Shown in pieces: positions 1 to 64,000 of a stretch of DNA of 64,000 nucleotides (positions are counted from its first letter, which is position 1; each line of letters begins with the position of its first letter). The position numbers and the translations under genes are program-made. The stretch is from the NCBI RefSeq assembly GCF_900091475.1, contig NZ_FMIB01000002.1, positions 3,348,001 through 3,412,000 on the forward strand, in the 5' to 3' direction. This DNA comes from Micromonospora chersina (GTDB lineage Bacteria > Actinomycetota > Actinomycetes > Mycobacteriales > Micromonosporaceae). The notes below the pieces were generated by a model. That model had not been told where the DNA came from, ran no database searches, and was given only the letters and a program-made list of their open reading frames with translations.

Positions 1-1703
1 GCGTCGCGCGAGCTGTCGTACGCGGCGACGCTGCCGCCGCCCTCCTTCGCCTGGTACATGGCGATGTCGGCCCGGCGCAGAAGCTCCGTCAGGTCGGCGG
101 TGCCCGCGTCGGCGACCACCACACCCACCGCCACCTCGACCGACATGCGCACCCCGGCCACCTCGGTCGGCGCGGCCAGCCGCTCGGCGATCTCCCGGGC
201 CTGCCGCAGCGCGTACGCCAGCGGGGCCGCCCGGTCGTCGACCACCGGGACCGTGGTGAGCAGCAGGGCGAACTCGTCGCCGCCGAGCCGGCCGAGCAGG
301 TCGCCCGGACGGGTCATGGTGGCCAGCCGGTTCGCGGCCAGCCGCAGCAGCTGGTCGCCGGCCGCGTGCCCCAGCGTGTCGTTGACCTCTTTGAACTGGT
401 TGATGTCGAGCAGCAGCAGCGCCACCGGGTGGTCGTGGGCGCGCTGCCGCAGCGCCTGGTCGCCCTTGGCCAGCAGGGCGGCCCGGTTGAGCAGCCCGGT
501 GAGCTGGTCGTGCACGGCCTCGTACGACGAGCGGGCGGTGACCAGCCGCAGCTCGCGGTGGGTCGCGGCGTCGTGCAGGGCGGCGGCCAGCGCGTCGCCG
601 AACGCCGCGACGCCGTCCCGTTCCCGGGCCGTGGGCGGGGCGGAGCGGGGGAACCGGACCCGCAGCTGGCCGACCTCGGCGCTGCCCACGGCGAGCCGCC
701 GGACCAGCTCGTGCTCGCCGGACCCGGTGGCCGACGGGGGTTCCACCTCGCGGTCGCGCACCTGGGCGCCGGTGTCCGCCCGGTAGCGGCGCCAGCGGCC
801 GTCGCCCCGGGCCACGTCCACCTCGACCAGCTCGGCGCCGAACAGGGTGAGCGCCCCGGTCACGGCGGCGGTCGCCACGCCCCGCTCGTCGAGCTGGTTG
901 AGCGCGGCGGTGGCCTCGGCGAACGCCCGCCAGGTGCGCCGCTCCTGGTCGGCCCGGAGGCGGTGCCGGTAGGTCTGCTGGAGCAGCCAGAGCGGCGGCG
1001 GCAGGAGCAGCAGCCAGCGCGCGTCCAGCTCCAGCAGGGTGACCACGACCAGGCCGACCGCCACGTTGCCCACGAACATGAGCAGCTTGCCGCGGAGCGC
1101 GGCGAGCAGCGGCGGGCCGATGGGGATGCCGTGCAGCAGGGCGAGGCCGGCGCCGCCCAGCCAGGCGCTGGTGAGCAGGTAGGCCACCGCGCCGGCGGTG
1201 AGCGCGAGGGCCAGCTCCGGGGTGGGCGCGGCGAGCAGCGGCTGGCCGAGCGCGCTGGCGACCGCCGCGGCGAGCGCGGTGGCGGCGGTGAGCGAACCGG
1301 CGATCCGGACCAGTTCCAATGCGGGCCGGCGGTCGGTGACCAGGGACATGGCGGTCCACGCGGCCCCCGTGCCGAGCAGGGCCGCGGCCGGCAGCCAGCC
1401 GGCCGGCACGAGGTAGAGGCAGACGACGAGGGCCGCCTCGCCCCAGGTGATGCTGACCATGCCGGATGCGGTGCGGAAGCGCAGCCGGGCGAGCTGTGCC
1501 ACGGCGAACGCGACGACGGCGACGCCGAACCGGACGAATCCGGGCAGCGGGTCGTCCGGCGGCAGGTGCGCGGGAACGGTCAGGCCGACCACGGCGGCCG
1601 CCAGGGCGGTGACGGCGACGGCGGCGGTCAGCAGCAGAACGCCGACCGGCGTGCCGCGCGGGCCCCGCTCATCGGGGGGTTGGCCGGCCCGGCCGGAGGT
1701 CAC
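1..1703 (-). CDS. Membrane-anchored diguanylate cyclase (GGDEF), 3' end cut by window
   Basis: Probable diguanylate cyclase making cyclic di-GMP at the membrane. Reading from GTG at 1703, several hydrophobic segments fill roughly residues 20-230, followed by a soluble GAF-like sensor stretch (about 250-380) and a GGDEF domain. The GGDEF motif is intact at residues 474-478 and is preceded by RPGD, matching the RxxD inhibitory site that binds product. The frame is open to position 1, so a further domain such as EAL could follow outside the window. An upstream ATG frame near 1760 ends in TGA at the GTG, which supports GTG as start. The input signal is unknown. It lies about 8 kb from the exopolysaccharide genes; a functional link is possible but not shown. 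Confidence 0.9.
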   Translation of the reverse strand, partial: MTSGRAGQPPDERGPRGTPVGVLLLTAAVAVTALAAAVVGLTVPAHLPPDDPLPGFVRFGVAVVAFAVAQLARLRFRTASGMVSITWGEAALVVCLYLVPAGWLPAAALLGTGAAWTAMSLVTDRRPALELVRIAGSLTAATALAAAVASALGQPLLAAPTPELALALTAGAVAYLLTSAWLGGAGLALLHGIPIGPPLLAALRGKLLMFVGNVAVGLVVVTLLELDARWLLLLPPPLWLLQQTYRHRLRADQERRTWRAFAEATAALNQLDERGVATAAVTGALTLFGAELVEVDVARGDGRWRRYRADTGAQVRDREVEPPSATGSGEHELVRRLAVGSAEVGQLRVRFPRSAPPTARERDGVAAFGDALAAALHDAATHRELRLVTARSSYEAVHDQLTGLLNRAALLAKGDQALRQRAHDHPVALLLLDINQFKEVNDTLGHAAGDQLLRLAANRLATMTRPGDLLGRLGGDEFALLLTTVPVVDDRAAPLAYALRQAREIAERLAAPTEVAGVRMSVEVAVGVVVADAGTADLTELLRRADIAMYQAKEGGGSVAAYDSSRD

Positions 1704-1774
1704 GGGCCCACCCCGTCGGACGGCGGCCGGAGGGCACGGTCGGGGGCTGTTGCTGCCATCGACATCGGCGCCCC

Positions 1775-1820
1775 CCTTCCGCGCACGGCTCGGGGCCTTT
1801 ACGGTCCCCCCGGCGGAAGG
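1775..1820 (-). promoter_or_regulatory. Hairpin in the leader of the GGDEF gene
   Basis: CCTTCCGC (1775-1782) and GCGGAAGG (1813-1820) form a perfect 8-bp inverted repeat. Inside it, GGGGCC and GGTCCCC can pair with one bulge. On the minus strand this lies 70-115 nt upstream of the GTG start, just after a TAGCCT that could be a -10 box. It could be a structured 5' UTR. I do not recognise a known riboswitch class. Confidence 0.35.
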
Positions 1821-1884
1821 CTAAGCCAAAGCCGGTGGTCGCAACAGGGGTGGACGACCGGCTTCGGCGTGATTCACGCGCTGT

Positions 1885-2178
1885 TCAGCCGTTCCGGCGC
1901 TGCTGGGAGCCGTTGGGCGCGTTCGTCGGGGATTCCTGCGGGGCGGTCCCGTCTGTCGGATCGGCGACTGTCGAGTCGGCCCGGCCCGGCTCGGCCGGCC
2001 CGGCCTGCTGGGGGAACCGGTCGGGCAGCCGGCGCAGCCGGGCGTTCATGTTGCGGATCAACAGGACGGTGGCGGTGGCCAGCAGCACGATGAGGAAGAG
2101 GCCCATCGGGCCGGCCAGACCACCCGTGCGGGTGTCACCGAAGTTGTTCTCCGCGAGCACCTGGGCGGTGGTCAGCAT
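1885..2178 (-). CDS. Small single-pass membrane protein downstream of mca
   Basis: A 97-residue protein with one hydrophobic segment at about residues 25-40, a short basic stretch and a hydrophilic, Pro/Gln-rich tail. The ATG at 2178 follows a good ribosome site (GGAGGA, about 6 nt away). It lies 48 bp after mca on the same strand. A small conserved membrane gene is also found beside mca in mycobacteria (Rv1083), so the pairing looks old. No function is known to me; a role near mycothiol detoxification is only inferred from position. Confidence 0.75.
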   Translation of the reverse strand: MLTTAQVLAENNFGDTRTGGLAGPMGLFLIVLLATATVLLIRNMNARLRRLPDRFPQQAGPAEPGRADSTVADPTDGTAPQESPTNAPNGSQQRRNG

Positions 2179-2226
2179 GGTGTTCCTCCGATGTGCGGCT
2201 GACGACCAGCGTAGCCCGCCGGGAAA

Positions 2227-3108
2227 TCAGCGGGCATGGCACGTCTCGCGCACCCCGGCGAAGAGGTCGGACTCGGGCAGCGGGCTGTCGACCATCGAGC
2301 GGGCGAGCTGGAAGTCCTCGGTGGGCCAGGCGCGCTGCTGGAGGTCCATCGGCACCTGGAACCAGAACCCGTCCGGGTCGATCTGGGTGGCGTGGGCACG
2401 CAGCGCGTCGTCGCGGACCGGGAAGTATTCGGCGCACTCGACCCGGGTGGTGATCCGCTCGCCCTTGTCGGGGCGGTCCTCCCAGCGCTTCATCCACTCG
2501 CCGTACGGCGACTCCAGGCCGGCGGCCAGCATCGCCTCGTGCAGCGCCATGATCTTGGCGCGCGAGAAGCCCACGTCGTAGTAGAGCTTGAGCGGCTGCC
2601 ACGGCTCGCCCAGCTCCGGGTGGTGGTCCGGGTCGCCGGCGGCCTCGAAGGCGGCCACTGTCACCCTGTGGGTCATGATGTGGTCGGGGTGCGGGTAGCC
2701 GCCCTCCTCGTCGTACGTGGTGACGACGTGCGGGCGGAACTGGCGCATGAGCCGCACCAGCGGGGCGGCCGCGACGTCGACCTCCTCCAGCGCGAAGCAG
2801 CCGTCCGGCAGCGGCGGCAGCGGGTCACCCTCGGGCAGGCCGGAGTCGACGAAACCGAGCCACGCCTGCTCGATGCCGAGGATGGCGCGGGCCGCGTCCA
2901 TCTCGGCGCGGCGGATGTCGCCGATGTTGGCCCACACGTCGGGCCGGTCCATCTTGGGGTTGAGCACGCTGCCCCGCTCGCCACCCGTGCACGTGACGAC
3001 CAGGACATCCACCCCCTCGGCGACGTATTTCGCCATGGTGGCGGCGCCCTTGCTCGACTCGTCGTCGGGATGGGCGTGCACCGCCATGAGCCGCAGCTGC
3101 TCTGCCAC
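2227..3108 (-). CDS. mca: Mycothiol S-conjugate amidase
   Basis: Cleaves mycothiol S-conjugates to a mercapturic acid, exported from the cell, and GlcN-Ins, which is recycled. This is the detoxification arm of actinobacterial thiol metabolism. The 293-residue protein starts at GTG 3108, 8 nt after GAGGAG. The LmbE/PIG-L zinc motif HAHPDDE is at residues 11-17 and a second metal motif (PHPDH) near residue 142. Length and the C-terminal EDFQLARS-type region fit Mca rather than the deacetylase MshB. Neighbours DUF4307 and greA reproduce the standard actinobacterial order, with mca transcribed away from them. Confidence 0.95.
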   Translation of the reverse strand: MAEQLRLMAVHAHPDDESSKGAATMAKYVAEGVDVLVVTCTGGERGSVLNPKMDRPDVWANIGDIRRAEMDAARAILGIEQAWLGFVDSGLPEGDPLPPLPDGCFALEEVDVAAAPLVRLMRQFRPHVVTTYDEEGGYPHPDHIMTHRVTVAAFEAAGDPDHHPELGEPWQPLKLYYDVGFSRAKIMALHEAMLAAGLESPYGEWMKRWEDRPDKGERITTRVECAEYFPVRDDALRAHATQIDPDGFWFQVPMDLQQRAWPTEDFQLARSMVDSPLPESDLFAGVRETCHAR

Positions 3109-3321
3109 CTTCGGCGCTCCTCGTCTGTGCCCGCCGGGCCCGGCCCACCCGGGCCCGCCCGGCTGACCTGCCGGAATCTCCCCCCGCGCCCGCGAAAGCC
3201 CCCGTGCTGGCCGGTCGGCGGCGGGGCCGACCTGCCATCCTTGGCTCAGCGCCGGGCTGGGAAGATGGACTCTGCCATTCTTGCCGATGCCGCCGACAAC
3301 AACGCCAGGAGATACCCGCCG

Positions 3322-3756
3322 GTGAGCGAGACGCACGCCACAATCGCACCGGGTGCACCGGTCTTCCCGCCCGGCCGCTACGGCCGCCGCCGGGAGCCGG
3401 GGCGCCGCCGTCCGCTCCTGCTCGTGCTGGTGGGGGCCCTCCTGCTCGCGCTCCTCGGGCTGCTCTCCGTGAAGCTCTACGGCCAGTACGGCGACCCGGA
3501 CTACCGCGCCGAGGTGATCACCTACACGGGAATCACCGACTCGCGCGTCGTGGTCGAGTTCCGGGTCACCGTCCCCGAGGGCGGCTCGGCGACCTGCCTG
3601 CTGCGGGCGCGCTCCCACGACGGCGCCGAGGTGGGCCACGTCGAGACCACCGTGACCGCCCCGCCCGGCGAACGGCACGTCCGGACCCGGCAGGAGGTGC
3701 CGACCACGGCCCGACCCTTCATCGGCGAGGTGCTGCGCTGCCGAGCGGCCGGCTGA
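3322..3756 (+). CDS. DUF4307 family membrane protein
   Basis: A 144-residue protein with a short basic N-terminus, one transmembrane helix at about residues 30-50, and a small extracytoplasmic beta-rich domain. I assign it to DUF4307 by its layout and its place between mca and greA, as for Rv1081c. GTG at 3322 is chosen because AGGAGA lies 8 nt upstream. The gene is divergent from mca across 213 bp that must hold both promoters; I see no strong -35/-10 pair there. Function unknown. Confidence 0.85.
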   Translation: MSETHATIAPGAPVFPPGRYGRRREPGRRRPLLLVLVGALLLALLGLLSVKLYGQYGDPDYRAEVITYTGITDSRVVVEFRVTVPEGGSATCLLRARSHDGAEVGHVETTVTAPPGERHVRTRQEVPTTARPFIGEVLRCRAAG

Positions 3757-3786
3757 GCCGGAAGCCGGCGAGCCGCCGGCACGCGT

Positions 3787-3816
3787 ACCCCGGGTCCGAC
3801 CGCCGGCACCCGGGGT
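3787..3816 (+). terminator. Hairpin between DUF4307 gene and greA
   Basis: ACCCCGGGT (3787-3795) and ACCCGGGGT (3808-3816) form a perfect 9-bp stem with a 12-nt loop, 30 bp after the DUF4307 stop codon. No clear U-run follows, as is common in high-GC actinomycetes. Confidence 0.6.
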
Positions 3817-3899
3817 GATCAGCGACACCCTGACGTGGCCGGCACTGGTAACTTGGTAGTTCACCTGTCAGCCAGTCCGCACCAACGAGGAGATCGCCT

Positions 3900-4400
3900 G
3901 TGTCCACCAATGACAACGAGGCGCCCGCCACCTGGCTGTCCCAGGACGCGTACGACCGCCTGCAGGCCGAGCTCGACGAGCACATCGCCAACCGACCGGT
4001 GATCGCCGCCGAGATCAACGCCCGGCGGGAGGAGGGCGACCTGCGGGAGAACGGTGGCTACCACGCCGCCCGCGAGGAGCAGGGCAAGGCCGAGGGTCGC
4101 ATCCTCTACCTGAAGGAGCTGCTCCGCACGGCCAAGGTCGGCGAGGCCCCGACCGCCGACGTGGTGTCGCCCGGCATGGTCGTCACGATCTACTTCGACG
4201 ACGACGCCGACGACACGGAGACCTTCCTGCTCGGCTCCCGTGAGATCGCCTCCACGACCGACCTCACCGTCTACAGCCCCGAGTCCGCGCTCGGCAAGGC
4301 GATCCTGGGCGGCAAGGCGGGCCAGACCTGCACCTACACGGCCCCCAGCGGGGCCGACATCAAGGTGACGGTCGTCAAGTTCGAGCCGTTCTCCGGCTAG
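3900..4400 (+). CDS. greA: Transcription elongation factor GreA
   Basis: Rescues backtracked RNA polymerase by stimulating cleavage of the nascent RNA end through the secondary channel. The 166-residue protein has the N-terminal coiled-coil (about 10-80) with the acidic tip region [18 protein letters not shown], and a C-terminal FKBP-like domain from about residue 90. GTG at 3900 is supported by GAGGAG 7 nt upstream. The conserved neighbours mca and DUF4307 support the call. It ends against a strong bidirectional hairpin. Confidence 0.96.
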
Positions 4401-4482
4401 CCGCCAACCGGACCCGCGCCGGATGGCTCGGGTCCGACCCGACCGAGGCTGACAGGCTCCTCGGATCCGAGCCAGAAACACC

Positions 4483-4520
4483 CGACCGCCCCGACCGGCA
4501 TCGTCCGGCCGGGGCGGTCG
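4483..4520. terminator. Bidirectional terminator between greA and ilvA
   Basis: CGACCGCCCCGACCGG (4483-4498) pairs with CCGGCCGGGGCGGTCG (4505-4520), a 16-bp stem with one mismatch and a 6-nt loop, placed between the convergent genes greA and ilvA. Confidence 0.8.
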
Positions 4521-4532
4521 CGTCCTCGGTGC

Positions 4533-5753
4533 TCATCCCTCGCCCGCGAAGACCACCTGGTAGCCGCTGGCCCGCAGGGCGCTGATCAGCGTGTCCGAGT
4601 GCTCGACACCGCGGGTCTCCACCGACAGCGCGACCTCCACCTCGCCGAGCCGCAAGTGGGGGTTGGCCCGCTGGTGCACCACGTCGACCACGTTGGCCCG
4701 GTGCTCGGCGATCTCGCTGAGCAGCGAGGCGAGCTGACCCGGCCGGTCCGTGCAGCGGACGGTGACCCGCAGGTAGCGGCCGGCCGCCGCCAACCCGTGC
4801 TCGATCACCCGCAGCATCAGCAGCGGGTCGATGTTGCCGCCGGAGAGCACGGCCACCACCGGCGCCTGCACCTCCACGGCCCCCGCCAGCAGCGCGGCCA
4901 CGCCGACCGCGCCGGCGGGCTCCACCACCTGCTTGCCGCGTTCGAGCAGCATGAGCAGCGCCCGGGAGATGTCCTCCTCGGTGACCGTGACGATCTCGTC
5001 GACAAGCTTGCGGACGTGGGTGAAGGTCAGCTCGCCCGGGCGGCCGACCGCGATCCCGTCGGCGATCGTCGAGAAGAAGGGCAGCCGGACCGGCTCGCCG
5101 GCCTTGAGCGAGGGCGGGAAGGCGGCGGCGCTCGCCGCCTGCACGCCGATCACGCGTACGTCGGGGCGCAGCGCCTTGGCGACCACCGCCAGGCCGGAGA
5201 TCAGCCCGCCGCCGCCCACCCCGGTCACGATGGTCTTCACGTCCGGGCACTGTTCGAGGATCTCCAGGGCCACCGTGCCCTGCCCGGCGATGACGTCCCG
5301 GTGGTCGAACGGGTGGATGAACACCGCCCCGGTCCGCTCGGCGAAGGTCTGCGCCGCGACGAGCGACTCGTCCACCGTGTTGCCGACCAACTCGACCTGG
5401 GCCCCGTACCCCTTGGTGGCGGCCACCTTCGGCAGCGGCGCGTTCACCGGCATGAACACCGTGGCGTGCGCGCCGACCAGGCCGGCGGCGAGCGCCACCC
5501 CCTGGGCGTGGTTGCCGGCGCTCGCCGCGACCACGCCGCGCTCCCGCTCCTCCGGGGAGAGCCGGGAGATCCGCACGTACGCGCCGCGGACCTTGTACGA
5601 CCCGGCGCGCTGCACGTTCTCGCACTTCAACCACGTCGGCCCGCCGAGCGCGGCGCTGAGCGGCCGGGACGGCTCCAGCGGGGTGGTGCGGGTGACGCCG
5701 GCGAGCAGTTCCCGCGCGGCCTGTACGTCGGCGAGACCGACCAGTTCCGTCAT
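4533..5753 (-). CDS. ilvA: Threonine ammonia-lyase (threonine dehydratase)
   Basis: PLP enzyme converting threonine to 2-oxobutanoate, the first committed step towards isoleucine. The PLP lysine is K54 in SYKVRGAY, SAGNHAQG is the substrate/PLP loop, and a GVGGGG phosphate-binding loop lies near residue 180. A C-terminal ACT-like regulatory domain (about 325-406) follows, so the enzyme may be allosteric. At 406 residues it resembles the compact form with one ACT domain. ATG 5753 overlaps the stop of the upstream membrane gene by four bases (ATGA), suggesting translational coupling. A catabolic role cannot be excluded. Confidence 0.93.
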   Translation of the reverse strand: MTELVGLADVQAARELLAGVTRTTPLEPSRPLSAALGGPTWLKCENVQRAGSYKVRGAYVRISRLSPEERERGVVAASAGNHAQGVALAAGLVGAHATVFMPVNAPLPKVAATKGYGAQVELVGNTVDESLVAAQTFAERTGAVFIHPFDHRDVIAGQGTVALEILEQCPDVKTIVTGVGGGGLISGLAVVAKALRPDVRVIGVQAASAAAFPPSLKAGEPVRLPFFSTIADGIAVGRPGELTFTHVRKLVDEIVTVTEEDISRALLMLLERGKQVVEPAGAVGVAALLAGAVEVQAPVVAVLSGGNIDPLLMLRVIEHGLAAAGRYLRVTVRCTDRPGQLASLLSEIAEHRANVVDVVHQRANPHLRLGEVEVALSVETRGVEHSDTLISALRASGYQVVFAGEG

Positions 5754-6670
5754 GCCCCGATCGTGCCACCCGACCCCGGCGGAACCTGCGGCGACGCCAC
5801 GGTCGGCTCCGCCGGCACCTGCGGTGACGGCGCAACTCCCGGCTGCGCCGGGTGGGCGTACCCGAACGGCACGCCCGGCGCCGGCCAGCCGGCGGGGACG
5901 GGCCAGGCAGGCCGGCCGAGAGCAATCCGCTGCTCCTGCGCCACGGAGATGCGCCGGATCAGCACGATCACCGACACCGCGGCGGTCAGGCAGGCGACCA
6001 GCGGGATGAGGTGCCAGCCGAGCGCCTCGCGGTAGAAGTCGGCATACCACCGGAACTCGGTGTCGAACCGGGGCTCCTCGGGCAGCCGGGCGTACGCCCG
6101 GTCGTCGCGCCGGCTGACCAGGCGCTCCCCGACGCTGAAGGCCAGCCACGCGGCCCACCAGATCCAGACCAGCCCCGGGGTGAACCGCTTCCAGAGGCTG
6201 TCCCGGGCGAGGTTGGCGACCACCCGGGCGGGCACCACGAAGTTGGCGAACGGCACCAGCCAGCCGGCGATCGCCCAGCCGGTCCCGAGGTGCGGAAGCG
6301 CACCCGGGAAGGCATCCAGGTTCTTCCGGGCCCGCCAGGTCCAGATGATGACCAGTACGGCGGCCGTCAGGTAGGCCACCAGGAACGGCAGCGAGAGCAC
6401 CACCTCGAGCAGCACGGCGCCGAGCAGCACGTCCGGGTCCTGGCTCTCCCTCGCCCGGCCGGCCAGCACGACGCCGGCCAGCGGGAAGAGTGCCACCAAC
6501 GCGTAGAGCAGCGCGGTCGCGCCCACCGCGACGGAGGCGGCGAGGCCGATCCCGCGCACCGAGTAGGTGGGCACGCCCGGGGCGAGGGCGGGCTGGCCGT
6601 GCGGCGTGTAGCAGTTCTGGCACTCATTGTCGGCGGGGGATGTCTCGTCCCCGCAGGTGTGGCAGCGCAT
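5750..6670 (-). CDS. Zinc-ribbon DUF4328-type membrane protein
   Basis: A 306-residue protein opening with a CxxC...CxxC zinc ribbon (MRCHTCGDE ... CQNC). About six hydrophobic segments follow between residues 45 and 260, then a Pro/Ala-rich tail. The WRARKNLDA and TPGLVWIWW features match the DUF4328 family. ATG 6670, directly before the zinc ribbon, is preferred over GTG 6703, which abuts a likely -10 box (TAGCGT, 6709-6704) and would be upstream of the transcript start. It is coupled to ilvA by overlap; whether it has anything to do with isoleucine is unknown. Confidence 0.8.
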   Translation of the reverse strand: MRCHTCGDETSPADNECQNCYTPHGQPALAPGVPTYSVRGIGLAASVAVGATALLYALVALFPLAGVVLAGRARESQDPDVLLGAVLLEVVLSLPFLVAYLTAAVLVIIWTWRARKNLDAFPGALPHLGTGWAIAGWLVPFANFVVPARVVANLARDSLWKRFTPGLVWIWWAAWLAFSVGERLVSRRDDRAYARLPEEPRFDTEFRWYADFYREALGWHLIPLVACLTAAVSVIVLIRRISVAQEQRIALGRPAWPVPAGWPAPGVPFGYAHPAQPGVAPSPQVPAEPTVASPQVPPGSGGTIGA

Positions 6671-6684
6671 GGATGACCGTCCCG

Positions 6685-6709
6685 GTGTGCGTGAGGTGCG
6701 CACACGCTA
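6685..6709 (-). promoter_or_regulatory. -10 box and inverted repeat before the DUF4328 gene
   Basis: On the minus strand TAGCGT (6709-6704) fits the actinobacterial -10 consensus. It is overlapped by one arm of a 7-bp inverted repeat, GTGTGCG (6685-6691) and CGCACAC (6699-6705). The repeat lies between promoter and start codon, where a repressor could act. Confidence 0.4.
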
Positions 6710-6714
6710 GACGA

Positions 6715-8121
6715 TCATGCGCGGGCCGGCGACCCCGTCCCGACCCGGGGATAGCCGGGGGCGTGCCGCTGCCACGGCGCCTGCATCTCGAACTGGCCGG
6801 CCACGCCGAGCAGCAGCAGCTCCGAGCCGGGCGGGCCGACGAACTGCACGGCGACCGGCAGGCCGTCCGGGCGGCGGCCGACCGGCACCACGATGGCGGG
6901 CAGCCCCGCGATGTTCCAGGGCGCGGCGTACGGGGCGTACCCGATGTTGGCCTTCATGTTCGCCACCCAGGACCGGCCGGACCAGCCGGCGGCCGCCGGC
7001 GGCGGGCCGGCCAGCGCCGGGGTGAGCAGCAGGTCGACCGAGTGGTCGGCGAAGAAGTTCACCGACCGGTCGCGCCAGGCGGCGCGGTCGGCCTCGCGCA
7101 CGTACCCCCGGCGCTGCGCCCACTCGCCGAGCGCGACGTGCCGGCGGCTGCGCCGCTGGAGGCCGCGCCGCTCCACGCCCGCGGCCTGCACGTCGGCGGC
7201 GGCCGCGGCGAACCAGGTGGCGATGCCCTGGAGGCCGAGCCGGGTCGGGTAGACCGGGTCGGCGGGGACGGTGTCGTGGCCGGCGGCGGCGAGCAGCCGG
7301 CCCGCGGCGGCGACCGCGTCCCGGTTCGGCGCGTCCGGCGAGACGCCGCGCACCGGGGAGCGCAGCGAGACGCCGACCCGCAGCCGCGGCGGCGGGACCA
7401 GCTTCTCCGGACGCCGCCCGGCCAGCACCGAGAAGCCGACCACCGCGTCGGCCACCGTGCCGGTCAGCACGCCGTGCTCGGTGAGGCCGAACCAGTCGTC
7501 CGCGCCGAGCTGGCAGGGCACCACGCCCCGGCCCGGCTTGAGCCCGACCAGACCGCAGCAGGCCGCCGGGATACGGATCGAGCCGAGGCCGTCGTTGCCG
7601 TGCGCCATCGGCACCAGCCCGGCGGCCACCGCGGCGGCCGCGCCGCCGGACGAGCCGCCGGGGGTCCGCGCCGGGTCCCACGGGTTGCGGGTCACCCCGG
7701 TCTCGTCGTCCGTGAGGGCCCAGAGGCCCAGCTCCGGCATCCGCGTCACGCCGAGGATCACCGCGCCCGCGCCGCGCAGCCGCCGGACCACCTCGTGGTC
7801 GGCCTCCGCCACAGGGGTACGCACGGCGGCCGACCCGTTCCACGTCGGCAGGCCGGCGACCGGGGTGTTCTCCTTGACCGCGACCGGCACGCCGGCCAGG
7901 GGGAGGTTGGCCAGATCCTCCTGCTCGTCGACCTTCTCCGCCTCGGTGATCGCCTCGCCGCCGCGTACCGCGCGGAACGCGGCCAGCTCGGCGTCGGCAC
8001 GGGCGATGTGGTCCAGGTGGTCGGCCACGACCTGGGTGGCGGAGACGTCACCCCGGCGTACGCCGCGGGCGATCTGCTTCGCGGTCGCCCCCACCCAGGT
8101 CGTCGGCATGATGTCCTGCAC
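6715..8121 (-). CDS. Amidase (amidase signature family)
   Basis: A 468-residue amidase-signature enzyme that should hydrolyse a small amide; substrate unknown. The Ser-cisSer-Lys triad is visible: Lys in VAVKENTPVAG, the central Ser in TPGGSSGGAAA, and the nucleophile region GLGSIRIPA. No signal peptide is seen, so it is probably cytoplasmic. The start is ambiguous. ATG at 8127 abuts GGGGAGG, too close for a ribosome site, while the in-frame GTG at 8121 is 6 nt away, so I use GTG. It begins 22 bp after the metB stop, suggesting cotranscription. It is not GatA: no gatB or gatC is nearby. Confidence 0.88.
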   Translation of the reverse strand: MQDIMPTTWVGATAKQIARGVRRGDVSATQVVADHLDHIARADAELAAFRAVRGGEAITEAEKVDEQEDLANLPLAGVPVAVKENTPVAGLPTWNGSAAVRTPVAEADHEVVRRLRGAGAVILGVTRMPELGLWALTDDETGVTRNPWDPARTPGGSSGGAAAAVAAGLVPMAHGNDGLGSIRIPAACCGLVGLKPGRGVVPCQLGADDWFGLTEHGVLTGTVADAVVGFSVLAGRRPEKLVPPPRLRVGVSLRSPVRGVSPDAPNRDAVAAAGRLLAAAGHDTVPADPVYPTRLGLQGIATWFAAAAADVQAAGVERRGLQRRSRRHVALGEWAQRRGYVREADRAAWRDRSVNFFADHSVDLLLTPALAGPPPAAAGWSGRSWVANMKANIGYAPYAAPWNIAGLPAIVVPVGRRPDGLPVAVQFVGPPGSELLLLGVAGQFEMQAPWQRHAPGYPRVGTGSPARA

Positions 8122-8143
8122 GGCCATCCTCCCCAGCCAGCGG

Positions 8144-9286
8144 TCAGCCCAGCGCCTGCTCCAGATCGGCGAGCAGGTCGTCGACCGTCTCGATGCCGAC
8201 AGACAGTCGCACGAGATCGCCGGGAACTTCAAGCGGCGAGCCGGCAGCGCTCGCGTGTGTCATCCGTCCCGGGTGCTCGATCAGGGATTCGACCCCGCCG
8301 AGCGACTCCGCGAGCACGAAGAGCTTCGCCCGGTTGCAGATCTCCACGGCGTGCTCCTCGCCGCCCGCGGCACGGAAGGAGATCATCCCGCCGAAGCGAC
8401 GCATCTGCTTGGCGGCGACCTCGTGACCGGGGTGCGCCGGCAGGCCCGGGTAGATGACCTGCGCGACCTTCGCGTGACCGTCCAGGTAGGCGGCGATCCG
8501 CTCGGCGTTGTCGCAGTGCCGGTCCATGCGTACCCCGAGGGTCTTGATGCCGCGCAGGGTGAGCCAGGCGTCGAAGGGGCCGTTGACGGCGCCCATCGCG
8601 TTCTGGTGGTAGCGCAGCTCCTCGCCGAGCGCCCGGTCCGCGGCGATCAGGGCGCCACCGACCACGTCGGAGTGGCCGCCGATGTACTTGGTGGTCGAGT
8701 GGACCACCACGTCCGCGCCGAACGCGATCGGCTGCTGGAGGTACGGCGAGGCGAAGGTGTTGTCGACCACCAGCAGCGCGTCGGCCTCGTGCGCGACGGC
8801 GGCAAGCGCGGCGATGTCGGCGATGCCGAGCAGCGGGTTGGTCGGCGTCTCCACCCAGACGATCCGGGTGGCGCCGGGGCGGATGGCCGCCCGCACCGCG
8901 TCCGGGTCGGAGACCCGGGCCGGCGTGTAGTCGAGGCCCCAGCGCTCGGCCACCTTGGCGAAGAGCCGGTAGGTGCCGCCGTACGCGTCGTCCGGGATCA
9001 CCACGTGGTCCCCGGGCTTGCAGACGGTCCGCAGCAGGGTGTCCTCGGCGGCCAGGCCGCTGGCGAAGGCGAGCCCCACCGGCCCGCCCTCCAGGGCGGC
9101 CAGGCACTCCTGGAGCGCGTCGCGGGTGGGGTTGCCGGAGCGGCTGTACTCGTAGCCCTCCCGGGGCGCGCCGACGGCGTCCTGGGCGTAGGTGCTGGTC
9201 TGATAGATCGGCGGGATCACCGCGCCGGTGCGGGCCTCCGGGTCCTGACCGGCGTGGATGGCGAGCGTCTCGAAGCCGTGACTCAT
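8144..9286 (-). CDS. metB: Cystathionine gamma-synthase
   Basis: PLP enzyme of the Cys/Met metabolism family that joins an activated homoserine to cysteine to give cystathionine. The 380-residue protein has the PLP lysine at K200 (STTKYIGGHSD) and the EYSRSGNPT loop that contacts PLP phosphate across the dimer. A gamma-lyase activity is possible, since the families overlap; cbs at 29.6-31.0 kb would act in the reverse direction. The ATG has no Shine-Dalgarno but sits 7 nt after TAACGT, so a leaderless transcript is likely. It is divergent from the HIT gene. Confidence 0.92.
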   Translation of the reverse strand: MSHGFETLAIHAGQDPEARTGAVIPPIYQTSTYAQDAVGAPREGYEYSRSGNPTRDALQECLAALEGGPVGLAFASGLAAEDTLLRTVCKPGDHVVIPDDAYGGTYRLFAKVAERWGLDYTPARVSDPDAVRAAIRPGATRIVWVETPTNPLLGIADIAALAAVAHEADALLVVDNTFASPYLQQPIAFGADVVVHSTTKYIGGHSDVVGGALIAADRALGEELRYHQNAMGAVNGPFDAWLTLRGIKTLGVRMDRHCDNAERIAAYLDGHAKVAQVIYPGLPAHPGHEVAAKQMRRFGGMISFRAAGGEEHAVEICNRAKLFVLAESLGGVESLIEHPGRMTHASAAGSPLEVPGDLVRLSVGIETVDDLLADLEQALG

Positions 9287-9293
9287 TCCCGAG

Positions 9294-9299
9294 ACGTTA
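9294..9299 (-). promoter_or_regulatory. -10 box of metB (leaderless type)
   Basis: TAACGT on the minus strand, 7 nt before ATG 9286. This spacing places the transcript start at or next to the start codon. No clear -35 box is seen. Confidence 0.55.
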
Positions 9300-9342
9300 G
9301 TCCGCCCGCCGATCCCACCGCGTGGAACCCGCCATCAGCGCC

Positions 9343-9348
9343 TAGCCT
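9343..9348 (+). promoter_or_regulatory. -10 box of the HIT gene (leaderless type)
   Basis: TAGCCT, 6 nt before GTG 9355. No ribosome site lies between them, so the message probably begins at the start codon. Confidence 0.55.
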
Positions 9349-9354
9349 GGCGGG

Positions 9355-9774
9355 GTGGCTGGGTGCGTGTTCTGCGGGATCGTGGCGGGTGAGGTGCCGG
9401 CGTTCCGGGTCGCCGACGAGGCGGACGGCGTGGCGTTCCTGGACACCCGGCCGGTGTTCAAGGGGCACGTGCTGGTGGTGCCGCGGACCCACCTGGTGAC
9501 CCTGGCCGACCTGCCGGCCGAGGCGTTGCCCGGCTACTTCCGGCTGGTGCAGCGGCTCGCCGTGGCGGTGGAGGCCGGCCTGGGCTCGGGCGGGACGTTC
9601 GTGGCCATGAACAACAAGGTGTCCCAGTCGGTCCCCCACCTGCACACCCATGTCGTGCCGCGGACCAAGGGCGACGGGTTGCGCGGCTTCTTCTGGCCCC
9701 GGACCCGGTACGCGGACGACGCCGAGGCCCGCGGCTACGCGGAGCGCGTCGCCGCCGCCCTGGCGGGGCCCTGA
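9355..9774 (+). CDS. HIT family nucleotide-binding protein
   Basis: A 139-residue histidine-triad protein, predicted to hydrolyse or transfer nucleoside phosphates (AMP-lysine or Ap4A-like substrates). The diagnostic HLHTHVVPR lies at about residues 95-103, with the middle His as nucleophile. The N-terminal CxFC pair (residues 4 and 7) is seen in many HIT proteins and could help bind zinc. GTG 9355 fits the leaderless promoter. It is convergent with the exopolysaccharide operon, separated by a strong hairpin. Biological substrate unknown. Confidence 0.9.
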   Translation: MAGCVFCGIVAGEVPAFRVADEADGVAFLDTRPVFKGHVLVVPRTHLVTLADLPAEALPGYFRLVQRLAVAVEAGLGSGGTFVAMNNKVSQSVPHLHTHVVPRTKGDGLRGFFWPRTRYADDAEARGYAERVAAALAGP

Positions 9775-9787
9775 CCGTCCGCCGGAC

Positions 9788-9823
9788 GGGAGGCCGACGG
9801 CGACGCGCCGCCGCCGACCTCCC
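9788..9823. terminator. Bidirectional terminator between HIT gene and EPS operon
   Basis: GGGAGGCCGACGGCG (9788-9802) pairs with CGCCGCCGACCTCCC (9809-9823) with two mismatches and a 6-nt loop, between two convergent stop codons (9774 and 9831). Confidence 0.75.
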
Positions 9824-9830
9824 ACCCCCG

Positions 9831-10796
9831 CTAGCGAGGCCAGCGGTCGCGGTACCAGGCGAAGGTGCGCCGCACCCCCTCCTCCAGCGACACCACCGGC
9901 TCGTAGCCGGTGAGCGCGCGCAGCCGGGACAGGTCGGGGCACCGGCGCGCCACCGCTCCGGGCGGTGCCGGCACCGGGTCGAGCCGCGGGTCGAACTCGG
10001 CGACCCGGAGCACCAGCTTGGCGAGGTCGCCGATGTTCGTCTCCTCCGCGTCGTTGCCGATGTGCACCACCCCACCGGCGGCGGCCGGGGTGTCCATGAG
10101 CCGCACCACCGCCTCCACCGCGTCGTCGACGTGGCAGAACGCGCGGGTCTGGTCCATCCCGTACACCCGGTAGGGGTCCTCGCCGCGCAGCGCGCGCAGC
10201 GACAGTTCGGGGATCACGTGGTCGGCGCCCATCCGGGGGCCGTAGACGTTGTGGAAGCGGCCCACCACGGCCGTCAGGCCCCGGGCGCGGGCCGTGTGCA
10301 GGACGGCCGCCTCGCCGAGCAGCTTGCTGATCGCGTAGCTGAACCGGGGCGCGGTCGGGTCCGCCACCACCACCGGCACGTCCTCGGCCGTCGGCACCGG
10401 CACGAGGCCGAGGTCGACGCCGCCGGCGTACACCTCGCTCGTCGAGGCGAAGAAGAGCTTCTCGTCCGGCCGGATCCAGTCGAGCAGGTGCAGCGCCGCC
10501 AGCGTGTTGACCCGGACCACGCGGGCCGGGTCGGACTCCACGTTGCGGACCCCGACGACCGCGGCGAGCAGGTGCACCTGACCCCAGCCGTGCGGCAGGG
10601 CCGCCCAGGTCGCCGGGTCGGTCAGGTCGCCGTTGCGGATCTCCACCCCCGGGGTGTCCCGCAACGCGGCGAGGTCGGCGTCGTCGCGTCCCCGGGAGAA
10701 GTTGTCGACGATGGTCACGGCGTGCCCGTCGCGGGTCAGCCGACGGGCCAGGTGCAGGCCGATGAAACCGGCTCCGCCCAGCAGCAGCGCCCTCAC
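9831..10796 (-). CDS. NAD-dependent nucleotide-sugar epimerase/dehydratase
   Basis: A 321-residue extended short-chain dehydrogenase. GGAGFIG at residues 7-13 binds NAD and the YAISK motif supplies the catalytic Tyr and Lys. NVYGPRM and HVDDAVEA are typical of UDP-glucuronate decarboxylase, UDP-glucuronate 4-epimerase and UDP-glucose 4-epimerase. Placed directly after a nucleotide-sugar dehydrogenase (GTGA overlap), a UDP-uronic acid 4-epimerase or decarboxylase is the natural guess; sequence alone does not decide. It is the last gene of the nine-gene exopolysaccharide run. Confidence 0.85.
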   Translation of the reverse strand: MRALLLGGAGFIGLHLARRLTRDGHAVTIVDNFSRGRDDADLAALRDTPGVEIRNGDLTDPATWAALPHGWGQVHLLAAVVGVRNVESDPARVVRVNTLAALHLLDWIRPDEKLFFASTSEVYAGGVDLGLVPVPTAEDVPVVVADPTAPRFSYAISKLLGEAAVLHTARARGLTAVVGRFHNVYGPRMGADHVIPELSLRALRGEDPYRVYGMDQTRAFCHVDDAVEAVVRLMDTPAAAGGVVHIGNDAEETNIGDLAKLVLRVAEFDPRLDPVPAPPGAVARRCPDLSRLRALTGYEPVVSLEEGVRRTFAWYRDRWPR

Positions 10797-12097
10797 GCGA
10801 CCACCGCCTTCGACCGGTAGCCGAGCCCGGCGTACCGGGCGCCGGCCGCGGTGACCGCCTCCTCGTCGAGGATCCGCCAGGAGTCGTACACGAGCTTCGG
10901 GCCGTCCGCGCCGAGCATCGAGTCGATCCGGATCGCCCGGTAGTCCGGGTGGTCGTTGACGACCAGGACGGCGTCGGCCTCGCTGAACGCCTTGTCGAGG
11001 CTGATGGGCTCACCGCCGTACCGGCGGATGACCTCCGGGGCCACCATCGGGTCGTGGCCGAGCACGGTGATCCCGGCCGCCCGGAACACCGGCATCATGC
11101 TGGCGATCGGGGTGCCGCGCATGTCGTCGGTGGGGGGCCAGCCCTTGTACGCCCAGCCGAGCACGGCCAGCCGGGCGCCGTCGGCGCTCCCCCGCTGCTC
11201 GGTGATCAGGTCCACCAGGCGCTCCGCCACGTGCACGGGAAGGTGCTCGTTCAGCTCGCGGGCCCGGCCGACGAGGAACGGCTCCCGGTCCACCGAGCTG
11301 TCGATCATGATGTACGGGTCCTTGGACAGGCAGCCACCGCCGACGTACCCGGGCCTGGCCAGGTCGGGACGCGGATAGTCGAGGTTCGCCGCGCGGATGA
11401 CCTCCAGCGGATCGAGCCCGTGCCCCTCGGCGACGAGGGCGATCTCGTTGCCGTACGCGTAGATCAGGTCCGTGTGGCAGTTGTTGGCGAGCTTCACCAG
11501 CTCCGCCGCCTCCAGGCTGGAGACCGGGACCAGCTGGGCCGCCAGGCCGCCGAAGAAGTCCAGGCCGGCGCGGAGGCTCTCGTCGTCGAGGCCGCCGACG
11601 ACCTGCGGCAGCTCGACCAGTTCGCGCAGGGCCTGCCCCTGGATGGTCCGCTCCGGGGCCATCACCAACCTGGCCCGGCCCCAGGCGGCGAGCAGCACCG
11701 GCAGCACCACGGCGCGGCTGGTGCCCACCGGGACCGTGCTGCGCACCACGACCAGCGTGTCCGGCCCACACCACTCGGCCACCCCCGCGGCGGCCGAGGC
11801 GAGGTTGCGCAGGTCGGGCCGGTGGGTCTCCTCGTCCACCGGCGTGGACACGCAGATCACCGCCACGTCGACGGTGTCCGACGGCAGGCGGGTGTCGACG
11901 AAGATGGACCGGCCGCAGTGCGCGGCGAAGGTCTCCTCGACGCCCGGCTCGTAGATGTGCGGCCGGCCGTTCGACAGCGCCTCCACCACGGCCGGTGCGA
12001 CGTCGGCGCCGTGCACGGTGAAGCCCTTCCGGGCCAGGGCCGCGGTCAGGGTCAGGCCGACGTAGCCCATCCCCACCACTCCGATTGTCATGGGCAC
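10793..12097 (-). CDS. Nucleotide-sugar dehydrogenase (UDP-glucose/GDP-mannose dehydrogenase family)
   Basis: Oxidises a UDP- or GDP-sugar to its uronic acid with two NAD. The 434-residue protein has the N-terminal Rossmann motif GVVGMGYVGL, a central domain and a UDP-binding C-terminal domain. The catalytic Cys is in GGGCLSKDP, near residue 260. STPV and RSTVPVGT are family hallmarks. GTG 12097 is chosen because AGGAGA is 7 nt away; the ATG two codons later would be 13 nt away. Substrate could be UDP-glucose, UDP-GlcNAc or UDP-ManNAc. Its presence suggests the polymer contains a uronic acid, unlike fungal galactosaminogalactan. Confidence 0.88.
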   Translation of the reverse strand: MPMTIGVVGMGYVGLTLTAALARKGFTVHGADVAPAVVEALSNGRPHIYEPGVEETFAAHCGRSIFVDTRLPSDTVDVAVICVSTPVDEETHRPDLRNLASAAAGVAEWCGPDTLVVVRSTVPVGTSRAVVLPVLLAAWGRARLVMAPERTIQGQALRELVELPQVVGGLDDESLRAGLDFFGGLAAQLVPVSSLEAAELVKLANNCHTDLIYAYGNEIALVAEGHGLDPLEVIRAANLDYPRPDLARPGYVGGGCLSKDPYIMIDSSVDREPFLVGRARELNEHLPVHVAERLVDLITEQRGSADGARLAVLGWAYKGWPPTDDMRGTPIASMMPVFRAAGITVLGHDPMVAPEVIRRYGGEPISLDKAFSEADAVLVVNDHPDYRAIRIDSMLGADGPKLVYDSWRILDEEAVTAAGARYAGLGYRSKAVVA

Positions 12098-12132
12098 TCG
12101 TGTGTCTCCTGTCGTTCGAGTCGGTTGACTGG

Positions 12133-13062
12133 TCAGGGGCAGGGTGGGTGGACGCGGTCGAGCGCCCGGGAGGTCACGTACCCCCCGAAGCCCTCCTGCC
12201 GGTACCGGGCGCAGGCGGCCCGGACATCCTCGGCGCGGTCGGCGTAGTCGACGGCGAGGACCTGTTTGCCCGCGTCGCGCAGGGCTCGGGCGTTGCCGAG
12301 GTTCTCCTCGCACCAGCTCTCGGTGCACGGGTCACCGGGTGAGCGGTAGAAGAGGTCCTCCATGCCGATCCCGTCGATCGCCGCGGTGTAGCCGTCGTAC
12401 GCACGCAGCTCCGGGGAGTTCTGCGGGTACACCAGCAGGCCGGGCCGCTGCCCCTTGGCGTACCGGCTGATCCGGACGATCAGCTCGACCATGGCGCGGG
12501 CCAGGTCGGTGCGGCTCCGACCCGGGGTCAGCGCCAGGTCCAGCTCCTCGTAGGCCAGCGGGGTGTCCAGGTAGATCCCGTCGAATCCGGCCCGGACGGC
12601 CTGGTCGATCCGGGGCCGGACGGCCATGTCCCACCACCGCTGCTCCCAGTAGCGGACGAAGAACTCGTCGGGCCAGTCCGGCCACCGGTTGAGGACGAGG
12701 CCCGGCTCCTGCCGGATCCGCGGGTACTCCGGCCGGAACTGCTCGATGCTGCCGATCTCGAAGTAGGCCAGCACGACCTTGCCCGAGGACCGCAGCGCCC
12801 CGACCTCCGCCCGGGTGAAGTAGTCGGCGTGGGCGTCCCGGGCCAGGTCGATCACGGCGAGCGGCTGCGGCGTCCTGGCCAGCTCGTCGAGCCGCCCGCC
12901 GGGGTAGCCCTGCAACTGGTAGACCCATCCGCCGCTCACCGGGGCCGGCCCGGTCCGGATCTCCGCGGGGCGCGCCGGGCCGTCCCGCGTGCAGCCGGTG
13001 ACGGCGAGGGCCAGCCCGACGGCCAGTGCCACCATCGCGCGCCACCGGCCGCCGAGGCTCAC
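12133..13062 (-). CDS. GH114-like glycoside hydrolase lipoprotein (Ega3-like)
   Basis: A 309-residue protein with a lipoprotein signal (VTGC, Cys24), so it should sit on the outer face of the membrane. The rest is a TIM-barrel of the GH114/TM1410 type: AYFEIGSIEQFR, DGIYLDTP with a likely catalytic Asp, LLVYPQN and VLAVDYAD near the end. GH114 enzymes such as fungal Ega3 cut alpha-1,4-galactosaminan. In this operon it could trim or release the polymer. Its GTG overlaps the preceding epimerase stop by four bases. The family call rests on motif pattern, not on a search. Confidence 0.8.
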   Translation of the reverse strand: MSLGGRWRAMVALAVGLALAVTGCTRDGPARPAEIRTGPAPVSGGWVYQLQGYPGGRLDELARTPQPLAVIDLARDAHADYFTRAEVGALRSSGKVVLAYFEIGSIEQFRPEYPRIRQEPGLVLNRWPDWPDEFFVRYWEQRWWDMAVRPRIDQAVRAGFDGIYLDTPLAYEELDLALTPGRSRTDLARAMVELIVRISRYAKGQRPGLLVYPQNSPELRAYDGYTAAIDGIGMEDLFYRSPGDPCTESWCEENLGNARALRDAGKQVLAVDYADRAEDVRAACARYRQEGFGGYVTSRALDRVHPPCP

Positions 13063-13955
13063 CTGTCGTCCTCACCGACCCACACCGCCTTCACCGACTC
13101 CGCCAGCTCGTACGTCGGCGCCCAGCCCAGCAGCCGGGCCGCCCGCGAGCTGTCCCCCTGGATCCAGGAGACCGCGGCGGACCGGGTGGGCGGCGGCGCC
13201 TCCTCGCGGATCGCGCCGTCGAAGCCGGCCGCCTCGGCGAGCAGTTCCACCACCCGGCGGGTGGGCACGGCCCGGCCGCTGGCGAGGTTCAGCACCCGGG
13301 CGTCCAGCCGGGGCACGAACGCGGCCGCGACGACCCCGGCCGCCACGTCCCGCACGTCGACGAAGTCGCGGTGCGCCGACAGCGGCCCCATCGTGATCTC
13401 GCCGGCGCCGGTACGCCGGGCGTGCCGGATGAGCGCCGCCGCCCGGCCGAGCACGGTGTCCTCGTGCAGGCCCGGGCCGATCGGGTTGAACACCCGCAGC
13501 GTCACGCCGTCCACCCGGCCGGCCGCGCTGCTCAGCTCCAGCAGCGCGGTGGCGGCCAGGTGGCTCAGCCCGTACGGGCTCACCGGCCGGGCCGGGTCGT
13601 CCTCGCCGACCGGCCGTCCGGGCGGCACCGGGCCGTACTCGCCGGCCGAGCCCAGCCGGACGAGGCGGACACCCGGCGCCGCCTCGCCGATCGCGTCGAT
13701 CAGCTTCGCGGTCACCGCCGTGTTGGCCGCGACCAGGTCGTGGTTGCCGCCGGAGAGCGCGCCGGTGCAGTTGATCACGACGTCCGGACGGGCGGCCCGC
13801 AGCAACGCCACCACGTCGGCGACCCGTCCGTGGACGAGGTCGAGGTCGGCGCGGCCCGGCGTGGTGAGTTCGCCGAGGCGCGGATCCTGCCGGAGGTGCC
13901 GGCACACCTGGCGGCCGATGAAGCCGGAGCCGCCGAAGACGAGCACCCGCGTCAT
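13059..13955 (-). CDS. NAD-dependent sugar epimerase/reductase with altered YxxxK motif
   Basis: A 298-residue extended short-chain dehydrogenase with FGGSGFIG (residues 6-13) for NAD(P) and SAGEYG before the active-site region. The usual YxxxK reads YGLSH, so Lys is replaced by His at residue 132. [11 protein letters not shown] is typical of nucleotide-sugar enzymes (UDP-glucose 4-epimerase, GDP-deoxysugar reductases). It may be the Uge3 counterpart supplying UDP-galactose or UDP-GalNAc, but the substitution makes activity uncertain. It overlaps both neighbours by four bases. Confidence 0.8.
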
Positions 13956-14686
13956 ACCGCCTCCACCTCCTTCTCCTTCTGCCGCAGCAGCACCGGCTTG
14001 AGCTGCTCGAAGCTGCGGTTCGCCTCGTCGTAGTCCTCGGGGTGTCCGATGTCGACCCAGTAGCCCTCGAAGTCGTAGCTCGCCGGCGGGTCGCCGCGCT
14101 GGATCAGGTCGAGCACGAGCTGGTCGAAACCGAAGGACAGACCCTCCGGGTACGGGGCCAGCGCCCGCCGGGACATGCCGTACACACCCATGCTGACCCG
14201 GTAGCGGAACGTCGGCTTCTCGGTGAAACCGACGACGTGCCGGTCCCGTACGTCGAGGACGCCGAACTCGATCGGCACGGTGCGGACCGCGGTGGCCACG
14301 GTCAGCGACGCGTCCGACAGCGCGTGGCCGTGCAGCAGGTCGGCGAAGTCGAGGTCCGTGAGCACGTCCCCGTTCATCACCACGAAGTGCTCGGGCAGCC
14401 GGTCGCGGAGCGCGAACAGCGGCCCCACTGTCGACAGCGGCACCGTCTCCTCGGCGTACTCGACCTGGAGTCCCCAGGACGACCCGTCCCCGACGAACGC
14501 CCTGATGAGCGGGCCGAGGTGGTTGATCGCCAGCGTGACGTGCGTGAACCCGCACACCGACAACTGGTGCAGCACCACCTCCAGCACCGCGTGGTTGTCG
14601 CCGATCGGCACCAACGGTTTGGGCAGGGCCGTCGTGTAGGGGCGCAGCCGGACACCCTTGCCACCGGCCAGGATCACCGCATGCAT
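13952..14686 (-). CDS. Sugar-1-phosphate nucleotidyltransferase
   Basis: Activates a sugar-1-phosphate with an NTP to give the nucleotide sugar. The 244-residue protein carries the signature [11 protein letters not shown] ... PKPL at residues 8-28, [11 protein letters not shown] for metal binding and EKPTF for sugar binding. It lacks the C-terminal hexapeptide repeat of GlmU-like enzymes, so it resembles glucose- or mannose-1-phosphate nucleotidyltransferases. ATG 14686 has GGAGG 4-5 nt upstream. Sugar and nucleotide cannot be told from sequence. Confidence 0.88.
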
Positions 14687-14703
14687 CTCTCCTCCGTCCT
14701 CGT

Positions 14704-16152
14704 TCACTGGTATCGCCACGCCTGCCCGAGCACCCGGGACAGGGCGGCGAGGAGCATTGCCTGGAGCAGGACGGCGCTGCCGAGGAAGCCGGCGGCGTCG
14801 GCCAGTGGATGGGATCCGCCCGGCACGAGCAGCAGCACCGCCAGGTGCGCGGCCAGCGCGCTGCCGAGCAGCGCGCTGAGCCGGCCGAACCGGCCGTGCC
14901 CGGCGAGGACGAACGCCAGGAAGTACGCGCCGGCGACGGCGACGTGCGCCGCCACCAGCACGGTGCCCGCCGGGCTGAGCAGCCCGGCCTGGCGCAGGGG
15001 CGCGAACATCGCCAGCGCCAGGCCCGCCACCGCGGCTGTGACCACCGCCAACTCGACGGCCAACCCGGCCCAGACGCCCGCGGCGAACCGGCGTGTGTCC
15101 CTCGCCTGGCGGAGCCGGGCCCGGGCCCGTTCGTGGAACCGGCGGGCCCGCCACTCCACCAGGCCCATGCCGAGCACGAGCGGCGCCGCGGCGACCGCGA
15201 GGTCCAGCGGGCCGGACAGGTGACGCGCCGCCGAGTGCAGCAGGAACGCGGCCGAGAGCGCCGCGTACAGCAGAACGGCGCAGAGCTGCGGCAGTTCGGG
15301 GCGGACGGCGCGGTGCAGGGGCACGGCGGCGGGTGGCGTCGTGGGCCACGCGTACCAGCCGGGGAGGTCGGTCCGGGTGAACCAGGCCAGCGCCACGACG
15401 AACGCCAGGGCCACCGACCCGGCGGCCACGGCCACCGCGACCGGGGCGCTGGGCGCCCCGACCAGCAGGTATCCCCCGCCGGCCACGGCGGCGGGCGCCA
15501 TCGCGGCGAGCAGCGCGCCCTCCCGCCGGTAGAAGAGGGCGGCGGTCACGGCCGCCTGGTACATCAGCAGCGCCCCGGCCAGCAGGACCGGTGGCAGGTC
15601 AGCACCGGTCCTGCCGGCCAGGGCAGCCGTGGCGGCGGCCGCGACCGCCGGGCCGAGCAGCGTCGACCAGCCGAGCAGCCGGGCGGCTACGCGGACCAGG
15701 CCCCGCCCGACCAGGCGGTAGGCCAGCCAGGCCGTCCCGCCCGACCAGACCCAGCCGAGCGGCCCCACCAGCAGCAGCGCGAGCGTCACCGACCGTTCGT
15801 CGACGATCGCCAGCACGGCCGGGAGCACCACGCCCGGCATCAGGTACAGCAGCCCGTGCGACACGTCGCGGGCGGCGCGGACCGGATCCTCCGCGGCGGG
15901 CCGGGCGGCAGCCCGCGGCCGGATCTCCTGGTCCAGTCGCCGGAACACGGCCTCGGCCAGCACGAAGACGTCGGGATGGTCGTAGTGGTCCCGGGCCGAC
16001 CGGTCGGTCAGGCCGTCGGACTCCAGCGCGGCGGCCACCTGGAGCGCGTCGACCGGTCGTCCGACCCGGGGGCGCATCCGCTCGACCAGGCCGACCACCG
16101 GGTCGTCGGCCCGGGGCGGCACCGGCGCGGGGGCCGCGATGGTCCCGGTCAT
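14704..16152 (-). CDS. Polytopic membrane protein of the EPS operon (possible PelG-like exporter)
   Basis: A 482-residue protein. The first 90 residues are hydrophilic ([20 protein letters not shown] and an acidic/basic linker); from about residue 95 there are roughly twelve hydrophobic helices in pairs, with a charged loop near residue 360. I cannot match it firmly to a family. Its place immediately after the PelF-like glycosyltransferase (ATGA overlap), with about 12 helices, is what one would expect for a PelG-type polymer transporter. The N-terminal soluble extension is not usual for PelG and may dock another protein. Function inferred from context only. Confidence 0.6.
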
Positions 16153-17594
16153 GCCGCCGCCACCGGTTGCCCGGTGAGGTGGCGGTAGATCCGCCGGTAC
16201 GCCTCGATGGACTGGTCGAGCGTGAAGTGCGCGAGGACGCGTTCGCGCGCCGCGGCGCCCAGCCGGGTCCGCAGCGGTGCGTCCTGGAGCAGCCGTACGC
16301 AGGCGGCCGCCACCGCCGCGTGGTCGCGCGGCGGCACCACGTACCCGGCGTCGCCCACCGCCTCGGCCACCCCGCCGACGTTGGTGCAGACCACCGGGCG
16401 GCCGCAGGCCATCGCCTCGACCACCGAGTACGGGAAGCCCTCGGAGATGCTGGTGAGCGCCACCACCTGCCCCTGGTGGTACGCCGCCACGGACTGGTCC
16501 ACCCGGCCCTCGAGCACGGCGTCACCGGTGAGCCCGAGGTCGGCGATGAGCTTCTGGCAGCTGTCGCGGTAGTCGGCGCCGCCGGCCGGAGCGTCCCCGA
16601 AGATCCGCAGCCGGGCACCGGGCACCTCCGCCCGGACCAGCGCGAAGGCCCGGATCAGGGTGTGCAGGTCCTTGATCGGGTCGATCCGGCCGAGGTAGAC
16701 GATCACCGGCTGGGCCGGCTCGCCCCGCGCCGCCGGGAACTCGTCCGGGTCGACGCCGTTGTAGACGGTCCAGATGCGCTCCGGGTCGGCGCCGTTGCGC
16801 AGTTGCCACCGCCGGTTGTAGCCGCCGTGCGGGGCCAACGCGTCGACCAGGAGGTACGCGGCCCGGGCGAGCTGGCGCTGGAAGCCGAGCACCAGCACCT
16901 GGACCGGGTACGGCTCGTCGGACGCGAGCAGGTCGAGGTAGCGCTCGCGCAGGTACATGCCGTGCTCCGACATGATCATCGGGGTGCCGTACCGCCAGCG
17001 GGCGGTCATCCCGACCAGCGCGCAGAGCCCGTTCATGGAGGAATGGACGAGATCGGCCCGGACCGGCTCGGCCGAGAGCGGGCGGAGCAGGTGCTCGATC
17101 CAGGCGAGCGCGCCGACGGTGTCGGCGAGGCCGAGGGCCGGCTCCTGCGGCCGGACACCCCGCCAGGCGTCCATCGTCATGCCGACCGCGGTGTTCGAGG
17201 TCAGGGCGTCGGTGAGGTCGCCGCCCCGGACGGCGTACTCGTGCAGGAGGCGCAGGGCGTGCAGGAACCGCATGCGGCTCATCTCCTCCCGTCCCGGGTG
17301 CGGGTCGTCGGGGCGCAGGACGGCGCCCAGCAGCGCGGCGAAGCCCTCCCGGAAGTCCCGCCCCGGCCGTCGTCCCGCGCCGCGGCGCTCGGGCCGGGGT
17401 CCCCACAGCGGGATGGTGCGCAGCCGGCCGAGGTTCGGTGGCGGCGCCCACCGTGGCCGTTCGGTGTCGTCCACGGTGAGCGCCACCATCTCCCAGTCGT
17501 GCTCGGGCAGTCCCCGGATGAGCTGGTCGCACCAGATGCTCACGCCGCCCATGGCGAACGGGTAAGTCCCCTCGGAGACCAGCGCCACCTTCAC
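16149..17594 (-). CDS. PelF-like GT4 glycosyltransferase
   Basis: Likely the polymerising glycosyltransferase of the cluster, cytosolic and using a UDP-sugar. The 481-residue protein opens with EGTYPFAMGGVSIW (residues 8-21), the hallmark of PelF proteins (DUF3492). It continues with MSEHGMYLRER and a C-terminal GT-B half containing YLGRIDPIKD, EGFPYSVVEAMACG (the EX7E motif) and nucleotide contacts. PelF makes the GalNAc-rich Pel polymer from UDP-GalNAc; donor here is inferred by analogy. GTG 17594 overlaps the stop of the deacetylase gene (GTGA). Confidence 0.87.
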   Translation of the reverse strand: MKVALVSEGTYPFAMGGVSIWCDQLIRGLPEHDWEMVALTVDDTERPRWAPPPNLGRLRTIPLWGPRPERRGAGRRPGRDFREGFAALLGAVLRPDDPHPGREEMSRMRFLHALRLLHEYAVRGGDLTDALTSNTAVGMTMDAWRGVRPQEPALGLADTVGALAWIEHLLRPLSAEPVRADLVHSSMNGLCALVGMTARWRYGTPMIMSEHGMYLRERYLDLLASDEPYPVQVLVLGFQRQLARAAYLLVDALAPHGGYNRRWQLRNGADPERIWTVYNGVDPDEFPAARGEPAQPVIVYLGRIDPIKDLHTLIRAFALVRAEVPGARLRIFGDAPAGGADYRDSCQKLIADLGLTGDAVLEGRVDQSVAAYHQGQVVALTSISEGFPYSVVEAMACGRPVVCTNVGGVAEAVGDAGYVVPPRDHAAVAAACVRLLQDAPLRTRLGAAARERVLAHFTLDQSIEAYRRIYRHLTGQPVAAA

Positions 17595-19765
17595 CGCAGC
17601 GGACTCGCCGGGATGGTGACCGGCTGCCCGGCCGACAGCGTGACCGGCGCGGACACCTCGCTGCCGTAGGTGGTGGCGGTCGCGGTGCGCGCACCGCTCA
17701 CGGTGAGCGTGCCGGCCCTGGGCGAGCTGATCGTGACGGTGCCGGCGGCCTGGTCGAACACCCCGTCCACCCCGGCCGAGAGCTGCGCGAAGTGCTCGTT
17801 CCGGTCGACCGCCCGCTGGGCCAGGGCCGGCCAGTCCAGGCTGAGCACCGGCACGGCGTAGTACGCGCTGTACTTGCCGAGCAGGCTGTCCAGCCAGTCG
17901 GTGAGCAGCGTCCGGCCACTGCCGTAGTCGCGCAGGTTGGCGATGTGGAAGGTGTGGCTGTAGAGCGAGCCGCCGCTCAGGTGGCTCAGGGCCACGTCGG
18001 TCTCGGCCGAGACCACCTGGTTGTAGGTGAGGTTCGCCGGCCAGTACGGGAACTTGCCGTTCGGGCCGTAGAAGGAGTTGTAGAAGGCGGTCTCCTCGGC
18101 CGGCGTGGTGCAGTGGTACGCGATGTTCGTCGGCCAGTCCGGCACCACCGAGACGCCCGGCTCCATCGGGTGCGTGATGGCGCAGTTGAAGCAGGCCGGC
18201 TTGTGGCTCGGGAACGACATGTTGCCGTGCAGGTACTTCACGCCGAGGTCGCGGGCCGCCCGCAGCAGCTCCGGGTTGGACGCCGTCAGGCCGTAGTCCG
18301 TCGGCGGGTCGGTGTCGTTGTCCGGGTTCGGGTTGTAGACGCCGAGGCCCGAGTACTCGCCGGTCTTGAGCACGGTGCCGTCCACCGGGAGACCGAGCCG
18401 GCGGGCCACGGCGAGGTTGTCGGCGATCTCGGCCCGGCTCGTGGCGTAGTCGGTGAAGTTCATCTCGGGGTGGGTCAGCGTGTGGTTGATCCACCGGAAC
18501 TGGTTCGCCAGGCACCGGGTCGTGGCGGTGAGCCGGCTGACCCCGCCGTACGGGTAGCACCGGTTGCCCGCGTTCAGGTTCGCGTCGCCGCCGTTGTACG
18601 CCATCCCCAGGGTGAGCGTGCCGGCCAGCGGGTACTTCTGGCGCAGTGCCTGTTGCCGCAGGCTGACGTTGTACGCGTCGTGCCCGGACATCTGGTAGCC
18701 GGGGTCGGACTCGATGTGGCCGTCCGGGTAGTAGTGGTCCGCCGAGTTGAACCAGTCGTCGACGTCGACGTGCAGGTAGTGGCGCTGCTCCCCGAGGAAG
18801 AGCCCGCGGCTGGCCCACCGGAACAGCCCGTACGCCAGCAGGTCGGACTGGAGCAGGTACTGGTTGGACGTGAAGGTCAGCATCAGCCGCTCGCGGCCGT
18901 CGGCGGACGGGCTCAACACCCCGAGGGTGTCGTTACCGGCGCTCAGGACCGGGGTGGCCGAGCAGTCCGACCGCACGGCGGTGCGGTAGACGTACGACTC
19001 GACGACGGGCACCTGGGCGCTGGGCTTGAGGTAGTCGAAGATCCCGGCCCCGGCGGTGGTCAGCGTCGTCTTCAGTGGTGTGGCGCCGACCGCGCCCTCG
19101 CTCACCGCCCCGAGGCAGTAGTCCTCGGGCCAGGTGCCGTGGCTGCCGTAGAGCACCGCCTGGCGCACCCCGTAGTCGCGCTCGTACGCCCAGAGCAGGT
19201 TCCACTCGTCGGCGGTGAGGCCGCTGACGTATCCGCCGTTCTCCGCGTAGAGCAGGCTGCTGTTGGTCAGCAGGACCGCCCCGTAGCGGCCGACGCCGTC
19301 CGGGCGTACCAGGGTCTCCGCGGCGAGCGGGGCGTCGCGGGTCAGCAGCACGTCGTAGGCGGCCCCGACACGGTCCAGCGTCGACGTCCAGGTCGGCAGG
19401 CCGAAGTCGCTCTCGTCGACGGCGACGACGAGAGCCCGCAGCGCGACCTTGCCGGTCGCCGTCGCGGACACGGCGCCGTCCGGTGCCACGCTCAGCGTGG
19501 AGGCGCCGGAGCGGGCCGAGCCCCCGTCCGTCCCGGAGCGGAAGGTCTCCGTCCGGCGCAGTGGCACGGAACCCTTCCGGCGGGGCAGCGCCTCCGGCCT
19601 GTCGAGTTCCTGCCCCGCCGCCACCGCGGCCAGGCCGACGACCGACGGCGGTGCCGTGTCCGGTCGGGCCGGTGCCGCCGAGCCCGGACCGACACGCACC
19701 GTGCTCGTCACCACCAGCGCCGCGACGGCGACCGCCAGCGTGCGGACGACTACGGAACGACCCAT
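17591..19765 (-). CDS. Large secreted polysaccharide deacetylase, Agd3/CE18-like
   Basis: A 724-residue secreted protein with a signal peptide (about 1-30), an N-terminal domain (about 80-320) and a catalytic domain beginning DVDDWF at residue 334. Metal-binding residues are the Asp pair there and HTLTH near residue 427; later sections include GEYSG and SHTFHI. This layout and the DVDDWF plus HxxxH spacing recall Agd3 of Aspergillus (CBM87 plus CE18), which removes acetyl groups from GalNAc in galactosaminogalactan. The last 60 residues form a small beta-rich tail. ATG 19765 has GGAGG 7 nt upstream. An outright CE4 assignment fits less well. Confidence 0.8.
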   Translation of the reverse strand: MGRSVVVRTLAVAVAALVVTSTVRVGPGSAAPARPDTAPPSVVGLAAVAAGQELDRPEALPRRKGSVPLRRTETFRSGTDGGSARSGASTLSVAPDGAVSATATGKVALRALVVAVDESDFGLPTWTSTLDRVGAAYDVLLTRDAPLAAETLVRPDGVGRYGAVLLTNSSLLYAENGGYVSGLTADEWNLLWAYERDYGVRQAVLYGSHGTWPEDYCLGAVSEGAVGATPLKTTLTTAGAGIFDYLKPSAQVPVVESYVYRTAVRSDCSATPVLSAGNDTLGVLSPSADGRERLMLTFTSNQYLLQSDLLAYGLFRWASRGLFLGEQRHYLHVDVDDWFNSADHYYPDGHIESDPGYQMSGHDAYNVSLRQQALRQKYPLAGTLTLGMAYNGGDANLNAGNRCYPYGGVSRLTATTRCLANQFRWINHTLTHPEMNFTDYATSRAEIADNLAVARRLGLPVDGTVLKTGEYSGLGVYNPNPDNDTDPPTDYGLTASNPELLRAARDLGVKYLHGNMSFPSHKPACFNCAITHPMEPGVSVVPDWPTNIAYHCTTPAEETAFYNSFYGPNGKFPYWPANLTYNQVVSAETDVALSHLSGGSLYSHTFHIANLRDYGSGRTLLTDWLDSLLGKYSAYYAVPVLSLDWPALAQRAVDRNEHFAQLSAGVDGVFDQAAGTVTISSPRAGTLTVSGARTATATTYGSEVSAPVTLSAGQPVTIPASPLR

Positions 19766-19835
19766 TTCCCGACCTCCAGGGGGGCAAAAAGGACAAACAA
19801 TCTAATACGGATATGAACTTCCCGGACGCATAGAT

Positions 19836-19857
19836 GAGTCCCCCTCGGGGGGCACTC
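19836..19857 (-). promoter_or_regulatory. GC hairpin in the leader of the deacetylase gene
   Basis: GAGT-CCCCC (19836-19844) pairs with GGGGG and ACTC (to 19857) around a two-base turn. It lies in the 200-bp gap between the GH135-like gene and the deacetylase gene. It could end the upstream transcript or attenuate the downstream one. Confidence 0.45.
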
Positions 19858-19887
19858 GGGGAACCTAACAGGACCAATCAGGCGTTG

Positions 19888-19921
19888 CAGGCAAAAGGTG
19901 CATCATCGGCAGTTTTGCCTG
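19888..19921 (-). promoter_or_regulatory. AT-rich inverted repeat upstream of the deacetylase operon
   Basis: CAGGCAAAA (19888-19896) and TTTTGCCTG (19913-19921) are perfect 9-bp inverted arms 16 nt apart. A CAATCAG direct repeat occurs at 19875-19881 and 19924-19930. No U-run follows on either strand, so an operator or attenuator is more likely than a terminator. Confidence 0.5.
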
Positions 19922-19965
19922 GTCAATCAGTAAGTCCCCAATGGACATTCGCCGGAGGTCCGGCG

Positions 19966-20910
19966 TCAACGGGGCGAGGCGACGTCGACCGCCCACGGGA
20001 CCGCACGACCGGCGGCGGCCAGCAACTCGGCCCGCCACCAGTCCTCGCCCGGCATCGAGATCCACGGGTGGCCGAGACCGTCCACCGTGTGACTACCGTC
20101 CGTGACGTGGACGAAGCCCACGTTGCGCCCCTTGCTCAGGGCCACGGCGCGCCGCAGGCCGGCCGGGCCGGGGGCTGCGTAGACGAGGTGCCAGAACCGC
20201 TCCGCCGGCAGTTCGCCCTCCCAGCCGGACGGTCGCCAGTCCAGATAGTCCCGGTACGGCCCCTCGAAGGTGACGAGGGTGTCCGCGAGGTCGCGGTAGC
20301 AGCGCTCGGTGGTGCGCCCCGGGTTCATGACGAGGTAGGCGCCGGGGTGCCGCTCGCGGATCCGGGCGACGACCGCCCGGTAGCTGTCGACGTACCCGTC
20401 GTCCGGGCCGCAGAGGGCGGTGGTCCGGTCCAGGAAGATCCCCTGGAGCCCGGCCGCCCCGTACACCCGGTACCAGTCGTCGATGTCGCGGTCGATCTGC
20501 GCCGTCCAGGAGTCCACGTCGGAGCGCCCCCGGCCGGGCCCGTCAGGTCGGGTCACCTGCCCCGGCCCACCGAAGGTCAGTCCGAGGTAGCCGGTGTCCA
20601 CGTAGCCGATCGGCCGGGCACCGGCGCGGTGCAGCAGCGTGAAGGCATGGCCCCAGTGCGGGTCGTACGGAAGCTCCGGCGCGCTGCGCGAGCCGTTCAC
20701 GACGACGATGCCGGCGGCGGGGCCGGCTCGTCCCAGCCGCTCGAACATGGCCCGCCCGTCCGCCGTGGCGGGTGACCAGTAGGCCGGCAGCCCCAGCCGC
20801 TGCGGGAACGCCTCCGCGCCCTCACCGCCACCGATGAGCGCCAGGGGCATCAGGAACACCGCCAGCAGGCCGACCCTCGCGGCACGTCGCACGCCACCAT
20901 CCGAGAACAT
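19966..20910 (-). CDS. Spherulin-4-like glycoside hydrolase, GH135 type (Sph3-like)
   Basis: A 314-residue protein with an N-terminal hydrophobic signal (about 8-33). The mature domain starts FPQRLGLPAYW and contains GIVVVNG, GYVDTGYLG, GIFLDRT (a likely acidic active-site residue), LVMNPG, VTFEGPY, HLVYAAP and VGFVHVTDG. This set matches the spherulation-specific family 4 barrel, whose fungal member Sph3 (GH135) hydrolyses GalNAc in galactosaminogalactan. It is the first gene of the minus-strand run, 200 bp before the deacetylase gene, so it could be a separate transcript. The ATG has only a weak ribosome site. Confidence 0.82.
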   Translation of the reverse strand: MFSDGGVRRAARVGLLAVFLMPLALIGGGEGAEAFPQRLGLPAYWSPATADGRAMFERLGRAGPAAGIVVVNGSRSAPELPYDPHWGHAFTLLHRAGARPIGYVDTGYLGLTFGGPGQVTRPDGPGRGRSDVDSWTAQIDRDIDDWYRVYGAAGLQGIFLDRTTALCGPDDGYVDSYRAVVARIRERHPGAYLVMNPGRTTERCYRDLADTLVTFEGPYRDYLDWRPSGWEGELPAERFWHLVYAAPGPAGLRRAVALSKGRNVGFVHVTDGSHTVDGLGHPWISMPGEDWWRAELLAAAGRAVPWAVDVASPR

Positions 20911-20920
20911 CGTGGAGTCC

Positions 20921-20948
20921 GTCGGCCGGGCCGACTGAAGACTCAGTC
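20921..20948 (-). promoter_or_regulatory. Tandem small inverted repeats upstream of the GH135-like gene
   Basis: GTCGGC/GCCGAC (20921-20935) and GACTGA/TCAGTC (20933-20948) overlap 10-40 bp before the ATG on the minus strand. A TTGACT lies just beyond them, but no good -10 is at the right distance. Possible operator or leader hairpins. Confidence 0.3.
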
Positions 20949-21095
20949 AAGGTAACGGACTATTCACATCAGACAGCCTGATTCCCGGAAAATGTTCAAT
21001 TGCGGCACGTAACCGCGCAGCGATCACAAGCCGGGTAAGGAACCCGGGGCCGGTGCTGTTGCACACGCTGGGAAAGCCAAGAGAGGAGTCCCACC

Positions 21096-21758
21096 GTGTT
21101 CCTTCGTCGCATGAAGGCCGAGATGATCTCCCCCGACCAGGCCCTGCCGGGCCGCCCGATCGCCATGCCGATCGCCGACCGGCACGAGGTGCTGCCGTCC
21201 TCGCTGAAGGGCCCCTTCCCCGCGGGCGCGCAGGTCGCCGTCTTCGGGATGGGCTGCTTCTGGGGCGCCGAGCGGCTCTTCTGGACCCTCCCCGGCGTCA
21301 TCACCACGTCGGCCGGCTACGCGGGCGGGTACACCACCAACCCGACGTACGAGGAGGTCTGCTCGGGGATGACCGGGCACGCCGAGGTGGTCCAGGTGGT
21401 CTACGACCCGTCGAAGATCAGCTACGAGGACCTGCTCAAGGTCTTCTGGGAGAACCACGACCCGACCCAGGGCATGCGCCAGGGCAACGACGTCGGCACG
21501 CAGTACCGGTCGGCGATCTACGCCACCACCGACGAGCAGCTGGCCACCGCGCAGGCTTCCCGCGACGCGTTCGCGCCGATCGTGGCGCGGGCCGGCAAGG
21601 GTGAGATCACCACGGAGATCGCCCGGCTCGGCGACTACTACTTCGCCGAGGACTACCACCAGCAGTACCTGGCGCCGACGAAGAACCCGAACGGCTACTG
21701 CAACCACGGCCCCAACGGGCTGAGCTGCCCGGTCGGCGTGGCCCGTACCGCCGGCTGA
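21096..21758 (+). CDS. msrA: Peptide-methionine (S)-S-oxide reductase
   Basis: Repairs oxidised methionine (S-sulfoxide) in proteins using thioredoxin-type reductants. The 220-residue protein has the catalytic Cys in GCFWG near residue 54, GYAGG, GHAEVV and the C-terminal NPNGYCNHG with a likely resolving Cys. A 40-residue N-terminal extension precedes the core, as in many actinobacterial MsrA. GTG 21096 follows GAGAGGAG at 7 nt. The gene is divergent from the exopolysaccharide run. No msrB is nearby. Confidence 0.95.
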
Positions 21759-21801
21759 ACGACCCGGTGTCCGTTTCCGGGCCTGCGGTGTTTGTCACAT
21801 C

Positions 21802-21834
21802 GCGGGCCCGGCCCGATTCGGGCACCCGGCCCGC
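21802..21834 (+). terminator. Likely terminator after msrA
   Basis: GCGGGCCCGG (21802-21811) pairs with CCGGCCCGC (21826-21834) with one bulge; the loop contains a further small CCCGA/CGGG pairing. It lies 43 bp after the msrA stop. Confidence 0.5.
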
Positions 21835-21895
21835 CCCGCCATCGGATCTTCGCCCAGGCCAGCGGCCGATGAACGAAGCCGCGCATCCTAGCAAA

Positions 21896-21906
21896 GACGT
21901 AACGTC
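21896..21906 (+). promoter_or_regulatory. Palindrome upstream of the NAGGN operon
   Basis: GACGT-A-ACGTC (21896-21906) is a perfect 11-nt inverted repeat 54 bp before the ATG of the amidotransferase gene. TAACGT inside it (21900-21905) could serve as a -10 box, which would place an operator on the promoter. No -35 is evident. Confidence 0.35.
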
Positions 21907-21960
21907 ACCGACATCAGCTCAACAGGCGAACCGCAACAACCTCTGGCAGCATTGCCCGGC

Positions 21961-23745
21961 ATGTGCGGACTGGCTGGAGAGTTCCGCCGTGACGGTTCAC
22001 GCGCCGATGTGTCGGCCGTGGAGCGGATGGCGGCCACGATGAGTGACCGAGGACCCGACGACAGTGGCGTCTGGTCCCAGGGGCCCACGGCGCTGGGACA
22101 CCGACGCCTGAAGATCATCGACCTCTCGGCCGCAAGCGGCCAGCCGCTCGTCGACCCGACCTCCGGGCTCACCGGCGTGTTCAACGGGTGCATCTACAAC
22201 TACCGCGAGCTGCGCGAGGAGTTGCAGGCCAAGGGGCACCGCTTCTTCTCCGCCGGTGACAGCGAGGTCGTGGTCAAGGCGTACGCCGAGTGGGGGCTCG
22301 ACTTCGTCGACCACCTGGTCGGCATGTTCGCGGTGGCGATCAGCGAGCGGGACACCGGCCGGCTGGTGCTGGCCCGGGACCGGCTCGGCATCAAGCCGCT
22401 CTACCTGGCCGAGAGCCCCGGCGTGGTGCGCTTCGCCTCGACCCTGCCGGCACTGCTCGCCGGCGGCGGCGTCGACACGGGCATCGACCCTGTGGCGCTC
22501 GCCCACTACCTGAGCTTCCACAGCATCGTGCCGCCGCCGCGGACCATCCTGCGCGGGGTAGCCAAGCTCCCTCCGGCCACTGTCCGGGTGTACGAGCCGG
22601 ACGGCAGCAGCCGCGACCGGGTCTACTGGGACCCGTCCTTCACCCGCGCCGCCGAACGGGCCGGCTGGTCCGAGCGGGACTGGCAGGACGCGCTGCTGGA
22701 GTCGCTGACCACCGCCGTCCGCCGCCGGATGGTGGCCGACGTGCCGGTGGGCGTGCTGCTCTCCGGCGGGCTCGACTCCAGCCTCGTGGTCGCGCTGCTG
22801 GCCGGCGAGGGACAGTCGGGGCTGGCCACCTTCTCGATCGGCTTCGACGCGGTCGGCGGCCGGGAGGGCGACGAGTTCGTCTACTCCGACCTGGTGGCGA
22901 AGACCTTCGGCACCGACCACCACCAGCTCCGGGTGCCCACGGGCGACCTGCTGCCGCCGCTGGAGGCCGCCGTCGCCGCGATGAGCGAGCCCATGGTGAG
23001 CCATGACTGCGTGGCGTTCTGGCTGCTCAGTCAGGAGGTCGCCCGGCACGTCAAGGTGGTCCAGTCCGGTCAGGGCGCGGACGAGATCCTGGGCGGCTAC
23101 CACTGGTACCCGCCGCTGGCCGGTGTCGACCGGGACCGGGCGCTGGAGACGTACGCGAAGGCGTTCTTCGACCGCGACGCGGCCGGCCTGGCCCGGGTGC
23201 TCAACCCGGCGTGGCTGGCCGACGGCGACCCGGCGCGGGAGTTCGTGGCCGCCCACCTGGGCCGGCCCGGCGCGGCGACAGCTGTAGACGCCGGCCTGCG
23301 CATCGACACCCAGGTCATGCTCACCGACGACCCGGTCAAGCGCGTGGACAACATGACCATGGCGCACGGGCTGGAGGCCCGGGTGCCGTTCCTCGACCAC
23401 GAGTTCGTCGAACTGGCCGCGAGCTGCCCGCCGGAGCTGAAGCTGGCCCAGGGCGGCAAGGGCGTGCTCAAGGAGATCGGCCGGCGGGTCCTGCCGCACG
23501 AGGTCATCGACCGGCCCAAGGGCTACTTCCCCGTCCCGGGCCTCACCCACCTGGAGGACAAGCTCCTCGACCGGGTACGCGACGCCCTCACCGCACCCGA
23601 GGCCCGCCGCCGCGACCTGTTCCGCGCCGACTACGTCGACGCGCTGCTCGCCGACCCGAACGCCGAACTGACCCCGTTGAACGGAAACAAGCTGTGGCAG
23701 CTGGGACTCCTGGAAATGTGGCTCCAGAGCCACGGAATCGACTGA
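21961..23745 (+). CDS. N-acetylglutaminylglutamine amidotransferase (asparagine-synthase family)
   Basis: Class II glutamine amidotransferase related to AsnB, predicted to amidate N-acetylglutaminylglutamine, the last step to the dipeptide osmolyte NAGGN. ATG 21961 is chosen because the next residue is the N-terminal nucleophile Cys2 (MCGLAGEF). The glutaminase domain covers about 1-210 and the synthetase domain follows, with SGGLDSS near residue 270 binding ATP pyrophosphate. The 594-residue length fits. The assignment over a plain asparagine synthase rests on the two following genes, which complete the known three-gene NAGGN set. Confidence 0.88.
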   Translation: MCGLAGEFRRDGSRADVSAVERMAATMSDRGPDDSGVWSQGPTALGHRRLKIIDLSAASGQPLVDPTSGLTGVFNGCIYNYRELREELQAKGHRFFSAGDSEVVVKAYAEWGLDFVDHLVGMFAVAISERDTGRLVLARDRLGIKPLYLAESPGVVRFASTLPALLAGGGVDTGIDPVALAHYLSFHSIVPPPRTILRGVAKLPPATVRVYEPDGSSRDRVYWDPSFTRAAERAGWSERDWQDALLESLTTAVRRRMVADVPVGVLLSGGLDSSLVVALLAGEGQSGLATFSIGFDAVGGREGDEFVYSDLVAKTFGTDHHQLRVPTGDLLPPLEAAVAAMSEPMVSHDCVAFWLLSQEVARHVKVVQSGQGADEILGGYHWYPPLAGVDRDRALETYAKAFFDRDAAGLARVLNPAWLADGDPAREFVAAHLGRPGAATAVDAGLRIDTQVMLTDDPVKRVDNMTMAHGLEARVPFLDHEFVELAASCPPELKLAQGGKGVLKEIGRRVLPHEVIDRPKGYFPVPGLTHLEDKLLDRVRDALTAPEARRRDLFRADYVDALLADPNAELTPLNGNKLWQLGLLEMWLQSHGID

Positions 23746-23747
23746 CC

Positions 23748-25574
23748 GTGACCGACACCCTCGCCACGGGCGCGGCGCGTCCCGACCGGGAACGGGTGCT
23801 GGGCCGGCGCCGGGAGCGGGTCGGCCCGGGCGGCGATCCGGTCGCGCCCGGCACCCCCGAGCCGCGCCGGCGGCCCGCCGACAACTCCGGCGTGGTGCTG
23901 GACTGCGGCTGGGGCCGGCTGGTCTTCGGGCAGACCTTCGCCGAGCAGGTCGAGGTGGCCGACGTGCTGCGCTCCGAGGCGGTCGGCGCCCGGGACATCT
24001 GCATCTACCTGCGCGACCCGCACGTGCTGGTCTCCCGCCTGCCCGACGAGCTGTTCATCGACCCGTCGCTGACCTACCGGCTGCCGCTCGGCGAGCACCG
24101 GCCGGCCGCCACCGAGACCGGCGAGATCCCGGGCCTGGCCGTCCGGCCGCTGCGCGACGCCGGCGACGCGGACGCGGTGAACCGGATCTACGCCCGCAAC
24201 GGCATGGTGACCGCGCCCGTCGAGGTGCTCGTCGACAACGCCGCCACCGACCGGTTCCTGCACCTGGTGGCGGAGGACGCCACCGGCGAGGTGGTCGGCA
24301 CGATCACCGGGGTCGACCACGTCGCGGTCTTCGACGATCCGGAGAACGGCGCGAGCCTCTGGTGCCTGACCGTGGACTTCAACACCGCGCCGCCCGGCAC
24401 CGGCCAGGCGCTGCTCACCGCGCTGGCCGACCGGCTCGACGCGCGCGGCCGGGCGTACGTGGACCTGTCGGTGCTGGCCGAGAACTCCGGCGCCATCCGG
24501 CTCTACGAGCGGCTCGGCTTCCACCGCACCGGGACGCTCTGCGTGAAGCGGAAGAACCCGATCAACGAGCGGCTGTTCCTGCCCGCCATGCCGGCGGGGT
24601 ACGACGAGCTGAACCCGTACGCGAAGATCGTCGCGGACGAGGCGATGCGGCGCGGCATCCGGGTCGAGGTGACCGACCCGCGTTGGGGCGAGCTGCGGCT
24701 GAGCAGCGGCGGCCGGACCGTGCACACCCGCGAGTCGCTGTCCGAGCTGACCTCGGCCGTGGCCATGAGCCGCTGCGACGACAAGCGGGTCACCCGGCGG
24801 ATCCTCACCGAGGCCGGGCTGTCGGTGCCGCGCGGCCGGACCGCCACCGGCGACGCCGACGACCTGGCCTTCCTGGCCGACGTGGGCCCGGTGGTGGTCA
24901 AGCCGGCCCGCGGCGAGCAGGGCAACGGCATCACGGTCGGGGTACGCACCCCGGAGGCGCTGACCGCGGCCGTCGAGCTGGCCCGCCGGTTCTGCCCGGA
25001 CGTGCTCATCGAGGAGCTGCGGGAGGGCGAGGACCTGCGGGTGGTCGTCATCGACCACGAGGTGGTGGCCGCGGCCGTCCGCCGGCCCGCCCAGATCACC
25101 GGGGACGGGGTGCACGACATCACCGAGCTGATCGAGCGGCAGAGCCGCCGCCGCGCCGCCGCCACCGGCGGGGAGTCCCGCATCCCGATCGACGACATGA
25201 CCCGCGAGGTGGTGGCCGAGGCCGGCCACCGCATGCACGACGTGCTCCCCGAGGGGCAGGTGCTGGCGGTCCGCCGGACCGCGAACCTGCACACCGGGGG
25301 CACCATCCACGACGTGACCGCCCAGCTGCACCCGGCCATCGCCGAGGCGTGCGTGACGGCCAGCCGGGCGCTGGACATCCCGGTCACCGGGCTGGACCTG
25401 CTGGTCCCCGCCGCCGACCGGCCGGAGCACGTGTTCATCGAGGCGAACGAACGGCCCGGCCTGGCCAACCACGAGCCGCAGCCGACCGCCGAGCGCTTCG
25501 TCGACCTGCTCTTCCCCGGCACCCGGGCGCCGCAGAAGCTCTGGTCGCCCGCCGGCACGGGAGGGGCGGCGTGA
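23748..25574 (+). CDS. ngg: N-acetylglutaminylglutamine synthetase (GNAT plus ATP-grasp fusion)
   Basis: Two-domain enzyme that acetylates glutamine and ligates a second glutamine using ATP, giving N-acetylglutaminylglutamine. A GNAT domain spans about residues 125-275 (LTVDFNTAPPGTGQALL, SGAIRLYERLGF) and an ATP-grasp ligase about 330-600 (VVKPARGEQGNGITV, FIEANERPGL). The 608-residue fusion is the diagnostic member of the NAGGN locus. GTG 23748 lies two bases after the amidotransferase stop, so translation is probably coupled. Its stop overlaps the peptidase start (GTGA). Confidence 0.9.
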   Translation: MTDTLATGAARPDRERVLGRRRERVGPGGDPVAPGTPEPRRRPADNSGVVLDCGWGRLVFGQTFAEQVEVADVLRSEAVGARDICIYLRDPHVLVSRLPDELFIDPSLTYRLPLGEHRPAATETGEIPGLAVRPLRDAGDADAVNRIYARNGMVTAPVEVLVDNAATDRFLHLVAEDATGEVVGTITGVDHVAVFDDPENGASLWCLTVDFNTAPPGTGQALLTALADRLDARGRAYVDLSVLAENSGAIRLYERLGFHRTGTLCVKRKNPINERLFLPAMPAGYDELNPYAKIVADEAMRRGIRVEVTDPRWGELRLSSGGRTVHTRESLSELTSAVAMSRCDDKRVTRRILTEAGLSVPRGRTATGDADDLAFLADVGPVVVKPARGEQGNGITVGVRTPEALTAAVELARRFCPDVLIEELREGEDLRVVVIDHEVVAAAVRRPAQITGDGVHDITELIERQSRRRAAATGGESRIPIDDMTREVVAEAGHRMHDVLPEGQVLAVRRTANLHTGGTIHDVTAQLHPAIAEACVTASRALDIPVTGLDLLVPAADRPEHVFIEANERPGLANHEPQPTAERFVDLLFPGTRAPQKLWSPAGTGGAA

Positions 25575-26746
25575 GCCCCGAGCCGCTGGAGCTCGACCTC
25601 GACTACCTGCGCCAGGTGCTGGTGGAGCTGCTGGAGATCCCCAGCCCGTCGGGGCGTACCGACCACATCCAGCAGTACGTGGGCGAGCGGCTCTCCGCGC
25701 TCGGCATCAGCTCGACGCTGACCCGGCGCGGGGCGCTGAGCGCCAGCCTGCCCGGGCCGCGGCAGACCGGCGCCGACCGGGCCATCGTGGTGCACACCGA
25801 CACCATCGGCGGCATGGTGAAGCGGCTCAAGGACAACGGCCGGCTGGAGGTCAAGCCGATCGGCACGCACAGCGCCCGCTTCGCCGAGGGCGCCCACGTG
25901 CGGATCTTCACCGACGACCTGGACCGGGTGGTCACCGGCCAGGTGCTGCCGCTGAAGGCCAGCGGGCACCGCTACAACGAGGGCGTCGACCTCCAGGGCG
26001 TCGGATGGGAACTGGTCGAGGTCCGGGTCGACGAGCCGGTCACCGACGAGGCCGGCCTCCGGGCACTCGGCGTCGACGCCGGCGACTTCGTCGCGCTGCT
26101 CGCCAACCCGACGATCACCCCGAGCGGGTACGTCAAGTCCCGGCACCTGGACGACAAGGCCGGGGTGGCCGCCGTGCTGACCGCGTTCAAGGCGATTGTC
26201 GACGCGGGCGTCACCCCGGCGGTCACCGCGCACCTGCTGGTAACGGTCACCGAGGAGATCGGGCACGGCGCCAGCCACGGCCTCGACCCCGACGTCGCGG
26301 AGATCGTCTCCGTGGACGCCGCGGTGGTCGCGCCCGGCCAGCAGTCCCGGGAGGACGCCGCCACCCTGGCCATGGGCGACGGGGTGGGCCCCTTCGACTA
26401 CCACCTCACCCGGCACCTGGCCGCCATCGCCCGCGAACACGGCGTCGACCTGGTCCGGGACGTCTTCGACTACTACCGCTCCGACGTGGCGGCGGCGGTC
26501 GAGGCCGGTGCGCACGCCCGGGTGGCGCTGCTCGGCTTCGGGGTGGACGCCACCCACGGGCACGAGCGCACCCACCTCGACGGGCTGCGCCACCTCGCCC
26601 AACTGCTCTGCCTATACCTCCAGAAGCCGCTGGTCTTCCCCGAGTGGGACGCCGAGCCCGAGGGCGACCTCGCCGACTTCCCGTCGCTGGCCGTCCAGCC
26701 CGCCTCCGAGGAGGGCCCCCGCGAGGGACCCATCGGCGTGGAGTGA
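25571..26746 (+). CDS. M42-family aminopeptidase of the NAGGN locus
   Basis: A 391-residue M42/glutamyl-aminopeptidase-type metallopeptidase. Visible metal and active-site elements are VHTDTIGG, KSRHLDDKAG (bridging Asp), VTEEIGHGAS (catalytic and ligand Glu) and a late ATHGHERTH. The third gene of NAGGN clusters is always of this type. It is thought to take part in turnover of the osmolyte, but its exact reaction is not settled. GTG 25571 overlaps the synthetase stop. No signal peptide, so cytoplasmic. Confidence 0.88.
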   Translation: MSPEPLELDLDYLRQVLVELLEIPSPSGRTDHIQQYVGERLSALGISSTLTRRGALSASLPGPRQTGADRAIVVHTDTIGGMVKRLKDNGRLEVKPIGTHSARFAEGAHVRIFTDDLDRVVTGQVLPLKASGHRYNEGVDLQGVGWELVEVRVDEPVTDEAGLRALGVDAGDFVALLANPTITPSGYVKSRHLDDKAGVAAVLTAFKAIVDAGVTPAVTAHLLVTVTEEIGHGASHGLDPDVAEIVSVDAAVVAPGQQSREDAATLAMGDGVGPFDYHLTRHLAAIAREHGVDLVRDVFDYYRSDVAAAVEAGAHARVALLGFGVDATHGHERTHLDGLRHLAQLLCLYLQKPLVFPEWDAEPEGDLADFPSLAVQPASEEGPREGPIGVE

Positions 26747-26786
26747 CGCGCGGCTGATTCCCGCCCGGGCGTGTGATCGAAATCCG

Positions 26787-26816
26787 TTGCCGGGCTCGCG
26801 GGGAAGTGGATAGCGT
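26787..26816 (+). promoter_or_regulatory. Promoter of the RNase Z leader transcript
   Basis: TTGCCG (26787-26792), an 18-nt spacer and TAGCGT (26811-26816) fit a housekeeping-sigma promoter. The start would be near 26823, giving a leader of about 250 nt before rnz. Confidence 0.6.
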
Positions 26817-26847
26817 GGCGGTACACGGGAAAGGAGGTGGTCCAGAC

Positions 26848-26886
26848 TTGTATAGCAATCGGACTCGTGAGGTGGCTGTCCGCTAG
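26848..26886 (+). CDS. Twelve-codon leader ORF before RNase Z
   Basis: TTG at 26848 opens a 12-codon frame ([12 protein letters not shown]) ending in TAG at 26886. It is preceded by GGGAAAGGAGGTGG (26828-26841), a nearly full complement to the 3' end of 16S rRNA and by far the strongest ribosome site in the window. The spacing to TTG is about 10 nt. A ribosome loading so well on such a short frame suggests a leader peptide or translational sensor for the structured RNA that follows. A GTG frame starting at 26868 is an alternative. No homologue is claimed. Confidence 0.45.
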
Positions 26887-26889
26887 CCG

Positions 26890-27050
26890 CTGTCCTCGAC
26901 AGTGAAACACCGTCCGCCGCGAGGCGGGCACCATGCACCATCGTCGAGACCGTGTGGCAGCGGTGCGGCGAAACCACGACAGCCACCCGACCCCCGGGGT
27001 GCCGGCCCAGTCCAGCCGGCCCGCGCGCGAGCGCGGAAGCCCCGGGGGTC
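26890..27050 (+). promoter_or_regulatory. Structured RNA leader upstream of rnz
   Basis: This 328-bp gap before rnz holds a series of perfect pairings. CTGTC/GACAG lies at 26890-26902. GTCCGCC-GCGA-GGCGGGC (26912-26929) is closed by a GNRA-type tetraloop. An 11-bp stem pairs GACCCCCGGGG (26989-26999) with CCCCGGGGGTC (27040-27050). Two hairpins sit inside that stem: GCCGGC pairs at 27001-27020, and CCGCGC-GCGA-GCGCGG at 27021-27036. The three-way junction is compact. No U-run follows, so it is not a simple terminator. Confidence 0.5.
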
Positions 27051-27074
27051 GCTTCATGTGTGAGGGGGCCCCGC

Positions 27075-28004
27075 ATGTCGATGCGCGAGCTGGCGGTGCT
27101 CGGCACGGCCAGCCAGGCCCCCACCCGGCAGCGCAACCACAACGGCTACCTGCTGCGCTGGGACGACGAGGTGCTCCTCTTCGACCCCGGCGAGGGCAGC
27201 CAGCGGCAGATGCTGCACACCGGGATCTCCGCCACCGACCTGACCCGGATCTGCGTCACCCACTTCCACGGCGACCACTGCCTGGGTCTGCCCGGCATGA
27301 TCCAGCGGCTCTCCCTGGACCGGGTCCCGCACCCGGTGGCCGTGCACTTCCCCGCCGGGGGCGCCGACTACTTCGCCCGGCTGCGCCACGCGTCGAGCTT
27401 CTACGAGACCGCCGAGCTGGCCGTCGAGCCGATCGAGGCGGACGGGCAACGGATCACGCTGGGCATCGGCACGCTGGAGGCCCGCCGGCTGCGGCACCCC
27501 ATCGAGACGTACGGCTACCGGCTCGTCGAGCCGGACGGCTGCCGGATGCTGCCGGAGAAGCTGTCCGCGTACGGCATCGCCGGCCCGGCCGTCGGTCAGC
27601 TCCTGCGCGACGGCCACCTGGACCTGGACGGGCGCCGCGTCACCCGGGACGAGGTGAGCGTCACCCGACCGGGGCAGCGGTTCGCCTTCGTCATGGACAC
27701 CGGGCTCTGCGACGGCGTGTGGGCCCTGGCCGAGCACGCCGACCTGCTGGTCATCGAGTCGACCTTCCTGGAGTCGGAGGCCGCCCTCGCCGCCGAGGTC
27801 GGCCACCTCACCGCCGGCCAGGCCGCGCGGGTGGCGGCCGAGTCGGGGGTACGCACGCTCGTGCTCACCCACTTCTCCCAGCGGTACGCGGACCCGCGCC
27901 GCTTCGCCGACGAGGCCCGCGAGCACTTCACCGGTGAGCTGGTGATCGCCGAGGACCTGATGACGGTTCAGGTGCCGCCCCGCCGGGTAGCCTCGGCCGG
28001 GTGA
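27075..28004 (+). CDS. rnz: Ribonuclease Z
   Basis: Metallo-beta-lactamase-fold endonuclease that removes 3' trailers from tRNA precursors. The 309-residue protein has the zinc motif THFHGDH at about residues 62-68, FDPGEG, a distal MDTG (metal Asp) and LTHFSQRY with the last His ligand. GYLLRW and the substrate-arm region in the middle fit the short ElaC-type enzyme. ATG 27075 has a G-rich ribosome site (GAGGGGG) 6 nt away that can also pair with C-runs of the leader. The downstream GNAT gene overlaps by four bases. Confidence 0.92.
27988..27993 (+). promoter_or_regulatory. Possible internal -10 box for the GNAT gene
   Basis: TAGCCT lies 7 nt before GTG 28001 inside the end of rnz, the same arrangement as other leaderless starts here. 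The gene is also coupled to rnz by GTGA overlap, so this may be a second promoter or chance. Confidence 0.35.
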
Positions 28005-28510
28005 CGATCTCCCTACGCCCCGCCACCGGGGACGACCTCATGGCGGTCGGCGCCCTGCACCAGCGGTCCCGGGTCGCGGCGTACTCGTCGTTCCTGCCGG
28101 CGGACGCGCTGGCGGATCCCACACCGGAGGCGATGGGCCGGTACTGGACGGAACGGGTGGCCTGGGAGAGCGCGGACCACCGGATGACCGTGGCCGAGCG
28201 GGACGGCCGGCTGGTCGGCTTCAGCTACCTGGGGCCGGACGACGCCGGCGACCCGGCCACCGGCCTGCTCAACGCCATCCACCTGGAGCCGGACGAGCGG
28301 GGCCGGGGCACCGGGCGGGCGCTCATGGCCGACGCCCTCGACGCCATGCGGGCCCGCGGCTGGTCCCGGGCGGCGCTCTGGGTGCTCCGGGAGAACGCGA
28401 CGGCCCGCCGGTTCTACGAGGGCGGCGGCTGGACCGCCACGGGCCAGCAGCGCGACGAGCACATCGGGTCCGCGCTGGTGCCGCAGCTCCGCTACGCCCG
28501 TTCGGTGTAA
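28001..28510 (+). CDS. GNAT family N-acetyltransferase
   Basis: A 169-residue acetyltransferase of the GNAT fold. The acetyl-CoA loop is visible as [15 protein letters not shown] (about residues 90-104), followed by [20 protein letters not shown], typical of RimI-like and small-molecule acetyltransferases. Substrate unknown. GTG 28001 overlaps the rnz stop by four bases. The TAA stop is itself part of a palindromic repeat element. Confidence 0.85.
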
Positions 28511-28529
28511 GGAAGGGCCCCTTCTTAAC
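28507..28529. repeat. GGAAGGGCCCC-type palindromic repeat, copy 1
   Basis: A 23-nt imperfect palindrome with core GGAAGGGCCCCTTC, flanked by TAA and TTAAC ends. It includes the stop codon of the GNAT gene. Probably a terminator and a member of the dispersed palindrome family described in the findings. Confidence 0.7.
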
Positions 28530-28540
28530 GCATTCGGTAG

Positions 28541-28557
28541 AGCAGGGGGCCCCTGCT
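28541..28557. repeat. Palindromic repeat, AGCAGGGG variant
   Basis: AGCAGGGG and CCCCTGCT flank a single G, followed by AAC. It forms a pair with the preceding element, 11 nt away, in the gap before the HtrA-like gene. Confidence 0.65.
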
Positions 28558-28627
28558 AACACATGGTCCGGCGTTCGCTCTGAGCGGATCGGGGCATGGG
28601 CGTCGATGCCGGCGCGTTGGCACCGGC

Positions 28628-29578
28628 ATGGACACCGAGCACACCGAGCGGGCGGAGGACGCCGCGCTCGACGCGTACTCCCGGGTGGTGACGGGCGTGG
28701 CCGCCCGGGTGCTGCCCAGCGTGGCCGCCCTGTCGGTGCGGACCCCGCGCGGCGCCGGCGCGGGCTCCGCCGTGGTGATCGGCCCGGACGGGCTGCTGCT
28801 CACCAGCGCCCACGTCGTGCAGGGCGCCCGGGACGGGTCGGCCGCGTTCGGCGACGGCACCGAGACCGGGTTCCGGGTGGTCGGCGCCGACCCGCTCTCC
28901 GACCTGGCGGTGCTGCGGGCGGAGCGGGCGACCGTCGAGCCCGTGGAGCTGGGCGACGCGGACCGGCTGCGGATCGGCCAGCTCGTGGTCGCCGTCGGCA
29001 ACCCGATGGGGCTTGCCGGTTCGGTCACCGCCGGGGTGGTCTCCGGGCTGGGCCGGTCGCTGCCGGCCCGGGACGGGCGGGTCACCCGGCTCATCGAGGA
29101 CGTCATCCAGACCGACGCGGCGTTGAACCCGGGCAACTCCGGCGGGGCGCTTGCCGACTCGACCGGGCGGGTGGTCGGGGTCAACACGGCGGTCGCCGGG
29201 TACGGCCTCGGGCTGGCCGTGCCGATCAACGCCACCACCCGGCAGATCATCGCCGACCTCACCAGCAACGGCCGGGTGCGCCGGGCCTGGCTGGGCGTGG
29301 CCGGGGTGCCGGTGCCGCTGCCACCGGAGATCACCGCCCGGACCGGGCAGCGGCGCGGCCTGCGGGTGGTCGAGGTGGTGCCGGGCAGCCCGGCCGGGCT
29401 GGCCGGGCTCTACCTCGGCGACGTGATCGTGGCGGCCGGCGGCCGGCCCGTGCAGGACGGCCAGGGCCTGCAACGGCTGATGCTCGGCCCCGCGATCGGT
29501 GCCCGCCTGCCCGTCACGGTGCTGCGCAAGGGCGCGTACGTCGACGTGGTGGCCGTCCCGACCGAGCTGGGCCGCTGA
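28628..29578 (+). CDS. HtrA-like trypsin/PDZ serine protease without export signal
   Basis: A 316-residue DegP/HtrA-type protease. The triad is visible: His in TSAHVV, Asp in DPLSDLAVL and Ser in NPGNSGGAL. A PDZ domain fills about residues 215-310 (LRVVEVVPGSPAGLAGLYLGDVI). Unusually there is no signal peptide or membrane helix; the N-terminus is acidic. It is either cytoplasmic or its true start lies elsewhere, although no in-frame hydrophobic extension is seen upstream. Role probably protein quality control. Confidence 0.88.
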   Translation: MDTEHTERAEDAALDAYSRVVTGVAARVLPSVAALSVRTPRGAGAGSAVVIGPDGLLLTSAHVVQGARDGSAAFGDGTETGFRVVGADPLSDLAVLRAERATVEPVELGDADRLRIGQLVVAVGNPMGLAGSVTAGVVSGLGRSLPARDGRVTRLIEDVIQTDAALNPGNSGGALADSTGRVVGVNTAVAGYGLGLAVPINATTRQIIADLTSNGRVRRAWLGVAGVPVPLPPEITARTGQRRGLRVVEVVPGSPAGLAGLYLGDVIVAAGGRPVQDGQGLQRLMLGPAIGARLPVTVLRKGAYVDVVAVPTELGR

Positions 29579-29590
29579 CGCCCATTGGGC

Positions 29591-29611
29591 GTTAGGAAGG
29601 GCCCCTTCCTA
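29591..29611. repeat. GGAAGGGCCCC-type palindromic repeat, copy 2
   Basis: Palindrome TAGGAAGGGCCCCTTCCTA (29593-29611) preceded by GT, between the convergent HtrA-like gene and cbs. Likely bidirectional terminator. Confidence 0.75.
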
Positions 29612-29621
29612 TACGCGAGGC

Positions 29622-29644
29622 GTTAAGAAGGGGCCCTTCCTTAC
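29622..29644. repeat. GGAAGGGCCCC-type palindromic repeat, copy 3
   Basis: Imperfect palindrome with core AAGAAGGGGCCCTTCCTT, 10 nt from copy 2. The two form a pair just before the cbs stop codon (29648). Confidence 0.75.
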
Positions 29645-29647
29645 CGC

Positions 29648-31018
29648 TCAGCGGGCGCCGAGGTGGGCGAGCAGGTCCTGGCGGGTCAGCACGCCCTTGG
29701 GCTTGCCGTCGACCAGCACCAGCGCGGCGTCGGCCTTCTCCAGCAGGGCGACCGCCTCGCTCACCGGCTGGCCGCCACCGATCATGGGCAGCGGGTCGGC
29801 CATGTGCCGCTCGATGGTGTCGTGCAGGTGGGCCTGGCCGGTGAAGAGCGCGTCGAGCAGGTCCTTCTCGGCGATCGAGCCGGCCACCTCGCCGGTCACG
29901 ACCGGCGGCTCGGCCTTGAGCACCGGGAGCTGGGAGACGCCGTATTCCCGCATGTAGTCGATGGCGTCGCGGACCGTCTCGGTCGGGTGCACGTGCACCA
30001 GCTCGGGCAGGCCGCCCGGCTTGCCGCCGAGCGCGTCGGCCACGGTCGGCTCGGCACCCGAGTTGTCCAGGAAGCCGTACCGGGCCATCCACTGGTCGTT
30101 GAAGATCTTGGACATGTAGCCCTTGCCGCTGTCCGGCAGGAGCACCACGATCACGTCGTCCGGGCCGGCCTTGCGGGCCACCTCCAGGGCGGCGACCACG
30201 GCCATACCGCAGGAGCCGCCGACCAGCAGCCCCTCCTCGCGGGCCAGCCGCCGGGTCATCTCGAAGGACTGCTTGTCCGAGACCTCGACGATCTCGTCGG
30301 CCACGGTCCGGTCGTAGGTCTCCGGCCAGAAGTCCTCGCCGACGCCCTCGACCAGGTACGGCCGGCCGGTGCCGCCCGAGTAGACCGAGCCCTCCGGGTC
30401 CGCGCCGATCACCCGGACCCGCCCCTCGGACGCCTCCTTCAGGTAGCGGCCGATGCCGGAGATGGTGCCGCCGGTGCCGACGCCCGCCACGAAGTGGGTG
30501 AGCCCACCCTCGGTCTGCTTCCAGAGCTCCGGGCCGGTGGTCTCGTAGTGCGAGCGCGGGTTGGCCGGGTTGCTGTACTGGTTGGGCTTCCAGGCACCGG
30601 GGATCTCCCGAGCCAGCCGGTCGGAGACGTTGTAGTAGGAGCGCGGGTCCTCCGGTGCCACGGCGGTCGGGCAGACCACCACCTCGGCGCCGTACGCCCG
30701 CAGCACGTCCTGCTTGTCCTGGCTGACCTTGTCGGGGCAGACGAAGACGCACTTGTAGCCCTTGAGCTGGGCGACGAGGGCCAGCCCGACGCCGGTGTTG
30801 CCGCTGGTCGGCTCGACGATCGTGCCGCCCGGCTGGAGCAGGCCCGCCTTCTCGGCGTCCTCGACCATCCGCAGGGCGATCCGGTCCTTCACGGAACCGC
30901 CCGGGTTGACGTACTCCACCTTCGCCAGCACGGTCGCCTGGATGCCCTCGGTGACGTTGCGCAGGCGGACCAGCGGGGTGTTGCCGATCAGCTCGACCAC
31001 GTTGTCGTAGTACTGCAC
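29648..31018 (-). CDS. cbs: Cystathionine beta-synthase
   Basis: PLP enzyme condensing homocysteine with serine (or O-acetylserine) to cystathionine, in reverse transsulfuration. The 456-residue protein has the PLP lysine K44 in NPGGSVKDR, SGNTGVGLA and GVGTGGTISG for phosphate binding, and two C-terminal CBS repeats (about 335-456). The CBS repeats are the usual regulatory module; there is no N-terminal haem domain. GTG 31018 is chosen because AAGGG lies 9 nt upstream. With metB at 8-9 kb the cell can probably run both directions of transsulfuration. Confidence 0.93.
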   Translation of the reverse strand: MQYYDNVVELIGNTPLVRLRNVTEGIQATVLAKVEYVNPGGSVKDRIALRMVEDAEKAGLLQPGGTIVEPTSGNTGVGLALVAQLKGYKCVFVCPDKVSQDKQDVLRAYGAEVVVCPTAVAPEDPRSYYNVSDRLAREIPGAWKPNQYSNPANPRSHYETTGPELWKQTEGGLTHFVAGVGTGGTISGIGRYLKEASEGRVRVIGADPEGSVYSGGTGRPYLVEGVGEDFWPETYDRTVADEIVEVSDKQSFEMTRRLAREEGLLVGGSCGMAVVAALEVARKAGPDDVIVVLLPDSGKGYMSKIFNDQWMARYGFLDNSGAEPTVADALGGKPGGLPELVHVHPTETVRDAIDYMREYGVSQLPVLKAEPPVVTGEVAGSIAEKDLLDALFTGQAHLHDTIERHMADPLPMIGGGQPVSEAVALLEKADAALVLVDGKPKGVLTRQDLLAHLGAR

Positions 31019-31094
31019 CTCGTTGTGCCCTTCGTCGCGCCGCCGTCGTGGGGCGGCCGGTAAGTCGTCAGTTCGTCGCCCAGGGTACGTGCCC

Positions 31095-31451
31095 TCAGGG
31101 CGCCACATGCCCCGGGATGACGGACCTGCGACGTGCCTCCCACTCCAGGAAGCGGTCGGTCTCGGCGAGCACGCTGCCGGCCAGCCAGGTGACCATGACC
31201 GCGTCGTCGGCCAGGCCGAAGATCGCCAGCGGGATCTCCGGCAGCAGGTCGATCGGCGAGACGATGTACGCCGTGGCGCCGGCCATCAGGGCCAGCCGCA
31301 GGCCGCCGTCGTACTCGCCGCGGGCGGTGGCCCGGATCATCCGGGGCAGCGCCGCCAGCCGGACGCCCAGCGACGGGCCGCCCCGCGCCCCGGCCGCCAG
31401 GGCCCGGGCCAGCGCGGTGAACGCCCCGCTCCGATTCAATGTCTTCCCCAT
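31095..31451 (-). CDS. DUF1232 (YkvA-like) membrane protein
   Basis: A 118-residue protein containing YIVSPIDLLPEIPLAIFGLADDAVM at about residues 62-86, the defining DUF1232 motif, with one or two membrane segments. Function of the family is unknown. ATG 31451 has AAAGGGG 7 nt upstream. It lies 76 bp before cbs on the same strand and is divergent from the SGNH hydrolase gene. Confidence 0.85.
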   Translation of the reverse strand: MGKTLNRSGAFTALARALAAGARGGPSLGVRLAALPRMIRATARGEYDGGLRLALMAGATAYIVSPIDLLPEIPLAIFGLADDAVMVTWLAGSVLAETDRFLEWEARRRSVIPGHVAP

Positions 31452-31580
31452 CTCCTCGCCCCTTTCCGCTCGATCAGGGTGCGGTCCCGGCGCAAGCCCG
31501 CTCCTGCCTCTACCGGTACCCGGAACGGTCCCGTTCCAGCCGTGGCGATCACGGGGAGAGCGGGTGTCGTGGCGGCGCGA

Positions 31581-31586
31581 TAATGT
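31581..31586 (+). promoter_or_regulatory. -10 box of the first SGNH gene (leaderless type)
   Basis: TAATGT, 6 nt before ATG 31593, with no ribosome site. Confidence 0.55.
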
Positions 31587-31592
31587 CGGTGC

Positions 31593-32639
31593 ATGGGGGA
31601 CGCTGGTTCCGTCGCGCCGGGCGGCTGGCAGCGCGCCCGGCGGATCGCCCGCCTGACGGCGATCGGCACGGGCGCCACGGTGGCGGCCACCGTCGCCACG
31701 GGCGGGGTGCTGCTGGGGCAGGCCCGCCAGGCCCGGCGCACCATCCCGATGGCCGAGGCGCCCCCGCCGCGCTGCGACGGCGTCTACGGGGCGAAGCTGC
31801 CCGGGCCGCCGGTCACCATGGTGATCCTCGGTGACTCCTCAGCGGCCGGCTACGGCGTGCACCGCCGCCGGGAGACCCCGGGCGCGCTGCTGGCCACCGG
31901 GCTGTCCCGCCGGCTGCACCGGCCGGTCCGGCTGCACCGGTTCGCCGTGGTGGGCGCCCTGTCCGCCGGGCTGAAGCCGCAGGTCGAGTCGGCCCTGGAG
32001 GTCGAGCCGGACATCGCGGTCATCCTGGTCGGCGGCAACGACGTCACCAACCGCACCCCGCTGTCGGTGGCCGTGCGCTATCTGGTCGCCGCGGTCCGCA
32101 CGCTGCGGGCCGCCGGCTGCGAGGTGGTCGTGGGCACCTGTCCCGACCTGGGCGCCATCCGGCCCATCCAGCCGCCGCTGCGCTGGCTGGCCCGGCGCTG
32201 GAGCCGCCAGCTCGCCGCCGCACAGACCATGGCGGTGGTCGAGGCGGGCGGCTGGACGGTCTCCCTCGGCGACCTGCTCGGCCCGCGGTTCGCCGCCGAG
32301 CCGGCCCGGATGTTCGCCTGGGACCGGTTCCATCCGTCCGCCGAGGGGTACGCGGTCGCCGCGGCGGCACTGCTGCCCACGGTGCTCTCCGCGTTGGGCG
32401 CCGGCCAGGAACGCCGGCCCCCGCTCGCCGGGGTCGAGGGCGTACGGTCGCTGCCCGAGGCGGCCCAGGAGGCGGCCCGGCACGCCGGCACCGAGGTCAG
32501 TGGCACCCAGGTCCGGGGCCGCGAGCGCGGGCCGGGCGGGCGCTGGGCGCAGCTGCGGCGGCGGGCCTTCTTCGGCGTCGGCGCGGTGCCGCAGCCCGGT
32601 GCGGCCGGCGACCCCGCCCAGCTGGAGGGACTGGCATGA
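31593..32639 (+). CDS. SGNH/GDSL-family hydrolase 1
   Basis: A 348-residue esterase/lipase of the SGNH fold with an N-terminal hydrophobic segment (about 18-45) that would anchor or export it. Block I is GDSSAAGYG with the nucleophile Ser, block III is VGGNDV, and the C-terminal Asp-His pair is in WDRFHPSAEG. A 75-residue basic, Gly/Arg-rich tail follows. A conserved exported GDSL gene lies at the equivalent place near cbs in M. tuberculosis (Rv1075c). Substrate unknown; cell-envelope acyl groups are plausible. Confidence 0.87.
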   Translation: MGDAGSVAPGGWQRARRIARLTAIGTGATVAATVATGGVLLGQARQARRTIPMAEAPPPRCDGVYGAKLPGPPVTMVILGDSSAAGYGVHRRRETPGALLATGLSRRLHRPVRLHRFAVVGALSAGLKPQVESALEVEPDIAVILVGGNDVTNRTPLSVAVRYLVAAVRTLRAAGCEVVVGTCPDLGAIRPIQPPLRWLARRWSRQLAAAQTMAVVEAGGWTVSLGDLLGPRFAAEPARMFAWDRFHPSAEGYAVAAAALLPTVLSALGAGQERRPPLAGVEGVRSLPEAAQEAARHAGTEVSGTQVRGRERGPGGRWAQLRRRAFFGVGAVPQPGAAGDPAQLEGLA

Positions 32640-32677
32640 GCGGGGCTGTGGGGGCATCATCAGCAGGCACAACGTGT

Positions 32678-32691
32678 GACATGCTCATGTC
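32678..32691. promoter_or_regulatory. Inverted repeat upstream of the second SGNH gene
   Basis: GACATG and CATGTC flank CT (32678-32691), 60 bp before ATG 32752, in the 112-bp gap between the two SGNH genes. Candidate operator. Confidence 0.35.
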
Positions 32692-32751
32692 GACGCCGTT
32701 TCGCCACGAGCAGACCGGCCCTCGGGCCGTGGGAGCTGGGGAGGTGTCGTC

Positions 32752-33552
32752 ATGACCGAGCGTAACGAGCTCGCGGTCCGGCTCGGTCGGGCCGCCGCGC
32801 TCTCCCTGCTCGCCGGCACGGTGGGCGGGGCGGCGGTCCTCGCCGGCCAGGCCATCGCCGCCCGCAGCCGGGAGTACGCCCAGCCCGAGCTGGGCCTGGC
32901 GCTGCGCGCCACGGTCGGCCGGGCGGACGCCCCGCCGCTGCGGCTGGTGCTGCTCGGCGACTCGTCGGCGCTCGGCGTCGGCGTCGAACGCTTCGAGGAG
33001 ACCATCGGCGGCCAGCTCGCCCACCTGCTGGCCGAGGGACCCACCGGCCGGCGGGTCCACCTGTCCAGCGTCGGGGTCTCCGGGTCCCGCGCCACCGACC
33101 TGGCCACCCAGGTGGCCCGGGCGCTGCTCGGCGAGCGGCCCGACGTGGCCGTCATCCTCATCGGGGCGAACGACGCCACCGGGCTGGCCCGCCCGGCCGA
33201 CGCGGCGGCCTACCTCGGCTCGGCGGTGCGCCGGCTGCGTGAGGCGCACGTCGAGGTGGTCGTGGGCACTTGCCCCGACCTCGGGGCGGTCCGCGCGGTC
33301 GCGTCCCCGCTGCGGCAGGTGCTCGGCTGGGCGGGGCGGCGGATGGCGCGCGCCCAGACGGCCGCCGTGCTCGACGCCGGGGGCGGTGTCGTCGACCTGG
33401 GCACCGAGACGGGCCCGGTGTTCCGGGCGGATGCCGGCACCCTGTGCCACGACGGCTTCCACCCCTCCGCCGACGGCTACCGGGTCTGGGCGCACGCCCT
33501 GCTCCCGGCGGTCGAGGCGGCCGCCACGGTCGCGCACCGGCACCACCACTGA
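32752..33552 (+). CDS. SGNH/GDSL-family hydrolase 2
   Basis: A 266-residue paralogue of the preceding hydrolase, with an N-terminal hydrophobic segment (about 12-32), GDSSALGVG, IGANDATG and HDGFHPSADGY. The two share the unusual VVVGTCPDLGA(V/I)R block, indicating tandem duplication. This copy lacks the long basic tail. Likely exported or membrane-anchored esterase; substrate unknown. Confidence 0.87.
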   Translation: MTERNELAVRLGRAAALSLLAGTVGGAAVLAGQAIAARSREYAQPELGLALRATVGRADAPPLRLVLLGDSSALGVGVERFEETIGGQLAHLLAEGPTGRRVHLSSVGVSGSRATDLATQVARALLGERPDVAVILIGANDATGLARPADAAAYLGSAVRRLREAHVEVVVGTCPDLGAVRAVASPLRQVLGWAGRRMARAQTAAVLDAGGGVVDLGTETGPVFRADAGTLCHDGFHPSADGYRVWAHALLPAVEAAATVAHRHHH

Positions 33553-33613
33553 GCGCGCGAGGGGTGACATTTCCCGCCCGCTGAGCGGCTTCCGCCACAA
33601 GTTACTCGCGGGT

Positions 33614-33619
33614 TAACGT
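33614..33619 (+). promoter_or_regulatory. -10 box of the thiolase gene (leaderless type)
   Basis: TAACGT, 7 nt before ATG 33627; no ribosome site between them. Confidence 0.55.
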
Positions 33620-33626
33620 TGGTTTC

Positions 33627-34889
33627 ATGCCGATTGAGTCGCCCCGCGACGCCGTCATCGTCGCCACCGCCCGGTCCCCCATCGGCCGCGCGTTCAAGGG
33701 TTCCCTGCGGGAGGTCCGCCCGGACGACCTCGCCGCCACCATCGTCCAGGCCGCCCTCGACAAGGTCCCGGCGCTCGATCCCACCACCATCGACGACCTC
33801 TACCTGGGCTGCGGCCTGCCCGGTGGCGAGCAGGGCTTCAACATGGCCCGGGTGGTCGCCACCCTGCTGGGCCTGGACGGCCTGCCCGGCGCCACGCTGA
33901 CCCGCTACTGCGCCTCCTCGCTCCAGACCACCCGGATGGCGATGCACGCGATCCGGGCCGGGGAGGGCGACGTCTTCATCTCCGCCGGTGTCGAGACCGT
34001 CTCCCGGTACGCGCGGGGCAACTCGGACACCCTGCCGCCGGAGGCGCAGGCGCTGGTCGGCGGCGGATGGGAGAACCCGCGCTTCGCCGAGGCGCGCGAG
34101 CGCTCGAAGGCCCGCGCCCAGGGCGGCGCCGAGGTGTGGACCGACCCGCGCGAGGCCGGCCAGCTCCCCGACATCTACCTGACCATGGGCCAGACCGCCG
34201 AGAACCTCGCCCAGGTGTACGACGTCACCCGCGCGGACATGGACGCGTTCGGCGTGCGCAGCCAGAACCTCGCCGAGAAGGCGATCGCGGACGGCTTCTG
34301 GGCCCGCGAGATCACCCCGGTCACCACGCCGGACGGCACCGTCGTCAGCACCGACGACGGCCCGCGCCCCGGCGTGACCCTGGAGGCGGTCGCCGGCCTG
34401 AAGCCGGTCTTCCGTCCGGACGGCCGGATCACCGCCGGCAACTGCTGCCCGCTCAACGACGGCGCGGCAGCCGTGGTGGTCATGAGCGCCGAACGGGCGC
34501 GGGAGCTGGGGCTCACCCCGCTGGCCCGGATCGTCTCCACCGGCGTCACCGCGCTCTCCCCCGAGATCATGGGCCTGGGCCCGGTCGAGGCGTCGAAGCA
34601 GGCGCTGAAGCGGGCCGGCATGACCATCGACGACGTCGACCTGGTCGAGATCAACGAGGCGTTCGCCGCCCAGGTGATCCCGTCGTACCGGCAGCTCGGC
34701 ATCCCGGAGGAGAAGCTGAACGTGATGGGCGGCGCGATCGCCGTCGGCCACCCGTTCGGCATGACCGGCGCCCGGATCACCGGCACCCTGCTCAACGCCC
34801 TGGAGTGGCACGACAGGACCATCGGTCTGGAGACCATGTGCGTCGGCGGCGGCCAGGGCATGGCCATGGTGCTCGAACGCCTGAACTGA
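33627..34889 (+). CDS. Acetyl-CoA acetyltransferase (thiolase)
   Basis: Thiolase of 420 residues joining or cleaving acyl-CoA. The acylated Cys is in RYCASSLQT (about residue 94), the His in GHPFGMTGAR (about 373) and the second Cys in MCVGGGQG (about 404). It could act in beta-oxidation or form acetoacetyl-CoA. In M. tuberculosis a thiolase (fadA3, Rv1074c) adjoins the GDSL gene, matching this order. No other fatty-acid genes are adjacent. Confidence 0.93.
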   Translation: MPIESPRDAVIVATARSPIGRAFKGSLREVRPDDLAATIVQAALDKVPALDPTTIDDLYLGCGLPGGEQGFNMARVVATLLGLDGLPGATLTRYCASSLQTTRMAMHAIRAGEGDVFISAGVETVSRYARGNSDTLPPEAQALVGGGWENPRFAEARERSKARAQGGAEVWTDPREAGQLPDIYLTMGQTAENLAQVYDVTRADMDAFGVRSQNLAEKAIADGFWAREITPVTTPDGTVVSTDDGPRPGVTLEAVAGLKPVFRPDGRITAGNCCPLNDGAAAVVVMSAERARELGLTPLARIVSTGVTALSPEIMGLGPVEASKQALKRAGMTIDDVDLVEINEAFAAQVIPSYRQLGIPEEKLNVMGGAIAVGHPFGMTGARITGTLLNALEWHDRTIGLETMCVGGGQGMAMVLERLN

Positions 34890-34929
34890 GGTCGATTCAC
34901 CGGACCGGGAGCCGGGTACGGGAGGCGCC

Positions 34930-36399
34930 ATGGCGACCGTCGTGGAACGCGAGCGCAAGTACTCCGGCGACGAGGGATTCCGGCTGCCCGACCTGACGGG
35001 GTGCGGTGGCGTCGCGACGGCGTCCGACGCCACCGCCCTCGACCTGGACGCGGTCTACTGGGACACCGCCGACCTCCGGCTGGCCCGCAGCGGCTACGCG
35101 CTGCGGCGGCGCACCGGCGGGCACGACGCCGGCTGGCACCTCAAGGTGGGCGCGGTCGGCGGCGCGCGCACCGAGCACCAGTTCCCGGCCGGGCCGGAGG
35201 ACGCCGACCCACCGGCCGACCTGGTCGCGCTCTTCCGGGGCGCGTCCCGGGGCCGGCCGGTCGCCCCGGCCGCGCGGGTCGTCACCCGCCGCCGGGAACG
35301 CCGCCTGCTGGACGCGGCCGGCCGCACCCTCGCCGAGGTGGCCGAGGACGACGTACGGGCCGAGGACCTGGTCAGCGGCGAGCGGCAGACCTGGCACGAG
35401 ATCGAGGTCGAGCTGGTCGAGGGCGACGAGGCGCTGCTCGACGCCGTCGACGACCGGCTGCGCGCCGCCGGCGCCCGGACCGTCCCGGTCTCGAAGTCAC
35501 ACCGCGCCCTGGGCGGCCGGCTCGCCGCCACCCGCCCGGCGCCCGCCGACCCGGCGGCCGCGCCCGTGGTCGACTACCTCACCGCCCAGCGCGACACCCT
35601 GATCGGCCACCACGCCGGCGCGCTCGGCGGCGACGAGGACGCCGTGCACGACATGCGGGTGGCCGTCCGCCGGCTCCGCTCCACGCTGCGAACCTTCCGG
35701 GGGCTGTGGGACCGGGCGGAGAGCGAGGGCGTACGCGCGGAGCTGCGCTGGCTGGGCGGGCAGCTCGGGCCGGTCCGGGACGTCCAGGTCATGGCCGCCC
35801 GGCTGGCCGACGCGGTCCACGCGGAACCGGACGAGCTGGTGCTGGGCCCGGTCGAGGCCCGGTTCGCCGAGCGGTTCGCCGCCGACCTGGCCACCGCCCT
35901 CGACGGGCTGCGCGCCGCGCTCGGCTCCGACCGCTACACCGGCCTGCTGCGCCGGCTCGACGCGCTGGTGGAGGCGCCGACCGCGCGGGACGTACGGCCC
36001 CGGTGGGTGACCCGGCGGGTGCGTCGCGCGGTGACCCGCTTCGACGAGCGGCTGGACCGGGCGCTCGCCGACGGCGGCCACGACGACACCGCGCTGCACG
36101 AGGCGCGCAAGGCGGGCAAGCGGGCCCGGTACGCCGTCGAGGTGCGCCGGCCCGACGCGAAGCTGGTGGACCGGCTGAAGGACCTCCAGGACGCGCTCGG
36201 CGCGCACCAGGACTCGGTGGTGACCCGGGAGGTGCTGCGCGAGCAGGCGCTGCGGGCGTACGCCGACGGGGAGAACACCTTCACCTACGGTCTGCTGCAC
36301 GCCCGCCAGGCCGCGGTGGCCGACCGGGCCGGGCCGGCGCTGGCGAAGGCACGGGACAGGGCCCGCCGCCGGAAGGTGCGGCGCTGGCTGAAGGGCTGA
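34930..36399 (+). CDS. CYTH and CHAD domain protein
   Basis: A 489-residue fusion. The N-terminal CYTH domain (about 1-195) carries the ExExK signature ERERK at residues 6-10, typical of triphosphate tunnel metalloenzymes that cut inorganic triphosphate or similar substrates. The C-terminal CHAD domain (about 210-489) is helical, with the repeated His/Arg clusters VHDMRVAVRRLR and LHEARKAGKRARYAVE that bind polyphosphate. A role in polyphosphate handling is likely; ppx lies at 51-52 kb. It starts 40 bp after the thiolase. Confidence 0.9.
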   Translation: MATVVERERKYSGDEGFRLPDLTGCGGVATASDATALDLDAVYWDTADLRLARSGYALRRRTGGHDAGWHLKVGAVGGARTEHQFPAGPEDADPPADLVALFRGASRGRPVAPAARVVTRRRERRLLDAAGRTLAEVAEDDVRAEDLVSGERQTWHEIEVELVEGDEALLDAVDDRLRAAGARTVPVSKSHRALGGRLAATRPAPADPAAAPVVDYLTAQRDTLIGHHAGALGGDEDAVHDMRVAVRRLRSTLRTFRGLWDRAESEGVRAELRWLGGQLGPVRDVQVMAARLADAVHAEPDELVLGPVEARFAERFAADLATALDGLRAALGSDRYTGLLRRLDALVEAPTARDVRPRWVTRRVRRAVTRFDERLDRALADGGHDDTALHEARKAGKRARYAVEVRRPDAKLVDRLKDLQDALGAHQDSVVTREVLREQALRAYADGENTFTYGLLHARQAAVADRAGPALAKARDRARRRKVRRWLKG

Positions 36400-36406
36400 C
36401 CGGGGG

Positions 36407-36727
36407 CTACAGCGCGGACCGGGTCCGGGCGACCGCGGCTGCCGCCCCGGCCAGCACCGGCTCCGGCGCGTTGGCCGCCAGCAGGTCGGCGGTGACCACC
36501 CGGAGCTGGTCGGGCAGGGCCAGGTCGCTGGGGAGCCGGGGCACCTCGCGGCGCGGCTGCCGCTCCGCGTCGGCCGCCAGGTTGGCGATCTCCTGGACCA
36601 GCTTGTGCACGAGGTCGGCCCGGGACACGTTGCCACCCTGGGCCGCCGCCGACCAGCGCGGCTGCTCCCAGTGCCCGACCTGTCGGACCAGCAGTGTCAC
36701 GGCCCGGTCCAGTTCCGCTGCGCTCAT
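36407..36727 (-). CDS. Conserved hypothetical protein, 106 residues
   Basis: Small soluble, mostly helical protein (SAAELDRAVTLLVRQVGHWE..., then an Ala-rich C-terminus). I do not recognise the family. It is convergent with the CYTH-CHAD gene, only 7 bp away. ATG 36727 lies 8 nt after TAGACT (36741-36736, minus strand), a possible leaderless promoter. Coding is supported by typical codon use and by the matching gene boundary. Confidence 0.7.
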   Translation of the reverse strand: MSAAELDRAVTLLVRQVGHWEQPRWSAAAQGGNVSRADLVHKLVQEIANLAADAERQPRREVPRLPSDLALPDQLRVVTADLLAANAPEPVLAGAAAAVARTRSAL

Positions 36728-36789
36728 CGCGGCCGAGTCTACGACGGCTCCAGGTCGCGGCGCGGCGCCGAGCTGGAGTCGTCGTACGG

Positions 36790-37548
36790 TCAGCGGCGGA
36801 CGTAGCTGAGCAGGCGGAGGATCTGCCAGTACAGGAAGATCAGCCCGACCAGCAGCCCGAACGCGCAGAACCAGGCGTACCGGCGGGGCAGGCCGTTGCG
36901 GGCCGACCGCTCGACCAGGTCGAAGTCGAGCACGAAGCTGAGCGCCCCGGCGATGATGGCCACCACCGAGAAGAGGTACGGCAGCCAGCCGACCCGCGCC
37001 GTGAGGCTGTAGACCTCGATGCCCTGCTTCCCGGTGAGCAGGTAGGTGACCAGGTTGACCAGGCCGATGGCCACGATGCCGATGAGCGTGCCGAGCACCA
37101 GCCGGGCCAGCCGCGGCGTGGCCCGGACCAGCCGGGCCCGGTAGAGCAGCGCCATGCCGAGGAAGACCCCGAAGGTGCCGATCACCGCCTGCGCCACGAT
37201 GCCCGGGTAGACCAGTTCGAAGGCGCGGCTGGCCACCCCGAGCAGCAGGCCCTGGAGCACCGCGTAGCCGGCGATCAGCGCCGGGTTGGTGATCTGCTTC
37301 AGCGAGATGACAAGCACCAGCACGAGGCTGGCCAGGGCGCTGCCGGCCAGCGCCGCGGAGATCCACACCGCCTGCGGCACGAGCACCCAGGCCACCGCCG
37401 CGGTGACGCCGGTGAGCAGCAGCAGCCCGACCGTCCGGCTGGCCACGTCGGCCACCGTCATCGTCTCGGCGGCTCCCGTGCCGAGCACCTGACGCTCGGT
37501 CCGGCCCACGTCGTCCAGCCGGTCCAGCACCGGGTTGGCACTGCGCAC
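36790..37548 (-). CDS. Bax inhibitor-1/YccA family membrane protein (copy A)
   Basis: A 252-residue protein with about seven transmembrane helices and the C-terminal AFGLLVGLIFLYWQILRLLSY typical of the bacterial Bax-inhibitor-1 group. Related proteins are pH-sensitive Ca2+ leak channels or bind FtsH; the role here is unknown. GTG 37548 is chosen because AGGAGG lies 5 nt upstream. It follows a paralogue on the same strand after a strong hairpin. Confidence 0.87.
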   Translation of the reverse strand: MRSANPVLDRLDDVGRTERQVLGTGAAETMTVADVASRTVGLLLLTGVTAAVAWVLVPQAVWISAALAGSALASLVLVLVISLKQITNPALIAGYAVLQGLLLGVASRAFELVYPGIVAQAVIGTFGVFLGMALLYRARLVRATPRLARLVLGTLIGIVAIGLVNLVTYLLTGKQGIEVYSLTARVGWLPYLFSVVAIIAGALSFVLDFDLVERSARNGLPRRYAWFCAFGLLVGLIFLYWQILRLLSYVRR

Positions 37549-37620
37549 CGCGACCTCCTCGCGCCGACGTACCCCGGCTCCCACTCTGCCCCGGGCGGCC
37601 CGGCGGCGGCGGGCAAACGA

Positions 37621-37657
37621 CGACGCCCGCCGCCGCTGGCGCGGCAGGCGGGCGTCG
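37621..37657 (-). terminator. Strong hairpin between the two Bax-inhibitor genes
   Basis: CGACGCCCGCC (37621-37631) pairs with GGCGGGCGTCG (37647-37657), extended inwards by GCCGC/GCGGC with one bulged A and a TGGC loop: a 16-bp stem 19 bp after the stop of copy B. Confidence 0.75.
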
Positions 37658-37675
37658 CAGGTCGGGCGGGGACGG

Positions 37676-38518
37676 TCAGTCGTCGCCCTGGAAGTAGCTG
37701 AGCAGGCGGAGGATCTCCAGGTAGAGCCAGACCAGGCCGACCACGATGCCGAACGCGGCCGTCCAGGAGTAGCGCTGCGGGAGCCCCATCCGGACGCCCT
37801 CCTCGATCTCCGCGAAGTTGAGCACGAAGCTCAGCGCGGCGACCACGATGCAGACCAGGCTGAACCCGATGGCCAGCGGGCTGCCGTCGCGGAGGTGGGT
37901 GTTGACGCCGAACAGCGCGAGCACCAGGTTGATCAGCATGACGCCGAAGAGGCCCGCGATGATCGCCACCATGATCCGGGCGAACTTCGGGGTGGCCCGG
38001 ATGATCCGCGCCTTGTAGATCATCGCCATCAGGAAGAAGACGCCGAACGTGGCGACCACGGCCTGGAGCACGACGCCGTCGTAGAAGTTCTCGAAGGTCT
38101 TGCTGACCATGCCGACGAAGACGCCCTCGACGATCGAGTACGCCACGACGAGCGCCGGGTTGGCCATCCGGGAGAACGAGATGATCAGGCCGAGGACCAG
38201 GCCGACCACCGCGGCGCCGATCCACGCGACGCCGGTCAGGGCGTCCGGCACGAGCACCCACGCCGCGGCGGCCGAGACGCCCAGGATGCCGAGCATCAGC
38301 ACCGTCTTGACGACCACGTCGTCGAGGGTCATCGGGGTCACGGTGGGCGGGGCGGCCGGGTAGCCGTGACCCGTCGGGTACGGCTGCTGCTGCGGGTACG
38401 GCGAGTACTGCTGGGGATATCCGGGCTGACCGTACGGCCCGGGCTGGGCGTACCCGGCCGCCCGCTCCCGCTCAGCCGCCTGGCCGAGCCGGGCGAGCAC
38501 CGGGTTCGTGGACTTCAC
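37676..38518 (-). CDS. Bax inhibitor-1/YccA family membrane protein (copy B)
   Basis: A 280-residue paralogue with seven helices preceded by a Pro/Gln/Tyr/Gly-rich cytoplasmic stretch (residues 20-60, PYGQPGYPQQYSPYP type). The helical part aligns closely with copy A, including MTxxDVVxKTV and the C-terminal EILRLLSY. GTG 38518 has GGGAGG 8 nt upstream. The low-complexity N-terminus is the main difference from copy A. Confidence 0.88.
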   Translation of the reverse strand: MKSTNPVLARLGQAAERERAAGYAQPGPYGQPGYPQQYSPYPQQQPYPTGHGYPAAPPTVTPMTLDDVVVKTVLMLGILGVSAAAAWVLVPDALTGVAWIGAAVVGLVLGLIISFSRMANPALVVAYSIVEGVFVGMVSKTFENFYDGVVLQAVVATFGVFFLMAMIYKARIIRATPKFARIMVAIIAGLFGVMLINLVLALFGVNTHLRDGSPLAIGFSLVCIVVAALSFVLNFAEIEEGVRMGLPQRYSWTAAFGIVVGLVWLYLEILRLLSYFQGDD

Positions 38519-38622
38519 TTCTCAGGCCTCCCTCAGGGGGTCGATGCACGTGAACGTGCCTCTCCAGGGTAAACGGGGTGGCAACGCCGTGCGCGGCGCG
38601 AAGCTGTGGGAAAGCTGAGAGT

Positions 38623-38706
38623 TGGTGCCCGGGGCGGGGGTCGAACCCGCACGCCTTGCGGCAGCCGCTTTTAAGGCGGCCGTGTCTGCCGTTCCACCAC
38701 CCGGGC
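38623..38706 (-). tRNA. tRNA-Leu (anticodon UAA)
   Basis: On the minus strand a class II tRNA folds completely. The acceptor GCCCGGG/CCCGGGC, a D arm and an anticodon stem GCCGC/GCGGC around CTTAAAA (UAA) are all present. The long variable arm is TGCC-GCAA-GGCG, the T arm has GTTCGA, the discriminator is A, and CCA is encoded (38625-38623). It reads UUA and UUG codons; UUA is very rare in such genomes. Confidence 0.95.
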
Positions 38707-38795
38707 GGGTGACACCGGCGCGTCGACACGCGGCGGTGCAGATCTCACCGTAGCGGCTGCGCCACGGCCGGGCGTACCCCGAGGGGCCCGGCCGA

Positions 38796-38801
38796 TATGG
38801 T
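38796..38801 (+). promoter_or_regulatory. -10 box of the large membrane protein gene (leaderless type)
   Basis: TATGGT, 7 nt before GTG 38809. The alternative ATG at 38797 lies inside this box. Confidence 0.45.
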
Positions 38802-38808
38802 CGAGCCC

Positions 38809-40638
38809 GTGACCAGCGCCGCCCGCACGGCCCCCGGGCCCGACCCCGACCAGGCACTCCGCCTCGACCCGGCGTCCCGCCCGGGCCGGGCCGGGCGGCT
38901 GCTGGCCGCCGGCCGCCGGCACCGCGCGGACCTGCTGGCCGGGCTGCTCTTCGCCGTGCTCGCCGGCTGGCTCACCCACGGGCTGTGGCCGGCGCCCGGG
39001 CACCGGGCGCTCGCCCTCAACCCGGCCGACCAGACCCTCTACGAGTGGTTCCTGGCCGTCGACTCGCGCGCCCTGTTCGGCGACTTCAGCCTGATCACCG
39101 ACCGGCTCAACGCGCCGGACGGGGTCAACCTCATGGCCAACACCTCGGTCATCGCGCTCGGCGTGCTGCTCGCCCCGGTCACGCTCGCCCTCGGCGCGCC
39201 GGTCACCTTCGCGCTGCTGGCCGCGGCCAACCTGGCCGGCACGGCGCTGGCCTGGTACCTGCTGTTCACCCGGACGCTGCGGGCCCGGCGACTCGCCGCC
39301 GGGCTCGGCGCGGCACTCTGCGGCTTCGGCCCCGGCATGGTCTCGCAGAGCAACGCCCACCTGCACATGACCGCGCAGTGGCTGGTCCCGGTGATCGTCT
39401 GGCTGGTGGTCCGGCTGCTCCGCGCCGCCGACCCGGCCGGCCGCCCGGTCGGCCCGGACCACCGCCGGCTGGCCACCTCGTCGCTCGGGCTGGCCGTCAC
39501 CGCCACCGTCCAGGTGTTCATCGGCGAGGAGGTGCTCTTCCTCACCGCTCTCACCCTGCTGGTCATGGCCGTCGCGTACGGGCTGGCCGACCCGGCGCTG
39601 CTGCGCCGGGCGCTGCCGGGCTTCGCCGGCGGGCTGATGTGCGCCGCCGGGCTGGCCCTGTTCGTGCTGGCGTACCCGCTGTGGCACCAGTTCGCCGGGC
39701 CGCAGGGCGTCTCGGACGGGATGTTCAGCCCGCACTACTTCTCCGCCGACCTCACCGGCTGGACCCGGCTCTCGTCGTTGTCCATGCTGGGCGGCGACGA
39801 CGCGACCCGGCTGACCACCGGCCCGGCCGAGTTCAACACCTTCCTGGGCTGGCCGCTGCTGCTGGTCGCCGTCGGCTGCGCGTTCTGGCTCGGGCGGCGC
39901 GCCCTGGTGGTCGCCTGCGTCGCGGGGGCACTGGTCATGGCGGCGCTGTCACTCGGCCCCGAGGTGGTGGTCGGCGGCGAGCGGACCGGGGTGCCCGGCC
40001 CGTACGCCCTGCTCGCCGGGTGGCCGGTGGTCGACGGCGCGCTGCCGACGCGGTTCGGCCTGGCGGTGCTGCCACTGGTCGGGACCGTGCTCACCCTGGC
40101 CGTGCACCGGGCGCTGGGCGAGCCGGGACGGGCCCGCCGGCTGGTCCCCCTCGCGGTCGGCGCGGCCCTGCTCAGTGTCTTCCCCGCGCCGCTGCCCACC
40201 ACCGACCGGCCGCCGCTGCCCGAGTTCGTCACCGGCGGGCACTGGCGGCAGTGCGTACGCCCCGGCGGGGTGCTCGTGCCGGTGCCCACGGCCACCCCGA
40301 AGGACCCGTGGCCGATGCGCTGGGGCACCGCGGCCGACGCCGCCTTCGGCATGCCGGAGGGCTTCTTCATCGGCCCGTACGGCCGCAACGGCTCGGCCAC
40401 CATGGGCACGTACCAGCGCCCCACATCGGCGCTGCTGGCCGAGGTCGCCAGGCGGGGGGTGGCGCCGGCCGTCGGTGACCGGCAGCGCCGGCAGGCCGCC
40501 CGGGACATCGAGTTCTGGGGCGCCTCCTGCGTGGCGCTGACCGACGACGCGCCGCACGCGGAGACCCTGCGCCGCACCCTGGAACAGCTCTTCGGGCCGG
40601 GCACCCGGATCGCCGACGCGTGGACCTGGCGGTTCTGA
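38809..40638 (+). CDS. Large polytopic membrane protein (GT-C-like)
   Basis: A 609-residue protein with about eleven transmembrane helices, a long extracytoplasmic loop after the first helix (LYEWFLAVDSRALFGDFS...) and a C-terminal soluble domain of about 150 residues (LPEFVTGGHWRQCVRPGG...). The loop with acidic residues and the topology resemble GT-C lipid-linked glycosyltransferases, but I see no decisive motif. GTG 38809 is preferred because of the -10 box 7 nt upstream; ATG 38797 would add four residues. It ends at a strong terminator. Confidence 0.7.
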   Translation: MTSAARTAPGPDPDQALRLDPASRPGRAGRLLAAGRRHRADLLAGLLFAVLAGWLTHGLWPAPGHRALALNPADQTLYEWFLAVDSRALFGDFSLITDRLNAPDGVNLMANTSVIALGVLLAPVTLALGAPVTFALLAAANLAGTALAWYLLFTRTLRARRLAAGLGAALCGFGPGMVSQSNAHLHMTAQWLVPVIVWLVVRLLRAADPAGRPVGPDHRRLATSSLGLAVTATVQVFIGEEVLFLTALTLLVMAVAYGLADPALLRRALPGFAGGLMCAAGLALFVLAYPLWHQFAGPQGVSDGMFSPHYFSADLTGWTRLSSLSMLGGDDATRLTTGPAEFNTFLGWPLLLVAVGCAFWLGRRALVVACVAGALVMAALSLGPEVVVGGERTGVPGPYALLAGWPVVDGALPTRFGLAVLPLVGTVLTLAVHRALGEPGRARRLVPLAVGAALLSVFPAPLPTTDRPPLPEFVTGGHWRQCVRPGGVLVPVPTATPKDPWPMRWGTAADAAFGMPEGFFIGPYGRNGSATMGTYQRPTSALLAEVARRGVAPAVGDRQRRQAARDIEFWGASCVALTDDAPHAETLRRTLEQLFGPGTRIADAWTWRF

Positions 40639-40652
40639 GTCCGGACACGGCG

Positions 40653-40682
40653 AAGGGCCCCTCCCGTACGGGAAGGGCCCTT
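40653..40682. terminator. Bidirectional terminator with GAAGGGCCC core
   Basis: AAGGGCCCCTCCCGT (40653-40667) pairs with ACGGGAAGGGCCCTT (40668-40682), 15 bp with one mismatch, followed by T. It lies between the convergent membrane-protein gene and ndh and shares its core with the palindromes at 28.5 and 29.6 kb. Confidence 0.8.
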
Positions 40683-40692
40683 TCCGGTTGTC

Positions 40693-42024
40693 TCAGACGC
40701 GGGCGCCGACCGGCGGCGCGGACGCCTCGGCGAACTCCTCGCGCGGGTCGTGCAACTGGCCCAGGGCGACCACCTCGCGCTTGAGGACGAACGCCAGCGT
40801 CCAGTCGACCACGACCCGGACCTTGCGGTTGAACGACGGGATCCGCGACATGTGGTACGTGCGGTGCATGAACCAGGCCGGCCAGCCGGTCATCTTCACG
40901 CCGTAGACCTGCGCCACGCCCTTGTGCAGGCCGAGGCTGGCCACGCTGCCCACGTGCTTGTGCTTGTAGTTGACCGGCTCGCGCCCGCGGATCACGTTCG
41001 CGATGTTGTCGGCCATCCGGGCGGCCTGCCGCACCGCGTGCTGCGCGCTCGGCGAGCAGAAGTTGCCCGGCTCCTTGGTGAGGTCCGGCACCGCGGCGCA
41101 GTCGCCGGCGCTCCACGCGCCCTCGACCACCCGGTCACCGTCCACGATCTGGAGGGTGGGCAGGCAGGTGACGCGGCGCCGCTCGTCGCGCGGGAAGTCC
41201 GTCGCGTCCAGCATCGGCGACGGCTTCACGCCGGCCGTCCAGACGATCGTGTCGGACGGGAAGACGGACCCGTCGGAGAGCTTCGCCACCCCGTCGACGC
41301 AGGACTCCAGGCGGGTGTCCAGCCGGATGTCCATGTTCCGCTTGAGCAGCTGCTGCACCGTGTAGGCGCCCATGTCCCGGTCGACCTCCGGCAGCACCCG
41401 CTGGGTGGCTTCGACGAGCACCCAGCGCATGTCGTCCGGCTTCAGCTCCGGGTAGTAACGCAGCGCGTCCCGGGCCATGTCCTCCATCTCGGCGAGCGCC
41501 TCGATGCCGGCGTAACCACCGCCGACGAAGACGAAGGTCAGCGCGCGGCTGCGAACCTCGGGGTCGGTGGTGGCGGCCGCCACGTCCAGCCGGTCCAGCA
41601 CGTGGTTGCGCAGGAAGATGGCCTCACCGATCGTCTTGAACCCGATGCCGTGTTCGTGCAGGCCGGGGATCGGCAGGGTGCGGGAGACCGATCCGGGGGC
41701 GACCACGACGTGGTCGTACTGGATCTCGCGGGTCGGGCCGCTGATCGGCTGCACGACGGCGGTCCGGCGGTCGTGGTCGATCCGGGTGACCGTGCCGGCC
41801 ACGACCTTGCACTTACGCAACTCCCGCCGCAGCGGCACCACAGCGTGCCGCGGGGAGATGTTGCCCGCCGAAGCCTCCGGGAGGAACGGCTGGTAGGTCA
41901 TGTGCGGCTGCGGGTCGACGACGATGACCTCGGCCTCACGGGAGCTCAGCTTCTTGGACAGGCGCAGAGCGGCGTACAGGCCCACGTGCCCGGCACCCAC
42001 GACAAGGATCCGCTTCGGATTCAC
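40693..42024 (-). CDS. ndh: Type II NADH dehydrogenase
   Basis: Single-subunit, non-proton-pumping NADH:quinone oxidoreductase feeding electrons to menaquinone at the membrane. The 443-residue flavoprotein has GAGHVGLYAAL (residues 9-19) for FAD, FVGGGYAGIEALAE for NADH and WTAGVKPSP near residue 270. A C-terminal amphipathic/hydrophobic segment (WPAWFMHRTYHM) would attach it to the membrane. GTG 42024 starts directly at the FAD motif, with an SD-like GGAAAG about 8 nt upstream; upstream in-frame codons would add an unrelated extension. Confidence 0.92.
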   Translation of the reverse strand: MNPKRILVVGAGHVGLYAALRLSKKLSSREAEVIVVDPQPHMTYQPFLPEASAGNISPRHAVVPLRRELRKCKVVAGTVTRIDHDRRTAVVQPISGPTREIQYDHVVVAPGSVSRTLPIPGLHEHGIGFKTIGEAIFLRNHVLDRLDVAAATTDPEVRSRALTFVFVGGGYAGIEALAEMEDMARDALRYYPELKPDDMRWVLVEATQRVLPEVDRDMGAYTVQQLLKRNMDIRLDTRLESCVDGVAKLSDGSVFPSDTIVWTAGVKPSPMLDATDFPRDERRRVTCLPTLQIVDGDRVVEGAWSAGDCAAVPDLTKEPGNFCSPSAQHAVRQAARMADNIANVIRGREPVNYKHKHVGSVASLGLHKGVAQVYGVKMTGWPAWFMHRTYHMSRIPSFNRKVRVVVDWTLAFVLKREVVALGQLHDPREEFAEASAPPVGARV

Positions 42025-42126
42025 GTCATCTATCTTTCCCCGGGGGCCTCGGCTAATCCCGATCGAGACCCCCATCTGTGACGGAGCACAACCCCTGTGA
42101 CCTGCGCAACTTTGCGCGGCGTCCCG

Positions 42127-42699
42127 TTATCTGCGACGCAGGAGCCAGGCCAGGAGGCCGCTCACGCCGACCGCGACCAGCAGTCCGACCACCGTCGCCA
42201 CCTGCGACCCGGTGTCCCCGCCAACCCCACCGACCGACGCCAGCACGATGCCGAGCACGGCGCCGGCCAGCACCACCGCGCCGGCCCGGGCCAGCCAGCG
42301 CAGCACCAGGTCGGGGTCGACCACGGCGTCGTAGGGCAGCAGGGCGGCCAGCGCGCAGAGGGTGTGCGCCAGGTAGAGCAGGGTGGCCACGGCGAGCAGC
42401 CGCCACAGCGCCGGCGGACGGTCGAAGCCGAGCGTGGCGAGCAGCCAGCCGCCGACGGTCACCAGCGCCGCGAAGGTCGGCCAGACCCGGCGCGGACCGA
42501 CCGCCGGTAGCACCGCCACCACCGTGAGGGCCAGCAGCGACCGCGGGGTGAAGGCCTGTGCCGGGTACGCGACCAGGAAGCCGACAAGCACCGCGAAGAA
42601 GATCCCGGCCCGCACCAGCAGCGGCGTCGGGCTGACCCGCCCCACCGCGTACCGGAGCGCCCGCGCCCGCTCGTTCAGCCCTTCGACGAGATCGTTCAT
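42127..42699 (-). CDS. Hypothetical membrane protein of the DUF58/MoxR operon
   Basis: A 190-residue protein with a short basic cytoplasmic N-terminus and about five transmembrane helices, ending LLAWLLRRR. Family not recognised. ATG 42699 has GAAGAG 8 nt upstream. It lies 55 bp after the DUF58 gene on the same strand, so it probably belongs to that operon as its last member. Confidence 0.75.
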   Translation of the reverse strand: MNDLVEGLNERARALRYAVGRVSPTPLLVRAGIFFAVLVGFLVAYPAQAFTPRSLLALTVVAVLPAVGPRRVWPTFAALVTVGGWLLATLGFDRPPALWRLLAVATLLYLAHTLCALAALLPYDAVVDPDLVLRWLARAGAVVLAGAVLGIVLASVGGVGGDTGSQVATVVGLLVAVGVSGLLAWLLRRR

Positions 42700-42754
42700 C
42701 TGCGCCACTCTTCGTTCGCGACTGCGGGACTCCGCTCCGCCGCGTTCCTCGCGC

Positions 42755-44119
42755 TCACCGCATACCCGCCTTCGGGGCCGTCGCCAGCCGCGCCACGTCG
42801 CGCAGCACCTGGTCGAGGCTGCCGGCGCCGGCCCAGCGCACCACCGGCACGCCGTGCTCGCGGAGCTGACCGATCATCGTGTCGCGGTCCAGCCGCCACA
42901 GCCGGTACGCCACCTCGGCCCAGCCCCGGTCCTTCGGCACCGGCAGCTCGGCCGGCAGGGTGTCCACCGCGACCACGAACCGCCCGCCCCGGGCCATCCG
43001 GGCCAGCATCTGCGCCGACCGCTCGTCCAGCAGCGGGGTGAGCACCACCACGAGCGCGTCCGAGGAGAGCAGCTGCGGGCCGAAGACCTGGTCGTACGGC
43101 TCGTGCGGGGACGACTCGGCCTTGACGTCGAGCAGCCACTCCAGCACGGTCAGGTACTGCCGCCGGCCGGTGGCCGGGCGCAACCGACGGGCGGCCGGAC
43201 CGTATTCCAGCAGCGCCACCCGGTCACCCCGGTGCAGGTAGTGCTCGGCGATGGCCGCGGCCGCCCGGACGGTGGTGTCCAACACGGACGCCGGCCCGCG
43301 TACGCCGCCGGAGCGGCCCGCCTCGGCCAGCACGTCGAGCAGCACCACCACCTCGGCGTCCCGGTCCGAGAGGGTGGCCGCCACGTGCAGCTGGCGGGCC
43401 CGCAGCGAGACCCGCCAGTCGATCCGGCGCAGCCGGTCCCCGGGCGCGAAGACGCGGACCCCGGCCAGCTCGCCGCCCTCCCCCGGGCGGCGCGAGTGGT
43501 GCGCGCCGACCAGCCCGGCGGCACGGGGCATCGCCTCCACCGCCTCGAACGGCTCGGTCATCGGGTAGACCCGCGTGCGGACCGCGTCGGTGACCACGGC
43601 CCGTGACACCAGCAGCCCGTCCGCGGCGGCCACCCGGGCGCCGGCCGGACCGATCGGGTGCCGCCCCCAGCGCAGCGCCGTCCCGGTCAGCTCCAGGTCG
43701 ACGGCCGAGCCGGACGGCACCGAGGTCACGAACGGCCGGTCGGCGCCGCCGGAGCGGCTCACGTCCACACCGGACCCGCCGAAGCCGACCTTCTCCACCC
43801 GCAGCCAGCGCGACATCCGGGTCCGCACCACCGCCACGTCGTAGGAGACGGTGTCCGGGTTGGCCACGGCCACCGTGGCGGCCATCGGCGCGCCCTCCAC
43901 CAGGTGCGTGTCCCCGACGCCGATCTCCAGCTCGGGCAGCGCGGTGGGCCGGCGGCGCAGCCCGTACGCGGTGCCCAGCGCGAACGGCGTGGCCAGGACG
44001 ACCAGGTCGATCCGGCCGAGCAGCACCGCCGCGACCAGCAGCAGGCCGGTGAGCAGCACGGCCCGGCCGAGCGCCCAGGTGGGCGCCCAGCCGCTCGCCG
44101 GTTCCTGACGGTCGGTCAT
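42755..44119 (-). CDS. DUF58 domain protein
   Basis: A 454-residue protein with two N-terminal membrane helices (about 17-55), a beta-rich region and a DUF58 core. The core includes RVFAPGDRLRRIDWRVSLRARQLHV (about 230-254), then a von Willebrand A-like fold with DAEVVVLLDV. DUF58 proteins work with MoxR ATPases in poorly understood chaperone or envelope systems. Its ATG overlaps the MoxR stop (TGATG), so translation is coupled. Confidence 0.88.
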   Translation of the reverse strand: MTDRQEPASGWAPTWALGRAVLLTGLLLVAAVLLGRIDLVVLATPFALGTAYGLRRRPTALPELEIGVGDTHLVEGAPMAATVAVANPDTVSYDVAVVRTRMSRWLRVEKVGFGGSGVDVSRSGGADRPFVTSVPSGSAVDLELTGTALRWGRHPIGPAGARVAAADGLLVSRAVVTDAVRTRVYPMTEPFEAVEAMPRAAGLVGAHHSRRPGEGGELAGVRVFAPGDRLRRIDWRVSLRARQLHVAATLSDRDAEVVVLLDVLAEAGRSGGVRGPASVLDTTVRAAAAIAEHYLHRGDRVALLEYGPAARRLRPATGRRQYLTVLEWLLDVKAESSPHEPYDQVFGPQLLSSDALVVVLTPLLDERSAQMLARMARGGRFVVAVDTLPAELPVPKDRGWAEVAYRLWRLDRDTMIGQLREHGVPVVRWAGAGSLDQVLRDVARLATAPKAGMR

Positions 44120-45126
44120 CAGCGCCCGACGGGTCCGGCCGCGTAGCTGGGCAGGGCGCCGCTGGCCGGGGCGGGCGTGGACTCCAGCACCTCACCGACC
44201 ACGAAGGACGGGTCGACCCGGCGCAGCCACATCTCCGGGCGCAGCGTGATCCGGTGCGCCAGCGCGGGCACCGCCACCGCCTTGACGTCCTCCGGCACCA
44301 CGTAGTCGCGGTTGGCGAGCACCGCGCGTACCCGGGACAGCAGCAGCAGCGCCAGCGAGCCGCGCGGCGAGGCGCCGACAAGCGCGGACGGGTGCTCGCG
44401 GGTGGCCGCGGTCAGCGCCACGATGTACCGGCCGATCGAGTCCTCGACGACCACGTCCTCCAGCGCGGCCTGCATGGCGCGCAACGTGGCGGCGTCCACC
44501 ACCGGCTTGATCTCGGCCTCCTCCCGGCGGCGGGCGATACGCCGTTGCAGCACCTCCCACTCCTCGTCGTGGTTCGGGTAGCCGAACGAGACCCGGAGCA
44601 GGAACCGGTCGAGCTGGGCCTCCGGCAGCGGGTAGGTGCCCTCGTACTCGATCGGGTTGGCGGTGGCGAGCACGTGGAACGGCTCGTCCAGCCGGTAGGT
44701 GACGCCCTCGACCGAGACCTGCTTCTCCTGCATGGCCTCCAGCAGCGCCGACTGGGTCTTCGGCGGGGTCCGGTTGATCTCGTCGGCGAGCAGCAGGTTG
44801 GTGAAGACCGGGCCGGCGCGGAACGAGAAGTCGCCGCTGCGCTGGTCGTAGAGGAAGGAGCCGGTGACGTCGGCGGGGAGCAGGTCCGGGGTGAACTGGA
44901 GGCGCCGGAAGTCCAGACCCAGGGCCTGCGCGAACGAGCGCGCGGTGAGCGTCTTGCCCAGGCCGGGCAGGTCCTCCAGCAGCACGTGGCCGCCGGCCAG
45001 GATGCCGGCCAGGACCAGCTCCAGCGCCTCCCGCTTGCCGACCACGACGGTGCCGACCGCGTCCAGCACCGCCCGGGCCAGCCGGCCGACCTCGGCGGGG
45101 GGCATGCTCCGGTCCACGTCGTTCAT
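44119..45126 (-). CDS. MoxR family AAA+ ATPase
   Basis: A 335-residue AAA+ ATPase with Walker A in LEDLPGLGKTLTAR, Walker B in LLLADEINRTPPKTQ, the sensor ATANPIEYEGTYPLPEAQLDRF and a C-terminal helical lid. MoxR proteins are thought to act as chaperones assembling the partner VWA/DUF58 protein. The gene is joined to both neighbours by TGATG overlaps, giving the operon DUF4129-membrane protein-MoxR-DUF58. Confidence 0.93.
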   Translation of the reverse strand: MNDVDRSMPPAEVGRLARAVLDAVGTVVVGKREALELVLAGILAGGHVLLEDLPGLGKTLTARSFAQALGLDFRRLQFTPDLLPADVTGSFLYDQRSGDFSFRAGPVFTNLLLADEINRTPPKTQSALLEAMQEKQVSVEGVTYRLDEPFHVLATANPIEYEGTYPLPEAQLDRFLLRVSFGYPNHDEEWEVLQRRIARRREEAEIKPVVDAATLRAMQAALEDVVVEDSIGRYIVALTAATREHPSALVGASPRGSLALLLLSRVRAVLANRDYVVPEDVKAVAVPALAHRITLRPEMWLRRVDPSFVVGEVLESTPAPASGALPSYAAGPVGR

Positions 45127-45707
45127 CACAGCTTCTCCAGTTCGGCGACGATCGCCGCGAGGTCGCGCGGCGACGGGGGGCGGCGGGCGGGGGTGCCGAG
45201 GAACGTCCACAGCGGCTCGCCCAGCAGGGCGCGGGCACGGGCCGGATCGGACTCGCGGGTGACACCGTGCTTCTGGCGCAGCCGCTCGTCGGCCAGCTCG
45301 CCGAGGCGGGGCAGCACCCGCTCGGTGAACCGTTCGCGGTTGTCGGAGCACCAGTCCAGCGGGCGTTCCCACCCGTTGATCGCGGCACGGAGCGCGTCCC
45401 GGGCGGCCCAGTTCCAGGTGCCGGGCTCCTCGCCAGCCGGGGCACGGCCGCCGGCCCGGGGCGGCGGCGGGGGCGACAGCGCGGCGGTGACCCGGCGGAC
45501 GGCGAGCACGGCGAGCACGGCCGCCACGATGATCCAGAGCGAGACCTGGAGGCCGACCGCGCGCAGCCCGACGACGACCACCACCACGATCGCGGCGGTG
45601 ACCGCGAGAGTGCGCAGCACCCAGCGCACCCGCCCGCCGCCGGGCCGGTGCGCCTCCTCGGCGGGCTCCTCGGCGAACGAGAGCAGGTCGTCGATGCTGG
45701 TGCTCAT
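45126..45707 (-). CDS. Hypothetical membrane protein between DUF4129 and MoxR genes
   Basis: A 193-residue protein with two membrane helices (about 28-48 and 52-70), a Pro-rich linker and a helical cytoplasmic part (EPLWTFLGTPARRPPSPRDLAAIVAELEKL). Family not recognised, though the position in MoxR operons is usual for such proteins. Overlaps both neighbours by a few bases. Confidence 0.8.
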   Translation of the reverse strand: MSTSIDDLLSFAEEPAEEAHRPGGGRVRWVLRTLAVTAAIVVVVVVGLRAVGLQVSLWIIVAAVLAVLAVRRVTAALSPPPPPRAGGRAPAGEEPGTWNWAARDALRAAINGWERPLDWCSDNRERFTERVLPRLGELADERLRQKHGVTRESDPARARALLGEPLWTFLGTPARRPPSPRDLAAIVAELEKL

Positions 45708-46441
45708 GCCGTTGCCTCGCCGACGGCCACCGTGGTCAGTTCGCCGCGCAGCCGGCGCAGGGCGGCCCGGGCCTGGTCGCGCATCCGCTCGTCTACGGTG
45801 TGGGTGGCGTACCGGGCCTCACGGTAGACGTGCGCGAAGCCGTCCAGCACGTCGGCGCTGACGATGGCCGGCACGCCGGCCGCCGGGTCGCCGCGCAGCA
45901 GCCGGCTCACCAGGTCGGTGGGGGTGTCCCCGGCGCGCCGGGGCACGCCGGCCTCGTCGGCGGCCTCCTCCAGCCGGACCCAGCAGGCGATCACCGCGGT
46001 GCGCGGGTCGGTGGACCGGTCGTCGAGATCCTCCAGGCCGGCGTCGAGCGCGGCCACCACCTCGCGGGCGGTGCCCTCGGCGGTACGCCGCGTCCGCTGG
46101 GTGGGCACCGCGCGGGTGGTCCGGCGCAGCGCGCCGCCCAGCAGGGTCCACAGCACGTACCCGACTGCGGCCAGCACCGCCGCACCGAGCAGCACGACGG
46201 CCGTGGTGGCGAGCCAGCCCGGGATGCCGCCCGAGGTGGGTTCGCCCAGGTCCCGCGGTTCGAGCGTGATCGAGGGTGCGGGCTCGGCGGAGGGATAGTC
46301 CGGCACGTACGGGATGTTGTCGGCAGCGGGCGGAATGCGGCTCGCCCCGATGGTGGAGTGCCCGGCGGCGAGCGCGGCGACGGTGAGCAGCAGGATCACC
46401 GCCGCGACCGGCCACCACCTGCGCAGCACGCCGAGGTCCAT
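45704..46441 (-). CDS. DUF4129 domain membrane protein
   Basis: A 245-residue protein with helices at about 9-27 and 80-105 and a C-terminal cytoplasmic DUF4129 domain (TAVIACWVRLEEAADEAGVPRRAGDTPTDLV...). DUF4129 is normally the transglutaminase-linked tail found with DUF58/MoxR genes; here it stands without a transglutaminase. ATG 46441 follows a G-rich ribosome site. It is probably the first gene of the operon, 20 bp after the glycosylase gene. Confidence 0.83.
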   Translation of the reverse strand: MDLGVLRRWWPVAAVILLLTVAALAAGHSTIGASRIPPAADNIPYVPDYPSAEPAPSITLEPRDLGEPTSGGIPGWLATTAVVLLGAAVLAAVGYVLWTLLGGALRRTTRAVPTQRTRRTAEGTAREVVAALDAGLEDLDDRSTDPRTAVIACWVRLEEAADEAGVPRRAGDTPTDLVSRLLRGDPAAGVPAIVSADVLDGFAHVYREARYATHTVDERMRDQARAALRRLRGELTTVAVGEATA

Positions 46442-46461
46442 CCCACCGCCCCACGTAATCC

Positions 46462-47202
46462 TCAGTCCACCCCGGCCAGGTCCTTCGCCCGGGCGAACAC
46501 GTCGTCCAACATCGCTGGTGTCAGCCGCCCGGTGAAGGTGTTCTGCTGGCTGACGTGGTAACAGCCGAGCAGCTCCGGTGCGGACGTGCCGGACCAGTGT
46601 GCCCCATGACCGAAGGCCGGGCGCGGCGTGGGCGGGCGCTGCGCGTACACGTCGCGCAGCACCGGCCACCACGCGGCCCAGGCGAACGCGCCCAGGGCGA
46701 CCACGACGCGCAGGGTGGGCCGGATCAGCGCGACCTCGCGGTGCAGCCACGGCGCGCAGGTGTCCCGCTCGGCCGGGGTGGGCTTGTTGTCCGGCGGCGC
46801 GCAGCGCACGGAGGCGAAGATGCGGGTGTCGCGCAGGGCGAGGCCGTCGTCGGCGGACACGCTTGTCGCCTGGTTGGCCAGCCCGGCCCGGTGCAGCGCG
46901 GCGAAGAGCACGTCGCCGGAGCGGTCCCCGGTGAAGATCCGGCCGGTGCGGTTGCCGCCGTGCGCGGCGGGCGCCAGCCCGAGGATGCCGATCCGCGCGT
47001 CGGGCGGGCCGAAGCCGGGCACCGGCCGCCCCCAGTAGTCCTGGTCGCGGAAGGCCGCCCGCTTGACCCGGGCGACCTCCTCCCGCCAGGCGACCAGCCT
47101 TGGGCAGGCGAAGCAGTTGCTCACCGCGCCGTCGAGGTCGGCCAGGTCGGTCGCCCGCGCGGCGCGGGCGACCACCTCGGCGGGGGTACGCGGCTCAGCC
47201 AA
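46462..47202 (-). CDS. Uracil-DNA glycosylase, family 5 (UdgB type)
   Basis: Removes uracil and other deaminated bases from DNA. The 246-residue protein has Fe-S cluster cysteines in CFACPRLV (C30, C33) and in VRCAPPDN ... RDTC. The motif [19 protein letters not shown] lacks the usual catalytic acid of family 1, as is typical of family 5, and [10 protein letters not shown] supplies the second motif. TTG 47202 overlaps the dienelactone hydrolase stop by 8 bases; no better start is seen. Confidence 0.9.
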
Positions 47203-47881
47203 GCTTGGCCCGGAAGAGTTCCAGGGTGCGGGCCCAGGCGGTGGCGGCGGCCCGCTGGTCGAAGTGCTCCGGCCGGTCCTCGTTGAAGAACGCGTGGGCG
47301 GTGCCCGGGTAGTCGTAGGTCTGGCAGGTGCCGCCGGCCGCCTCGATGGCCCGGCGTACGCTCTGCACCCCGTCGGCGGCGGAGAGGCCGTCCGCCTCGG
47401 AGCAGTGGACGAGCGCCGCCTTACCCGCGTAGTCGGTCCAGTCGCTGCGCATGCCCTCCCAGGGCAGCCGCGGGTAGAAGCCGGCGGTCGCGACGATCCG
47501 CTCGGAGAACGTGCCGGACCAGAGTGCCAGGCTGGCGCCGGCGCAGAACCCGGCGCAGCCCACCTTGCCGGCGACCTCGGGCCGGTTGGCGAGGTATTCG
47601 GCGGCGGCCGCGATGTCGCTCGCCGCCTCGTCCATCTGGGCGCTGTTCAGCATCTGCCGGGGCTCACTCGGCTTGCTCGCCGGGCCGCCGTGCCGGAAGT
47701 CGGGCGCCAGGGCGACGAAGCCGGCCTCCGCGAAGCGGTCCACCACCGCCCGGACGTGGGGCACCAGACCCCACCAGTCCTGGATGACGATGACCGCCGG
47801 GCTGGCCGCACCGCCGGAGGGTATCGCGAGATACCCCTCGCTCGTCCCCCCGTTGCCGGTGAAGCTCACCATCTCGCCCAT
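47195..47881 (-). CDS. Dienelactone hydrolase family protein
   Basis: A 228-residue alpha/beta hydrolase with the Cys nucleophile in GFCAG, the Asp in the CSEADG loop and the His in TAHAFFN, the dienelactone-hydrolase triad. Physiological substrate unknown; without catechol genes nearby it is probably a general carboxylesterase. ATG 47881 has AGGAGG 8 nt upstream. Cotranscribed with the glycosylase gene. Confidence 0.9.
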
Positions 47882-48086
47882 GGTCCCGTCCTCCTAGCGG
47901 TCAGTCATCGTTGGCTGGTCGCACAGTGGGTGTTACGTGCGGGTAGCGTGCCACGCGCTCACCGGCCCGGGGAAGACGAAAGAACAGTGGCATTCACCTC
48001 CTGTTCGTCTCCCGGACCGGTCCGTCACCGCCGCCGCGCCCCGCTGCGCGCTCCCGTGCTCCACGCGGCCCTCCACCGTGGACGCG

Positions 48087-48122
48087 CCGAGGGGCGCCCA
48101 CCGGTCGGTGGGCGCCCCTCGG
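48087..48122 (-). terminator. Long perfect hairpin after the HAAS-type gene
   Basis: CCGAGGGGCGCCCACCG (48087-48103) and CGGTGGGCGCCCCTCGG (48106-48122) are perfectly complementary over 17 bp, 9 bp after the stop codon on the minus strand. The remainder of the 250-bp gap to the dienelactone hydrolase start shows no other clear feature. Confidence 0.85.
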
Positions 48123-48131
48123 AGGTCGGCT

Positions 48132-49166
48132 TCAGCGGGTCGGCTCGGGCGTCGGCGTGCTCCCGCCGGGCGCGGCCGACGGGTTCACGGTCGGCGCGGG
48201 GGCCACGCTCTCGCTCGGCGCGGGGGCCACGGTTCCGCTCGGCGCCGGGGTCCCGGGCGCCGGGGCGACGCTCGCGCCCGGTGCGGGCGGGGCGTTCAGG
48301 GTCGGCGCGGCCGGCGCCGGCGGTCCGAAGGGCGCCCGGTCCGGGCAGTACGGGTAGGCGTTGCGCGGCGCGGGCATGCTGCCGCTCGCGTCCAGGCAGC
48401 TCGGCCAGCCGAGCCGGATCGGCACGCCGTTCTGATCGAAGAGCTGGGCGTTGCGGACCAGCCGCCCCTCCTGGTCGTAGACGAAGACGTCCTCGATCCG
48501 GTCGTACCGGTGGTCGACCGACACCTCCTGGTAGCTGCCGAACTGGTCGGAGCTGGCGTGCTGGTCGACGTTGACGAGCATCGCGAAGGAGAAGATCAGG
48601 AACGCCGCGGTGCCCAGTCGCAGCAGCCGTCGCGGCCAGCCCCGGAGGCCGGGTGCGCGCCGGCCCAGCCACACCGAGGCGAGGACCGTGCCGGCGAGGA
48701 GGAACAGGCCGGCCAGCACGCTGCCGTCGAGCCGGGGCAGCAACCCGGACGGCTCCTGGAGCACCACGGAGATCACCAGCGCCGCGAGCCAGCCGCGCAG
48801 CAGCCACCAGGCCGGGCGCAGCGGGCGGAGGAACTCGCTCACCGACGACTGCCCGAGCAGCGGGCCGAGCTGGGTGTCGAGAGCGCGGAGCTGGACGCCG
48901 GCACGCGCCTGCGCAGCGGCCAGTCGCCGGCCCCGGCGCCCCGGGCCGGCTCCCGTCTCGGCGCCGGCGGCGGCCCGGAGTTCGGCCGCGTACGCCTCCG
49001 GCTCGCCCAGCCGGTCGACAAGCGTGCCGTCGGTCTCGGCGGCCACCTCGGCGAGGTGCTCCGGCAGATCCTCGGTCAACTCGTCGCGCGCGGCGGGCGG
49101 CAGGTCGGCCAGGGCGGCCCGCACCCGCTCGACGTAGTCCGCGATCTCCTGCCCCGTGACGGTCAT
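48132..49166 (-). CDS. HAAS-domain membrane protein with Ala/Pro-rich tail
   Basis: A 344-residue protein. The first 90 residues (EIADYVERVRAALADLPPAARDELTEDLPEHLAEV) match the HAAS/DUF1700 helical domain that pairs with PadR regulators. About four transmembrane helices follow (110-215), then an extracytoplasmic part and a 75-residue tail of Ala-Pro repeats (PAPGTPAPSGTVAPAPSESVAP). It overlaps the PadR stop by four bases. HAAS proteins are thought to sense a signal for the partner PadR. The long extracellular tail suggests reach into the cell wall. Confidence 0.85.
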   Translation of the reverse strand: MTVTGQEIADYVERVRAALADLPPAARDELTEDLPEHLAEVAAETDGTLVDRLGEPEAYAAELRAAAGAETGAGPGRRGRRLAAAQARAGVQLRALDTQLGPLLGQSSVSEFLRPLRPAWWLLRGWLAALVISVVLQEPSGLLPRLDGSVLAGLFLLAGTVLASVWLGRRAPGLRGWPRRLLRLGTAAFLIFSFAMLVNVDQHASSDQFGSYQEVSVDHRYDRIEDVFVYDQEGRLVRNAQLFDQNGVPIRLGWPSCLDASGSMPAPRNAYPYCPDRAPFGPPAPAAPTLNAPPAPGASVAPAPGTPAPSGTVAPAPSESVAPAPTVNPSAAPGGSTPTPEPTR

Positions 49167-49495
49167 GCCGCCATCCCCCGATCGTCGAGCAGTGCGTCCA
49201 TGGTGGTGGCGAAGGAGCGCCAGGTCTTGCCGGAGCGGGTGAGCTGGTCCCGGCCGGCGGCGTTGAGTGAGTAGTACTTGCGGTGGGGACCGGACTCGCT
49301 CGGCACCACGTAGGTGGTCAGCAGGCCGGCGGCGAAGAGCCGGCGCAGGGTGCCGTAGACCGAGGCGTCGCCGACCTCCTCCAGGCCGGCCTCGCGCAGC
49401 CGGCGGAGGATGTCGTAACCGTAGCCGTCCTCCTCCTTGAGCACGGCGAGAACGGCCAGGTCGAGCACGCCCTTGAGGAGCTGCGTCGTATCCAC
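49163..49495 (-). CDS. PadR family transcriptional regulator
   Basis: A 110-residue winged-helix repressor of the PadR type (QLLKGVLDLAVLAVL, then GYGYDILRRL, ASVYGTLRRLFAAGLL and the wing GPHRKYYSLN). GTG 49495 is chosen because a complete promoter (TTGACG, 18 nt, TAGTGT) ends exactly 7 nt before it; GTG 49504 would overlap the -10. A 12-bp palindrome covers the -10, so autorepression is likely. The partner is the downstream HAAS membrane protein; the divergent LysE gene may also be controlled. Confidence 0.92.
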   Translation of the reverse strand: MDTTQLLKGVLDLAVLAVLKEEDGYGYDILRRLREAGLEEVGDASVYGTLRRLFAAGLLTTYVVPSESGPHRKYYSLNAAGRDQLTRSGKTWRSFATTMDALLDDRGMAA

Positions 49496-49501
49496 GCTCC
49501 G

Positions 49502-49532
49502 CACACTAGTGTGGATTGCGTAGTACCGTCAA
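49502..49532 (-). promoter_or_regulatory. Promoter and palindromic operator of padR
   Basis: On the minus strand TTGACG (49532-49527), 18 nt and TAGTGT (49508-49503) form the best -35/-10 pair in the window. The perfect palindrome CACACTAGTGTG (49502-49513) covers the -10 box and is a likely PadR binding site. Confidence 0.75.
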
Positions 49533-49548
49533 GAACATGGTAGCTGCG

Positions 49549-49554
49549 TAGGCT
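49549..49554 (+). promoter_or_regulatory. -10 box of the LysE gene (leaderless type)
   Basis: TAGGCT, 6 nt before ATG 49561, with no ribosome site. The -35 region would overlap the padR promoter. Confidence 0.55.
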
Positions 49555-49560
49555 CGGGGC

Positions 49561-50190
49561 ATGTCGTGGAGCAGCTACGCGTCCTTCCTCGTCTTCGCCA
49601 CCGTGCTGATCCTCATCCCGGGGCCCGACTTCGCCGTGGTCACCCGCAACACGCTCGCCGCCGGTAGGCGCCGGGGCAGGTGGAGCGCGATCGGCGTGAC
49701 CGCCTCGAACGCGGTGCAGGGGGTCACCGCCGCCGCCGGGCTCGGCGCGCTCATCGTCCGCTCCCAGCCGTTGTTCGAGGCGATCCGCTGGGCCGGCGTG
49801 GCCTACCTGGCGTACCTCGGGGTGCAGGCGTGGCGGTCGGCCTGGCGCGGCGACTACCCGCCCCTGGCCGGCGACGCCACCGCCACGCCCGGGCAGGCGC
49901 TGACCGGGTTCCGGCAGGGCTTCCTGTCCAACATCACCAATCCGAAGGTGCTGGCGTTCTACCTGGCCGTGCTCCCCCAGTTCGTCGGCGGCGCCGCGCC
50001 GATCGGCACGCTGCTCGCCTTCGCGCTCAGCCACGCGGTGCTCAGCCTCGCGTACCTGTTGATCCTGGTCGCGGCGCTGGACCGGGCCCGGGACCTGCTG
50101 TCCCGGCGGCGGATCCGGCGCTGGCTGGACGGGCTGACCGGGGTGGCGCTGCTCGGCTTCGGCGCCCGCCTCGCCACCGAACGCACCTGA
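49561..50190 (+). CDS. LysE/RhtB family amino-acid exporter
   Basis: A 209-residue inner-membrane exporter with six helices and the family motif ILIPGPDFAVVTRNTLAAGRRRG near the N-terminus, plus GFLSNITNPKVLAFYLAVLPQF. Such proteins export lysine, homoserine, threonine or related compounds; the substrate cannot be predicted. It is divergent from padR across 65 bp. Confidence 0.92.
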   Translation: MSWSSYASFLVFATVLILIPGPDFAVVTRNTLAAGRRRGRWSAIGVTASNAVQGVTAAAGLGALIVRSQPLFEAIRWAGVAYLAYLGVQAWRSAWRGDYPPLAGDATATPGQALTGFRQGFLSNITNPKVLAFYLAVLPQFVGGAAPIGTLLAFALSHAVLSLAYLLILVAALDRARDLLSRRRIRRWLDGLTGVALLGFGARLATERT

Positions 50191-50253
50191 CCGTGGCGCG
50201 CGGATCGACTTAATTTTCCCTTATGGGGCCTGCTCATCGACGCGGTACATCGG

Positions 50254-50259
50254 TAGGTT
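50254..50259 (+). promoter_or_regulatory. -10 box of the gene at 50266 (leaderless type)
   Basis: TAGGTT, 6 nt before ATG 50266, with no ribosome site. Confidence 0.55.
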
Positions 50260-50265
50260 GCCCGG

Positions 50266-50955
50266 ATGCGACACCTCGGAACCGTGCTCGCCGCGGCCAT
50301 CGTCGGTCCGCTGGCCTGGATACTCTTCGCCCTCGGTCAGGACCGGTCGGAACGGGCGTTCGCCGCCGCACAGAACGGCGGCGCACTCGACAGCGCTGAC
50401 TTCGTTCGACCCGCACTGGTGCTGGCCGCAGCCGGGATCGTGCTCGGGCTCATCGCCACGCTCCGGTTCTCCCCCCTGGGCGCGGCGCTGACCGGACTGG
50501 CCTACTCGGCCAGCTACCTGGGCCTGCTGGTCAGCCCGACCACGGTGACGAAACTGTTCGACCACGAACTGACCCTGAGCGGCCACCCGGTCGACCTGGC
50601 GGCCCCACTCCGGACCGGGACGACGCTGCTGGTCGGCTCGCTGCTCCTCGTCGGGGTCGTGAGCGTCCGCCGCTGGCAGCGGTGGCCGCGGCCCGCCGAC
50701 GACACCCCCGCGGCGCTGCAGGCGGACGAGATCATCCCGCCCGCGACCCCACGGGACCGCCCGCTGGGCGTCGACGGTCTCGGGCTGGGCACGCCACGGA
50801 GCACGCCCGAGCCGGAGCCGGTTCGGACCGGCGCTTCCGCCGGGGCGGGCGGTTCGGACTGGGCCGGCCGTTCGGACTGGGCCGGGCTGCTGTCCGGCGG
50901 CTCCGCGGTCCGGTCCGGCCGGTCGTCGGACTGGCCGCGCCAGCGTTCACGGTGA
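50266..50955 (+). CDS. Hypothetical membrane protein, 229 residues
   Basis: About four hydrophobic helices in the first 135 residues (GTVLAAAIVGPLAWILFAL at the start), followed by a disordered cytoplasmic tail rich in Pro, Ser and Gly. The tail contains a short repeat GGSDWAGRSDWAGLLSGG. Family not recognised. It stands alone between the LysE gene and the convergent small gene at 50985. Confidence 0.75.
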   Translation: MRHLGTVLAAAIVGPLAWILFALGQDRSERAFAAAQNGGALDSADFVRPALVLAAAGIVLGLIATLRFSPLGAALTGLAYSASYLGLLVSPTTVTKLFDHELTLSGHPVDLAAPLRTGTTLLVGSLLLVGVVSVRRWQRWPRPADDTPAALQADEIIPPATPRDRPLGVDGLGLGTPRSTPEPEPVRTGASAGAGGSDWAGRSDWAGLLSGGSAVRSGRSSDWPRQRSR

Positions 50956-50984
50956 GCCACCGCACGCCCTGACGCGCCGGGCCA

Positions 50985-51248
50985 TCAGGGGCGCGGAAGG
51001 CCGCGGTACGCGTCCAGCCAGGCCCAGTCACCCGGGCAGGTCGCCAGCTCGGCCAGGCAGTGATCGAGGGCGTCCGGCAGGGTCTTCGTGTCGACGCGGA
51101 TCACTTGCCGACCGCCGAGACCGGGCCCGGAGAGCAGCATCGTCCACGGTCGGCCGTTGAACTGGGCCATCCGCTCCCGGTCGACGCGGATCAGAACGTC
51201 GACCTGCCGCCGCCCCAACTCGTCCATGAGCAGCTCGACGTCGATCAC
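50985..51248 (-). CDS. Hypothetical protein downstream of ppx, 87 residues
   Basis: Small soluble protein (VIDVELLMDELGRRQVDVLIRVDRERMA...) with a mixed alpha/beta pattern and two Cys. Family not recognised. It begins 11 bp after the ppx stop on the same strand, so probably cotranscribed. GTG 51248 is the only suitable start. Confidence 0.7.
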   Translation of the reverse strand: MIDVELLMDELGRRQVDVLIRVDRERMAQFNGRPWTMLLSGPGLGGRQVIRVDTKTLPDALDHCLAELATCPGDWAWLDAYRGLPRP

Positions 51249-51259
51249 GCCGTGCCGTC

Positions 51260-52201
51260 TCAGGCCAGGGACCAGGCGATGCCGTCGAGGATGTCGTGTT
51301 CGGAGGCGACCACCGAGGGCATGCCGGCGCGCTCCATGATGACCCGCAGCACCAGCGCCCCCGCGCCGATCACGTCGGCCCGCCCGGGGTGCATCACCGG
51401 GATGGCCAGCCGCTGCTCGCGCGTCCTGCCCAGCAGGTCGGCGGTGACCTCGGCGACCTGGTCGTACGACACCCGGGCGTGGTGGATGCGCTCCGGGTCG
51501 TACTCCTGGAGCCCCTGGGCGATGGCGACAACTGTGGTGACCGACCCGGCGAGCCCGACCAGGGTGGCGGCCTCCCGGCCCGGCACCGCGGTGAGCGCCC
51601 GGTCCACCGCGACCGCGATGTCGGCCTGTGCGGCGGCGACCTCGTCCAGGCCGGGCGGATCGCCGTGCAGGTGACGCTCGGTCATCCGGACGCAGCCGAT
51701 GTCCATGGAGATGGCGGCCTGGACGCCGCCCTCGCGGGTGCCGACCACGAACTCGGTGGAGCCGCCGCCGATGTCGACCACCAGGTACGGCGGTTCGGCG
51801 TCGGCGGGCAGGCCGCGGACGGCGCCGGTGAAGGAGAGCCGGGCCTCCTCGTCACCGGTGACCACCTCGGGCGCCACGCCGAGGGTCTCCTCGACCATGA
51901 CGCGGAAGTCGGCGGCGTTGGACGCGTCGCGGGAGGCGGAGGTGGCGCACATCCGGACCTTCTCGGCGCCCAGCTTCTCGATCTCCGCCGCGTAGTCGGC
52001 GAGCGCGACCCGGGTGCGCTCGATCGCCTCGGGCGCGAGGCGGCCGGTCCGGTCCACGCCCTGGCCCAGCCGGACGATCTCCATCCGGCGGCTCAGGTCG
52101 ACAAGCGGGGCCTGCGGCCCGGCGGACGGGTCGGGCAGGTCGGCGACCAGCAGTCGGATCGAGTTGGTCCCGCAGTCGATGGCGGCCACACGCGTCGTCA
52201 C
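51260..52201 (-). CDS. ppx: Ppx/GppA exopolyphosphatase family protein
   Basis: Hydrolyses terminal phosphate from polyphosphate, or the 5' phosphate of pppGpp. The 313-residue protein has the actin-like ATPase-fold motifs AIDCGTNSIRLLV near the N-terminus, VVDIGGGSTEF (about 137-147) and GLAGSVTT. Its short, two-domain form matches the actinobacterial Ppx proteins next to eno and DUF501 (Rv1026). GTG 52201 is chosen over GTG 52210 because TAGGGT (52214-52209) lies 7 nt upstream and the distal start would fall inside that box. Confidence 0.92.
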   Translation of the reverse strand: MTTRVAAIDCGTNSIRLLVADLPDPSAGPQAPLVDLSRRMEIVRLGQGVDRTGRLAPEAIERTRVALADYAAEIEKLGAEKVRMCATSASRDASNAADFRVMVEETLGVAPEVVTGDEEARLSFTGAVRGLPADAEPPYLVVDIGGGSTEFVVGTREGGVQAAISMDIGCVRMTERHLHGDPPGLDEVAAAQADIAVAVDRALTAVPGREAATLVGLAGSVTTVVAIAQGLQEYDPERIHHARVSYDQVAEVTADLLGRTREQRLAIPVMHPGRADVIGAGALVLRVIMERAGMPSVVASEHDILDGIAWSLA

Positions 52202-52208
52202 GGCTGTC

Positions 52209-52214
52209 ACCCTA
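52209..52214 (-). promoter_or_regulatory. -10 box of ppx (leaderless type)
   Basis: TAGGGT on the minus strand, 7 nt before GTG 52201, with a weak CTCGAC 17 nt further upstream. Confidence 0.55.
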
Positions 52215-52241
52215 CGGCAGCGGGACCGGCCGTCGAGCGGA

Positions 52242-53228
52242 TCAGTCGTCGGCCGTGGGGCAGCCGAGCAGGTGGGCGCCGAGCGGGGTGAGGCGGTGGC
52301 GGACCGCGCCGCCGTCGCGCTCGGTGGTGAGCAGGCCGGCCGCGCGCAGCGCGGTGGCGTGCTCGGAGGCCGTGGAGAGCCCGACCCCGACGCCCCGGGC
52401 CAGCGCCGTGGTGGTGTGCGGGCCCGGCTCGGCGAGGTGGCGCAGCACGGCGGCCCGGGTGGCGCCCAGCACGCCGGCGAGCGGGTCGACCGCCGGGTCG
52501 GTGGCCCGCGCCGGCATCGCGGCGGGGTACACGAGCAGGACCGGCCGGCCCGGTTCGACCAGGACCCGGGGCAGCGGGCCGGCCACCGGCGACGGGAGCA
52601 GCACCATCCCCTCGCCGGTGCCGGTGACCTCGCCGCTCCACCAGCTGCGTATCTCCAGCACGGGTGGCAGCCACCGGATCGCCGGGTGCAGCCCGTCGAA
52701 CAGGCCGGCCAGGCCCCGCCGGGCCAGCCGGTGCGCGGCGTCGGCCAACTGCCGCTGGTGGACGGTGGTCAGGGTGGACCAGTGCGGGGCGAGCACCGCC
52801 CCGAACCAGGTGTCGAGCGCCCGGCCGAACAGGTCGAGCACCTCCGGCTCGGCGGCGGCGAACCCGCGCCGCAGCGGCGTCGCGGCGACGGCGGCGTAGG
52901 CGGCGGCGACCTCCGCCCGGACCCGGCGGGCCGGGGTGGACCGGATCGCCGCGAGACCCGCGGCCACCGAGTCCAGCCCGTCGAACGGGGTGAGGAAGTC
53001 CGGCAGGCGGCCGCGGGCCGGCAGGAGGTGCCGCAGGGACGTGGCGGCGGCGCGGACCCCGCGTACGGAGGTCGCCGCGCCGGCCGCCGCCACGAGTTCG
53101 GGCGCCATGGCCACGGTGGCCGGATCGTGCAGCGCCTGGCAGGCCAGCATGGCGGTGCCGACCGGGTGCAGGCGGTCGACGAACCGTACCCGGCACAGGT
53201 CCGCCGGTCCGAGGTGCAGCCGCAGCAT
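52242..53228 (-). CDS. ArsR-like winged-helix regulator with long N-terminal domain
   Basis: A 328-residue regulator. The DNA-binding ArsR-type winged helix is at the C-terminus (RAAVLRHLAEPGPHTTTALARGVGVGLSTASEHATALRAAGLL, about 255-300). The first 240 residues form a DUF5937-like domain with no Cys metal site, so a metal sensor is unlikely. ATG 53228 lacks a ribosome site and has CAGGCT 6 nt upstream, a weak match to the leaderless pattern. Divergent from the esterase gene, a possible target. Confidence 0.85.
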   Translation of the reverse strand: MLRLHLGPADLCRVRFVDRLHPVGTAMLACQALHDPATVAMAPELVAAAGAATSVRGVRAAATSLRHLLPARGRLPDFLTPFDGLDSVAAGLAAIRSTPARRVRAEVAAAYAAVAATPLRRGFAAAEPEVLDLFGRALDTWFGAVLAPHWSTLTTVHQRQLADAAHRLARRGLAGLFDGLHPAIRWLPPVLEIRSWWSGEVTGTGEGMVLLPSPVAGPLPRVLVEPGRPVLLVYPAAMPARATDPAVDPLAGVLGATRAAVLRHLAEPGPHTTTALARGVGVGLSTASEHATALRAAGLLTTERDGGAVRHRLTPLGAHLLGCPTADD

Positions 53229-53329
53229 GGGAGCAGCCTGCCCGGCTTCGGCGACGACCGAAAGGGTTGACCGGCCCGGGTCCCGGATCCGACGGTGGAG
53301 CCCGGTCGACCCACGGGGGAGGGCGGGAC

Positions 53330-54211
53330 GTGCGGCGGACGATCGCGGTGCTGGTGGGGCTGGTTCTGGCGTTGGCGGGTGGGGCGTGCGGCGGGAAGGG
53401 CGGGACGGCCGCCACGCCGGCGCCCGCCGAACGGCCGGCCGCCGGGGACCACGAGCTGACCCTGCGCCACGACGGTGTGGAACGGCGCTACCTGCTGCAC
53501 GCCCCGCCCGGCTACGACCCGGCGCGCCCCACGGCGCTGGTCATCGCGTTGCACTTCTTCCCCGGCAGCGGGGCCGGGATGCGGGAGCTGACCGGCCTGG
53601 ACGCCCGCGCGGACCGGGAGAACTTCCTGGTGGCCTACCCGGACGGGCGCGACGGCGGCTTCAACGCGCTGATCTGCTGCGGGTCCGCGGACGACGTCGG
53701 CTTCCTCACGACGCTCACCGGCCACCTGGTCGACACCTGGCGGGCCGACCCGGACCGGGTCTTCCTGACCGGCATCTCCAACGGCGGTGACCTCAGCTTC
53801 CGCCTCGCGGTGGAGGCCACCGGCCTGTTCGCGGCGATCGGCGTGGTCAGCGGCGGTTACAGCGGCCCGCTGACCGAGCCGGACAGCTACGTGCCGAAGC
53901 GGCCGGTCTCGGTGATCACCTTCGTGGGCGGGCAGGACCGGTACGCCGGCATCTTCCAGGACGGCCTGCGCACCTGGCAGCGGCGGCTCGGCTGCCGTCC
54001 GGTGGCCGGAGGGAAGCCGGCGGCCCCGGCCGGCCTGAGCCGGGCCGACGCGCGCTGCGCCGACGGCAGCGACGTGACCGTGTGGAGCCTCCCCGGGATG
54101 GGGCACTCCTGGCCGGGCGCCACGACGGGGCAGCTCGCCGCACCGGACGCCGGCGTCTCCGCCACCGACCTGATCTGGGAGTTCTTCGCGGCCCACCCGC
54201 GCCGCACGTGA
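53330..54211 (+). CDS. Exported PHB-depolymerase/feruloyl-esterase-like hydrolase
   Basis: A 293-residue alpha/beta hydrolase with an N-terminal hydrophobic signal ending LAGGAC, possibly lipid-modified. LHFFPGSG forms the oxyanion loop, GISNGGDLSF (about 140-149) carries the nucleophile Ser, and GMGHSWPG the catalytic His, as in LpqC/PHB depolymerase-type esterases. GTG 53330 follows GGGGGAGG. Substrate unknown; esterified plant or polyester material is possible. Confidence 0.88.
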   Translation: MRRTIAVLVGLVLALAGGACGGKGGTAATPAPAERPAAGDHELTLRHDGVERRYLLHAPPGYDPARPTALVIALHFFPGSGAGMRELTGLDARADRENFLVAYPDGRDGGFNALICCGSADDVGFLTTLTGHLVDTWRADPDRVFLTGISNGGDLSFRLAVEATGLFAAIGVVSGGYSGPLTEPDSYVPKRPVSVITFVGGQDRYAGIFQDGLRTWQRRLGCRPVAGGKPAAPAGLSRADARCADGSDVTVWSLPGMGHSWPGATTGQLAAPDAGVSATDLIWEFFAAHPRRT

Positions 54212-54217
54212 GGCGGG

Positions 54218-54730
54218 TCAGAGGCGCAGCAGCATGCGGCTGTTGCCGAGGGTGTTCGGCTTGACCCGTTCCAGGTCGAGGAACTCCGCGACACCCTCGT
54301 CGTAGGAGCGGAGCAACTGCTCGTAGACCGGCTGCGGCACCGGGGCGCCGTCGATCTCGCGGAAGCCGAACGAGCCGAAGAAGCCCGTCTCGAAGGTCAG
54401 CACGAAGATTCGGGCGACGCCCAGCTCGCGGGCCGCGTCGATCAGCTCGCCCACGATCCGGTGCCCGATCTTGTGCCCGCGGCAGGACGGGTCGACGGCC
54501 ACCGTGCGGATCTCGGCCAGGTCCTCCCACATGACGTGCAGCGCGCCGCAGCCGACCACCGTGCCGTCGGCCGTGGCGGCAACCCGGAACTCCTGCACGT
54601 CCTCGTAGAGGGTGACGGTGGCCTTGCTGAGCAGCCGCCGGTCGTCGGTGTAGGTGTCCACCAGCCGCCGGATGCCGCGCACGTCGGCGGTGCGGGCGCG
54701 GCGGACCACGATCTCGTCGGCGGCGGTCAT
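54218..54730 (-). CDS. N-acetyltransferase, short N-acetylglutamate synthase type
   Basis: A 170-residue GNAT protein resembling the stand-alone amino-acid N-acetyltransferase (ArgA-like) of actinobacteria. VRRARTADVRGIRRLVDTY opens the domain, RTVAVDPSCRGHKIGHRIV is the acetyl-CoA loop, and ETGFFGSFGFREID follows. It would make N-acetylglutamate for arginine synthesis. It starts one base after the DUF501 stop; ribosome site GGGGGAG 4 nt upstream. The arginine genes are not in this window. Confidence 0.85.
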   Translation of the reverse strand: MTAADEIVVRRARTADVRGIRRLVDTYTDDRRLLSKATVTLYEDVQEFRVAATADGTVVGCGALHVMWEDLAEIRTVAVDPSCRGHKIGHRIVGELIDAARELGVARIFVLTFETGFFGSFGFREIDGAPVPQPVYEQLLRSYDEGVAEFLDLERVKPNTLGNSRMLLRL

Positions 54731-54731
54731 C

Positions 54732-55289
54732 TCACTCCCCCGCGGGCACGTCCACGCAGGGGCCGGCGGCCCACCACTTCTCCACCAGGGCGAGGGTCTC
54801 GTCGCCGAACGGGTTGACCCCCGGCCCGGCGGCGAGCGCGTGCCCGAGGTGCACGTGCAGGCACTTGACCCGCCCCGGCATGCCGCCGGCCGAGATGCCG
54901 GCGATCTCCGGCACCTGGCCGATCGCCTCCCGGCGGGCCAGGTAGTCCTCGTGCGCGGCCCGGTAGCGGGCGGCCAGCTCCGGGTCCTCGACGAGCCGTT
55001 CGGCCATCTCCTTCATGAGCCCGGCGGACTCCAGCCGGCTGCACGCCGCGGTGGCTCGCGGGCAGGTCAGGTAGAACAGCGTCGGGAACGGGGTGCCGTC
55101 GGCCAGCCGGGGCGTCGTCTCCACCACGTCGGGCAGGCCGCACGGGCACCGGTGGGCCACCGCCCGGGTGCCGCGGGGCGGGCGTCCGAGCTGCGCGGCC
55201 ACCGCGGCCAGGTCGGCCTCGGTGGCCGGCTGGCGCTCCGGCGGGGGTACGGATTCCGCCGCCGGATCCTGCGGTGGTACGACGCTCAA
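54732..55289 (-). CDS. DUF501 family protein
   Basis: A 185-residue soluble protein with several conserved Cys (CPCGLPDV, TCPRATAAC, VKCLHVHLGH), the DUF501 pattern, possibly metal-binding. Function unknown, but it stands between ftsB and ppx in most actinobacteria (Rv1025). TTG 55289 follows a weak GAGAGAGG; no ATG or GTG is better placed. Confidence 0.87.
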   Translation of the reverse strand: MSVVPPQDPAAESVPPPERQPATEADLAAVAAQLGRPPRGTRAVAHRCPCGLPDVVETTPRLADGTPFPTLFYLTCPRATAACSRLESAGLMKEMAERLVEDPELAARYRAAHEDYLARREAIGQVPEIAGISAGGMPGRVKCLHVHLGHALAAGPGVNPFGDETLALVEKWWAAGPCVDVPAGE

Positions 55290-55311
55290 GGGTGCCTCTC
55301 TCGTCTGTCGG

Positions 55312-55947
55312 TCACTTGTCGGGGCGCTCGGCGTTGGCCGCCTGCACGCTCGACCACAGGGTGTCGTACCAGGGATCGGGCGGCTTCGGCGGCCCCTGCT
55401 TCGCGCCCTTGCCGGCGTCCTTGGCGGCCCCGTCCGGGTCGGAGAGCACCACCAGCAGCGTCTCCCCGGGCCGGCCCATGAAGAACCGCTCCCGGGCCTG
55501 CGTCTCGATGTAGGCCGGGTCGTGCCACTTCTCCGCCTCGAGCGTGAGCCGCTCGATCTCCCGGCGCTGGGCGGCCTGGGACGCCTCCATCCGCTCGATG
55601 TCCGTCTGCTGGTCGAGGTAGACCCGGACCGGATAGGTGTACGCCAGGGCGAGCGCGATCAGCACCGCGAAGAGCACGGTGGCGCGCCCGGTGAAGCGCC
55701 GGGGTTGGGGTGCGGTGAGCCGCTTGACCGTGCCACCGGCCGCGGTACGCCGGGCCGCCGCGGGGCGGCTCGCGGAGCGTACCCCCTCGGTGGCGCGGGT
55801 GGCGGCGGGCGACCGGCCGGCGGCGCGCGGCTCGGCGCGGACGCCGGCGTCGCGGGCCGTCGACCGGACCCGGGCCCCGCCCGGCCGGCCGGCCTGACCC
55901 GGCCGACGGGCGGGCCGCTGGCCACCCGGTGTGCGGCGCTGCTGCAT
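55312..55947 (-). CDS. FtsB/DivIC-type septum formation initiator
   Basis: Cell-division protein of the FtsQLB complex type. The 211-residue protein has a 90-residue basic, disordered N-terminus rich in Arg/Ala/Pro, one transmembrane helix (about 90-110) and an extracytoplasmic coiled coil (QQTDIERMEASQAAQRREIE). The conserved FFMGRPGET region follows. ATG 55947 has GGGGAGG about 9 nt upstream. It lies 29 bp after eno, as in mycobacteria (Rv1024). Confidence 0.9.
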   Translation of the reverse strand: MQQRRTPGGQRPARRPGQAGRPGGARVRSTARDAGVRAEPRAAGRSPAATRATEGVRSASRPAAARRTAAGGTVKRLTAPQPRRFTGRATVLFAVLIALALAYTYPVRVYLDQQTDIERMEASQAAQRREIERLTLEAEKWHDPAYIETQARERFFMGRPGETLLVVLSDPDGAAKDAGKGAKQGPPKPPDPWYDTLWSSVQAANAERPDK

Positions 55948-55976
55948 CGTCACACCCCTCCCCCGGAGCTCTCGGC

Positions 55977-57470
<1,494 letters not shown>

Positions 57471-57496
57471 TTAGCGGGCCTCAACCGACAACGGGT

Positions 57497-57526
57497 TTGC
57501 GAGAGCTTGCGTCGATCGACAAGGCT
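57497..57526 (+). promoter_or_regulatory. Possible promoter of the lipoprotein gene
   Basis: TTGCGA (57497-57502), an 18-nt spacer and AAGGCT (57521-57526), then 7 nt to ATG 57534. The -10 deviates at its first base. The rest of the 273-bp gap back to eno (57261-57496) shows no clear feature. Confidence 0.4.
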
Positions 57527-57533
57527 GGGCACC

Positions 57534-58226
57534 ATGCCCGCCGCCTCGACGACTCTCCGCGTGCTCGCCGCCTCGGCCATCGTGTCGCTCTCGGTCACCG
57601 GCTGCCAGGCCCTCGACGACACCGGGGTCGCCCTCGGGCGGGCCGACCTGGTCAACGACCTCGCCGCCCGGATGGACCGGGCGCTGGAGCGGACCTGGGC
57701 CGCCGAATACCAGCTCAGCGGCGGGCGGACCGCCTCCATCGCGCAGACCGAGGAGCCGCTGCGCTCCTCGTACACCTGGCCGGACGGCAAGATCACGGTG
57801 ACCCAGGAGGCGGTGAGCCGGTGCGCGACCGCGGCCGGCCGCACCTCCTGCACGGTGTCGCCGCCGGTGCTGACCGCCGGCAAGCCGTCGGTGATCGTGT
57901 ACGGCGAGGCGCGCGAGCACGGGCTGGTCACCCCGCCGGCGGTGATCCGGCTGCTCACCGAGGCGGCGCTCAACCCCGAAGCGATCATCGAGCAGACCGA
58001 CACCACGCTGGCCGGGCACCACGCCACCTGCGTCGACGTCACCGGAACCGGCGACCACTTCACCGCCTGCGTGACCTCCGAGGGGGTGCTCGGCAGCTTC
58101 ATCGGCACCCTCGACGGCAAGCCGGAGGAGGTCACCCTGAGCCGCTACAGCGACACCGTCGAGTCCGCCGCCTTCGACCTGCCGGCCGGGGCGGCCGTGA
58201 TGGACCGCCGCCGGACCACGTCGTGA
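57534..58226 (+). CDS. Hypothetical lipoprotein
   Basis: A 230-residue lipoprotein: signal sequence ending SVTGC (Cys24), then a mostly beta domain with two Cys pairs likely to form disulfides (SRCATAAGRTSC and HATCVDVTGTGDHFTAC). The pattern resembles actinobacterial LppX/LprG-like or anti-sigma-associated lipoproteins only loosely. Its stop overlaps the nudC start (GTGA). Role unknown. Confidence 0.8.
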   Translation: MPAASTTLRVLAASAIVSLSVTGCQALDDTGVALGRADLVNDLAARMDRALERTWAAEYQLSGGRTASIAQTEEPLRSSYTWPDGKITVTQEAVSRCATAAGRTSCTVSPPVLTAGKPSVIVYGEAREHGLVTPPAVIRLLTEAALNPEAIIEQTDTTLAGHHATCVDVTGTGDHFTACVTSEGVLGSFIGTLDGKPEEVTLSRYSDTVESAAFDLPAGAAVMDRRRTTS

Positions 58227-59128
58227 GCCCTGGCGGCGCCGGACCCCGCACGCCCGGCGACGCCGACGAACCCGTCCGGACGGGCGCGACAGACTCCGGC
58301 CCGGCCCGCTTCCTTCCCGCCGCCGACCACGGCCGGCCGCCGGACCCGGACGACCTGGCCCTCGCGGTGGCCGGGCGGAAGCTGCTCACCGGCGCCGACG
58401 GGCGGCTGCCCCGGATCGGCGACCTGCCCGCCGGGATCGGCTGGGTGCCGGTCGGCACGCTGGACGGGGTGCCCGCCTGGGCCGCCGAGGCCGCCGACCC
58501 CGACGCGCTGCCGGGCCGCTGGCGCGGGTGGCGGAGCCTCGCCGCCGACCTGCCCGAGCCGCACGCCGCCCTGGCCGGGCGGGCGCTCGCCGTGGTCACC
58601 TGGCGGCGTACGCACCGCTGGTGCGGGGCGTGCCGGACCGAACTGACCGACGTGCCCGGCGAGACCGCGCGGCGCTGCCCCGCCTGCGGGCTGACCGGGT
58701 TCCCGCCGCTCTCCGTCGCGGTGCTGGTGGCGATCACCCGTTCCGGTCCGGCCGGCGGGCCCGACGAGCTGCTGCTGGTGCGGCACGCGTACGGGCCGAC
58801 CGACCTGTGGGCGCTGGTCGCCGGCTTCGTCGAGGCGGGCGAGTCGCTGGAGGCGGCCGCCCACCGGGAGGTAGCCGAGGAGGTCGGGCTGGCCATCGCC
58901 CGGCCCACCTACGTGGACAGCCAGCCCTGGGCCATGTCCGGGCCGGGCACCCTGCTCGCCGGCTTCACGGCCACCGTCGCCGACCCGGCGGCCGAGCCGG
59001 TGGTCGACCCGGCGGAACTGACCGAGGCGCGCTGGTTCCCGGTGGACGCGCTGCCCGCCGAGCTGCCCCCGGCGTACTCCCTGTCGCGCTGGCTCGTCGA
59101 CGCGGCCGCCGCCCGCGGGTCCCGCTGA
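58223..59128 (+). CDS. nudC: NADH pyrophosphatase (NudC type)
   Basis: A 301-residue Nudix hydrolase that cleaves NAD(H) and may remove NAD caps from RNA. A four-Cys zinc ribbon (WCGACRTE ... RCPACG) precedes the Nudix domain, whose box GFVEAGESLEAAAHREVAEEVG is complete. The NudC-specific SQPW is present in YVDSQPWAMSGPGTL, but the usual proline-phenylalanine part is changed to AM. The first 50 residues are a disordered extension. GTG 58223 overlaps the lipoprotein stop. It is convergent with the DUF885 gene, 3 bp apart. Confidence 0.9.
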   Translation: MSPGGAGPRTPGDADEPVRTGATDSGPARFLPAADHGRPPDPDDLALAVAGRKLLTGADGRLPRIGDLPAGIGWVPVGTLDGVPAWAAEAADPDALPGRWRGWRSLAADLPEPHAALAGRALAVVTWRRTHRWCGACRTELTDVPGETARRCPACGLTGFPPLSVAVLVAITRSGPAGGPDELLLVRHAYGPTDLWALVAGFVEAGESLEAAAHREVAEEVGLAIARPTYVDSQPWAMSGPGTLLAGFTATVADPAAEPVVDPAELTEARWFPVDALPAELPPAYSLSRWLVDAAAARGSR

Positions 59129-59131
59129 GGG

Positions 59132-60751
59132 TCAGATCCCCAGCAGCGTCCGCAGGTGGCGGGGCGGCGGGCAGTCGTGCGCCAGCATGGCGTCGTGCCA
59201 GTCCCGCACGGACACCCCGTCGGGACGGGCGCGGGCGATGTCGGCCATCTCGCTGTAGCCGACGAAGTAGGTGGAGAGCTGCGTCGAGGTGAGCAGCGCC
59301 CGCCGCCACTTGCCGGCCGCCTCGCCCTCCTCCTGGAAGCCGCGCCCGGTCATCAACGCCATGGCCTCGGACTCGGGCAGGTCCTCGCAGTGCACGAGCT
59401 GGTCGAGCAGCGCGTTGATGGTCATCCGGAGCTGCATCTTGAGCTGCTGGAGCCGGACCGGCAGCCCGCCGAAGCCGAGCCCGGCCATCAGCTCCTCGGT
59501 GTAGACCGCCCAGCCCTCGATGAACACCCCGGACTCGGTGAGCGCGCGGACCCGGGTCGGGCCGGCGTAGCGGCGGGCGTGGGCGAGCTGGAGGAAGTGG
59601 CCCGGCATCGCCTCGTGCACGGTCAGGTTGCGGATCATGTGGTCGTTGTATTCGCGGTAGAACGACTCGACCCGCTGCGCCGGCCAGTCCGCCGGGGTGG
59701 GGGCGATGCAGTAGAAGGTCGGCACGTCGGCCGTCTCCAGCGGGCCGGGCGAGTCGCAGTAGGCCACCGCCACGCCCCGGGCGAACTCCGGCATCTCCTG
59801 GATCACGCACGGGTCGTCGACCAGGCTGATCAGGTCGTGGGCCCGGACCAAGTCGCTCGCCTCGTCGAGGGTGACCGAGGCGAGGTCCACGATGGTGGCG
59901 TCGTCCGGGTGCTCGGCGGCGAGCAGGTCCAGCGCCCGGCGGACCGTCTCGTCGTCGGCCGGGCCGCCGACCAGCTCGACGGCAGCCGCGCGGATCTCCG
60001 CGGTGACCCGGTCGAGGTTGTCCCAGGCGCGGCGCTGCACCTCGGCGGCGCTCAGCTCGGTGTCGAGCGTGTGCCACAGCCGCGCCTCCCAGCGCCGCCG
60101 GCCCAGCCGGGGATCGCGCCCCGGGCCGGCGTCGGCGGCCAGGCCGATGCGCAGCCACGCCACGAACTCCTCCAGCGCCGCGATCGCCGCGGTGGCGGCG
60201 GGCTCGACCCGGTCGTGCAGCGCGGGCGCCTCGGCGAGCAGCCCGGGCACCTCGTCGCGGATCAGCGCCGCCGTGCCGGTGAACTGCCCGACCGCCGTCT
60301 CGGCGTGGATCCGCGGCATGTCGCGCAGCGTCGCGCGCGCGGTCGCCAGCGCGTCGGGTACGGCCGCCAGCCGCCCGGCCAGGGCGGTCAACCGCTCCTC
60401 GACCGGCGCGTACGGGCGGGCCATGAGGGCGTGCAGCAACGGACCCGGGTTGTGCCGCAGCGGGTCCCACTCGTGGCCACGGATCTCGGTGGCCTCGAAC
60501 AGCCCGCGGTCGACCATGCTGCTGAGCAGCGCGTGGTCGACGCGTTCCTCGACGTCGAGCGAGTCGGGGTCGATCTCGGAGAGTGCGTCGGCCGCGTCCT
60601 TGAGCATCGCCTGGTCGGCGGCGAGGGCGTCGGCGGACAGGTCGGGCAGCCGGTCGTCGTACCGGTGGTCACCGGCCGACGTGGCCAGCCCGGGCCGGCT
60701 CTCCAGCAACGCCTCCACGATCCGCTCGGCGAGCGGCACGAACGACTCCAT
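59132..60751 (-). CDS. DUF885 family metallopeptidase-like protein
   Basis: A 539-residue protein of the DUF885 group, related to M32-like zinc peptidases. HEAMPGHF (about residue 378) supplies two His and a Glu, and EGWAVYTEEL (about 410) the third ligand. No signal peptide, so cytoplasmic. Peptidase activity is predicted, substrate unknown. The ATG sits 7 nt after TAGGGT and lacks a ribosome site. Confidence 0.88.
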   Translation of the reverse strand: MESFVPLAERIVEALLESRPGLATSAGDHRYDDRLPDLSADALAADQAMLKDAADALSEIDPDSLDVEERVDHALLSSMVDRGLFEATEIRGHEWDPLRHNPGPLLHALMARPYAPVEERLTALAGRLAAVPDALATARATLRDMPRIHAETAVGQFTGTAALIRDEVPGLLAEAPALHDRVEPAATAAIAALEEFVAWLRIGLAADAGPGRDPRLGRRRWEARLWHTLDTELSAAEVQRRAWDNLDRVTAEIRAAAVELVGGPADDETVRRALDLLAAEHPDDATIVDLASVTLDEASDLVRAHDLISLVDDPCVIQEMPEFARGVAVAYCDSPGPLETADVPTFYCIAPTPADWPAQRVESFYREYNDHMIRNLTVHEAMPGHFLQLAHARRYAGPTRVRALTESGVFIEGWAVYTEELMAGLGFGGLPVRLQQLKMQLRMTINALLDQLVHCEDLPESEAMALMTGRGFQEEGEAAGKWRRALLTSTQLSTYFVGYSEMADIARARPDGVSVRDWHDAMLAHDCPPPRHLRTLLGI

Positions 60752-60758
60752 GCCGACG

Positions 60759-60764
60759 ACCCTA
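60759..60764 (-). promoter_or_regulatory. -10 box of the DUF885 gene (leaderless type)
   Basis: TAGGGT on the minus strand, 7 nt before ATG 60751. Confidence 0.55.
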
Positions 60765-60816
60765 CCGATCTCCGCCGACGTTTCCGGCGTCGCCGACGCG
60801 GGCGGGACCCGTCCGG

Positions 60817-61806
60817 TCAGCCGGCCGCGTCCCCGGCAGCGCGTTCGGCGGCGCGGACGGCCTCCGCGTACGCCAGGGTGGCGCGGCGGAGGGCGGCCTC
60901 CGGGTCGATGCCGGCCTGCCGCGCGGCGGCGACCGTGGCCAGGAGCCCGGCGCCGAGCCGCGCCTCGGGGTCGACCTGGGACTCCGCCAGCGGCGGCGGG
61001 ACGGCCAGGCCGATGCGGCCGGCGCGGTCCAGGATCTTCGCGGCCAGGGCGAGCGCGGGCTGGCTCAACGCGATGCCGTCCAGCACCGACTCGCGGGTCT
61101 TCTCGGCCCGCTTGATCCGCTCCCAGTTCGCCTCGATCTCCTCGATCGAGCCGGCCTGCTCACCGGAGAAGACGTGCGGGTTGCGGCGGACCATCTTGTC
61201 GACCAGGCCGCCGGCCACGTCGTCGACCGTCCAGCGCTTGCCCTCCGGCAGGTCCTCGGCCAACCGGGCGTGCAGCAGCACCTGGAGCAGCACGTCGCCC
61301 AGTTCCTCGCGGAGCGCGTCGGTGTCGTCGGCGCTTATCGCGTCGTACGCCTCGTAGCACTCCTCCAGAAGGAAGCCCGCCAGGCTGCGGTGGGTCTGCG
61401 CCCGCTTCCACGGGTCACCGCCCGGGGAGGCCAGCCGGTCCATCACCTCGACCGCGTCGAGCAGCCGGGCCCCCGGCGGGTCCCAGGAGCCGTACATGAG
61501 CTCCAGCTCGGCGAGGCCCGGTTGGCGCGCCAGCCGCAGCCCCAGCTCGCGGGCGAGCGCCTCGTCGCCGGCCGGGCCGGCCAGCCAGACCGCGCTGCCG
61601 TGCGCCGCCGCCGCGTCGAGCAACGCCTGCGTGGCGCCCTCGGTCACCACGCTGACCTCGGCGCCCGTCGACCGGACCGCCGTGGCCAGCTCGCTCTCCG
61701 CGCCGGCCAGCACCGGCGCGGAGCGTACGACGTCCCAGGCGGCCGCGGTCAGCAGGCCGGCCGGCAGCCGCGGCGAGGTGACCAGCAGGACGATGCGCGC
61801 GGTCAT
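60817..61806 (-). CDS. mazG: Nucleoside triphosphate pyrophosphohydrolase MazG
   Basis: Hydrolyses (d)NTPs, including damaged ones, to the monophosphate and pyrophosphate. The 329-residue protein has an N-terminal 110-residue Rossmann-like extension usual in actinobacterial MazG. The MazG core (about 120-230) has the EECYEAYDA and EELGDVLLQ metal motifs, and a further helical part follows. It begins two bases after the lipoprotein stop, so probably translated from the same message as mfd. Confidence 0.92.
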   Translation of the reverse strand: MTARIVLLVTSPRLPAGLLTAAAWDVVRSAPVLAGAESELATAVRSTGAEVSVVTEGATQALLDAAAAHGSAVWLAGPAGDEALARELGLRLARQPGLAELELMYGSWDPPGARLLDAVEVMDRLASPGGDPWKRAQTHRSLAGFLLEECYEAYDAISADDTDALREELGDVLLQVLLHARLAEDLPEGKRWTVDDVAGGLVDKMVRRNPHVFSGEQAGSIEEIEANWERIKRAEKTRESVLDGIALSQPALALAAKILDRAGRIGLAVPPPLAESQVDPEARLGAGLLATVAAARQAGIDPEAALRRATLAYAEAVRAAERAAGDAAG

Positions 61807-61808
61807 GC

Positions 61809-62561
61809 TCAGGGCGCCACCGACGCGCTCGGCTCGACCGTGCCCGGCTCCGTCGACTCGGGCTCCGGCGTGGAGATCTCGGTGACCGCGGAGCCGGCCT
61901 CACCCAGCGGCACGGAGACCGCCGCCACGTCGCCCTTGAAGCTGAGCAACGGGAAGAGCAGCGGGCGGTAGCGCGGGTTCACCGACACGTCGTAGTCGCC
62001 GATCGCGTCGGCGAGCACCTTGCGGGTGGCCAGCGCGGACCGGAGCTGCGAACCGTCGAGCTGGCCCGCCGCGTCCGCGTCGCTGACGTCCGGCGGGATG
62101 GCGCCGGCGGAGCGGCCCGCCGCGATCACGGCCGCCAGCTCCTCCTTGCTGGGAGCCGCCTGCTCACCGGCCGGCACGCCGGACAGGCAGGTGTAGAACT
62201 CGGCCACCCGCTGCGGGTAGACGGCGTCGGCCGGCAGGCCCGTCTGCTGGGCGACCTGCGCCGCGCTGACCTGCCCCTGCGGCTGGTAGCCCTTGTCGGC
62301 GGAGAGGTCCCGGCACACGTCCCGCAGCACCAGGGTGGCCACCACCTGGTCCCGGCCGGGCAGCATGGCGGAGGCCTGCTCCGCGGTGGCGGGCGAGTCG
62401 GCGAGGCCGTCCCGCATCTCGTCGAGGATCGAGGTGACCTGGTCCTCGGTGACCCGGTGGTCACCGATGTAGGCGGCGACCCCGGGCTCGGTACGGCAAC
62501 CGGTGAGGGCGACGAGGCCGACCGCCACGCTGGCGACGGCGACAAGACGGCGAGCACGCAT
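61809..62561 (-). CDS. SurA-N-like lipoprotein between mfd and mazG
   Basis: A 250-residue lipoprotein with signal ending LTGC (Cys22). The mature start VAAYIGDHRVTEDQVTSILDEMRD resembles the SurA N-terminal chaperone domain, and no peptidyl-prolyl isomerase domain follows. The tail is rich in Pro/Glu/Ser. ATG 62561 is preferred to GTG 62570, which lies too close to GAGAGA. A lipoprotein gene at this locus is also known in M. tuberculosis (lpqU, Rv1022), though the order with mazG differs. Confidence 0.8.
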   Translation of the reverse strand: MRARRLVAVASVAVGLVALTGCRTEPGVAAYIGDHRVTEDQVTSILDEMRDGLADSPATAEQASAMLPGRDQVVATLVLRDVCRDLSADKGYQPQGQVSAAQVAQQTGLPADAVYPQRVAEFYTCLSGVPAGEQAAPSKEELAAVIAAGRSAGAIPPDVSDADAAGQLDGSQLRSALATRKVLADAIGDYDVSVNPRYRPLLFPLLSFKGDVAAVSVPLGEAGSAVTEISTPEPESTEPGTVEPSASVAP

Positions 62562-62608
62562 GCCGGTCACTCTCTCACGGCCCGCGCTCCGCTGTGACGC
62601 CGCCCACC

Positions 62609-64000
62609 TCACCGCGCGCCCGCCCCGGCCGGCTGCGCCGCGACCGGCTCGCCGAGAACATCCTTGAGGAGCTGGGCGCACCACTCCAGCAGCGCCTGGT
62701 CGCGCAGCGGCTCGCCACCGACCCGGCGGGTGCTCGGCCGGGGCACGCTGACCTGGTCGAGCGCCTGCTTGTAGACCGAGTCCGGGTGGTAGCGCTTGAG
62801 CCGGAGCTGCTTCGAGTCGGGCAGCGGCAGCGGGCCGAACCGGATGTGCTTGCCCTGCATCGACACGTCGGTGAGGCCGTACCGCCGGGCCAGCAGCCGG
62901 AACCGGGCCACCGCGACCAGGTTCTGCACCGGCGCGGGCGGCTCGCCGTAGCGGTCCGTCATCTCGGCGACGACCTCGCGCAGCCGCTCCTCGTCGCGGG
63001 CCTCGGCCAGCTTGCGGTACATCTCCAGGCGCAGCCGCTCCACGCCGACGTAGTCGTGCGGCAGGTGCGCGTCGATGGGGAGATCCACCTTGACCTCGGT
63101 CTCCTCCTCCGCGTGCTCACCCTTGAACGCGGAGACCGCCTCGCCGACCATCCGGACGTAGAGGTCGAAGCCGACGCCCTCGATGTGCCCGGACTGCTCG
63201 CCGCCGAGCAGGTTGCCGGCGCCCCGGATCTCCAGGTCCTTCATGGCCACGTACATGCCGGCGCCCAGCTCGGTGTGCTGGGCGATGGTGGCCAGCCGCT
63301 CGTGCGCGTTCTCGGTGAGCGGCTTGTCCGGCGGGTAGAGGAAGTAGGCGTACGCCCGCTCCCGGCCCCGGCCGACCCGGCCGCGGATCTGGTGCAGCTG
63401 GGCCAGGCCGAGCAGGTCGGCCCGCTCGACGATGAGGGTGTTGGCGTTGGGGATGTCGATGCCGGACTCCACGATCGTGGTGCAGACCAGGACGTCGAAC
63501 TCCTTCTCCCAGAAGCCGACCATCACCTTTTCGAGGGCTTCCTCGCCCATCTGGCCGTGCGCCACGGCGACCCGGGCCTCGGGCACCAGCTCGCGGATCC
63601 GGCGGGCCGCCTTGTCGATCGACTCGACCCGGTTGTGCAGGTAGAAGACCTGCCCGTCGCGGAGCAGCTCACGGTGGATCGAGGCGGCCACCTGCCGGTC
63701 GTCGTACGCCCCCACGAAGGTCAGCACCGGGTGCCGCTCCTCGGGCGGGGTGGCGATGGTGGACATCTCCCGGATGCCGGTGATCGCCATCTCCAGGGTG
63801 CGCGGGATCGGGGTGGCCGACATGGCCAGCACGTCGACCGAGGCGCGCAGCGTCTTCAGGTGCTCCTTGTGCTCGACGCCGAAGCGCTGCTCCTCGTCGA
63901 TGATGACCAGCCCGAGCTGCTTGAACCGGGTGGCCGACTGGAGCAGCCGGTGGGTGCCGATCACGACGTCGACGGTGCCGTCGGCGACCATCTCCAGCGT
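62609..64000 (-). CDS. mfd: Transcription-repair coupling factor Mfd, C-terminal part (5' end outside window)
   Basis: Translocase that removes RNA polymerase stalled at DNA lesions and recruits UvrA. Only the last 463 codons are present. They include the helicase motifs IGTHRLL, the DExH-type [34 protein letters not shown] and [16 protein letters not shown], and the C-terminal autoinhibitory D7 domain (about the last 180 residues). The frame is open to the window edge. The stop lies 47 bp before the lipoprotein gene, so mfd, the lipoprotein and mazG are likely one operon. Confidence 0.96.

Follow-up and report, generated by a model that had tools for sequence, protein, structure and literature searches.

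Evidence for a probable subtype of PelF-type, Agd3-containing exopolysaccharide operon in Micromonospora chersina

Bacterial operons of the general kind studied here have been known in print since 2020, when Bamford et al. (PMC7229062) reported Agd3 homologues in 45 bacterial species. The bacterial Agd3 operons described in that paper encoded a cytoplasmic glycosyltransferase, a multi-spanning membrane protein, and a GH114 protein, and some of the actinobacterial operons also encoded Spherulin-4. CM3 was reported to be conserved in most bacterial Agd3 homologues, and galactosamine polymers of actinomycetes were noted in the discussion without being assigned. The original prediction for the M. 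chersina cluster knew of no description of such a locus, but the kind of locus was already in print. Pel loci had also been reported from actinobacteria (PMC7112168), and a literature search on PelF in actinomycete genera yielded nothing relevant in the sources returned.

The M. chersina cluster shares Agd3 with CBM87, a glycosyltransferase, a multi-spanning protein, and a PF03537 hydrolase with the operons of Bamford et al. (PMC7229062), whose text on bacterial operons mentioned no nucleotidyltransferase-SDR-dehydrogenase-decarboxylase set, no actinobacterial PelF assignment, and no Agd3 subtype lacking the CM3 Arg. A subtype distinguished by dedicated sugar-making genes and a modified trimming enzyme is apparently new. 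Agd3 (CE18/CBM87), Sph3 (GH135), and a PF03537-type galactosaminidase are also common to the fungal galactosaminogalactan (GAG) cluster. However, compared by family only, the fungal cluster has the integral-membrane Gtb3, whereas M. chersina has a DUF3492/GT4 PelF and a separate membrane-protein gene. The fungal cluster also has Uge3, and the M. chersina cluster has no epimerase of that grade. It further differs in its GH191-like hydrolase, in an Agd3 without the CM3 Arg and CM4 Met, and in its extra nucleotide-sugar genes. The features shared with the pel loci of Gram-positive and Gram-negative bacteria are a PelF above the NCBIfam cut-off, an adjoining polytopic protein, and deacetylase and hydrolase functions; in contrast to those loci, the M. 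chersina deacetylase is of the CE18 type rather than CE21 (PelA; PMC12022489) or CE26 (PelADA; PMC13254593), and a PelG match is lacking. Finally, in B. cereus NVH 391-98 a UDP-GlcNAc 6-dehydrogenase and UXNAcS produce UDP-N-acetylxylosamine, a route that its authors likened to the conversion of UDP-glucose to UDP-xylose (PMC5078965). We read the UXNAcS step as a decarboxylation, and by description this pair resembles the NDP-sugar 6-dehydrogenase and UXS-like enzyme of M. chersina.

Organization and genomic position of the cluster

The window, which is the whole 64-kb stretch of M. chersina DNA that was analyzed, contained nine minus-strand coding sequences, the outermost ends of which lay at 9831 and 20910. 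The features were as follows:

9780..21031, no strand assigned, cluster-bearing extra DNA with no counterpart at the orthologous site of related genomes
20911..21031, minus strand, operon upstream region within the extra DNA; putative promoter region, by position only
19966..20910, minus strand, GH135/Spherulin-4 (Sph3-like) secreted hydrolase, 314 aa (PF12138 Spherulin4, E 2.4e-25)
17591..19765, minus strand, Agd3-like CE18 de-N-acetylase with CBM87, 724 aa (PF25115 Agd3_CE, 6e-12; PF25116 CBM87_Agd3, 1.9e-10)
16149..17594, minus strand, PelF-type GT4 (DUF3492 and GT-B), probable polymerase (PF11997, 1.8e-44; NF038011)
14704..16152, minus strand, polytopic membrane protein, 482 aa, putative export partner (hydropathy)
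13952..14707, minus strand, sugar-1-phosphate nucleotidyltransferase (PF00483, 2.7e-32)
13059..13955, minus strand, extended SDR nearest to GDP-6-deoxy-hexulose reductases (RMD-like) (PF01370, 1.2e-34; 2pk3, E 4.7e-19)
12133..13062, minus strand, secreted lipoprotein, GH191-type endo-galactosaminidase (PF03537, 2.4e-33)
10793..12091, minus strand, NDP-sugar 6-dehydrogenase (TIGR03026, 291 bits)
9831..10796, minus strand, extended SDR nearest to UDP-glucuronate decarboxylase (UXS) (PF01370, 2e-43; 4lk3, E 1.1e-36)

Six of the eight junctions were 4-bp overlaps when the GTG start at 14707 was used for the nucleotidyltransferase (the profile scans of this protein used the alternative ATG start at 14686); the GH135-Agd3 and GH191-dehydrogenase junctions were gaps of 200 bp and 41 bp, respectively. 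The original prediction had thus placed nine same-strand, mostly overlapping genes correctly. The profile searches that it proposed, judged against curated Pfam and NCBIfam cut-offs, put the CE18/CBM87, GH135, PF03537, and PelF (DUF3492) profiles all above threshold, and its GH135/Sph3-like hydrolase, Agd3-like deacetylase, PelF-like polymerase, polytopic membrane protein, nucleotidyltransferase, and nucleotide-sugar dehydrogenase were all recovered. Its two epimerases were indeed two SDRs, but one of them was nearest to UDP-glucuronate decarboxylase.

In related genomes without the cluster, an asparagine-synthetase-like gene directly followed the HIT-domain gene that is located at 9355-9774 in M. 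chersina. The L101 and L103 matches ending at 9779 and starting at 21032 shared one base, which defined the junction to about 1 base. The M. chersina cluster is a clean insertion of ~11.25 kb, or else it was lost in the relatives. A tRNA-linked island was considered and rejected: the tRNA-Arg(gcg) predicted at 9339-9424 by ARAGORN was likely a false positive, because it overlapped the start of the HIT gene and was also predicted in the cluster-less L100 and L101, with no prediction in L103, L105, L108, or L064.

Polymerase, membrane protein, and secreted enzymes

The PelF assignment was based on a score of 175.1 bits against NF038011 (cut-off 100), and both Glu residues of the EX7E pair (E385/E393) were kept in 72/72 homologues. 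The adjoining polytopic protein has an N-terminal part of ~100 aa followed by ~10 TM segments predicted from hydropathy, and it had no match in Pfam and NCBIfam searches. An ordinary PelG was rejected at the profile level, since PF16933 had no match to this protein or anywhere else in the M. chersina genome. PF16933 matched 1/19 members of the polytopic family (E 2.9e-4, presumably L092), and a direct profile comparison of the family with five PelG sequences gave a probability of 0.1. An intermediate family (P0182-P0228), in which PF16933 matched 2/47 members, matched the polytopic family with a probability of 98.6 (reversed control, 0.1) and the five PelGs weakly from end to end (P 0.016; reversed control, 0.27). 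This link is suggestive, and any kinship of the polytopic protein to PelG would be very distant. PF16963 (PelD) had no match, and the control genomes gave none either. The predicted merger with Pel-type genes held for PelF; beyond PelF it was not supported, since PelG had no match in this genome.

The secreted Agd3-like enzyme, which has a signal peptide as judged by eye, was placed by profile alignment on the Agd3 structure 6nwz. The CM1 Asp-Asp (D336/D337), CM2 HxxxH (H428/H432), and CM4 His (H607) of CE18 were all present; D336/D337 and H428/H432 were kept in 90/91 sequences (1 gap) and H607 in 91/91. In contrast, D543 and T605 occupied the positions of the base-coordinating CM3 Arg (R613) and the CM4 Met (M666). 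In Aspergillus Agd3, R613 was described as integral for activity, and conversion of M666 to Ala abrogated adhesion (PMC7229062). The CM3 position of 91 sequences from 75 loci held Asp in 82, Cys in 6, Gly in 1, Arg in 1, and a gap in 1, and Asp was found in 120/120 of the matches listed (120 of 458 homologues); both counts were biased toward Asp because the CM3 Asp was itself part of one of the two peptide patterns searched for. Profile sampling without this bias gave Asp in M. chersina, Cys in G008 and G012, and Arg in L096, L097, and L118-L121. Together with L076, these last made up seven Arg-type homologues, of which five had the CM4 Met and two (L076 and L121) had Tyr. In a quick tree of 34 selected sequences, some of which sat on long branches, the Agd3s of the module formed one clade without the base-coordinating Arg, and the seven Arg-keeping homologues fell outside it. 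None of the seven was accompanied by nucleotide-sugar genes, and a few members of the Arg-less clade also lacked them. This clade is apparently new; given the missing CM3 Arg and CM4 Met, its members may have a different substrate or only weak activity.

The secreted lipoprotein, in which a lipobox (AVTGC) was recognized by eye, had been predicted to be GH114/Ega3-like. Against sequences of solved structures, it was far nearer to GH191 (Env-GH191 9ep5, E 4.1e-76; TM1410, 1.2e-25) than to GH114 (9ep6, 3e-7; Ega3 6oj1, E 0.001), and its putative catalytic residues D166/E235 were kept in 54/54 homologues. GH191 has been reported to be active on Pel (PMC12054363). The GH135 protein has a Sec-type signal peptide (by eye), and its putative catalytic pair D161/E216 aligned with the Asp and Glu of the Sph3 structures 5c5g/5d6t in a weak match (E 0.018). 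A GH135 gene was present in only 3/73 related Agd3 loci, so this enzyme is incidental to the module; with the hydrolase being GH191-like as well, the fungal-type trio was not supported as the defining feature of the locus. On the whole, the CE18/CBM87, GH135, and PelF calls of the original prediction stood, and the novelty of the locus, the fungal trio, and the Pel merger past PelF were not supported.

Nucleotide-sugar genes and conservation of the module

The nearest PDB entry to the nucleotidyltransferase was GDP-mannose pyrophosphorylase beta (4e-23). In the RMD-like SDR of M. chersina, YxxxH replaces YxxxK, and the usual Lys position held His in 47, Lys in 16, Arg in 6, and a gap in 1 of 70 sequences. 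The dehydrogenase was nearest to UDP-N-acetyl-D-mannosaminuronic acid dehydrogenase (4r16, 2.6e-51), and its active-site Cys (C254 in GGGCLSKDPY) was kept in 65/65. For the decarboxylase-like SDR, the next different enzyme after 4lk3 matched at 9.6e-28. Its T119, E121, R151, Y154, K158, N183, and R285, each kept in 65/65, aligned with Thr118, Glu120, Arg144, Tyr147, Lys151, Asn176, and Arg277 of human UXS (Table 3 of PMC12820599), with positions counted by hand from the sequence alignment; the second tyrosine of UXS (Tyr84) aligned with V86, which was Val in 65/65. Both SDRs scored 68-69 bits against the galE model TIGR01179 (cut-off 262), and their nearest structures were other enzymes. A GalE above the cut-off was found elsewhere in the genome (C2:3551543).

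A neighborhood survey, which the original prediction had suggested for Micromonosporaceae, covered 73 Agd3 loci in named genomes and found the same gene order in dozens of other genomes, which argued that the grouping was not due to chance. PelF and the polytopic protein occurred together in 70/73 loci, the nucleotidyltransferase in 68/73, the RMD-like SDR in 67/73, the dehydrogenase and decarboxylase-like SDR in 63/73, and the GH191-like gene in 54/73. A PelA-hydrolase (GH166)-like gene, which is absent from the M. chersina cluster, was present in 50/73 sister loci. The carriers were Actinomycetota and Thermaceae (two loci), with Meiothermus among them, and this conserved module is apparently new. 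Ten of the 73 loci lacked the dehydrogenase and decarboxylase-like SDR; four were at contig ends (L015, L038, L045, and L051), and six were not (L036, L040, L050, L060, L076, and L078). The genomes of L060, L050, and L036 hold a second, fuller copy (L071, L063, and L048, respectively), and no second locus was returned for those of L078 and L040. The nucleotide-sugar enzymes, which the original prediction named without emphasis, set the subtype apart; the altered CE18 active site had been out of its reach.

Proposed product and its alternatives

Judged from its gene content, the locus is probably a distinct subtype of PelF-type, Agd3-containing exopolysaccharide operon, and its polymer likely includes a second sugar made by the operon. 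The PelF-like GT4 would polymerize a UDP-GalNAc-type precursor in the cytoplasm, and the polytopic protein would carry the chain through the membrane. The secreted Agd3-like enzyme, as a CE18 member, would strip N-acetyl groups to yield an adhesive polycation. Trimming or release of the polymer would fall to two hydrolases, the secreted GH135 and the GH191 lipoprotein. A second nucleotide sugar would be supplied by the nucleotidyltransferase, RMD-like SDR, dehydrogenase, and decarboxylase-like SDR. The most likely product would be a partly de-N-acetylated GalNAc-type polymer, in line with the original prediction, with this second sugar added. Frequent linkage of the four genes and intact catalytic residues point to such a sugar, and the product is probably a copolymer rather than plain Pel or fungal GAG. 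Several observations speak against this reading: the missing CM3 Arg and CM4 Met of Agd3, the Val in place of the second UXS tyrosine, the loss of the usual Lys in most RMD-like SDRs, and the loci without the dehydrogenase and decarboxylase-like SDR. Furthermore, the operon contains only one glycosyltransferase, so that joining two sugars would require either that PelF be bifunctional or that another transferase be encoded elsewhere. A fuller version is tentative: the second sugar could be an operon-made pentose or N-acetyl-pentosamine, with CE18 re-tooled to suit the copolymer (CM3 Arg to Asp/Cys, CM4 Met/Tyr to Thr) and an exporter too remote from PelG for any PelG profile to detect, across Actinomycetota and Thermaceae.

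It seems unlikely that the locus is a plain GAG/Pel homologue that makes only poly-alpha-1,4-GalNAc, with nucleotide-sugar genes that are mere neighbors serving another glycan. Every tailoring enzyme does belong to a family known in GAG or Pel, GalE could supply UDP-GalNAc from elsewhere in the genome, and L060 and L078, which encode an Asp-type Agd3, PelF, and the polytopic protein, lack all four nucleotide-sugar genes (L036 and L040 lack some). However, the four genes stay with PelF/Agd3 in 63-68 of the 73 loci, including both Thermaceae loci. Somewhat less probable still is a glycan of the cell wall or spore envelope, possibly under developmental control, rather than a biofilm exopolysaccharide. 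Many of the carriers are filamentous, differentiating actinomycetes, and a possible function in the sporangium matrix was considered because many of them form sporangia. An ORF family was also found flanking 15/73 loci, in 14 of which the ORF lay immediately upstream of Agd3 and was encoded on the other strand; the one member scanned (L029) was a BTAD (SARP-type) regulator. The module is nevertheless carried by Meiothermus, which is non-sporulating, and no relative of the L029 regulator was encoded in the 64-kb window. A locus for degradation or for targeting competitors, directed at galactosamine polymers from fungi or other bacteria, is very improbable: the families of the three secreted enzymes do act on polymers of this kind, but the gene layout, with its six 4-bp overlaps, points to co-transcription of the PelF synthase, the polytopic protein, and the sugar-nucleotide genes, which fits synthesis.

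The M. chersina operon thus probably serves to synthesize, trim, and export an adhesive amino-sugar coat akin to those of Aspergillus and Pseudomonas. If the exopolysaccharide reading is true, bacterial Agd3/PelF loci would split into a GAG/Pel-like, Arg-type set and another set in which a dedicated sugar-nucleotide pathway goes together with a modified deacetylase. Both the CE18 mechanism without the base-coordinating Arg and the chemical nature of the galactosamine polymers of actinomycetes would become directly testable in laboratory strains of this group, and such loci would be a source of new polymers and galactosaminidases.

Layout and chromosomal site of the cluster

The interval 9831-20910 was filled by nine CDSs, all on the minus strand, and these are listed in transcription order, followed by three genes outside the cluster.

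20910-19966, minus strand, GH135/Spherulin-4 gene (first)
19765-17591, minus strand, Agd3-like gene (second)
17594-16149, minus strand, PelF-like GT4 gene (third)
16152-14704, minus strand, polytopic protein (fourth)
14707-13952, minus strand, nucleotidyltransferase (fifth)
13955-13059, minus strand, SDR-1, RMD-like (sixth)
13062-12133, minus strand, PF03537 lipoprotein (seventh)
12091-10793, minus strand, NDP-sugar dehydrogenase (eighth)
10796-9831, minus strand, SDR-2, UXS-like (ninth)
8144-9286, minus strand, Cys/Met-metabolism PLP enzyme (outside)
9355-9774, plus strand, HIT gene (outside)
21952-23745, plus strand, asparagine-synthetase-like gene, PF00733 (outside, divergent)

The original prediction of nine same-strand genes with mostly 4-base overlaps was borne out, as six of the eight junctions were 4-bp overlaps; a 200-bp gap separated the GH135 gene from the rest. 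The asparagine-synthetase-like gene was followed by an apparent GNAT plus ATP-grasp protein; the set (21952-25574) may resemble the N-acetylglutaminylglutamine osmolyte operon. A tRNA-Arg(gcg) called by ARAGORN at 9339-9424 overlapped the start of the HIT gene and is probably a false positive.

The window genome assembly comprised 6.68 Mb in 2 contigs, and the closest Agd3 homologue among the matches listed was 96% identical and annotated as Micromonospora chersina. Searches of overlapping samples gave Agd3_CE hits in 3 of the 61 relatives covered and, within the genus, in 3 of 37 genomes (the window genome included); the counts were 4 of 394 across the class and 6 of 396 across the phylum. 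A HIT-gene search matched 41 same-genus genomes, and 12 loci were fetched, one of them the window's own. The asparagine-synthetase-like gene directly followed HIT in 5 of the 11 loci from other genomes; no match to it was present within the 1.5 kb examined in the other six. For L101 and L103, the match jumped from window position 9779 to 21032 with one base shared, so approximately 9780-21031 is extra DNA in the window, reflecting either a clean insertion in this genome or the clean loss of this stretch from the relatives. Some unmatched bases lay between the two genes in L100, L105 and L108. The site was occupied in M. fulviviridis (L064), as in the window, and in genomes G008 and G012 the cluster lay elsewhere, approximately 0.5 Mb from HIT. 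The G008 and G012 clusters carried a PelA-hydrolase-like gene, and neither GH191 nor GH135 was detected in them.

Conservation of the module

A search for Agd3 relatives in which each species was represented by a single genome gave 73 loci, from Micromonosporaceae, Streptosporangiaceae, Pseudonocardiaceae, other actinomycetes, two Thermaceae and one gammaproteobacterial MAG. At fixed score thresholds, these held Agd3 (73), PelF (70), the polytopic protein (70), nucleotidyltransferase (68), SDR-1 (67), dehydrogenase (63), SDR-2 (63), a GH191-like gene (54) and GH135 (3; L064, L066 and L072). The commonest order (34/73) was Agd3, PelF, polytopic protein, nucleotidyltransferase, SDR-1, GH191, dehydrogenase and SDR-2, then a tenth gene; in L056, Agd3 was placed after SDR-2, away from PelF. 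The dehydrogenase and SDR-2 were missing from ten loci, four at a contig edge (L015, L038, L045 and L051) and six away from one (L036, L040, L050, L060, L076 and L078); L036, L050 and L060 were second loci in genomes that also hold a fuller one.

The original prediction had placed GH135 among the defining enzymes. It is instead a local addition outside the core module; it occurred in only 3 of the 73 loci and lay directly upstream of Agd3 in just two loci, the window and L064. In G239 and G268, genomes from one other family of the phylum, PelF, PelG, Agd3 and a Spherulin-4 gene occurred together in the Agd3 loci. The tenth gene of the sister operons resembled the PelA hydrolase domain (5tcb, 1.9e-12). 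This GH166-like gene was found in 50 of the 73 loci (e.g., L009:20203-20922), with several misses at locus ends, closed most sister operons and had an intact Asp/Glu pair in all 52 cases; none was found in the window or L064. No signal peptide was seen by eye in the 13 loci inspected, and a cytoplasmic galactosaminidase within a synthesis operon would be odd.

Several other features recurred. Tandem Agd3-like pairs were present in 16 loci, mostly of Pseudonocardiaceae (L016, L053, L055, L057-L059, L061-L063, L065-L067, L069, L071, L075 and L077), the first gene being a short fragment in L075. The Thermaceae (Deinococcota) loci L072 and L079 held the module with the dehydrogenase and SDR-2 divergent from Agd3, and Thermaceae branched first within the module in a quick midpoint-rooted PelF tree. 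A flanking ORF family recurred in 15 loci; in 14 of these the ORF lay immediately upstream of Agd3 and was encoded on the other strand, and in L040 it was on the plus strand. The sole member scanned (L029:8958-9824) was a BTAD-domain (SARP-type) regulator, and the window held no relative of it.

The original prediction knew of no such locus in this group, but the kind of system is already known. For the subtype, no description was found in the open-licence literature searched, which excluded the figure and supplements of PMC7229062 (operon drawings).

Revised enzyme identities

Among solved-structure sequences, the PF03537 protein matched 9ep5 (4.1e-76) and TM1410 (1.2e-25) far better than 9ep6 (3e-7) and Ega3 (1e-3). 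PMC12054363 assigns 9ep5 (Env-GH191) and TM1410 to GH191 and 9ep6 (F. solani) to GH114, and reports Env-GH191 as active on Pel. By these matches, the lipoprotein is GH191-like, not GH114/Ega3-like as first proposed.

"Two epimerases" had also been proposed. SDR-2 was nearest human UDP-glucuronate decarboxylase (1.1e-36; next different enzyme, 9.6e-28), and SDR-1 was nearest GDP-6-deoxy-hexulose reductases (4.7e-19). The dehydrogenase was nearest UDP-N-acetyl-mannosaminuronic acid dehydrogenase (2.6e-51) and the nucleotidyltransferase GDP-mannose pyrophosphorylase beta (4e-23); all four matches indicate nearest relatives, not substrates. SDR-2 T119, E121, R151, Y154, K158, N183 and R285, which correspond to signature positions given for human UXS in Table 3 of PMC12820599, were present in 65 of 65 aligned homologues; at an eighth UXS position checked, Tyr84, all 65 had V86 instead.

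The polytopic protein had 61 homologues at E 1e-3 among 8000 candidates scored, and for none of these had a Pfam domain been precomputed. A direct comparison with PelG was negative. An intermediate family from other Actinobacteria (P0182-P0228), in which 2 of 47 members carried PF16933, was clearly related to the window family (hhalign 98.6; reversed control, 0.1). The polytopic protein is taken, by position, as the functional counterpart of PelG and is likely homologous to it.

The altered CE18 active site

In Aspergillus Agd3, PMC7229062 gives D377 as the base, D378/H510/H514 as metal ligands and H668 as the acid; R613 (motif CM3) coordinates the base and is described there as integral to activity. 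The M666A change (CM4) abrogated adhesion. Alignment to 6nwz, with a numbering offset derived by hand, indicated that the window protein retained D336, D337, H428, H432 and H607 and had D543 in place of R613 and T605 in place of M666. The register was confirmed because Arg-bearing homologues aligned at the same motif (L096/L097, VVPRYPTN; L076, VPRWPTN; L118-L121, VPR or IPR; window, VVPDWPTN). These seven homologues had Met (5) or Tyr (2; L076 and L121) at the Met position.

In 91 module-type sequences from 75 loci, a search biased towards Asp because one pattern contained it, position 543 was D (82), C (6), G (1), R (1; L076) or a gap (1), and position 605 was T (90) or Y (1; L076). In profile-based sampling, residue 543 was Cys in G008/G012, and six loci carried Arg there. 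A quick Agd3 tree of 34 rows separated 27 non-Arg from 7 Arg rows by a branch with support of 100. No relatives of the nucleotidyltransferase, SDR-1, SDR-2 or dehydrogenase were detected at E 1e-3 in any of the seven Arg loci (5-22 kb examined, limited by contig in L119 and L120).

The pairing of the Asp form with nucleotide-sugar genes is not a strict rule; Asp-form Agd3 occurred without the four genes in L050, L060 and L078 and with only some of them in L036 and L040. The change maps to a single branch, so the association of Arg loss with the gene set is one event and could be coincidence. Arg-type Agd3 stood beside PelF and a polytopic relative in L121 (G856), with a Spherulin-4 relative, and in L119 (G573), with a PelA-hydrolase-like gene; sugar-nucleotide genes were detected in neither (L119 contig-limited), a content closer to a minimal GAG-like operon. 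Loss of the Arg need not mean loss of function, because CE21 PelA, according to PMC12022489, also lacks it and is active.
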